DNA of 32,199 bases from IMG/VR virus record IMGVR_UViG_3300042477_000268, positions 1-32,199 of that record; one strand, written 5' to 3'. A program made the translations under genes and the position numbers. This stretch comes from a virus. Of this stretch, positions 1 through 32,199 are shown piece by piece. Positions within the stretch are counted from its first letter, which is position 1. Every line of letters starts with the position of its first letter. Under the pieces are notes generated by a model. It was not told the origin of the DNA, searched no databases, and saw only the letters and a program-made list of their open reading frames with translations.

Positions 1-117
1 TGCCTTGGATGCCTTGAGCACCAGTGGGACCAGTTGCACCAGTAGCACCACGAAGACCAGTTGCACCAGTGGGACCCTGAATGCCTTGGATGCCTTGAGC
101 ACCAGTGGGACCAGTTG
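1..117. repeat. In-frame tandem repeat, 81-bp period, within collagen-like gene
   Basis: Positions 1-36 are identical to 82-117, an offset of 81 bp, which is 27 codons or nine Gly-X-Y triplets. The repeat lies in the collagen-like stalk of the first gene and probably continues beyond the left edge. Such repeats can change stalk length by slippage or recombination without breaking the frame. Confidence 0.8.
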
Positions 118-349
118 GTCCCATAGAACCAGTTCCAGTATAAGTTATTGTTATGTTATTAGAAGACCCAGAAACACCAATAAATGTGCTTCCAAGAATA
201 TTAATACTTCCAGTAAACCCATTTAAAAGAGTGACAGCATTTGCTGCTGTTGCATAGACATCCCAAGCAGTTCCATTCCACTGCCAAGAGCGACCACCAA
301 AGGTGTAAATTTGGCCGGGTGTCGGAGATGTTGGAAAATCTAAAGGCAT
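1..349 (-). CDS. Collagen-like tail fibre/structural protein, N-terminal part (C-terminus beyond window)
   Basis: The reading frame starts at ATG 349 and stays open to the left edge, so only about 116 residues are visible. The N-terminus ([19 protein letters not shown], then a W-x-W-N-G-x-x-W stretch) is the short carbohydrate-binding-like or adaptor segment common at the start of phage fibre proteins. A beta-rich stretch follows, and from about residue 76 there are Gly-X-Y triplets of [13 protein letters not shown] type that predict a collagen-like trimeric stalk. There is no Shine-Dalgarno sequence. A perfect T4-type late motif lies 7 nt upstream, so a nearly leaderless late mRNA is inferred. 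The start is supported by resemblance to the mini-ORF at 8102-8173. Exact fibre role is unknown. Confidence 0.8.
51..94. repeat. 44-bp exact direct repeat, copy 1 (copy 2 at 2043-2086)
   Basis: The 44 bases here are identical to 2043-2086 in the second collagen-like gene, in the same orientation and both encoding Gly-X-Y triplets. Flanking bases differ on each side. The identity at DNA level, not just protein level, suggests recent exchange between the two fibre genes. Confidence 0.8.
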
Positions 350-356
350 GTCTTAA

Positions 357-364
357 TATTTATA
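357..364 (-). promoter_or_regulatory. T4-type late promoter (TATAAATA) for the gene starting at 349
   Basis: The minus strand reads TATAAATA, the T4 late consensus recognised by gp55-RNA polymerase. Seven bases (TTAAGAC) separate it from ATG 349. The middle of the motif is also the TAA stop codon (360-362) of the upstream gene. Transcription would begin within 1-3 nt of the start codon. Confidence 0.7.
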
Positions 365-1595
365 TGATTTCGAACCATGAAAGATCTGTATAACCTTGTG
401 TGTTATTTGTCGTAGGAACCAGTACGAGAACAAATGTATCGCTTACTCCCAGTTGTGTTCTTCCTATTTGAAAATTAAAATCATTTATGCTAGATACATC
501 CAAGGTTCCGCTGCTACTTATATATCCACCGATAATATCAGTTCCACCAGTAACTCCCGTAGCCGTAACATTATATTGAACATTTCCATTGTAATGTGTT
601 GTCCAAGTATTTCCCGTTAAAGTTGGATTCAATAAAATTCTGTATTGCACTACTAATGGTTTGTTGCTTCCTGACGGTTCTATTGCCACACTAATATTTG
701 ACGGCACAATAATACTGTCCAATCTATCGGGGGCCAATCGTATTGCAATTAGTGGATATTGAGTTCCTGCTGTTGTTAAAGTATGGGGTGTAGTTCCACT
801 GTGGGTTACGTTGTATCTTCTGCTGAATCCTTCATAACCAGCTTCAGATAATATTGTTGAACATATTTGTCTTAATGTACTGCTTCCCGTTTGACCAGAT
901 GTATTTTCAATTTCATATCTCAAGGGAAGGCATGCTGTAGTCATATAAGTTGTTGAGTTTTTGTTTGTATTGTAAAATGTATGTGCAACAACGGGTCTTC
1001 CATCAACAAAAAATCCAGTTCTTACATCACCAACACCCAACCATTCAATGTCCATCCAAAAAATATTTCCTTTTGTTACATCCAAAGTGACACCAGAAGG
1101 ACCAGATCCATTGAACCGATCACCATTCCAGTTTGATTGTGTTACCGTCTGTGTCGTATTTAAGGAAGCTGAAGCCAAGCAAATAGATAAAGTAAGACCA
1201 TCTTGTTGCAGATATACACCGTTATATGGGGTTGCTGCTGTAAACCCACCAGTAACTCCAAAGTAACCAACTCTTTGTCTTAAACCATTTTTTGGTTGAG
1301 ACATTGCAAAGGTGTTTATAATTGTAAGAGATTTTCCAGGTTGATATGGAAATACTTTTTTAGTTTCGGAATAAACCTTTGATCCGACTGTCAAACCAGA
1401 AGTCAAGGATACGGTGCTTTCAGTTACATTGTAAGAATAAGTTCCTCCGGTTGCGCTCCTATAATCCCATTTGTCGCTTACCTGATATCTTTGCTGGCTA
1501 TCAAATAACGTGAATGGATTGGAAACCTTTAGTCGATTGAATGCATCTACCGCTGTTCCCTTGAATTCGATTTGATTGTTGAATAGGTATGACAT
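360..1595 (-). CDS. Virion structural protein, tail-fibre associated
   Basis: A 411-residue protein without recognisable catalytic motifs, rich in Thr, Ser, Asn and Gly and with beta-strand-like patterning, as expected of a phage adhesin or baseplate-attached protein. Its N-terminal segment (KGTAVDAFNRLKVSNPFTLF) resembles a conserved block I associate with marine phage structural proteins; this is from memory. I chose ATG 1595 over an in-frame ATG at 1610. The 1595 start overlaps the upstream stop as TAATG and has GGAG 8-9 nt before it, whereas the earlier ATG is inside the upstream gene. It is thus translationally coupled to the collagen-like fibre gene. Its own stop lies inside the next late promoter. 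Function is inferred from context. Confidence 0.75.
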   Translation of the reverse strand: MSYLFNNQIEFKGTAVDAFNRLKVSNPFTLFDSQQRYQVSDKWDYRSATGGTYSYNVTESTVSLTSGLTVGSKVYSETKKVFPYQPGKSLTIINTFAMSQPKNGLRQRVGYFGVTGGFTAATPYNGVYLQQDGLTLSICLASASLNTTQTVTQSNWNGDRFNGSGPSGVTLDVTKGNIFWMDIEWLGVGDVRTGFFVDGRPVVAHTFYNTNKNSTTYMTTACLPLRYEIENTSGQTGSSTLRQICSTILSEAGYEGFSRRYNVTHSGTTPHTLTTAGTQYPLIAIRLAPDRLDSIIVPSNISVAIEPSGSNKPLVVQYRILLNPTLTGNTWTTHYNGNVQYNVTATGVTGGTDIIGGYISSSGTLDVSSINDFNFQIGRTQLGVSDTFVLVLVPTTNNTQGYTDLSWFEII

Positions 1596-3748
1596 TATAT
1601 TATTCTCCATCCATTTCTGTAAATGAAATGTAAGCCCCCGTTGTTTATGTTCAATATTGCAGAAGATTGATTATCAATTGTTTGAGAAGCAGTTGCACCC
1701 ACAATTGTTATGTATCTGCTCACTCCACTTCCTGCATTCCCAGATTCATCCTTGACAACAATTTGTCTTCCTGTTTCTGGATTTGTTGGAAGTGTAACGG
1801 TAACTGGACCAGCATAACTCACACCAATGTAATAATCCAAAGGTGTTGCTGAGTAGGAAGAACCAGTTACGGAAGTAGTGGCAAGAATAGATGAGCCACC
1901 AACAGAAGTGGGACCAGTGGGACCAGTGGGACCCTGAATGCCTTGAGTTCCTTGAGCACCAGTGGGACCAGTGGGACCAGTGGGACCCTGAATTCCCTGA
2001 ACACCTTGGGCACCAGTTGGTCCTGTTGCACCAGTAACACCGCGAAGACCAGTTGCACCAGTGGGACCCTGAATGCCTTGGATGCCAGTTGTTGCTGTAT
2101 TTGTTGGTTGGACCCACTGAGAACTGTTTCCATCATTGATGTAAACATACTCAATACCGTTATCAGAATCCATCCACCTGTCGCCTTGGGTTATTCCGGA
2201 TGGAGATGTAGATTGATAATAAAATTTATTTGCCGCTGATGATTGTGTGGTTCCGTCTATAAATTCTACATAACCACCACCACCCAAAACCAATCCATTT
2301 GGAACAAATAAATTATTTGTATTTGTTACATCAAGTTTAAAGGCATTATCTGCTTCTAAATCTGAACTTGAAGCATTTGAAAATTGAATAACACCTTCTG
2401 ATGCTGCTTTTACTGAAATTAAATTTGTTATAGTTCTATTTCCAAATCCATCAGGTGGGCTAATAGTAATTCCAGAACCAGCAAACAATTTTGTTAAGTC
2501 ACTTCCCCCACTTCCACACAACCCACTCAAATCAATATCAACATTTTTTCTTCTTCTTGTAATCGTAATCCCAGAACCAATAAAGTTCATGGTATCTACA
2601 GAACGAATAATCTTATCACCGTTCAAAGCAACATCAACTGCACCTCCACCACCGGGAGTAGCCATTGCAATTTGATTTATTGCTTTTTGAACGTCATCAT
2701 TCTTCAGTTTGTCAAGGACAGAAGAAACGTGTTCTGAATTAAAAGATAGAACACCATCCTCCAATATCAATGGAAATTGAGCTTCTACAATTCCAGGATC
2801 GCCTTTGGGTCCAGCAGGACCTTGAGAACCAGCGGGGCCTTGTGGACCTTTTGGTCCGATTGGGCCTTGTTGGCCGATTGGCCCACGCTCTCCACGATCT
2901 CCTTTTTCTCCCTTTTCTCCCTTTGGTCCCTGAAGACCCATTGGTCCCTGTGGACCAATATCACCCTGCTCACCCTTTTCTCCGGGAGCACCTTTTGGTC
3001 CTTGGGGTCCTTGCAAACCACGTGGACCTACTGGACCAACAGGTCCCTCCTCTCCTCGGTCCCCCTTTTCTCCTTGAGGGCCAACTGGTCCTTCAGGACC
3101 AACTTCTCCCTGCGCTCCAACAGGACCTCTTGGACCAACGGGTCCTTGTGGGCCCGCAGGACCTCTCTCACCTCTTGGTCCAACTGGACCCGGCTCACCT
3201 TGAATTCCTTGAGCACCAAATTGTGGAACAATTTCCCTGACAATTGTTTTTTCAACCAATTGAACTGGTTGTTGAACAACGGGTTGAGCAACAATCTTTG
3301 GTGTTTCTACAATCTCTTCTACAATGTTTTTTATTTGTGAAGGGTTTCCAATAAACTTTACAATTTTATTGGTTTTTTGTTGTATAAAATATCTTTCAGA
3401 AACACCATGACCCAGATAAATTTTTTCATCTGGATGTACCGAATTTGTTTCTTTTAGAAGTGTATTCTTTTGAAGAGAACCAACAGGCAATCTCAGACGA
3501 AATGTTGGTCCTTCAACATTTTCAAAGATATATACAGGAATCAGAAGTTCTTTGATCTTTGAAGAGTTTCCTTCAACTACAAATTCTTGACCATCTTTAT
3601 CTCTCAAAAATATTTTACTGATACCGACTCCAACAGATACTTTTGTAGGATTTTTTACTGATTCAACAACATGATATTCACATCCCTCCACAAGTATTGG
3701 GTGTGGTTTTGAAAGTCTTAAGGATGTTTTGTTCTTTCCGAAGAACAT
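1595..3748 (-). CDS. Large collagen-like tail fibre protein
   Basis: A 717-residue fibre protein in five parts: a non-repetitive N-terminal region (about 1-178) that probably anchors to the virion; a charged collagen-like tract at about 179-319 with [10 protein letters not shown]-type triplets; a beta-rich middle region (320-554); a second, GPTGPTG-type tract at about 555-614; and a C-terminal domain (615-717) ending [10 protein letters not shown], resembling fibre-tip or trimerisation domains. Gly-X-Y tracts predict a homotrimeric stalk. It begins one base after the TAA of the 130-aa gene (TAAAATG) and has no clear ribosome site, so translation is probably coupled. The second tract shares a 44-bp identical stretch with the gene at 1-349. 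Receptor binding is inferred. Confidence 0.85.
2043..2086. repeat. 44-bp exact direct repeat, copy 2 (copy 1 at 51-94)
   Basis: Identical to 51-94 and placed in the second Gly-X-Y tract of the 717-residue fibre protein. The direct orientation means recombination between copies would delete or fuse about 2 kb, including the 411-residue gene between them. Confidence 0.8.
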
Positions 3749-3749
3749 T

Positions 3750-4142
3750 TTAAGTAGTTACATTTGGTGTTGGTTTAATTGCACCTAAAGCAAGTGTAAT
3801 TGTATCTCCATTTGATACGTTGCTTGCTTGAAGATCATAGAATACATTTGTATATGGTGGAAATTGTTTTGTATATGTCGAACCAATGCAAATATTTGCA
3901 ACTCCACCGTTTGCAGTAGTGGATATTCCACCCAAAATTCCATTTGCTTGACTTAAAGTAGAACCAGCGGTAACTCCAAAAGTATAACTAGCAAAAATTT
4001 TACTTGGGGCGTATCCATTTCTTATTTGTAAACTCAAGGTAGCACCAGTCAAATTATAACTGTTGCCAGCAGAGTTCGTAAAGGAAGGACTCCAGCGAAG
4101 TGTATCGCCTATGATGACATTTAAATCGTAAGGTTCTACCAT
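3750..4142 (-). CDS. Small virion protein with predicted Ig-like/BppU-type fold
   Basis: A 130-residue beta-rich protein. The segment [20 protein letters not shown], followed by [13 protein letters not shown], resembles the N-terminal Ig-like domain of baseplate upper proteins (a pattern of G-D-T, then D/N-L-T-G-A and a Q-I-R strand). That likeness is a recollection, not a search result. It is the first gene of a leftward structural operon with the 717- and 411-residue proteins and is separated from the glycosyltransferase stop by 26 nt. A degenerate late motif (CCTAAATA) sits 7 nt before the ATG. It probably links fibres to the baseplate, but this is inference. Confidence 0.65.
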
Positions 4143-4149
4143 TCCCTAT

Positions 4150-4157
4150 TATTTAGG
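4150..4157 (-). promoter_or_regulatory. Degenerate late promoter motif (CCTAAATA) for the 130-aa gene
   Basis: The minus strand reads CCTAAATA, matching the last six bases of TATAAATA. The gap to ATG 4142 is 7 nt (ATAGGGA), the same spacing as the perfect motifs at 357 and 12440. AGGGA is too close to the ATG to be a normal ribosome site. Confidence 0.45.
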
Positions 4158-4168
4158 TGTGTAAAAAC

Positions 4169-5386
4169 TTATAATTTAACTGTCACTGCTTCTGGGCTCA
4201 CCTTCAAAGTAGTCTTATTGGATTCCTTAGCAATCTTTGCAGACCATTCTTTTTGCTGTTGCTCTAGATTGACTTGGAACTGCTGGAATGCCTTCATGTA
4301 GATGTTCATGTTGTTTTGAACTCTTTCACGATGTTCGGCTGGCAAATATTGCTCGTTTAGGAGCTTCTGGCAGCATTGCATTCCCAACTGGGGCATTCCT
4401 GCATAGAAAGCCGTCGTGCCAATCTCGTCAAAGATGCCCCACAGATAGTTGGCATTGTCAACGAAGAGAATGTCATTTTGTGGAACTGGAATATGAGCGC
4501 CTAGGTGTGCGATCAAGAATGCATTTCTTGGACGATTGTACTTTCTGTAAATGCAAGATAGATGGTAAAGAGGCTCTACACGATTTGGTGCGGTCTCAAA
4601 TGCCATCATGAAAGCATCTGCAATTTGTTCAACTGGCTTTCCTTGGAACTCTCGGCACATTCCAACCCGCATCCAAGAGAAAAATACTTCTTCGTGCCAA
4701 CCACCCTGTTCGATTCTCTTGAGGTATTCTTTTTCCGCAATCTCAAACATTCTTGCGTCAAAGGCAGACTGTGCTGCATAGAATTGCTTGCGAGGCTGAT
4801 TTGGATCCTTCTCCAAATATCCCTTAAGAATGTAATAATCCTTGGTATACTTTTCAATGTCGTTGGAAACAGATCGTGAACGGCAACCTTCGGTACGAAC
4901 TTCCCATGCATAGTCACCCTCAAGTTTGCCAACATTCATTGGCTGCTCGCAGATGGCATATTCATGCAGAGGCTCTTCGTACCACCACTTTTTCTTGCCC
5001 AAGTTGAAGATCTGGGCACGAAGCCACTTGAACTCTCCGCGCTTGATCTGGACTACATAACCGTCAAGATTGTCATCAAACTTATCGACAGGAAGAGTTC
5101 CCGTGATAAAGTCATCAGCATCGATCATCAGAGCCCATTTAGTCTTGCCCATGCAAAGTTCAAGAGCCTTTGAGCGATTGGTTCCAAAATCAGACCATTC
5201 GTGGTCGTGGATCTCACCGGGAATACCCTTTTCATCAAAGAACTTCTTGATGATCTCCTTGGTATTGTCCGTTGATCCGGTATCACAGATTACATAGTAA
5301 TCAATGAAAGGTGCGCATGAAGCCAAGCAACGCTCAATGTTTGGGGCTTCGTTCTTTACGATCATACTCAAAGTCAACTTGTGCAT
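4169..5386 (-). CDS. Family-2 glycosyltransferase with helical-repeat C-terminus
   Basis: A 405-residue protein. The N-terminal GT-A domain opens with LTLSMIVKNEAPNIERCL and has CDTGSTDNT at about 34-42 and the metal/nucleotide-binding motif DADD at about 89-92, standard for GT2 enzymes. Residues from about 200 onward are helical, with TPR-like character, an arrangement also seen in SunS-type peptide glycosyltransferases. I chose ATG 5386 because AAGG lies 6 nt upstream; the in-frame ATG at 5392 has AAGG abutting it. It follows regA by 8 nt and is last in the clamp-loader operon, far from the main glycosylation island and next to fibre genes. The sugar donor and acceptor are unknown; modification of virion protein is a possibility. 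Confidence 0.8.
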   Translation of the reverse strand: MHKLTLSMIVKNEAPNIERCLASCAPFIDYYVICDTGSTDNTKEIIKKFFDEKGIPGEIHDHEWSDFGTNRSKALELCMGKTKWALMIDADDFITGTLPVDKFDDNLDGYVVQIKRGEFKWLRAQIFNLGKKKWWYEEPLHEYAICEQPMNVGKLEGDYAWEVRTEGCRSRSVSNDIEKYTKDYYILKGYLEKDPNQPRKQFYAAQSAFDARMFEIAEKEYLKRIEQGGWHEEVFFSWMRVGMCREFQGKPVEQIADAFMMAFETAPNRVEPLYHLSCIYRKYNRPRNAFLIAHLGAHIPVPQNDILFVDNANYLWGIFDEIGTTAFYAGMPQLGMQCCQKLLNEQYLPAEHRERVQNNMNIYMKAFQQFQVNLEQQQKEWSAKIAKESNKTTLKVSPEAVTVKL

Positions 5387-5394
5387 ATTCATCC

Positions 5395-5820
5395 TTATGT
5401 ATTGAAAAACTTACGAAGAGATCCAGGATTGAACTTGGGAATCAATTCCCATTGTTCTTTCTCTGTATATTTAATTATCTTTAAACCAGATAGGGGCATT
5501 CGGTCTTTTACTTTTTCTTTGTCAACAATTTCCAGAAGTTCCCATTCTTCCAGCAATTTTATGATTGCGTTTCTTCTCTTTATGTCTTCTTCTGAGACAT
5601 TTGATGGAAGGCCATCCAAGGCAAAAAGTTCTTTGAAATGGGCAACAATGTAACATTCATTCTTGTGAATCAGGTGGCAAGATTGGTACAATACTTTCTT
5701 GCCTTTTGGTGACACGCCGATCCGTGACAAAGTTTCACGAACAACCATGAAATCTTCTGGGTCGAATAAAGTTACATGAACGCCTACATTATTGAATATT
5801 TTATCGGATACATCTGACAT
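5395..5820 (-). CDS. regA: RegA translational repressor
   Basis: In T4, RegA binds ribosome initiation sites of early mRNAs and represses their translation. This 141-residue protein aligns from memory with T4 RegA over its whole length: PEDFMVVRETLSRIGV matches PEDFLKVKETLTRMGI, KVLYQSCHLIHK matches KVLYQSCHILQK, and VAHFKELFALDG matches VHFKEMLRMDG. It lies directly downstream of the small clamp-loader subunit, as in T4. The start is uncertain. ATG 5820 has AGGAG 11 nt upstream, while an in-frame GTG at 5832 has that AGGAG abutting it. Unlike T4, no DNA polymerase gene follows; a glycosyltransferase does. Confidence 0.92.
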   Translation of the reverse strand: MSDVSDKIFNNVGVHVTLFDPEDFMVVRETLSRIGVSPKGKKVLYQSCHLIHKNECYIVAHFKELFALDGLPSNVSEEDIKRRNAIIKLLEEWELLEIVDKEKVKDRMPLSGLKIIKYTEKEQWELIPKFNPGSLRKFFNT

Positions 5821-5834
5821 AACTGCTTTCACTC

Positions 5835-6218
5835 CTACTTACCAGTTCCACCTTTGTTTAGATATGCTTTTAAATTGTCTATATCTGTTGTACTAAGGAT
5901 ATTTAGTACTTCTCTGGCTTTCATGTCGTTGTATCCAAAAACCTCTTTAATTACCGTAATATTTTCTTCGGTATCCTTGCGTATCCAATGAGAGAAACGC
6001 TTCTTTTTTCTTACGGATAGTCTGTAAAAATCAAACTGGGATTTGGAATCAAGCCACGGGTGACAATTCATCTCGTTTGCATGAAACAATGTATCTGGAA
6101 AGTATGACAAGCATTTATTGACGACAAAGGCTGGATAAAGACGAACATCCTTTTCGTCCTTGTCCAGCAGCGCTTTCTTGTCGTGATTTATGCTGTTCAA
6201 AAAGTCTTTTAATTCCAT
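5835..6218 (-). CDS. 62: Clamp loader small subunit (gp62)
   Basis: Small subunit of the T4-type clamp loader, which with gp44 opens the gp45 ring and places it on DNA. At 127 residues it is much shorter than T4 gp62 (187). Assignment rests mainly on position between gp44 and RegA, the T4 order, with weak similarity around LSYFPDTLFHANEMN (T4 LSQFPECMPAVYAMN). The start ATG overlaps the gp44 stop codon as TGATG, so the two subunits are translationally coupled. Confidence 0.85.
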   Translation of the reverse strand: MELKDFLNSINHDKKALLDKDEKDVRLYPAFVVNKCLSYFPDTLFHANEMNCHPWLDSKSQFDFYRLSVRKKKRFSHWIRKDTEENITVIKEVFGYNDMKAREVLNILSTTDIDNLKAYLNKGGTGK

Positions 6219-7162
6219 CAGTTAAACTCACAATCCATCATGATCTGTACGATCAATGCCATTGTATTGATTTCTTGGTCTGATGCAAAAGCTGCTTTGT
6301 ATTGATACTCAGCAACAATTAAAATTGCTTGTGGAACTGAATTTGGTTTCAAGACTGTATATAGTTCCGTATAAAGTCGCTTGAAAAACTCTGTCGTATT
6401 CAGATCCAGATTCTGTACAACCCACTTTCTGCATGAAGTAAAGTCCTTGTTCTTCATGAATCCAATGAGTTCCTTGTACGATTCACTGCTGCCTTGAGCA
6501 AGAATGCCAACATCAATCTTTCCAGAACTTGAATACTTCTGGAGTTCATTGATGATTCTTCGCATGTCAGGAAAATGCTTCTTGACAAGATTGACCAAGA
6601 CCGCTTTTTCATATGGAACCTTTTCCGTTGTCAGAATATGTTCCACACGACCAAGCATTGCAGATGCAATTTGTGCTTTTTCTGCATTGGGAATCGTGAA
6701 ATCAATCCCAGTACATCTGGAATGCAAAGGTTCAATTACGCGATTTTTGTAATTGCAAGTCAGTATGAATCGGCAGTTCTTGTGGAATTCCTCTATGGCT
6801 CCACGCAATGCTGGCTGAATTGACTGAGGATTTGCATAATCAAACTCATCAAGAACTACTATCTTGTGATTTCCATTCAGCGATACCGTTGATGCGTATT
6901 GACGAATCTTGGTTCTCAGCGTATCAATTCCATTTTCTTCCGAGCAGTTGATGAGAATGTATTCTGAACCAACATCCTTTGCCAAGGCACGGGCAACCGT
7001 AGTCTTGCCCGTGCCTGCCTTTCCATAAAGAAGCATGTTGGGAACAGATCCCTCTTTTACCATTCCCTCAAAGATCTTTTTTAGATCTATTGGAAGAATG
7101 CAATCAGACAGCGTTTGTGGGCGGTATGATTCCACCCACAACATATCACGTATATCAGTCAC
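6218..7162 (-). CDS. 44: Clamp loader ATPase large subunit (gp44)
   Basis: AAA+ ATPase that forms the clamp loader with gp62 and uses ATP to load gp45. At 314 residues it is close to T4 gp44 (319). Visible motifs are Walker A GKAGTGKTT (about 47-55), Walker B VVLDEFD (about 102-108), and the SRC arginine-finger motif (148-150) that acts across subunits. The start is GTG 7162, with AAGGGA about 6 nt upstream at the end of the gp45 gene. The order gp45-gp44-gp62-RegA is that of T4. Confidence 0.95.
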   Translation of the reverse strand: MTDIRDMLWVESYRPQTLSDCILPIDLKKIFEGMVKEGSVPNMLLYGKAGTGKTTVARALAKDVGSEYILINCSEENGIDTLRTKIRQYASTVSLNGNHKIVVLDEFDYANPQSIQPALRGAIEEFHKNCRFILTCNYKNRVIEPLHSRCTGIDFTIPNAEKAQIASAMLGRVEHILTTEKVPYEKAVLVNLVKKHFPDMRRIINELQKYSSSGKIDVGILAQGSSESYKELIGFMKNKDFTSCRKWVVQNLDLNTTEFFKRLYTELYTVLKPNSVPQAILIVAEYQYKAAFASDQEINTMALIVQIMMDCEFN

Positions 7163-7164
7163 TT

Positions 7165-7836
7165 TTATCCCTTGTTGATTGCGATGTAATAAGTAATGTC
7201 TTGGGAACTGTGTGTGAACCTAGAAACCACGGTATCCGTGACTTCTACTTTATAGGAACCTGGAAGGAACTTAATCTCGTTGATTGAGATGTTTCCTTCA
7301 TAATCAGGACCACTATAGTTTTCCTCAACCACAATTTCAAAACTATCGGATGTGCTGTTGGAGGAATCATCGACAGTAAGGCGAATCTGACCGTCACCAG
7401 CAATGATCTTCAGATCACTGACCTGAAGGATGCTAGCAGCCTTCATCACTTCACTGAGATCCTGCTCATCAAGATTGAATGAGAAGAGAACTTCAGGCAT
7501 GTTGATGTCCTTGGTAGGAACGGTCAACAGAGATTTCTCTGCGTAATAATACTTTACGCTTGAACGCCCGTTGGAGATGTCAACATGCGTGTCATGGAAC
7601 TCAAGATCGGGATTGTTGAACATGCTGACCACACCTAGGAACTTGTTGAGATCCCAGATGGAAATTTCGGTGTCAAAGTCCTCCTGAACAGTGGCTTTGG
7701 CATAGATGTTGCTTCCTGCCGAACGAGTCTTCAGTACATTCCCAGGTTTGATGAGAATATTTGAATTGATGGAGGAAAAGTTTTTTAGAATGTTAAATGT
7801 TTCTTTGCTCAAACGCATTTTTGTCACAGTACTCAT
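7165..7836 (-). CDS. 45: DNA polymerase sliding clamp (gp45)
   Basis: Trimeric ring that tethers the polymerase to DNA and, in T4, also tracks along DNA to activate gp55-dependent late transcription. At 223 residues it is near the T4 length (228). The N-terminus MRLSKETFNILKNFSSINS matches T4 MKLSKDTTALLKNFATINS, and IWDLNKFLGVVS matches the T4 IYDLNGFLGILS strand. Six extra residues precede this block. ATG 7836 is well supported by AAAGGA 5-6 nt upstream. It is the second gene of the replication operon. Confidence 0.94.
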   Translation of the reverse strand: MSTVTKMRLSKETFNILKNFSSINSNILIKPGNVLKTRSAGSNIYAKATVQEDFDTEISIWDLNKFLGVVSMFNNPDLEFHDTHVDISNGRSSVKYYYAEKSLLTVPTKDINMPEVLFSFNLDEQDLSEVMKAASILQVSDLKIIAGDGQIRLTVDDSSNSTSDSFEIVVEENYSGPDYEGNISINEIKFLPGSYKVEVTDTVVSRFTHSSQDITYYIAINKG

Positions 7837-7853
7837 ATAGATCCTTTTGTAGA

Positions 7854-8006
7854 TTATTCTTGGTCACGACGATATATCATGTCATTCACTTGCTGCTTGC
7901 TCTCATGGCGATTTCCCCGCTTTTGTCTTTTTTCTTGTTTGCGGCTCAATCCAGTCTTCTTGTTCTTGCGGCGATTAGTGAATTTCTCAAAACTGTCTTC
8001 ATTCAT
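7854..8006 (-). CDS. Small, very basic 50-aa protein heading the clamp operon
   Basis: The frame encodes 50 residues starting MNEDSFEKFTNRRKNKKTGL and ending VNDMIYRRDQE. About a third of residues are Lys or Arg, concentrated in the middle, with an acidic N-terminus, so nucleic-acid or polymerase binding is possible. It stops 17 nt before the gp45 start and is the first gene after a strong promoter. I do not recognise it. In T4 the gene before 45 is rpbA (RNA polymerase-binding, about 129 aa), but I see no sequence likeness. AGGAG exists 15 nt upstream, too far to be ideal; the -10 box sits 6 nt before the ATG, which suggests a leaderless message. Confidence 0.75.
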   Translation of the reverse strand: MNEDSFEKFTNRRKNKKTGLSRKQEKRQKRGNRHESKQQVNDMIYRRDQE

Positions 8007-8012
8007 GGTGAT

Positions 8013-8040
8013 ATTATAACTCCTAGTTTTTGCAAATCAA
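8013..8040 (-). promoter_or_regulatory. Sigma70-like promoter for the clamp/clamp-loader operon
   Basis: On the minus strand, -35 TTGATT (8035-8040), a 16-nt spacer and a perfect -10 TATAAT (8013-8018). Six bases (ATCACC) separate the -10 from ATG 8006, which would put transcription start at or next to the start codon. Confidence 0.65.
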
Positions 8041-8054
8041 GTTTTTAATTTATT

Positions 8055-8074
8055 AAAAAATTAATGGCCATTAA
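8055..8074 (-). terminator. Probable terminator of the late structural operon
   Basis: A perfect 14-bp palindrome TTAATGGCCATTAA (8061-8074) is followed on the minus strand by six T (8055-8060). It can fold as a short 5-bp stem with a GGCC loop. The stem is AT-rich and weak, so the site could alternatively bind a dimeric protein. It lies between the structural operon and the clamp-operon promoter, where a terminator is expected. Confidence 0.45.
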
Positions 8075-8101
8075 GTAGATTCTAATACCGATACGATAAT
8101 A

Positions 8102-8173
8102 TCAAGTCCACACCTTTCCTTCGTAGGTGTATTCTTGGTTTACTGATGGAGATGGTGGAAAGTTGATGGGCAT
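8102..8173 (-). pseudogene. Truncated fibre N-terminus, 23 codons
   Basis: The frame MPINFPPSPSVNQEYTYEGK then V-W-T-stop aligns with the N-terminus of the fibre gene starting at 349 (11 of 23 positions identical: M, P, F, P, S, P, Q, Y, T, G, W). The frame ends in TGA just where relatives continue with W-N-G. It starts one base after the previous mini-ORF (TAATATG). It is most simply the remnant of a fibre gene whose stalk was lost, though a functional micro-peptide is not excluded. Confidence 0.5.
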
Positions 8174-8174
8174 A

Positions 8175-8315
8175 TTAACCTACGGATATTCTTTCGGGCA
8201 ACGCCAGTCTCAGTACAAACCACGAACTGTCTGCCTCAAATGCGGATATCGTTCCCGATGCCTGTACTGGCATATCAAGAAAGAAGTATTCGCTGTAGAA
8301 AATGATGTCATCCAT
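8175..8315 (-). CDS. Hypothetical 46-aa protein, coupled mini-ORF
   Basis: This frame encodes MDDIIFYSEYFFLDMPVQAS, then about 26 more residues ending LRLALPERISVG. It begins one base after the stop of a 14-codon ORF (TAAAATG) and its own stop is one base before the next start (TAATATG), the spacing seen elsewhere for coupled genes in this phage. It is not recognised. It may be a small virion or chaperone-like protein, or decayed sequence left with the fibre remnant downstream. There is no ribosome site of its own. Confidence 0.4.
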   Translation of the reverse strand: MDDIIFYSEYFFLDMPVQASGTISAFEADSSWFVLRLALPERISVG

Positions 8316-8316
8316 T

Positions 8317-8361
8317 TTATGCCTGTGTCAGCAATGCTCTGCACACTCCGAATCCTGTCAT
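8317..8361 (-). CDS. 14-codon mini-ORF with strong ribosome site
   Basis: MTGFGVCRALLTQA begins 17 nt after the 964-residue gene. It has a strong ribosome site (AAGGAG, 8367-8372) 5 nt upstream of ATG 8361. The good site makes translation likely, but the peptide is unrecognised and could be the start of a frameshifted gene or a leader that couples the next ORF. Confidence 0.35.
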   Translation of the reverse strand: MTGFGVCRALLTQA

Positions 8362-8378
8362 AGATGCTCCTTAATGGA

Positions 8379-11273
8379 TTACCAGAACTTCAAGGTTCTC
8401 CACATTTCCTGACCAGTATGACGCATAACGTACAGATATGTTAAACCATCAACAGTTTTTACAATTTCAAATTTATTGCTGAGGGTTGCTGTGCTATGAG
8501 CATATGGAATAGATGTTGCTGCTTCTACTTGGAACTTAGAAAGATCTAGTTGATAAATACGGTTTGTAGCGTCTTTGGTGAAGTAATACGAATCAACTCC
8601 GTCATATGCATACATGGAACCTGTAGTCAAAGTAGTTGTAATTGGTGTAACAAATGGCGTAATTTCCCAAGTTGATGTTGGAATGTCAAATATATCAAAG
8701 ATATTTGAAGCACCGCCACGGGGAGAAATCAACCATCTTCCTTTCTTATCTACATCGGAAACACCATACAGCCATTTTATATCAATACCTGTGCTTCTTG
8801 CTGGAATTTCATAAATTGCATAGAATGTATCTGTGGCATTGGAAGACAATGCAGGTACAGTAATTACTGTTGCAGTATTTGATGTTACTGAAACTTCTAC
8901 TGTTACTGTACCAGCAGAAGAAGAAGCGGTTCCAGCAATATAACGAATTCTTTTTCCTGCCAGATAGTTTGTTGGGAAATTTTTATTTGCATCAGTAACA
9001 GTTGTTGTTCCTGCACCAGTAGTTACTATTCCATACGAGTCCATAATCTCATACTTGGAAGTTGCATCTGGTGTTGCAACGTTCCAAGAAGCCACAGTTA
9101 GAGTCGTTGCAGTATTGGAAGTGATTACAACATCATTTCCTTCTCCCGTTCCTGAAACAATTCTAACACGGCAGTTTTGATATTGATTTATTCTCCAGTT
9201 TTTGGTTGTGTCAACTAGCGTAGTTGCTGTACCGGAAGTTGTCCATCCGTTTGGTGAGCGTTCTGCAACTTTATCTATAACCATAGCACCGAATGGTCGT
9301 GCTTCTTGAATCACATAACGAGATGTTCCGTTTGCCATCACTGAAATTACAGACGACAAAGTTAATGTTGTTGCAGTATTTGCGGTAATACGTCTGGAAC
9401 CTGCGTTAGTTGGAGACGTTCCCGGTGTTTGTACGAATACCACTCTTCCGACATGCTCGTTTGTATTCCAATTTTGAGAAGCATCTACAATCAAAGTCGT
9501 TGTGAGTGAGCTAGCCGCAGTTGGGCTTTGTGTTGCGCTAGCATTTGCAGCAATGCTAAATGCGGTTAGAGAGTTGGTTCCTATGACTGCAAATGTATCA
9601 TTGAAAGTTGTTTCTGTGGCACAACCAGCAATAATAACAGATTCACCATGCCTGAAATCGTGATTTACTGCTGAAACTACGTTTCCTACTTTTCCAACAG
9701 TAAGAGTTATTGTAAGACCAGAGCCAGAACCACCTGTGGTGTTTGAAGAACCGTTTGCATAACCGCTTCCAGACGCAGCAAGTTGCAAAGATGTTACTGC
9801 ACCACCAGCAGTGACTCCGGTAACATACACCTGACCGTTTGATCCTGAGGTGGAACATGTAACTAAATCTCCAACAACATAGTTTGTTCCTGCTGCATTT
9901 ACTGCAACGCTCAAAATACCGCTTGCGCTGTATGTTATGCTAGTTATTCCATATCCTTCATGTGGTGGACCGTAAGATAATGTGATACCAGAAGCAGGGG
10001 TTGCAGAAATTTGTCTAGCGACACCAGTATCTACGATTGGCGCACTTGACCACAAATCATGCTCAACCGAATATTGATACATCGCTGATGAAGCATTTCC
10101 AACAAGCCACATTTTGTCTGTATCTCCGTATATTGCATAACCCGACGTATTATCTGGCGTAATGTCCCATTTCTTTTCAACATAAAAAGTATCTGCTGAG
10201 TTTGCAGTAATTCTTCTTCGTTGTCCAATTCCTTTACCAGAAACAATTCTCAACTGATAATTTGTATAACGGTCGTATGCATAAGTTGCTCCGCTTTGAA
10301 CCAATGTTTTTGCAGCAGCAGAAGAAGCAGTCACACCGCTAATAAATACTCCACCAGCCTCACCTGTTCTGTCAATTGCAAAATCCGTAGCCAAGGAAGC
10401 AGCATGATGCATTGGACCGGAAGGAGTTTTTGTAAACCAAGAATCCAGAAGAATATCATAGTATTGAAACGCAGCTAATGGTGTGGCTGCTGCGGCTGTC
10501 ATTAACCAAATTCCACCCGTCATTATTTGGTATATTGAACTTTCATCGGGAGTAACCGTCCAAGATGAATCTACAGTCAATACACTGGATTCAATTACAA
10601 AGTTAGTTTGCGCACCAGCAGTTGTAACTGGTACTGCAAAGGGGGTTACGGCAGAAAAACCAGTATTGTTAAAAGAATCTACTGCTTGATGGTTGGTATC
10701 AGAGAATGTCAGAGTGGTTGTATCATTGTAAAGAATTCTTCTTACTTGAGACTGACCAGTGCTGAATATCAAACGACAGTTGTAACCGTCCCATTGATTA
10801 ACTCTCCATTTTTTGGTAGAGTCACCGATTTGAGTTGCGCTGGCAGTTGTTGCCAAACCATTGTCGTGAATCACTCCATCCGAGCAAGCAGTAATTGTTC
10901 TTTCTTGTCCTGCGCCAGTACCATAAAGAATTCTAATTTTACTTCCTACACAAACATTTCCCAGTCTACCAAGTCCACCAATTGTTATGGTGGTGGAAGT
11001 TGCGCTGATTGTATGTCCTCTGCTTCCAGCGTATGCAGCATATTTTCCGGCAACGGCAGTGGCAGGAGCAATATTTGGTGCAGCACATTCTTGCCATGAA
11101 TCACTATAGGTATCATATCTGAACATTGCCTGACCGACAATGTAGTACATATATCGCGCACTGGCATCAGAGGACAACAAAGTGGCGGTGCTGCTTGTTG
11201 CTGTAGGAGCAAAACGCATCCATTCAAATACTGGTTGATCAACTTGTGGTTTTAAAAGATTTGTTACTGGCAT
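8379..11273 (-). CDS. Large repetitive virion structural protein, kelch-like
   Basis: A 964-residue protein with two interleaved repeat types. Kelch-like blades of the form Y-x-Y-D...W occur near 41-60 (MYYIVGQAMFRYDTYSDSW), 255-280, 388-411, 846-872 and 888-912. Between them are beta repeats of the type RIVSGTGEGxxxxITSNTATTLTV, near 113-128, 340-357, 615-640 and 703-727. A beta-propeller with inserted beta modules is inferred, fitting a tail-tip or fibre protein that contacts the receptor. The start, ATG 11273, has AGGA about 9 nt upstream and lies 12 nt after the stop of the 206-residue gene, so the two share a transcript. No enzyme motifs are visible. Confidence 0.75.
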   Translation of the reverse strand: MPVTNLLKPQVDQPVFEWMRFAPTATSSTATLLSSDASARYMYYIVGQAMFRYDTYSDSWQECAAPNIAPATAVAGKYAAYAGSRGHTISATSTTITIGGLGRLGNVCVGSKIRILYGTGAGQERTITACSDGVIHDNGLATTASATQIGDSTKKWRVNQWDGYNCRLIFSTGQSQVRRILYNDTTTLTFSDTNHQAVDSFNNTGFSAVTPFAVPVTTAGAQTNFVIESSVLTVDSSWTVTPDESSIYQIMTGGIWLMTAAAATPLAAFQYYDILLDSWFTKTPSGPMHHAASLATDFAIDRTGEAGGVFISGVTASSAAAKTLVQSGATYAYDRYTNYQLRIVSGKGIGQRRRITANSADTFYVEKKWDITPDNTSGYAIYGDTDKMWLVGNASSAMYQYSVEHDLWSSAPIVDTGVARQISATPASGITLSYGPPHEGYGITSITYSASGILSVAVNAAGTNYVVGDLVTCSTSGSNGQVYVTGVTAGGAVTSLQLAASGSGYANGSSNTTGGSGSGLTITLTVGKVGNVVSAVNHDFRHGESVIIAGCATETTFNDTFAVIGTNSLTAFSIAANASATQSPTAASSLTTTLIVDASQNWNTNEHVGRVVFVQTPGTSPTNAGSRRITANTATTLTLSSVISVMANGTSRYVIQEARPFGAMVIDKVAERSPNGWTTSGTATTLVDTTKNWRINQYQNCRVRIVSGTGEGNDVVITSNTATTLTVASWNVATPDATSKYEIMDSYGIVTTGAGTTTVTDANKNFPTNYLAGKRIRYIAGTASSSAGTVTVEVSVTSNTATVITVPALSSNATDTFYAIYEIPARSTGIDIKWLYGVSDVDKKGRWLISPRGGASNIFDIFDIPTSTWEITPFVTPITTTLTTGSMYAYDGVDSYYFTKDATNRIYQLDLSKFQVEAATSIPYAHSTATLSNKFEIVKTVDGLTYLYVMRHTGQEMWRTLKFW

Positions 11274-11285
11274 AATATTTTCCTA

Positions 11286-11906
11286 TTAACTGAATGATAA
11301 TTTAGAACGAATTGCTTGAGCATAACAAGCTTGAGCGTCATTGGCTACACGCCATAATTGATGAAGTGGACCTTCTGAAACCAATCCTACTGCCTGTGAT
11401 GTCGATAGAGTATATGGATTTACTGGTGAGTTGTTGAATGTTGTAGCGGTTACAGCATTGTTCACATTGGCTGTAACTGATCCCGAAACAGGAACGGTAG
11501 CGTTAACTTCGGTTGGTGCTGCCAAGTTGGTTCCGATTGCTTCTATTACAACCTTTTGACGTAGACGGGAATCAACAACAGCATTGCTTTCCAAAAGTTT
11601 GTTCATGCGGCGAAGAAGTGTTGCTAGGCTTTCTTCATAACTCTCAACATCAATGTAAATTTGCAGAACATCTGTAGCACTCATGGATGTAGTGTCGTAA
11701 TCAAGAGTCAGCACATTGTTGACGAAACTTACGGCGCCCGTTGTTGGACTAGCAAAGTTGTAAATAATGGTATTGGCGGTTACATTGGTGATGAGTAAAA
11801 TATTAGCCAATGTGATTTGCTGAGACAGTCCTGAAAAGGTTACTGTCTTTGCAGTTGGATTGAAGGCATATGTGCCTGATGCGTCTTGTCCTAGTAGTTT
11901 TTTCAT
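11286..11906 (-). CDS. Virion structural protein of unknown role
   Basis: A 206-residue protein. Residues 1-95 are beta-rich. A short helical stretch with two adjacent Arg follows (EESLATLLRRMNKLLESNAV, about 92-111), resembling a trimerisation coiled coil. The C-terminal part ends with PLHQLWRVANDAQACYAQAI, near the end of the protein. I do not recognise the family. It lies between a collagen-like protein and the 964-residue protein in a late operon, so a baseplate or fibre-attachment role is likely. It has a strong ribosome site (GGAGGA, 11913-11918). Confidence 0.7.
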   Translation of the reverse strand: MKKLLGQDASGTYAFNPTAKTVTFSGLSQQITLANILLITNVTANTIIYNFASPTTGAVSFVNNVLTLDYDTTSMSATDVLQIYIDVESYEESLATLLRRMNKLLESNAVVDSRLRQKVVIEAIGTNLAAPTEVNATVPVSGSVTANVNNAVTATTFNNSPVNPYTLSTSQAVGLVSEGPLHQLWRVANDAQACYAQAIRSKLSFS

Positions 11907-11919
11907 ATTTATTCCTCCA

Positions 11920-11927
11920 TATTTATA
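11920..11927 (-). promoter_or_regulatory. T4-type late promoter (TATAAATA) upstream of the 206-aa gene
   Basis: A perfect TATAAATA on the minus strand, 13 nt before ATG 11906, with GGAGGA between them. The TAA of the upstream collagen-like gene (11923-11925) is inside the motif. Predicted initiation 5-6 nt downstream would fall at the edge of the GGAGGA, so the leader would be only about 8 nt. Confidence 0.6.
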
Positions 11928-12432
11928 GTGCTATTGACATTGCAATCACAAATCCAAGGTCTGCTTCTGGTCCTGTAGCACCTGTGTCTCCTGTGCTTCC
12001 TTTTTCTCCTGTAGCACCTTTTTCTCCTGCAGCACCTGTTGCACCAGTAGCTCCAGTGTTTCCTTGCGGTCCAGTTGCACCAGTAGTTCCTGTGTTTCCC
12101 TGTGGTCCTTGGGGACCAATAGAACCCCCTCCACCTCCTCCCCCAGAACCAAGTGATATCCACTGAAATCCATCTACATCTCCATACCAAACATAAAAAT
12201 TTCCATCACTTGAACCCCAAATTTGTCCAATCTCTGCATTTAAAGGTGGATCGACAGATTGAACCATCTCTATAGAACCAGTAAATTTCCAATTTAAAGG
12301 AGCTTGAAACGGAGTTTTTTGTGTTTCGGCTGTGCATTGGTACATCTTTCCCTGATATATCACTACATCCCCATTGGAATAAGTAATGGGTTTCCCGGAA
12401 GCGTTCTTTAATTGAAAGTTTCCTTTGAACAT
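11923..12432 (-). CDS. Short collagen-like structural protein with carbohydrate-binding-like N-terminus
   Basis: A 169-residue protein. Residues 1-95 contain a small aromatic-rich domain ([20 protein letters not shown]) typical of chitin- or carbohydrate-binding modules in phage fibres. A glycine run ([10 protein letters not shown]) then leads into Gly-X-Y triplets from about 104 to 156, and the protein ends in a short hydrophobic tail ([11 protein letters not shown]). A trimeric fibre or whisker-like role is inferred. It is the first gene of the late operon and begins 7 nt after a perfect late promoter with no ribosome site. That promoter overlaps the stop of gp46. Confidence 0.75.
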
Positions 12433-12439
12433 TCAATAA

Positions 12440-12447
12440 TATTTATA
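12440..12447 (-). promoter_or_regulatory. T4-type late promoter (TATAAATA) of the 12.4-8.1 kb structural operon
   Basis: A perfect TATAAATA on the minus strand with a 7-nt gap (TTATTGA) to ATG 12432. The TAA stop of gp46 (12443-12445) is embedded in it, so the recombination operon and the late operon abut with no spacer. Confidence 0.7.
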
Positions 12448-14164
12448 CTTGAGCCTTGATTCTTGAGAAGTTGTTCTTCTTCTCAAATTGCATTTGTTGG
12501 TCAAATTTGTCAGTCAATGAATCTGCCTTATGGCTGATGATGAATATCGAACATTTGCTTTTCATCTTGTTCAACAATTTTAAGAAAGACTCTGTTCCAG
12601 TCGAATCCAAGGAGGAGTCAAGAATTTCATCAAAGATCAGCAAATTGCAATTCAGACTGTTCTTCATCTTTGCAATCTCTCTCCAAGTCAGGAGAATGGC
12701 CAGATCGATACGCTGTTTCTCTCCCTCAGAGAAAGAGGAATATGAGAATGCATCTCTGTATCGTGACTTGATTGTTTCCTTGAACTCCTCATCGATGTTG
12801 AAGTCAACATAGAGATTAAGTTTTCCGAGGAACTTGTTGACGAGTCCATTGATGATGGGAACATAATGTTTGATGATACGACTCTTAAGCCCACCATCTT
12901 TGAGCATATCGTAGACAACATCGTAGTGAATTTGCTTGCTGATGGCGCTTTCCAAAGCCTTGGCATGTTTGTCTTTTTCTGCAATTGCCTCTTCAATCTT
13001 TATATTGATCTCAGATTCAGTTGATGCCTTCTTTATCTTAGCAATTTTTTGATTCAAAGACAAAATTTCATTGTTGAAGCCATTCTTGCGTGTGACACCC
13101 TGTGCTTGCAAAATATTCAATTCCAAGATCTTTTGATTTAAAGTTTCTACTTCAACCTTCAAATTTTCAAGTTCTTTGAGTTTTTTGTCACCAACCTGTA
13201 AGGATTTCTTACAAGAAGCCAATTTTTCTCTTTTCTCCTCCAAATGCTTTTGTCTGGCCTCTTCTGGCAAAGTTTGACCACAGCAAGTGCACTTTGGATC
13301 TGTTTCTAGAGTGTTTATTTGCCCTATAAGCGATTCTTGGAGTTCCAATGCCTTGGAGTGCATTGTGGGAACCCCGGCCATAGAAGCGATCCTAGAACTG
13401 TGTTCTTTCTTTAAATTTTCAAGTTCTGTAAGTTCAGTTACCTTATTTTGAATAAAAGTTTCCTCTGACTTTACGGATGCTTTCAGTTCTACAATTTTAT
13501 CTTCATACTCGGCCATCTCCAAATTTTTGGTGTTGTCGATCTGAGTTTTTAGCTCATTTAAAGACTTTACCTTTTCATGGGCAATCTTTACAAAACTCTC
13601 TTCTTCGGATATTTCAGTCTTCAGTTTGGAGAGTTCACCACGAACATAGACATTCATGTCAGCCAAAATGTCAAGATCCAAAAGACCTTCGATGATCTTT
13701 CGTCTTTCGTTGGGTGTCAACTGCATGAAAGGAATGAAGTTTGACTTGCCTAGAATTACGACTTGCTTAAATGCTGCGTAATCAAAGCCCAGAATCTGTT
13801 CCTCAAAGTGTTCTTGGTAATCCTTTGACTTGGCATGTTGATCAAGCATCTCACCATCTTTGTAGATTTCAAATATTTTTGGACTTAGACCTCTCTTGAC
13901 GATGTATGTTGATCCTGATCGCTTGAATTCAATCTCCACCATGCAATGGCGGTTGTTTACTGAATTCACCAACTGAGGAATGTTGATTGGACGGAATGGC
14001 TTTCCGAACAACCCAAAGCACAAGGAATCCAGAAGAGCAAACGATTTTCCGTTTCCGTTTGTCCCCGTCACCAAGGTTGTCTTGTTGTTGTTTAGTTTGA
14101 TCTCGGAGTAATTGTTTCCGAATGATCCAAAGTTTTTAAACTTTACTGATACAAATTCAATCAT
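12443..14164 (-). CDS. 46: Recombination endonuclease ATPase subunit (gp46, Rad50-like)
   Basis: SMC/Rad50-type ATPase that with gp47 resects DNA ends for recombination-dependent replication. It has 573 residues (T4: 560). Visible features are Walker A GTNGNGKS (about 34-41), two coiled-coil arms around a zinc hook (CTCC in DPKCTCCGQTLPEE, mid-protein), the ABC signature YSSFSEGEKQRIDLAILL and Walker B LLIFDEILDSSLD. The start overlaps the gp47 stop as ATGA, so the two subunits are coupled. Confidence 0.95.
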   Translation of the reverse strand: MIEFVSVKFKNFGSFGNNYSEIKLNNNKTTLVTGTNGNGKSFALLDSLCFGLFGKPFRPINIPQLVNSVNNRHCMVEIEFKRSGSTYIVKRGLSPKIFEIYKDGEMLDQHAKSKDYQEHFEEQILGFDYAAFKQVVILGKSNFIPFMQLTPNERRKIIEGLLDLDILADMNVYVRGELSKLKTEISEEESFVKIAHEKVKSLNELKTQIDNTKNLEMAEYEDKIVELKASVKSEETFIQNKVTELTELENLKKEHSSRIASMAGVPTMHSKALELQESLIGQINTLETDPKCTCCGQTLPEEARQKHLEEKREKLASCKKSLQVGDKKLKELENLKVEVETLNQKILELNILQAQGVTRKNGFNNEILSLNQKIAKIKKASTESEINIKIEEAIAEKDKHAKALESAISKQIHYDVVYDMLKDGGLKSRIIKHYVPIINGLVNKFLGKLNLYVDFNIDEEFKETIKSRYRDAFSYSSFSEGEKQRIDLAILLTWREIAKMKNSLNCNLLIFDEILDSSLDSTGTESFLKLLNKMKSKCSIFIISHKADSLTDKFDQQMQFEKKNNFSRIKAQV

Positions 14165-15207
14165 TCTTCTTCCTTGGACAATGCATTATTGTAAGCTGCA
14201 TTTATGATCTCGGCAAGCAAAGGTTTTTGAATTGACTTCTCGTTGATTGTTTCTATTTCTTCGTGCAGGAGTTGGAGTGTGTCTTTGTGAATGTCCACAG
14301 CCACCAATTCCGGGTTTGCAGAAACTTCTTCGGCAACCACCAACTCTGCAACGCCAGCCTCATAGAACTTGTCTAGGTATTTTTCAAACAATACAGGTTT
14401 TGTCTTGTTCTTCACGAAGATTTTCACATAACAATCCTTGAACTGAGAATGATCTAGTTTTTCTTTGTTGTCTTCATCATAATCAATCGTATGGAATAAC
14501 TTTCTGGTATTCTTGACAAATGTAAGAGTACGATCCTGAAAGTCGAAGACATGGAAGCCCTTTTCTTCCCAAACGTCAGAAAAGCCCATTTGGTATTGCG
14601 TTCCGAGATAATGAATATTATCACGGCTAGACTTAATGTGATAATGCCCAGTAAGAACGTACTCAAACTTATCGAAATGCTTGGGATCATAACCTTGCTC
14701 TATGAATACTCCACGAATGCTTTGAAAGCCAAAAAGTTCAAGATGACCCAACAACACTGAACATGTGTTGTCGGCAAGAAATTTTGCTGCTTGATCTTCG
14801 TTCTCCGGATTTATCCATGGTAGCAATGCGACACAACCGCAGGAAAGATGTATATTGGTCGGCTCTGAATAGACTGACCAATTCGAATAATGTCCAGCGA
14901 GTTCCTGCAAGGAGTTGATGGAATTGGTATTACGATAATAGGTGTCGTGGTTTCCACAGATGATGTGGACTTTGATGCCCATCTCAAGTAGTGGGTCAAA
15001 AAACTCTTTTTGAACTCTGTGAAGCGTTTTGAAATTGACATATTTTCTCCTGTCAAAAAGATCCCCCAGATGGAAGATAGTCTTGATGTTGTGTTCCTTC
15101 ATGTATGGAAACAACTGTTCCGTGAAGAACTCAAGGAAGTAATCAAGAACTATGCACGAATCATTCTTGAACCCAAAGTGGGTGTCGTTAAGAATTATTG
15201 ATTTCAT
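14161..15207 (-). CDS. 47: Recombination endonuclease nuclease subunit (gp47, Mre11-like)
   Basis: Metallophosphoesterase-type nuclease, partner of gp46 in DNA end processing and host-DNA degradation. The 348-residue protein (T4: 339) shows the Mre11 metal-binding motifs in order: NDTHFG (7-12), GDLFDRR (48-54), GNHD (85-88), a histidine at LLGHLELFG and the final TGHYH. The start overlaps the gp55 stop by ATGA, and the stop overlaps the gp46 start by ATGA. The order gp55-gp47-gp46 implies one transcript. Confidence 0.95.
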   Translation of the reverse strand: MKSIILNDTHFGFKNDSCIVLDYFLEFFTEQLFPYMKEHNIKTIFHLGDLFDRRKYVNFKTLHRVQKEFFDPLLEMGIKVHIICGNHDTYYRNTNSINSLQELAGHYSNWSVYSEPTNIHLSCGCVALLPWINPENEDQAAKFLADNTCSVLLGHLELFGFQSIRGVFIEQGYDPKHFDKFEYVLTGHYHIKSSRDNIHYLGTQYQMGFSDVWEEKGFHVFDFQDRTLTFVKNTRKLFHTIDYDEDNKEKLDHSQFKDCYVKIFVKNKTKPVLFEKYLDKFYEAGVAELVVAEEVSANPELVAVDIHKDTLQLLHEEIETINEKSIQKPLLAEIINAAYNNALSKEEE

Positions 15208-15773
15208 AGATCAAATGGATCTGGCTTTGGCTTTCGCTTTTTTCTCTTTGTCTTCTTCGGCTGACACATCTCGTCAAATCTTTCCATATCGGAATCAGTC
15301 AGACCAAAGAAGTCTCGTCTGCCGATGTCCATTCCTGCATAGGTTTCATTGAACCAGTTTTGGAAGTCTTTGTTGTTCTGCTGTTCGGCAAACTTGTACT
15401 GAACATACTTTTCTTTCTTTTCCTTGTTGATGATACGAACAAAAGAAAACCAGCATATTTGGGTCAGATAACCAAACGGGCTGGTTGAAAGTTTTGGATC
15501 AAAGTTGTCGATGTATGTTACGCAGTTTAACACCGCATCGGATACCATCTCGTCTCTGTATGGATAGTTTGCAAAGTTTGGTCTGTATGAAAGTCTTGTT
15601 GCTATTTTTAGGACACATTCACCAATGTAATCAGGCAACTTTGGCTTTTTTCTTCCAGAGTTGTCTGCGTCCTTGCATTTCTTTTTGTATTCAACCAAGG
15701 CATCGTAAAGTTGCTGATTATCTACATAATCAGCATCCGATGGTTTGGCTTTTTTCTTTTTAGTCTTTTTCAC
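15204..15773 (-). CDS. 55: Late-transcription sigma factor (gp55)
   Basis: Phage sigma factor that directs host RNA polymerase to TATAAATA late promoters. At 189 residues (T4: 185) it keeps T4-like blocks: YVDNQQLYDALVEYKK (T4 YVNNKELLQAIIDWKT), YRDEMVSDAV (T4 WKQEMIADGI) and NFDPKLSTSPFGYLTQICW (T4 NFDETKYKNPHAYITQACF). The N-terminus and a C-terminal stretch are very Lys/Arg-rich. The protein ends DPFDL, resembling the sliding-clamp-binding tail of T4 gp55 (DFLYE type). The start codon is GTG 15773 with no ribosome site; the -10 box ends 6 nt upstream. Confidence 0.9.
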   Translation of the reverse strand: MKKTKKKKAKPSDADYVDNQQLYDALVEYKKKCKDADNSGRKKPKLPDYIGECVLKIATRLSYRPNFANYPYRDEMVSDAVLNCVTYIDNFDPKLSTSPFGYLTQICWFSFVRIINKEKKEKYVQYKFAEQQNNKDFQNWFNETYAGMDIGRRDFFGLTDSDMERFDEMCQPKKTKRKKRKPKPDPFDL

Positions 15774-15779
15774 ACTATA

Positions 15780-15807
15780 ATATTATCACACAATAATGAG
15801 TTGTCAA
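15780..15807 (-). promoter_or_regulatory. Sigma70-like promoter for gp55-gp47-gp46
   Basis: On the minus strand, -35 TTGACA (perfect, 15802-15807), a 16-nt spacer and -10 TAATAT (15780-15785). Six bases then precede GTG 15773. The promoter fills the 41-nt gap after the glycosylation island; no terminator separates them, so read-through from the island is also possible. Confidence 0.7.
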
Positions 15808-15814
15808 CAATAAC

Positions 15815-16501
15815 TTATTTTATAGCAAAAATCCAAGATATTGCGGCATATTTAAAATCATTTTTATAATTTTTTAACATACGATAGTCTGGCCAATCAT
15901 TTGTATTAAACAAATGTGTTACAAAATCTTTGTTTCCCCAATAACCTATATCTAAAATGGTAAATCCGGCCTGTTTAAGAATACACCCCAATCCAACTGG
16001 AGTAAATCCATTATAATAATGGTGTGGTGTGTTGTGTGGGGGGCACAATGCAGGTACATTTACATAAACAACTCCACCATCTTCCATAATATTAAAAATA
16101 TTTCTTAAAATTAAACATGGATCATATGTATGTTCTAAAGTTTGATTACACATAAAAAAATCATATTTTTCATCTAGATTTAAATCGTGTAAATCATATT
16201 TTTTATTTTTTTCATAATCTATATGAGATATATTTTTATATTTTAAAAATCTTAATTCTGGATCATTTGTTCCATTTGATATTAACGCATTATTATACAC
16301 TCTTGGATTTTTATCCATGTAATCTTTAAATTCCAACAAAGACATTACTCTACTAAAATCTTTATGATCCCAATTCCAATTAGAATCGTTATATTCCATT
16401 GGTAATTCGGAATACTTATTTTCATATATTTGGTTTAATTTTGGTGTGATATACTTTTCGTATATTTCTTGTATTAAATTTTCATTAATAATATTATTCA
16501 T
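15815..16501 (-). CDS. SAM-dependent methyltransferase (class I, divergent)
   Basis: A 228-residue protein ending the glycosylation island. The Rossmann-type pattern is partly visible: an unusual motif I (NALISNGTNDPELRFL, lacking the usual G-x-G-x-G), an acidic loop (SHIDYE), and the post-motif stretch YDFFMCNQTLEHTYDP followed by EDGGVVYVNVPA, which is characteristic of Methyltransf_11/23-type enzymes. ATG 16501 was chosen because it follows the gmd stop by 2 nt; an upstream in-frame TTG lies inside gmd. By context it may O- or N-methylate a sugar of the glycan, but the substrate is unknown. The degenerate SAM loop lowers certainty about activity. Confidence 0.7.
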   Translation of the reverse strand: MNNIINENLIQEIYEKYITPKLNQIYENKYSELPMEYNDSNWNWDHKDFSRVMSLLEFKDYMDKNPRVYNNALISNGTNDPELRFLKYKNISHIDYEKNKKYDLHDLNLDEKYDFFMCNQTLEHTYDPCLILRNIFNIMEDGGVVYVNVPALCPPHNTPHHYYNGFTPVGLGCILKQAGFTILDIGYWGNKDFVTHLFNTNDWPDYRMLKNYKNDFKYAAISWIFAIK

Positions 16502-16503
16502 TT

Positions 16504-17481
16504 TTACTTTAATTTTTTTATCCAATGGTCTACCATTTCATCCATCATACATTCAAATCCTATTGATGGAGTCCATTTAAGTTTATTTTTTGCTTTAGAT
16601 GCATCACCTTTTAGATAATGTAATTCCTCTGGTCTAGAATATTTTTGATTTGTTTTTAAATATTTTTCAAGATCTAGATCCAATTTGTTGAAAACGTAAG
16701 AAACCATTTCTTTTACGCTTCTGGTCATTCCGGTGGCCAAAACATAGTTATCTGGTTTTGATTGTTGCAGCATGAGCCACATACCAAATACATAATCTTT
16801 TGCATGACCCCAATCTCTGTGTGCTTCTAGATTTCCCAAAATCAATTCGTTGGATAATCCCAGTTTGATTTTTGCTGCCTCCAAAGCAACTTTATTTGTG
16901 ACAAAGTTTATACCTCTTCTCGGTGATTCATGGTTAAACAAAATACCAGAACAAACAAATAAGTTATATGATTCGGCGTAATTTCTGCACAAAGTGTGTG
17001 CATATAATTTTGAACAACCATATGGGCTAACTGGAATCATGGGGGTTGTTTCTCGTTGAAACCCATCCTCATCACAAGAATTCCCAAACATCTCTGATGT
17101 GGCCGCATGATATACTTTGGAATGGGGAGAAAATCTTCTAACGGCCTCAAGTACGGCCAAGGTTCCACCGCCATTAACATCCAGTGTGTATTTTGGTAGC
17201 TCAAAGGATATTTGTACGTGGGATTGTGCAGCCAAATGATATATTTCATCGGGTTGCAATTTTTGAATTATCGTTTCGATACTAAGAGGATCTGTTAAAT
17301 CAGCATAATGCAATGTAATTAAGTTATTATCATGTAGATGCTCTATTCTAGTTGTTTGTGATTCTGGAACAGAATTTCTTCTTATAGTTCCATGAACTTC
17401 ATAATTTTTTTCAATTAAAAGTTCCGCCAGATAGGATGCATCTTGTCCATTAGCCCCAATTATCAATGCTTTTTTATTCAT
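16504..17481 (-). CDS. gmd: GDP-mannose 4,6-dehydratase
   Basis: Converts GDP-D-mannose to GDP-4-keto-6-deoxy-D-mannose, the first step to GDP-L-fucose. The 325-residue short-chain dehydrogenase has an NADP-binding loop GANGQDASYLAE (9-20, usual GVTGQDGSYLAE), the IRRNS segment, the catalytic TSEMFG (128-133), Y154-x3-K158 (YGCSK), and the family motifs SPRRGINFVT and HRDWGHAKDYV. It is somewhat shorter than bacterial Gmd (about 345-370). Its partner GDP-fucose synthase is two genes upstream. It has its own promoter, with the -10 box 6 nt before the ATG and no ribosome site. Confidence 0.95.
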   Translation of the reverse strand: MNKKALIIGANGQDASYLAELLIEKNYEVHGTIRRNSVPESQTTRIEHLHDNNLITLHYADLTDPLSIETIIQKLQPDEIYHLAAQSHVQISFELPKYTLDVNGGGTLAVLEAVRRFSPHSKVYHAATSEMFGNSCDEDGFQRETTPMIPVSPYGCSKLYAHTLCRNYAESYNLFVCSGILFNHESPRRGINFVTNKVALEAAKIKLGLSNELILGNLEAHRDWGHAKDYVFGMWLMLQQSKPDNYVLATGMTRSVKEMVSYVFNKLDLDLEKYLKTNQKYSRPEELHYLKGDASKAKNKLKWTPSIGFECMMDEMVDHWIKKLK

Positions 17482-17487
17482 AATTGA

Positions 17488-17515
17488 ATTATACCATATT
17501 TAAACTATTTGACAA
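17488..17515 (-). promoter_or_regulatory. Internal sigma70-like promoter for gmd and the downstream methyltransferase
   Basis: On the minus strand, -35 TTGTCA (17510-17515, 5 of 6 consensus), a 16-nt spacer and a perfect -10 TATAAT (17488-17493), then 6 nt to ATG 17481. The -35 and spacer overlap the end of the upstream gene. The sequence is AT-rich, so chance matches are more likely, but spacing equals that of the promoters at 8013 and 15780. Confidence 0.6.
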
Positions 17516-18290
17516 TAATTTTTGTTTTTTCAAACATAATTTTGTTTTTCCAATATTGAAAAAATAATTTTTCAATATTAAATGGTTTGCTCTTAATTGA
17601 TAGGAATTCATTTTTTAAAAACTCTAAATCTTTTAATTGTGTCCATTCATCAATAAAACAGATTGGTAAATCATCATAAAAACAATTGTTGATTGTTTTT
17701 TTAACTATTGGAATCGATCCAACATAGAGTGTTTCCCAAGTTCTATGACAATCTTCTCCATTACCAGCTGCACTTATTACTAATGGGTGGTTGTATATAT
17801 TCTTCAAATAGTTATCATAAGTGTGGCTTATGTTTTTTCCATATTCTTTTGTCACATAATTTAAATTTTGACAAATTTCATATATTGGTTTTCTTTCGAA
17901 TATGTTTGTTTCGACATTTAAATTTAAATATACCAAATTGTTTTGTAACTTTGGTGATTTTATTATCTCAATAATTTTTTCTCTTTTTCTTGCTTCTTGA
18001 AACCATTGAGAATTTTCTAATCCTATTGGAATAGATTGTATTTTTGGATGTTTGTATTTTACATTCTGTCCAAACCATTTAATTAAATGAGGTGGAGCAA
18101 GATTAAAATTGGCAGAATCATTTCTTGATTGATTATTTTCTATTGCCCCATCGCTATTATGAGATATCAAAATAAATGGATGGGGTGGTGCTTCATTTAA
18201 AAAGAAATAATTTACATCATGTGTGTGTCTATAAAAAACAACATTGTTGTCTGCCAATTCAATAAATTTTTCACCTTGAATAAAATCCAT
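17505..18290 (-). CDS. Exostosin-like glycosyltransferase
   Basis: A 261-residue protein, mostly recognised by the C-terminal nucleotide-sugar-binding block at about 170-198 (PLVISAAGNGEDCHRTWETL then YVGSIPIVKK), which resembles the exostosin/GT47-type motif. I chose ATG 18290, one base after the TGA of the previous gene (TGAAATG), over an in-frame ATG at 18314 lying inside that gene. It probably adds a sugar to the island's glycan. Donor, linkage and acceptor are unknown. Confidence 0.7.
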   Translation of the reverse strand: MDFIQGEKFIELADNNVVFYRHTHDVNYFFLNEAPPHPFILISHNSDGAIENNQSRNDSANFNLAPPHLIKWFGQNVKYKHPKIQSIPIGLENSQWFQEARKREKIIEIIKSPKLQNNLVYLNLNVETNIFERKPIYEICQNLNYVTKEYGKNISHTYDNYLKNIYNHPLVISAAGNGEDCHRTWETLYVGSIPIVKKTINNCFYDDLPICFIDEWTQLKDLEFLKNEFLSIKSKPFNIEKLFFQYWKNKIMFEKTKIIVK

Positions 18291-18291
18291 T

Positions 18292-19146
18292 TCAATCTGG
18301 AACCGGAATTCCATCTTCTTTGAATAATTTTTTCATTTTATCTTCAGCCCAAAGTTTACTAACACATTTATCATATGGATGATTTGCAATTTTATCTTTT
18401 AATTCATGAACATCTTTAAAAAATATACATTCTGGGATATTAGCCTCGTCTTGGTAGAATTCTAGAGTATCATCCCTAACTTGTAAAATAGGAATACAAC
18501 TTGTTAATAGTGCTTCATAAAATCTTGTTGGTATTCCATTGCTATATGTGCTGATAGGACACAATGAAAAACGATATTTACAATAAATATTTAAATATTC
18601 TTGCCAAGAATTATTTAAATTTGTCATAATATCTGTTTGAATGTAGTGATTAATATTGTCTAATACAACTTTTCTCTCGGAGTATACTTGATGTTCATAT
18701 TGGCCTATAAAAAGACATTTATTTTCTTTTTCATTGCATTTAAACATTTCTCCGTAATGCTTTGATATAGGATAGCCAATAATTTTTTTATTTAAAATTT
18801 TAGCATCATTTACATCCCAAACATATTGATGCCAAATTTTAAGCTTTTCTAGAGTTTTTTGTATTTCTAGATTATGTTGGTAATGTGTATTAAATATTTT
18901 TTCTCCACCAATAACAACAACAAATATATTATTAGAATTACAAACATCAATAAATCTTTGATTCCACCATATATCTCTGTGTGGGATAAAATGATCATTA
19001 CCTATAAACAATAAATTTACATCTTCTAAATCATTTACATGATTTATGCATTTAACATTACCATAAAGATTTTTAATAGCATAATAATAATTTTCTATTA
19101 ATAGACTTCTTTGATATGATCTATCACAAATAATTCCAACATTCAT
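18292..19146 (-). CDS. Glycosyltransferase-like protein (exostosin/GT-B type)
   Basis: A 284-residue protein. A Rossmann-like N-terminus (MNVGIICDRSYQRSLLIENY) and a C-terminal donor-site block (GIPTRFYEALLTSCIPILQV, about 204-223) point to a GT-B enzyme related to exostosin-type transferases. The preceding gene's block YVGSIPIV occupies the same place, suggesting the two are distant paralogues. ATG 19146 is 7 nt after the GDP-fucose synthase stop; the upstream in-frame ATG at 19185 is inside that gene. Substrate unknown. Confidence 0.65.
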   Translation of the reverse strand: MNVGIICDRSYQRSLLIENYYYAIKNLYGNVKCINHVNDLEDVNLLFIGNDHFIPHRDIWWNQRFIDVCNSNNIFVVVIGGEKIFNTHYQHNLEIQKTLEKLKIWHQYVWDVNDAKILNKKIIGYPISKHYGEMFKCNEKENKCLFIGQYEHQVYSERKVVLDNINHYIQTDIMTNLNNSWQEYLNIYCKYRFSLCPISTYSNGIPTRFYEALLTSCIPILQVRDDTLEFYQDEANIPECIFFKDVHELKDKIANHPYDKCVSKLWAEDKMKKLFKEDGIPVPD

Positions 19147-19153
19147 AATAATC

Positions 19154-20098
19154 TCAATTTCTTTGATATGTTTTTCTATTTTCAAGATACCATTTAATTG
19201 TGGTGTTCAACCCATCTTCCAAAGATATTTTGGATTTCCAACCAAGTTTATTAATTTTTTCATAGCAAAGCTTTCTCAATGGTGTTCCATTTGGCTTTGT
19301 TGTGTCCCACAAAACATCCCCCTCAAAGTTTAATTTAGCTTTAATAGAAAGAACTAAATCTTTGATTGTTATTTCGTTGTCGGATCCAACATTTATTGTT
19401 TCTGGATCATTGTGTGTATTCATAAAAAATACACACGCATCAGCCAAATCATCACAATATAAAAATTCTCTTGTTGGGCTTCCATCACCATAGCATGTAA
19501 TAGATTTTTCTCCATTGTCTTTGGCATTTAAAAATTTTCTAATAATTGCTGCTATGACGTGACATTGATCCAAATTAAAATTATCATTTATGCCATATAA
19601 ATTTGTAGGCATCAAAGATATGGTGTTAAATCCATATTGCTTTGTGTAATACTGACACATTTTTAAACCTGCAATTTTTGCAATCGCATAAGCCTCGTTT
19701 GTTGGTTCTAAAGTATCAGTTAAAAGATATTCTTCTTTTATTGGTTGTGGTGTTATTTTTGGATAGATGCAAGCAGAACCCAAAAACAATAACTTTTTTA
19801 CTCCATTGATATATGAATTATGTATTACGTTATTTTGAATTTGTACATTGTCGTATATAAATTCTGCTGGAGCTCGGTTGTTGTAACTAATTCCACCAAC
19901 CTTTGCAGCACTCAAAAATACATATTCGGGTTTCTCTTCTTTAAAAAATGTTTCAACATCTCTTTGATTTCTTAAATCTAACTGTTGTTTAGTTTTTAAA
20001 AGAAGATTATTATAACCATCTTGTTGTAATTTTCTAGTAATCGCTGAACCTATCATACCTTTATGGCCAGCAACAAATATTTTTGCACTTTTATCCAT
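19154..20098 (-). CDS. fcl: GDP-L-fucose synthase
   Basis: Epimerises and reduces GDP-4-keto-6-deoxymannose to GDP-L-fucose with NADPH, completing the pathway begun by Gmd. The 314-residue protein shows the NADP loop AGHKGMIGSA (10-19), AAKVGGI, the active-site GSACIYP with Ser108 and Cys110, Tyr137-x3-Lys141 (YAIAKIAG), His180 (QCHVIAA) and the MPTNLYG and GSPTREFLYCDDLADA motifs. These correspond to the catalytic Ser, Cys, Tyr, Lys and His of the E. coli enzyme, so activity is expected. AAGGAAA lies just upstream of ATG 20098. Confidence 0.95.
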   Translation of the reverse strand: MDKSAKIFVAGHKGMIGSAITRKLQQDGYNNLLLKTKQQLDLRNQRDVETFFKEEKPEYVFLSAAKVGGISYNNRAPAEFIYDNVQIQNNVIHNSYINGVKKLLFLGSACIYPKITPQPIKEEYLLTDTLEPTNEAYAIAKIAGLKMCQYYTKQYGFNTISLMPTNLYGINDNFNLDQCHVIAAIIRKFLNAKDNGEKSITCYGDGSPTREFLYCDDLADACVFFMNTHNDPETINVGSDNEITIKDLVLSIKAKLNFEGDVLWDTTKPNGTPLRKLCYEKINKLGWKSKISLEDGLNTTIKWYLENRKTYQRN

Positions 20099-20107
20099 TT
20101 GATTTCC

Positions 20108-20878
20108 TTATAAAGACCTTCTATATGCCTGAGAACTGACGATATGATATTGATTATTTTTCAAAAACATCAACTCATCAACTGATGGAACTCTGTCAAT
20201 ATCAACAATTTTTATTTCTTTTTCACAACAAATATTGTTGTGCATTTTAAACACCCAATTTCCATATAAATCATATTCAGAAAAATTGGAATGTTCATTC
20301 CAATCTAAAGTATCTATAATAGATATATCCCATTTTTTAGAATTTATTGATTCAATATGTTGTTTTAATTCCTTTACGTATTTTTTATTTAAAATCATAT
20401 GATGATTTATAAAGGAAAACCCCGAATTGGTTTCTTCTTTCATTAACCTTGAATACTGATTCCTGTAGGGAGTATGATATTCTCCTGTATATGCTTTTGC
20501 GTATGGAAATTCATCTTTTTGCGTGTTTTCATATGGATTATTAACAAAGATAATATCAGCATCACATATTAAATAAGTTTCATTCAATGATGTAATGTAA
20601 TCGTTTGCGCCCAATTTTAAAAATTGTTGATATAACCAACCAGCTCTATGTGATACATTTTCATTTTTTTCTTTCCATTGCTTTTTTATATCTTCTAATT
20701 TTATAATACCGTTAATATCATTTTCATGAATAAATGTGGTATTTTCAATATTAGGGTTTTCAGATCCAACTATATAAATGTTTTCAACATTTAAAATATA
20801 TTTTAAAGACTCACAACCATACTTTAAAATTGGAGCATCTTTAATGTGAAACGGTATTACTGCATCTGTGATATTCAT
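20108..20878 (-). CDS. Glycosyltransferase, DUF6492-like
   Basis: A 256-residue protein with a GT-A-like core: AGWLYQQFLKLG (79-90) followed by the DxD motif in YLICDADIIF (DAD at 106-108) and a later block SGFSFINHHMILNKKYVKEL. This combination recalls the DUF6492 family of putative glycosyltransferases. It starts 4 nt after the FkbM gene stop. The donor sugar is not predictable. Recognition is from memory of the motif pattern. Confidence 0.7.
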   Translation of the reverse strand: MNITDAVIPFHIKDAPILKYGCESLKYILNVENIYIVGSENPNIENTTFIHENDINGIIKLEDIKKQWKEKNENVSHRAGWLYQQFLKLGANDYITSLNETYLICDADIIFVNNPYENTQKDEFPYAKAYTGEYHTPYRNQYSRLMKEETNSGFSFINHHMILNKKYVKELKQHIESINSKKWDISIIDTLDWNEHSNFSEYDLYGNWVFKMHNNICCEKEIKIVDIDRVPSVDELMFLKNNQYHIVSSQAYRRSL

Positions 20879-20882
20879 CTTA

Positions 20883-21515
20883 TTATATCCTTGTATTTAC
20901 AAATAAAGCATCACCAAATCCACCATAAGATTCTGTTTCAACATGCTTGAATCCGTTATTTTCAAGATATTGTTTATATTCTTCAAACAATATATCACTG
21001 TAATAAAAAGAGTGAAATGATACTTCGCTTATAATATTTTTTACAAATTTTATATTTTCAAATAAACCATCTAAAGCAATTTTTTCATATCCCTGTAAAT
21101 CTAAACACAACAAATCTATTTCGGATATTTTGTTCTCATCCATAAAAGACTTTAGTGTTTTGCATGGGACAGTTATTTTTTTCTGAATGTAATTAACTTG
21201 ATCTCTGTGAAAAAGAGCAGACGAGGCTCCAATATTTTTGTCTGTGCTTTTTTCCATATCCGTTGCATAAAAATCAATAGAGCCATTATGGTTACTGACT
21301 GCATATTCCATTAAAACAATATCCTTTTGATCTTTTATGTTTTTTTTACAAACTTGAATAGATTCTGGATTACATTCAAATGAATATATTTTATTTGGTT
21401 TATAGTAATTCAACATCTGAATTGCATCCAAACAATCTCTGGATCCACATTCTACAATAATAGAAAGCGGTGTTTTAATATGTTGTGTAAATTTTTGATT
21501 TGTGTAACTAGACAT
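20883..21515 (-). CDS. FkbM-family methyltransferase
   Basis: A 210-residue SAM-dependent methyltransferase. Motif I is VECGSRD (21-27), followed by the acidic SFECNP (45-50), YAVSNHNGSIDFY, and the family hallmark IDLLCLDLQGYEKIALDG (133-150, equivalent to the usual D-x-L-K-x-D-V-E-G-x-E). FkbM enzymes methylate hydroxyls of small molecules and sugars, so a methylated sugar in the glycan is inferred. Its ATG overlaps the previous stop as TAATG. Confidence 0.85.
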   Translation of the reverse strand: MSSYTNQKFTQHIKTPLSIIVECGSRDCLDAIQMLNYYKPNKIYSFECNPESIQVCKKNIKDQKDIVLMEYAVSNHNGSIDFYATDMEKSTDKNIGASSALFHRDQVNYIQKKITVPCKTLKSFMDENKISEIDLLCLDLQGYEKIALDGLFENIKFVKNIISEVSFHSFYYSDILFEEYKQYLENNGFKHVETESYGGFGDALFVNTRI

Positions 21516-22366
21516 TATAAAAATAAACCAGTTTGTTTTGAGTGTATGTGTAGATTATTTATCTTGATTTTTTGACCTTCGTATTTTAAATACGGCATTT
21601 TATCTTCCATAAAAACTTTAATTTTCTCTAAACTAATCCACTTTCCTATTTCTTGATGTGTTCCAAACCATCCGGGTGTTTTTTCACTGAATGTTCCACC
21701 CAAATATTGTCCATACGAAGATGGATCAAAAACTGAATTAAACTTTTTAAAATATTTTGAGTAGCGTTCTTCCACCAAGGTATCTGGCAAAATCGGAAGA
21801 AAGTCATTTAAATTAGATTTAGATATTAACTGCATTTCATTTGGAAATCCTCTATAATTTGAATGAAGATATCCAAAACCTTTTTTTAATTCATTTTCAA
21901 TAAAATTTATTAAATTTGTTAAAGAATCATAATTTTTTATGAAAGACATACCCATTACAATCTCATCAGCATTGTGAGCTGTAACAGCATATTTCATGTT
22001 ACATTCATTAATGGTTTGTACTATTGATTCTGGATTTTCATATAACAATACATCATTGTCAAAATGCAATACATCTTCTAAATTAAACTCTTGTACAGCT
22101 TGTTTGATGTAAAACATTCTAAAACAAGAAGATTTCCAAAGGTGACCAAAACTCAAATCATTATTGAAATAGTCTATTTGATTCAGCCAATTCAATGTAT
22201 CATATTTTGTAATGTTGATTGTTTTTAAATTTAAAATGCCCGGATCAATGTTCGTATCTGTAAGCAAATAGATTGGAATAGAGGAAATGGACCTTATTTT
22301 TGTTACACAATCCTTTAAATGTTGGGGAATCGGCGTAATGCTGTGAAATAGTACAATCGATGACAT
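21515..22366 (-). CDS. GT-A fold glycosyltransferase
   Basis: A 283-residue protein with a nucleotide-sugar-binding core: SIVLFHSITP near the N-terminus, SSCFRMFYIKQAVQEF before the acidic motif, and VLHFDNDVLLY (DND about 103-105) that should bind the metal and nucleotide. A WFGTHQEIGKW block lies near the C-terminus. ATG 22366 overlaps the fucosyltransferase stop as TGATG; an upstream in-frame ATG at 22381 is inside that gene. Family and sugar are not assigned. Confidence 0.7.
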   Translation of the reverse strand: MSSIVLFHSITPIPQHLKDCVTKIRSISSIPIYLLTDTNIDPGILNLKTINITKYDTLNWLNQIDYFNNDLSFGHLWKSSCFRMFYIKQAVQEFNLEDVLHFDNDVLLYENPESIVQTINECNMKYAVTAHNADEIVMGMSFIKNYDSLTNLINFIENELKKGFGYLHSNYRGFPNEMQLISKSNLNDFLPILPDTLVEERYSKYFKKFNSVFDPSSYGQYLGGTFSEKTPGWFGTHQEIGKWISLEKIKVFMEDKMPYLKYEGQKIKINNLHIHSKQTGLFL

Positions 22367-23157
22367 CAGATTATTTCCCATCCATCACAATAAATGTCGT
22401 GATGTTTCCCTTGAATGTGGCTTGCACTTCCAAACCATTTTTCAGGTGCAATGGTTTTTTTAGAGTCTGCTAACCATGCACCCCACCAACTAAAAGAGCT
22501 ATTTGCAATTACATGATAAGAACACTTGCTCATTATGCACATGTCCACAAATTTATTTCCTGTATTCAAATACAGGACATCTCTATTAGCAAATTGATCT
22601 TTAAAAATTTGTTGTGCTAATACAACGTCGTCGGTAAAAACACATATAGAACTTTCTTTTGGTAAAAGATTTAATGCCTTTTCATAATATTGATTATCAC
22701 AAACTGGGTGGTGATTTTGTAACATTACGTAATCACCCAAACGAATGTGTAATGAAATTGGGTCAACTAAATTAGAAATCAATTTAGTTGATTCGGATTG
22801 TATACTTTCATTAAATGTAAATTCTTCTTTAACTTTATCTTTACAATGTTTAAAATACTTTTCTGACTGAAAATAACCACAAAAATCTGTGCTATCTGGA
22901 ATATTAAAAAAGTTAGAATTAAATACCCAATCAGGATCTAAAATATAATGTTGACACATGTAAGATGATGAATCTTTTGCAGTCAATTTGTCAAAACAAT
23001 CTGGAAGACAAAAATGCTTGTACTCGTCAGAACTTTTATTTGAGTATGAAACTCCAAATTCATAATTGTTTTTTGTTGCAATACCAACCAAAAATGCGTA
23101 TTGAAACATTTGGTTTCCCATTCTGCCGTTTCTTCCTATATTACTAAATGTTATCAT
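22366..23157 (-). CDS. GT11 alpha-1,2-fucosyltransferase-like enzyme
   Basis: Transfers L-fucose from GDP-L-fucose, the product of the two sugar-nucleotide genes in this island. The 263-residue protein has the GT11 signatures: GRMGNQMFQYAFLVG near the N-terminus (about 11-25), HIRLGDYV (137-144, usually H-x-R-R-G-D-Y with Leu here in place of the second Arg), CVFTDD, and SSFSWWGAWLA (220-230). Alpha-1,2 linkage is the family norm but not provable. The start overlaps the previous stop as ATGA. Confidence 0.9.
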   Translation of the reverse strand: MITFSNIGRNGRMGNQMFQYAFLVGIATKNNYEFGVSYSNKSSDEYKHFCLPDCFDKLTAKDSSSYMCQHYILDPDWVFNSNFFNIPDSTDFCGYFQSEKYFKHCKDKVKEEFTFNESIQSESTKLISNLVDPISLHIRLGDYVMLQNHHPVCDNQYYEKALNLLPKESSICVFTDDVVLAQQIFKDQFANRDVLYLNTGNKFVDMCIMSKCSYHVIANSSFSWWGAWLADSKKTIAPEKWFGSASHIQGKHHDIYCDGWEII

Positions 23158-23915
23158 AATGTCACCGGGTGTTTTATCATAATGTAATCATTGTACTTTT
23201 TGTCAGCTCTTTCTATAAAATCATAAAAATAAGTTTCATCATCCTTGGTTTGTATTTGTTCCCACAAACCAAGCTTACAATTAAACAAAAGATTCATTAT
23301 TGCTTGTTCATTTGTCTTTGTATTTATATACTTATTTCCCAAATCCAGTAATTTATTTACTGTAGTATAATCTATTATCTTTGTGTCATACAAATACATA
23401 GTTGTCTGGAAATAATCGACATCAAGATTGTATATTGAATTTAATTCGTTATATAGATTCTTAAATCTATTTGATTCAAATTGGCAACTTAGTTTATTTT
23501 TATATTCTGGATATGAATCTGAGTGAGCTAAAAATTTATTTGTACAATCTAGATTTAAAATTTTATCAATTGGTTTTGAAATTATCATACCAGCGTCGAT
23601 TAAAAGACATTTGTTCCATTTTTTAAAGTAAGTATCAAATGAATGTATTTTATGCCATTGAAATCTTCTGTATAAATCACGACCATCTGATGTAGATACT
23701 CCACCCAATTTAGGTAATACATTCGACCAATCAATCGTGGGAAAATATTTTATTATTGTTTTTGGATCATCTGATGTAAGATGCTTCAAGTCATCTCCAA
23801 CCATTAAAACAACATCGCCACTGTAATTACCGACATACCGTAATTGGCTGATTGTCATTTCTGCTTGATTTAAATAATTTTTATCACAAAAAGTTATTAC
23901 ACAAGTATTGTTCAT
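23154..23915 (-). CDS. Glycosyltransferase, GT8-like
   Basis: A 253-residue protein with a GT-A-like start (NNTCVITFCDKNYLNQAEMT) and the block NKCLLIDAGMIISKPIDKIL (about 101-120), which sits where GT8 enzymes have DxD. Here the motif reads D-A-G, so the second acidic residue is missing and metal binding may be altered. A TTG 6 nt upstream of ATG 23915 is not needed as start. It follows the GT25-like gene by 2 nt. The call is by pattern and context. Confidence 0.6.
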   Translation of the reverse strand: MNNTCVITFCDKNYLNQAEMTISQLRYVGNYSGDVVLMVGDDLKHLTSDDPKTIIKYFPTIDWSNVLPKLGGVSTSDGRDLYRRFQWHKIHSFDTYFKKWNKCLLIDAGMIISKPIDKILNLDCTNKFLAHSDSYPEYKNKLSCQFESNRFKNLYNELNSIYNLDVDYFQTTMYLYDTKIIDYTTVNKLLDLGNKYINTKTNEQAIMNLLFNCKLGLWEQIQTKDDETYFYDFIERADKKYNDYIMIKHPVTL

Positions 23916-23917
23916 AT

Positions 23918-24514
23918 TCAACCTATTTTAAAATTTGTATAAAAACTGTTTTTTTCACAATTTTGATAATACAAAGGTCTTTTTAAAGCATATGTTTTAT
24001 TCTTCAACTGCATTAAAGCATAATGCTCATCAAATGGTCTTCCAGTTTCGAACATGTGTCGTAAAATTCCATCATAAAATTGTTTTGCCAAAGTTTTATT
24101 TGGATAATAAATTGCATGAGCAGATGTCATGTATTTTACAACACATGTATTATCGTTGTTTTCTTCAAAAACAACTCCCATGTGCTCTGATTGCCCATTT
24201 TTTAATCCCCAAGAAGACACTCCCAAATATGTTATTCCATCATCAGGAATATCGATTGTTACTTGTCCCCATTCACTTGGAGCTACGTCGTCTTCTAGTA
24301 CAATACAAGGATAATTTGCCTGATCAAGTGTCATGTAATGTGAAAGTCCACAGCCAATCCAGTATGGAAATTTATTTCTTACATCAACAGCATTAAAAAA
24401 ATGCCATTGCTTTATTCCCATCATGCGCAACATTTCTAGAATTTTTTTTCTTCTCTCAACTACATCATGCAAAGAAATTACATATGTGTTTATTTCTCTT
24501 ATGTCAACTTCCAT
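23918..24514 (-). CDS. Glycosyltransferase, GT25-like
   Basis: A 198-residue protein. INTYVISLHDVVERRKKI near the N-terminus, GLSHYMTLDQANYPCIVLED (56-75) and EDD (74-76) match the LPS-type GT25 pattern of Y-V-I-S-L-x-x-x-x-x-R-R, S-H-Y/L and L-E-D-D. ATG 24514 was chosen because the predicted domain starts there; the start lies 11 nt inside the GT32 gene. The longer frame from 24592 would sit wholly within that gene. It would add a hexose, with donor unknown. Confidence 0.7.
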   Translation of the reverse strand: MEVDIREINTYVISLHDVVERRKKILEMLRMMGIKQWHFFNAVDVRNKFPYWIGCGLSHYMTLDQANYPCIVLEDDVAPSEWGQVTIDIPDDGITYLGVSSWGLKNGQSEHMGVVFEENNDNTCVVKYMTSAHAIYYPNKTLAKQFYDGILRHMFETGRPFDEHYALMQLKNKTYALKRPLYYQNCEKNSFYTNFKIG

Positions 24515-25124
24515 ATTCAAATCCCGTATTTGGTGTACTCCCCCAATATTGTCTGGCATAGATTTTATCTGTTCCAGTGTATTCAACTCCACTGTAATGC
24601 TTTGGTATAAAGTACCAACTTGGATAAACTGTTATCGGATAAACATTTAAGTAAACAGTATTTGTTAAAAGCAATGGTCCCGTAATGGCCCATGTTTCAA
24701 GTGGATGATAACTCATATTTTCATATGTCGAAATCCGTTTCATTATGAGCTTCATCAAACGACAATCTTTTACAGATGCCAAATATCCATTTGACATTAG
24801 CCCTTTTCGGCATTCTTCGTTTTCCCAGCAGCAGAAAGAATCATTCTCAAGAAGATAATCATCCAATAAATTTACACATTCTGCATCTGCATCAATAAAA
24901 AAACCACCTTCATCATGAAGGAGTTGATAACGCAAAATATCTGCTTTTCCCGGAAGTGATGGACAAAGATCAAATTGTTTTTTGCATTTTATTTCTGGTA
25001 AGTTATCATCAGTCCATAACTTATGTTGCCAAGAAGGATTTTTGTCTATCCAAGATTGTATAAATTTTTGTGGGCGTTTTGACTGGTCGCCTAACCAAAT
25101 TTGATGAATAATTTTTGGGATCAT
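24504..25124 (-). CDS. GT32-family glycosyltransferase, first gene of the glycosylation island
   Basis: A 206-residue protein with the classic GT32 (Och1/capsular type) start MIPKIIHQIWLGD, then SWIDKNPSWQHKLWTDD, the helix GKADILRYQLLHDEGGFFID (59-78) and the DxD at 78-80 (DAD). Enzymes of this family add alpha-linked hexoses. It leads the leftward operon from a promoter back-to-back with that of uvsY. ATG 25124 has only a weak GAG ribosome site. Confidence 0.85.
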   Translation of the reverse strand: MIPKIIHQIWLGDQSKRPQKFIQSWIDKNPSWQHKLWTDDNLPEIKCKKQFDLCPSLPGKADILRYQLLHDEGGFFIDADAECVNLLDDYLLENDSFCCWENEECRKGLMSNGYLASVKDCRLMKLIMKRISTYENMSYHPLETWAITGPLLLTNTVYLNVYPITVYPSWYFIPKHYSGVEYTGTDKIYARQYWGSTPNTGFEYGS

Positions 25125-25137
25125 AAGTACTCACAAT

Positions 25138-25165
25138 AATATAAAGTATACTATAGAAATGTCAA
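25138..25165 (-). promoter_or_regulatory. Promoter of the glycosylation island (leftward)
   Basis: On the minus strand, perfect -35 TTGACA (25160-25165), a 16-nt spacer and -10 TATATT (25138-25143); an alternative TATTAT lies 2 nt further on. The ATG is 13 nt past the -10 box, so the leader would be only about 6 nt. The -35 is inside the palindrome at 25161-25180. Confidence 0.6.
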
Positions 25166-25180
25166 ATATATTTATTTGAC
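25161..25180. promoter_or_regulatory. Perfect inverted repeat bridging two divergent promoters (candidate operator)
   Basis: GTCAAATA (25161-25168), a 4-nt spacer, TATTTGAC (25173-25180). Each arm contains the TTGAC core of one of the divergent -35 elements, so a single bound dimer could block or co-activate both the glycosylation island and the uvsY operon. The symmetry may partly follow from having two -35 elements back to back, but the extra matching bases make a shared operator plausible. Confidence 0.5.
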
Positions 25181-25203
25181 TTTATCTAAAGATACTCTAT
25201 AGT
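25176..25203 (+). promoter_or_regulatory. Promoter of the uvsY-uvsW operon (rightward)
   Basis: -35 TTGACT (25176-25181), a 16-nt spacer, -10 TATAGT (25198-25203). Transcription would start near 25210 and give a leader of about 30 nt before ATG 25239. The leader can fold AGTTCT against AGAACT. Confidence 0.6.
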
Positions 25204-25238
25204 TCTCTTAAAAAGAACTTTAAAGAACAATACTAAAG

Positions 25239-25676
25239 ATGAATCTAGAAGAACTAAAGAACTCTATAACTAAAGACTCTCAAATAGACTCTACAGAACT
25301 AGGTATAGAGTCTCTTAAGATACCTCAAATACACTCCAAGTATCTTAATCAACTTACGGATCTTAAATTACTTTTGACGAAGTACCAGCATGACTTTGCC
25401 ATTTTGCGGTTACGTAAATGGAAAATTTATACTGGCAAGGCTTCTGAAGAAGAACTTGCAGATTGGAAAGAAGAACCGTTTGAATTGGATATTCTCAAGA
25501 CAGATGTTGATAAGTTCATGGATGCAGATCCAAAACTCATTGAACTTAAGTCTAAAATTTCTGTTACAGAGATTAAAATTAAAATGGTTGAAGAATTTTT
25601 GAAAGCACTCAACAACAGAAACTTTGCAATCAAATCTGCTATTGAGTGGAACAAAATGATGAATGGCATAGTCTAA
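25239..25676 (+). CDS. uvsY: UvsY recombination mediator
   Basis: Loads the UvsX recombinase onto single-stranded DNA coated with gp32. The 145-residue protein (T4: 137) resembles T4 UvsY in its start (MNLEELKNSITKDSQIDSTE versus MRLEDLQEELKKDVFIDSTK), the SKYLNQL block and the C-terminal IKSAIEWNKM end. Two long helices (about 30-60 and 95-140) fit the helical, oligomerising family. uvsW follows 7 nt later. No good ribosome site precedes the ATG. An 8-bp mRNA hairpin can form inside the first 25 codons. Confidence 0.85.
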   Translation: MNLEELKNSITKDSQIDSTELGIESLKIPQIHSKYLNQLTDLKLLLTKYQHDFAILRLRKWKIYTGKASEEELADWKEEPFELDILKTDVDKFMDADPKLIELKSKISVTEIKIKMVEEFLKALNNRNFAIKSAIEWNKMMNGIV

Positions 25677-25683
25677 ATATTAT

Positions 25684-27192
25684 GTGGATATTGAAGTTGA
25701 TTCTATTGATGAAGTTCGGTATTATGTAAAAACCGACAAAGGCATAAAACAAGAGTTGCGGGATTATTTTTCATTTATGGTCCCAGGCGCTCAATATATG
25801 CCTTTATTCAAAAAAAGAATTTGGGATGGAAAAATTCGTCTTTATGACATTCTTTCTTCAACTCTTCCACGTGGACTAAAAACATATTTGGAAAAATTTT
25901 GCCAAGATAGGCAATACCAACTAAATATTAAAGAGACAAAGAATCCTCTATGCATCACGGAGGACAAACTTTTACAGTTCTACGATTCATTGCAGGTTTC
26001 AGTAAAGAAACAGGCAGTGAAAATGCATTCTCATCAACAACAGGCCATACTGCATGCTTTGAATCAACACAGATGCGTGCTGATTTCTCCTACTGGTTCG
26101 GGCAAAAGTTTGATCATATACGTCTTGGTCCGGTTTCTTCAATCCGTATTAAAATCAGATCGGAAAATACTAATATTAGTTCCCACGGTTGGTCTGGTGA
26201 ATCAGATGGAATCAGACTTCTTTGATTATTCAAAGAATGACAAATCTTGGTCTTGCAAGAAGTACATTCAAAAAATCATGGCTGGGGCAGAAAAAGAACT
26301 CAATAAGCAGATTGTAGTTTCCACATGGCAATCTATATACAAACTCCCAAAGTCTTGGTTCGACCAATTTGACGCCGTGTTCTTCGATGAGTGTCATCAA
26401 GCCAAGGCCGAATCAATCAACTTCATTGGTCAAAAACTTTCAAAGGCTTGGTTTCGAATTGGTACTACAGGTACGCTAGATCAGGCACAAGCACATAGAC
26501 TGAGCATTGAAGGTATCCTTGGTCCTGCGATTCAGTTCATTCAAACTAAAGGATTGATGAACAAGGGTTTGCTTGCAAAACTCGGCATAGATTGCATAAT
26601 TCTTAAATATACTGATGAGGAGAAACAATTCATCAAGAAACAAAAATACATTAATGAATTGAAATGGATCGTAACGAATGAAAAGCGAAACGAATTCATC
26701 AAAGAACTCGCCTTCCGCACCAAGGGGAATACCCTTGTCCTCTTTAATTACGTCGAAGACCACGGTAAACCCCTCGCAGCTCTCTTGGAAGCAGCGGGAA
26801 CGGATCGCAAAATATATCTCATACACGGAAAAACAGAAGCAGAGTCAAGAGAATACATCCGTAAAGTCATCGACAGAGAATCAAATGCCATTCTGGTGGC
26901 CAGTTTTGGCACGACTAGCACTGGGATCAACATTGTCAATCTTGATAATATTATTTTTGCTTCACCTACTAAATCGATTATAAGATTGTTGCAGAGCATT
27001 GGTCGTGGTCTTAGAGTGTCAAAAAAGAAGAAAACACTCAAAGTATATGACATTGTTGACGATCTTTGCTGGAAGTCACACAAGAACCATATCTACAGAC
27101 ACTTTGAAGAGCGTGTAAAGATTTACAAGAAAGAAAAGTTTGATTACAGCGTCCATTCAATGACCTTCACAGACCTTGGAAAAAATAAATAA
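25684..27192 (+). CDS. uvsW: UvsW DNA/RNA helicase
   Basis: SF2 helicase that unwinds R-loops and branched DNA and drives the switch to recombination-dependent replication. Its 502 residues equal T4 UvsW (about 503). The N-terminus (QELRDYFSF...WDGKIRLYD) matches T4 (HELRDFFSF...WDGRIRLLD). Walker A is SPTGSGKS (135-142), motif II is DECH (235-238), motif III is GTTGT, and a C-terminal helicase motif is LQSIGRGLRVSKKKK. Start is GTG 25684, placed by homology, without a ribosome site and 7 nt after uvsY, so coupled. Confidence 0.93.
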   Translation: MDIEVDSIDEVRYYVKTDKGIKQELRDYFSFMVPGAQYMPLFKKRIWDGKIRLYDILSSTLPRGLKTYLEKFCQDRQYQLNIKETKNPLCITEDKLLQFYDSLQVSVKKQAVKMHSHQQQAILHALNQHRCVLISPTGSGKSLIIYVLVRFLQSVLKSDRKILILVPTVGLVNQMESDFFDYSKNDKSWSCKKYIQKIMAGAEKELNKQIVVSTWQSIYKLPKSWFDQFDAVFFDECHQAKAESINFIGQKLSKAWFRIGTTGTLDQAQAHRLSIEGILGPAIQFIQTKGLMNKGLLAKLGIDCIILKYTDEEKQFIKKQKYINELKWIVTNEKRNEFIKELAFRTKGNTLVLFNYVEDHGKPLAALLEAAGTDRKIYLIHGKTEAESREYIRKVIDRESNAILVASFGTTSTGINIVNLDNIIFASPTKSIIRLLQSIGRGLRVSKKKKTLKVYDIVDDLCWKSHKNHIYRHFEERVKIYKKEKFDYSVHSMTFTDLGKNK

Positions 27193-27209
27193 GAGTAGGA
27201 GGACATCCT

Positions 27210-27866
27210 ATGTCCGATTCACTTCCTGAAAATCCTCTTTCAGGCACACTTAGAGTTGTTAGGTTGCTTACGGGAGAGGAATTAATTGGTCTGGTCAAGG
27301 ATGTGTCCCAACACGAAATTAGCATACGAATGCCAGCCCTCATGGAGAATTATGCAACTAAGACTCCTGAAGGTGATATCATGGAATTCGTCAAACTTGT
27401 AAATTATCTTTACAACATCAAAGGATTTGAAATTTTGGTTCCTCGTAACTCCATAGTCTATATGGGGACACCCACAGATGAACTGACAGCAATGTATGAG
27501 GCATACTTGGTGTTAATTCAAGACAATCCAAAGTCAGCAATTGCACCAAACAATGTTTATGGTACGGGAAATCAGCAAGGTTTGGAACTTTTAAATGATC
27601 TTTTCAACAATGATGATTTTGTTGGATTTATTAATGATTTAATGGAAAATTTTGAGGCTGCTGGTGTTGATTTGGGAGATGATGAAGAAGAGGAAGCCGA
27701 TGTAGAATCGTTTATAAGCCCCGAGGAGGAAGAAACGCCTCCGAAGCCACCCAAGCGAAAGAAACGCCGTAAAACGAAACCAGAGACTAATAAGATGCCT
27801 TATAAACCGGAGAGCCCTCCAGAAGATCCGGAAAGTTGGTCAGACAACCCCAACGACTATCTTTAA
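27210..27866 (+). CDS. Hypothetical protein with Sm-like N-terminus and charged tail
   Basis: A 218-residue protein. Residues about 11-45 (RVVRLLTGEELIGLVKDVSQ and following) resemble the first strands of an Sm-like beta barrel, which binds RNA in other systems. A highly acidic block (DDEEEEADVESFISPEEEE, about 156-174) is followed by a Lys/Arg-rich stretch (KPPKRKKRRKTKP) and a proline-rich tail. It has a strong ribosome site (AGGAGG, 27197-27202) 18 nt after uvsW. It converges on gp3 with overlapping stop codons. Post-transcriptional or recombination-linked function would be a guess. Confidence 0.65.
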   Translation: MSDSLPENPLSGTLRVVRLLTGEELIGLVKDVSQHEISIRMPALMENYATKTPEGDIMEFVKLVNYLYNIKGFEILVPRNSIVYMGTPTDELTAMYEAYLVLIQDNPKSAIAPNNVYGTGNQQGLELLNDLFNNDDFVGFINDLMENFEAAGVDLGDDEEEEADVESFISPEEEETPPKPPKRKKRRKTKPETNKMPYKPESPPEDPESWSDNPNDYL

Positions 27867-28402
27867 CGATCTTCTTTCAAGTTTGATGGAACTGCATCTT
27901 CACCATCAATCCACATGTCGTAGTATGAATATTTGAAACTGCATGTGGCTTTTTGAATTACGGCATCACTACTATCGGCCTGAAATACTAAGCCATTTAA
28001 TTTTACTGGTATGATGTAGTGAAAGGTTGTTTGCAATATAGAGCAATTATTTGATGGATCAAAAAGATACAAGTTTGCTGAGTGATGCCAATCTTGATAC
28101 ATCAAATTGTGATCGATATCATTTTGAATATTTGTAATATTTCGAATCCAAGAATACAAATTTTTCCAGTTTGTCAGATCGGAATCCACAATGAATTCAA
28201 CATTTAATAATTCAAAGTTTGCACTCATGGTGGGAACAGGGATAGTCACACCAAGAACCGTTGGTTGATTTTGATCAGGAACTGCGATTCCCGGTAAATT
28301 TGCACGCTGACACATGAGTTCCATCTGTTTGGTACCACGACCAAAAATTAGACGAAAGTAACTGTTGTATAGTGGATTAATATTTGATGAACAAATGCTC
28401 AT
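27863..28402 (-). CDS. 3: Tail completion and sheath stabiliser protein (gp3)
   Basis: Caps the top of the tail tube and sheath before head joining. The 179-residue protein (T4 gp3: 176) aligns with it from memory in LLNVEFIVDSDLTNWKNLYSW (T4 PLIVRFIVDEELKSWIGMYEW), ANLYLFDPSNN (T4 ITLYILDNSKT) and the final TCSFKYSYYDMWIDGED. It lies after gp23 in the leftward order. Tail tube protein gp19 is a related fold and an alternative, but the quoted block favours gp3. A late motif sits 5 nt before the ATG and no ribosome site is visible. Confidence 0.85.
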   Translation of the reverse strand: MSICSSNINPLYNSYFRLIFGRGTKQMELMCQRANLPGIAVPDQNQPTVLGVTIPVPTMSANFELLNVEFIVDSDLTNWKNLYSWIRNITNIQNDIDHNLMYQDWHHSANLYLFDPSNNCSILQTTFHYIIPVKLNGLVFQADSSDAVIQKATCSFKYSYYDMWIDGEDAVPSNLKEDR

Positions 28403-28407
28403 AGAAA

Positions 28408-28415
28408 TATTTATG
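28408..28415 (-). promoter_or_regulatory. Late promoter motif (CATAAATA) for gp3
   Basis: On the minus strand CATAAATA matches 7 of 8 bases of TATAAATA and lies 5 nt before ATG 28402. It follows immediately after the gp23 terminator, so gp3 would need its own promoter. Predicted initiation at or next to the start codon makes the message leaderless. Confidence 0.55.
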
Positions 28416-28423
28416 GTAAAACA

Positions 28424-28451
28424 AAAACCTCCCGATTTCTCGGGAGGTTTT
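28424..28451 (-). terminator. Rho-independent terminator after gp23
   Basis: A 12-bp stem (AAAACCTCCCGA, 4-nt loop, TCGGGAGGTTTT) with a GC-rich core and T runs on both sides, so it can work in both directions. On the minus strand it ends the gp23 transcript 23 nt after the stop codon. On the plus strand it could stop read-through from the uvsY-uvsW operon. Confidence 0.9.
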
Positions 28452-28474
28452 CGAAGGTTAGGTTAACTTACCAA

Positions 28475-29899
28475 TCAGAGGGTATTGCCGTGGAGATTCT
28501 TAACGTTGGTCAAACGGTAGTATTGGTTTAGACCTGATGTTAGTGTCTCGCCGTCTGGTTGACCGTTGCTGTTGAGAACGAATGGGTTTGCAACGACACC
28601 GTAACGGGTCTTGAAGGCAATGCGTGGTTGGAAAGTGTTGGGATCAACTGCACGGACCATTTGTAGCGGTACGTATGGGCAGTAGAACAGACCAGCATCG
28701 TATGGAGACTCGCCCTTATAGCCAGTGACGAAGAAGTTCATTCCGACTGGGCTATATGGGTCGATGTATACGCGGATCTTGCCAGAGAGGATACCAGCAA
28801 AGGTGTTTTGGGTATCATCAGCATTGATCTGAGGAGCGATGGCGGGGCTGAGGCTCATGAAGCCAGACATGGCTAGAGCAGCAGCGGTATCGCTGTCACA
28901 GATGATGAAGTTACCCTTGCCACGGCGGGTTTCCTTGGCGATGGCGTTGCACTCACGTTCGATTTGGAAGCTGAGGCCACGGAAGCGTTCAGCAGACCAA
29001 CGACCGTCTGAGTCAACATCAAGATCGTATGTGCCCATGTTGGCAAGATCGGGTTGTTGTGAACCTGTCTTGGATACGAAGTAGATGGTGCGGACGATCT
29101 CGCGGTTGATCTCAGCGAGAATTTCTGTGCTGAGGAGGTTGGCGAGTTCGGCTTCAGCGTCTAGACCGTGAACAGCCTTGAGGTCTTGAGCCAATTCGAC
29201 TGTGTAGTTGCTAGCAAGAGCGCGAGTCTTGGCTTGGACAGCAACGCGGTCGATTGAGAAGGCCATTTGGTTCCATGTGCCGTAACCAGCAGCACCGTAG
29301 TTCTTGGAAGAACCACCACCGATACCTTCGCCTTGAGCAGTCAAGATACCACGGAGGGCATTGATTGCATTAGCGGCCTTGTAGGTGGATGAAGCTTCAG
29401 CAGCATAGTTCCAACCAGCGGAGAGACCCTTGCTGTCGCGGAAGGCGGCGTCGTAGGTCCAACCTGAACCACCGAATGCGGATTGTGGCTCTTGGAACAT
29501 GGCTTCAACTGTGCTGGCGTATGTGCCAGGTTGATTGCCTTGTAGAGCGTAGTTGGCGCGCATGGCGAAGATGAGGCCAGTTGGGGCGGTCATTGGTTGA
29601 ACGCCACAGATGTCATAGGCCATCAAGTTTGGCATGGAGCGACGAACCAACGAGATGAGCACGGGATCATAACCAGCAACACTTGGTGTGTTGGTGTATG
29701 ATGTGGGCATGCCCAAGTTGTTGGAGCTCATGTCTTCGGTCAAGTGTTGTGAACGAAGAGATTGCTCTTGGTTTTCTAGAAGGACGGCAGTGACTTTCTT
29801 GCGATAGTCATCTTGAATCTTGGGGAGTGCATCGTGGCCGAGCACGGGTTCCCATTTTTCTGTTAAAACGTCATATGGTGTATTTTCTGCGAATTGCAT
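28475..29899 (-). CDS. 23: Major capsid protein (gp23)
   Basis: Main hexameric head protein. The 474 residues (T4: 521) resemble T4-like capsids of aquatic phages, with typical blocks SLVRRSMPNLMAYDICGVQP (107-126), MTAPTGLIFAMRA, and a C-terminal RTRYGV-like KTRYGVVANPF. A prohead-protease site is expected near the N-terminus; LTE at 53-55 (QHLTEDMSS) fits the (L/I)-x-E pattern of T4 gp21, so cleavage there is a guess. AGGAG lies about 12 nt before ATG 29899. Base composition is more GC-rich than the island, as expected for a highly expressed gene. A terminator follows. Confidence 0.95.
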   Translation of the reverse strand: MQFAENTPYDVLTEKWEPVLGHDALPKIQDDYRKKVTAVLLENQEQSLRSQHLTEDMSSNNLGMPTSYTNTPSVAGYDPVLISLVRRSMPNLMAYDICGVQPMTAPTGLIFAMRANYALQGNQPGTYASTVEAMFQEPQSAFGGSGWTYDAAFRDSKGLSAGWNYAAEASSTYKAANAINALRGILTAQGEGIGGGSSKNYGAAGYGTWNQMAFSIDRVAVQAKTRALASNYTVELAQDLKAVHGLDAEAELANLLSTEILAEINREIVRTIYFVSKTGSQQPDLANMGTYDLDVDSDGRWSAERFRGLSFQIERECNAIAKETRRGKGNFIICDSDTAAALAMSGFMSLSPAIAPQINADDTQNTFAGILSGKIRVYIDPYSPVGMNFFVTGYKGESPYDAGLFYCPYVPLQMVRAVDPNTFQPRIAFKTRYGVVANPFVLNSNGQPDGETLTSGLNQYYRLTNVKNLHGNTL

Positions 29900-29926
29900 T
29901 TTAGTGTTTTCTCCTGTGAGTAAAAA

Positions 29927-29934
29927 TATTTAGT
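29927..29934 (-). promoter_or_regulatory. Candidate late promoter (ACTAAATA) for gp23
   Basis: On the minus strand ACTAAATA shares the last six bases of TATAAATA. It lies 27 nt before the gp23 ATG, almost the same distance as the perfect motif before gp22 (26 nt), and a ribosome site lies between. Confidence 0.4.
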
Positions 29935-29945
29935 AATAGTGAAAT

Positions 29946-31001
29946 TTAGACCTTTTTGTTTAGTCTACCCAACGCACCGACGTAACCTTCTACGAGGGTA
30001 GTCGGGGCAGTTTTGACTGGTGCAAATGTTTGCTCAGGTTCAACGGCTTGAACTGGAGCGCGACTTGCGGTGTTTAGATAATTTTCCTTGATGGCTGTGA
30101 GTTTGTCGCGGTATTCATCAACTGAACCGAAAGAAACATTTTCCATTAGGTTTTGAAGTTTGGCGATTTGAGTGTCTGCAAGGTCTCTTGTCTCAGCGAC
30201 AAAGATTCCAGCACATTCAGTCAATTCGACTTGCTTCTTTAGTTCGATGCTGATATTTACGGCCTCGTTGAGTTTTTCTTCCAACTCACGGTTTTGTCCG
30301 TAAAGTTCATCAAGAACATTGTACTTCTCATTGGGAACGTCGATGTAGTGGTTCTCAAAGAGATTCTTTAGACCACTGATGAAGTTCTCGGCAATTTGAG
30401 TCTTGATGCCTTGTTCAACGGCGACAGCGTTCTCTGTCATCCATTCTTCAACTACGTAGTCAAGATAGTCATCTACCTTCTCTACGAGTGATTCTGTGAC
30501 GTTCTCAAGGTATTCCTTGACGTTGCCGTCAACACCTTGAACGATGTGAGAAACAGACTTTTCAACTCGGTCATTGACTGCGGCTTCAAAGATTGCCTCT
30601 AGTTTGCTGACGAGTTCTTCTGAAGCGACTTCTTCACCAAGCAATGAAGAAAGAGCAGCGCGGAATTGTGCGCGGGCTTCTGCGATCATTTCTTGATCTT
30701 CGACACTCTCTTCGACTTCGGTGGCTTCTTCTTCTTCTTCTGTTTCCTCTGTCTCCTCTTCCTCTCCGGAAGATTGAGCAGGAGCAGACATTGCTGGCGC
30801 GGCCTTACCCATCATGCCCATTGAGTTGGGAACGATTGGAGCAGGAACGCCGGGAACGGCAACAGCGCCCGTGGCAACGGGAGGAGCAGTCATTGAGCCC
30901 CTTCCTGTTCCATCGACGGAACCTCTGCCGGTTGCATCGTAATCGCCTAGACCCATGGCTTGCATGGCGGCTTCTGAGATAGTTTGTTTCTTATTTGTCA
31001 T
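29946..31001 (-). CDS. 22: Prohead core scaffold protein (gp22)
   Basis: Internal scaffold on which the capsid assembles, later degraded by gp21. The 351 residues (T4: 269) are mostly acidic and helical, with an Ala/Pro/Gly-rich start, an acidic run (EEEETEETEEEEEATEVEES, about 78-97), then coiled-coil helices. The C-terminal half contains GLKNLFENHYIDVPNEKYNV, a conserved gp22 block. Position between gp21 and gp23 agrees. The start at ATG 31001 follows AAGGAT and a TATAAATA motif. It is longer than T4 gp22 owing to the low-complexity N-terminus. Confidence 0.9.
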   Translation of the reverse strand: MTNKKQTISEAAMQAMGLGDYDATGRGSVDGTGRGSMTAPPVATGAVAVPGVPAPIVPNSMGMMGKAAPAMSAPAQSSGEEEETEETEEEEEATEVEESVEDQEMIAEARAQFRAALSSLLGEEVASEELVSKLEAIFEAAVNDRVEKSVSHIVQGVDGNVKEYLENVTESLVEKVDDYLDYVVEEWMTENAVAVEQGIKTQIAENFISGLKNLFENHYIDVPNEKYNVLDELYGQNRELEEKLNEAVNISIELKKQVELTECAGIFVAETRDLADTQIAKLQNLMENVSFGSVDEYRDKLTAIKENYLNTASRAPVQAVEPEQTFAPVKTAPTTLVEGYVGALGRLNKKV

Positions 31002-31027
31002 ATTAAAAGGATCCTTAAGTGTAAAAT

Positions 31028-31035
31028 TATTTATA
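31028..31035 (-). promoter_or_regulatory. T4-type late promoter (TATAAATA) for gp22
   Basis: Perfect TATAAATA on the minus strand, 26 nt before the gp22 ATG. Unlike most other late motifs here, it leaves room for a leader of about 20 nt that contains a ribosome site (AAGGAT). Confidence 0.75.
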
Positions 31036-31053
31036 CTCTAAAAATATTCAATG

Positions 31054-31722
31054 TTATGGTATATTTAAATTTCTTGCTTTTTGTTTTATTTCAGTACTTC
31101 GAATTTTTTTACCTAATTCTTCATCTTCCATTTCTTGTCTACTTCTTCTGTCGATTTTTTTCTTTCCAGGAAGATAAATTGGAACCCAAGGACTTCCCAT
31201 TCCTTTTGTTTGAAGAAGCATTTGATTTCTTCCGACTTCTGCAACCTGTGCATCTACTAAAGATTTGCCAGTAAGATCTTCAATTTGTCCACCCAATTGT
31301 TGGGCCATAGAACCTAATTTTCCACCAACTTTCCCAGCCATTGAACCAAGCCATGCTGCCAATGCACCCCCAGCATACATTCCAGCCCCACCCCACATAG
31401 CATCCTCATCATCACTGTCTCCAAACATTATTCTTTTTGTTTTTTCTATTGATGGGCTTTTATATTGATCTTTTTTAACTTTGCGGAATCCGGTTCCACC
31501 ACCAATTCCAAAATTTGCAGTTGGATTTATGCTGTTGGATCCTGTTGTTTTTAAATTTCCAAAACTAGTCATTTTATTGACATAATCTTTATCTTCCGCC
31601 ATATATTTTTGGCGGTATTCCCGAATGTTCTCAAAAAGACATTCATCTTTGTTGCTTTGAATTTTTGATTCAAGCAACTCAGCCATGTAATTTTTGGTAT
31701 CGTCGGGAACTCGGATGATCAT
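31054..31722 (-). CDS. Hypothetical protein between gp21 and gp22
   Basis: A 222-residue protein of unknown function. It has a helical N-terminus (NYMAELLESKIQSNKDECLF), a Gly/Ala-rich segment at about 109-145 (MWGGAGMYAGGALAAWLGSM and GKVGGKLGSMAQQLGG) that could be amphipathic or membrane-interacting, and a charged C-terminus (KKIDRRSRQEMEDEELGKKI). It starts in an ATGA overlap with the gp21 stop, so it is coupled to head-assembly genes. An internal head or core protein would fit, but I recognise no family. Confidence 0.7.
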   Translation of the reverse strand: MIIRVPDDTKNYMAELLESKIQSNKDECLFENIREYRQKYMAEDKDYVNKMTSFGNLKTTGSNSINPTANFGIGGGTGFRKVKKDQYKSPSIEKTKRIMFGDSDDEDAMWGGAGMYAGGALAAWLGSMAGKVGGKLGSMAQQLGGQIEDLTGKSLVDAQVAEVGRNQMLLQTKGMGSPWVPIYLPGKKKIDRRSRQEMEDEELGKKIRSTEIKQKARNLNIP

Positions 31723-32199
31723 GACAATTTCTTGAAATAGTTATTGAAGACCTTTACAATGTTTTCTTGTAGATCTCTTTTGGAAGAATTTTTGATGAGT
31801 TTGACGGATTGCTCACGATCTCTTTCAGTCCACATTCCGTTTTCAAAGACCCATTCCTTGCCTTCCATGATTCCATTGACGAAAGCATTTGGAGCCGAAG
31901 GATCTGCAACAATGTCGATTGCGGCAAGCATGAAGTCTTCTTGAACTTCTTGATAACCGTTCTTGGCGCGAAGTGAACCCATTCCACGGGTGGAAACACC
32001 AAGTTGAGCACCTTCATCAATCAGGTTCTTGACGATTCTTCCCATTGGGGTGTCAAGGACTTTTGCCTTTCCATAGACATTCTTGCCATCCTCATGGAGG
32101 GTCTTGATCATGTGCGAAACTCGGTCAAGATTGACTGTTGGGCCTGTTGGGTGATTCAATTCTCCCATTGCACGGCCCTTTTCAACATACTCGGTAATA
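31719..32199 (-). CDS. 21: Prohead protease gp21, C-terminal part (N-terminus beyond window)
   Basis: Cleaves scaffold and capsid proteins during head maturation. The frame is open to the right edge, so this is a fragment of about 159 residues. It contains AMGELNHPTGP, whose His belongs to the catalytic site (T4 ALGELNHPPRA), GVSTRGMGSL with the catalytic Ser (T4 GVSSRGLGSL), and IDIVADPSAPNAFV (T4 VDAVWGPSAPDAWV). An internal ATG at 32168 is not the true start because upstream codons (ITEYVEKGRA) continue the family sequence. It heads the order gp21, unknown gene, gp22, gp23. Confidence 0.93.
   Translation of the reverse strand, partial: ITEYVEKGRAMGELNHPTGPTVNLDRVSHMIKTLHEDGKNVYGKAKVLDTPMGRIVKNLIDEGAQLGVSTRGMGSLRAKNGYQEVQEDFMLAAIDIVADPSAPNAFVNGIMEGKEWVFENGMWTERDREQSVKLIKNSSKRDLQENIVKVFNNYFKKLS

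Follow-up and report, generated by a model that had tools for sequence, protein, structure and literature searches.

A tiny open reading frame (ORF) in a fibre locus may be a real gene or a scar, and comparison with relatives is needed to decide. This question is raised by three ORFs on the minus strand of a viral DNA stretch of 32,199 nucleotides (IMG/VR record IMGVR_UViG_3300042477_000268, positions 1 to 32,199; hereafter the window), which follow a gene of 964 residues and comprise 14 codons (8317-8361), 46 codons (8175-8315) and 23 codons (8102-8173). As described in the original prediction for this locus, the ORFs are separated by one base each (TAA-a-ATG and TAA-t-ATG), and the first ATG is closely preceded by a strong ribosome site, AAGGAG. 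In a shuffle test of 8040-8380, designed after the fact, a three-ORF chain with one-base gaps occurred in none of 5000 dinucleotide shuffles, the first ORF pair alone in 60 and one ORF of at least 46 codons in 890. The rarity of the chain, the ribosome site and the conservation of the 46-codon gene described below would suit three genuine micro-proteins made from a coupled translation chain. The real gene is, however, told from the remnants by conservation and not by length. In comparison with relatives, the three ORFs are very probably the downstream edge of a fibre cassette in the gp46/gp45 interval that was eroded by successive deletions, with one small gene being kept.

The window belongs to a T4-like phage, Pfam identifying a gp45 clamp, a gp44-type loader, a gp23 capsid protein and UvsW. 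Its clamp is at most 45% identical to those of the best-ranked annotated phages, the first of which is Pelagibacter phage HTVC008M, and the region 7100-9500 has no DNA-level match in annotated phages. The gp46 side of the interval is marked by a gene at 12443-14164, which we take to be gp46 and for which Pfam gives SMC_N only. A relative of the clamp is present in 17 IMG/VR loci, and in 14 of them (the exceptions being L013, L014 and L016) the site is empty, and a 94-residue gene or its homologue runs directly up to the early promoter that serves a 50-residue gene and the clamp. Homology between the window and the empty-site relatives ends at 12158 and picks up again at 8044, two points that are 2 bases apart in L002, and we therefore conclude that about 4.1 kb of fibre genes was inserted. 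This fibre cassette of ~4,113 bases occupies 8045-12157 on the minus strand, with edges good to a few bases. Its upstream edge is a chimeric gene (11923-12432, minus strand) that joins, in one frame, the N-terminus of the empty-site 94-residue gene and a collagen-like fibre tail; the 94-residue protein part is carbohydrate-binding-like, with CBM_5_12 just under the cut-off. The downstream edge meets the conserved sigma-70-like early promoter TTGATT-16-TATAAT (8013-8040, minus strand) of the 50-residue gene, which has no Pfam or PHROGs match above cut-off, and the sliding clamp. In L013, L014 and L016 this promoter directly adjoins a 106-107-residue gene of the type found in fibre cassettes, which means that the interval was filled on more than one occasion.

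Invertible cassettes of the Mu/P1 type carry inverted repeats that bracket alternative fibre ends. The inverted repeats in 7800-12500 are short and imperfect only, with none at either cassette edge, which speaks against an invertible fibre cassette. No Rfam element reached the gathering score in 7800-8500. The motif ACTTG(A/G)T is found at both cassette edges (~12155 and ~8042) and at the junction J2 described below (~8102), a recurrence that may reflect chance or a preferred break site.

The nearest intact gene order, seen in L066 and L067, consists of a gene of ~810 residues, the 46-codon gene, a fibre gene, a 106-residue gene and a 100-residue gene. The comparison demonstrates that this order is preserved in the window, which retains end fragments of genes that are intact in these relatives: of the first gene the last codons, then the whole second gene, 22 codons of the third and 12 codons of the fourth, followed by no more than the beginning of another fibre gene. 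Relative to L066 the window lacks 1,263 bases of the fibre gene and the following gene, and relative to L047 ~2.7 kb. The original prediction had allowed for one sequencing error at 8102-8110 or 8317 which, if corrected, would restore one intact frame; with more than 1.2 kb gone in comparison with L066, such an error is excluded.

The 14-codon ORF, MTGFGVCRALLTQA (8317-8361, minus strand), arises at a junction termed J1, where a strong Shine-Dalgarno sequence and an ATG are placed in frame with the last codons of the lost ~810-residue gene. It ends in RALLTQA and a stop codon, the in-frame tail of that gene. In 14 of 15 IMG/VR contigs the 46-codon gene is preceded, at a distance of one base, by a gene that ends in GVTVRALLTQA and has ~810 residues where it is complete. 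L133 carries TGFGVSGVTVRALLTQA, so the resemblance to the tail of the ~810-residue gene extends to the opening codons of the ORF. Outside the window the 14-codon ORF is present only in L047, an independent contig in which J1 recurs and where the gene has likewise shrunk to 14 codons with its frame kept; the other contigs have the tail end of the larger gene there. This distribution argues against a micro-protein, and the ORF is likely a mere leader that delivers ribosomes to the next ORF.

The upstream neighbour, a 964-residue structural or fibre gene of the cassette (8379-11273, minus strand), has relatives in 46 loci, of which L047 alone stays collinear with the window past the stop codon. 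For the sequence before J1 (~8340-8374, including the ribosome site), no source was found among the contigs searched. As the 964-residue gene directly precedes a full ~810-residue gene in no contig examined, J1 may be an exchange instead of a deletion. Searches, one of them lacking a positive control, revealed no gene related to the ~810-residue gene at any other place in the window or in the 38.5-kb L047 contig, both of which are fragments.

The 46-codon ORF (8175-8315, minus strand) is of a different nature. Two scans, the first returning 14 contigs and the second the same 14 and L133, located it in 15 contigs, in which it encodes 46 residues (45 in L133) with identities of 63-100%. Comparison of the window with L069, L070, L076 and L077 demonstrates selection, the synonymous difference pS being 0.69-0.88 and the non-synonymous difference pN 0.14-0.23. 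Judged from these sequence comparisons, the ORF is a real, conserved gene of constant length under purifying selection, a small component of the fibre cassette. Against L067, the count gives a single synonymous step over the first 32 codons but seven synonymous and four non-synonymous steps over the last 14, and this bunching points to a recombination breakpoint within the gene. Nothing in Pfam or PHROGs scored above cut-off for the 46-residue ORF (one sub-threshold match was to Gmad2, E 0.17), and the protein has no match in annotated phages or genome contigs. An AlphaFold model contains two strands at a mean pLDDT of 63.8, which is too weak for a fold search. Such a gene of 46 residues would probably be dropped by automatic annotation.

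The 23-codon ORF (8102-8173, minus strand) reads MPINFPPSPSVNQEYTYEGKVWT and consists of an orphan tail-fibre gene start of 22 codons (8108-8173) and a junction. The 22-codon N-terminus is that of fibre genes with the start MPxxFP...W-x-W-(N/D)-G and shares 95% residue identity with L047 and L041, but the second Trp, the N/D-G and the fibre body are absent, the DNA beyond being the end of another gene. The start is cut at the first Trp and a stop follows after one further codon, in accordance with the original observation that the ORF stops where relatives have W-N-G, the relatives carrying W-x-W-D/N-G. An intact gene was sought in relatives, as suggested with the original prediction, and was found in L047. 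This contig runs collinearly with the window between 9010 and 8108 (96% identity), and behind its 14- and 46-codon ORFs it has an intact collagen fibre gene of 533 residues with the same 22 codons except for one residue. Window positions 8109-8067 correspond to the 3' end of the 106-residue gene in eight loci (L019, L022, L035, L038, L040, L041, L046 and L051), and its last 12 codons and stop (GLDIIVSVLEST, 8071-8109, minus strand) are joined out of frame at J2, with the common GG at 8108-8109. Since the match to L047 ends at 8108 and is followed by the end of the 106-residue gene in another frame, the 23-codon ORF is a junction.

A scan for the 22-codon start yielded 18 loci, 17 of which were counted after omission of L153, which has no initial Met. 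In 15 of the 17 contigs the start goes on to 311-533 residues, in the other two the contig ends before the frame does, and in none is it an orphan. The 23-codon ORF thus exists as a stand-alone frame in no other contig; it has no Pfam or PHROGs match above cut-off and is probably without function as a protein. Together with the distribution of the 14-codon ORF, its absence elsewhere as a stand-alone frame makes a chain of three micro-proteins very unlikely. Accordingly, the two possibilities offered by the original prediction divide between the ORFs: a decayed fibre cassette describes the 14- and 23-codon ORFs, which are ends of genes intact in relatives, whereas a genuine small protein applies to the 46-codon ORF only.

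The original prediction had also compared the 23-codon ORF with the fibre start at position 349 of the window. The likeness was confirmed, with 11 of 22 residues being identical instead of the 11 of 23 given previously. At the DNA level 39 of 66 bases are alike and the longest exact run is 7, so the fragment is a weak candidate for a donor to the fibre at 349 in the same genome. The proposal of a donor for recombination at fibre tips also fits poorly, as the fragment comprises the conserved N-terminus and lacks any tip. It has 54 identical bases in common with fibres of other phages, and judging from sequence likeness an exchange with these fibres during co-infection would be possible.

Two pieces nearer to the promoter had been overlooked by the earlier description, namely the out-of-frame 3' gene fragment at 8071-8109 and an 8-codon orphan fibre start at 8045-8071 (minus strand), ATGGCCATTAATTT. 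The latter reads MAINFLIN and breaks off within five codons of the MAINF start, A/T-rich filler with a stop extending to the clamp promoter. The sequence TAATGGCCATTAATTT after the stop of the 106-residue gene is a 16-base match to an intact fibre start in L067. At J3 the end of the 106-residue gene is joined to this L067-type fibre start at TAATGGC, a sequence also common to the start of the 100-residue gene, the normal successor of the 106-residue gene; J4 is the second junction of this piece.

J2 and J4 were found in no independent genome. The J2 pattern gave 0 matches in viral contigs and 0 in genome contigs, where near-identical records were perhaps omitted, and the J4 pattern gave 0 matches in viral contigs, near-identical records again perhaps being omitted. 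Both junctions therefore rest on one assembly, and as fibre loci are mosaic across strains, an assembly chimera has to be considered, in which short repeats led to the merging of reads from separate fibre loci while the gene of the phage itself is intact here. Assemblers usually need overlaps longer than 2 or 7 bases, but the shared sequence amounts to 2 bases at J2 and 7 at J3. Moreover, the recurrence of J1 in L047 is independent of this assembly, the fragments follow the intact cassette gene order and end exactly at the conserved promoter, and similar orphan starts are present in five other contigs. We thus regard a chimera as very unlikely.

These orphan starts were identified in a census over all loci, in which identical contexts were counted once and open starts less than 180 bases from a contig end were excluded. 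Besides 57 distinct long or open fibre starts there were 14 short ones; six of these lie within other long ORFs and one (L077) is on the opposite strand, and these were taken as chance. The remaining seven are on the fibre strand outside other genes, the window contributing two and L038, L047, L067, L070 and L076 one each. As the motif was picked after the first cases had been seen, the counts are descriptive and do not constitute a test. The orphan in L038 is closely followed by a promoter-like TTGACT..TATAAT and a dUTPase gene. The one in L076 is followed by a similar promoter and by a gene with a start that looks like the orphan by eye, and the one in L070 lies upstream of a 76-residue fibre-like gene and ribonucleotide reductase, while in L067 an intact fibre gene comes next. 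In L047 a fibre start at 3979-4065 has a point stop at the position of the relatives' second Trp, with the rest still readable, and is followed by a reverse-oriented glycosyltransferase-like gene.

A reading compatible with erosion is that orphan starts are kept as homology anchors for the uptake of new fibre bodies in co-infection. Identical starts (22/22 residues) precede unrelated bodies when L047 is compared with L041 (20% body identity) and L066 (17%), the bodies of other pairs of start carriers being related (52-72%); 54 bases are identical to other phages, and orphans recur, several of them at array edges. Yet a plain deletion leaves an orphan too, and the match to the other fibre start within the window is weak, so that we consider retention as anchors quite unlikely. 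Also unlikely, if slightly less so, is a broader version in which edges keep short N-terminal anchors as landing sites for new fibre bodies, fibre loss is tolerated and the 46-codon gene is a small factor of the cassette that rides with any fibre present; fibre-shedding deletions would then be tolerated because the anchor allows regain.

For the preferred reading, erosion of the cassette edge, we envisage that fibre genes come and go as modules at short common sequences, the joins being deletions or illegitimate recombinations at sequences such as GG and TAATGGC. Fibre loss would leave the start because the cut falls in the body, and would halt at the next essential promoter; on the right, erosion may be bounded by the need to preserve the early promoter from which the sliding-clamp operon is expressed. 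The 46-codon gene may have survived because it is useful or because it was spared by the joins. The in-frame J1 would keep it translated by termination and restart at TAAaATG, and the same termination and restart presumably operates behind the ~810-residue gene in relatives. The 54 bases identical to other fibres count against erosion in so far as no decay by point mutation is visible.

Recombination at the fibre locus of T-even phages was reportedly described by Tetart, Desplats and Krisch in 1998. The present locus is similar in that host-recognition segments are swapped between short conserved segments; here, however, it is a 22-codon N-terminus, present on many different fibre genes, that is conserved, and a fragment stays after the body is lost. 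In Ackermannviridae, a laboratory study describes deletion of tsp3 and truncation of tsp4 upon gain of a tail-spike gene, with conserved 5' ends serving as recombination sites as they may here (PMC11414711). In contrast to the recombinants described there, the window represents a natural, uncultured T4-like phage with the cassette between replication genes and several successive joins. The host recognition cluster described for pelagimyophages, which are T4-like, is a hypervariable island of fibres and glycosyltransferases, and collagen repeats are reported among their structural proteins (PMC7029224). That island is placed between vrlC and gp14 (PMC7029224), whereas the present cassette lies between gp46 and gp45. 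We found no report of this arrangement in searches of open-licence papers. The locus provides a base-resolved view of the shedding of a host-recognition cassette, the site being empty in close relatives and filled in one genome, with four joins at the edge.

Further observations concern neighbouring genes. A 651-residue protein with numerous leucine-rich repeats, presumably of the BspA-like type, is encoded next to gp45 in the fibre cassette of L016 (2314-4269). The gp46-like gene is present as two ORFs in L010 (2785-4507) and L011 (2775-4496), either by real frameshifts or by assembly errors. Finally, between a 189-residue gene (15204-15773) and UvsW the window contains a long run of genes (15815-25124) that we assume to be sugar-nucleotide and glycosyltransferase genes, and L001, L002, L005 and L008 carry different genes just upstream of their 189-residue gene.
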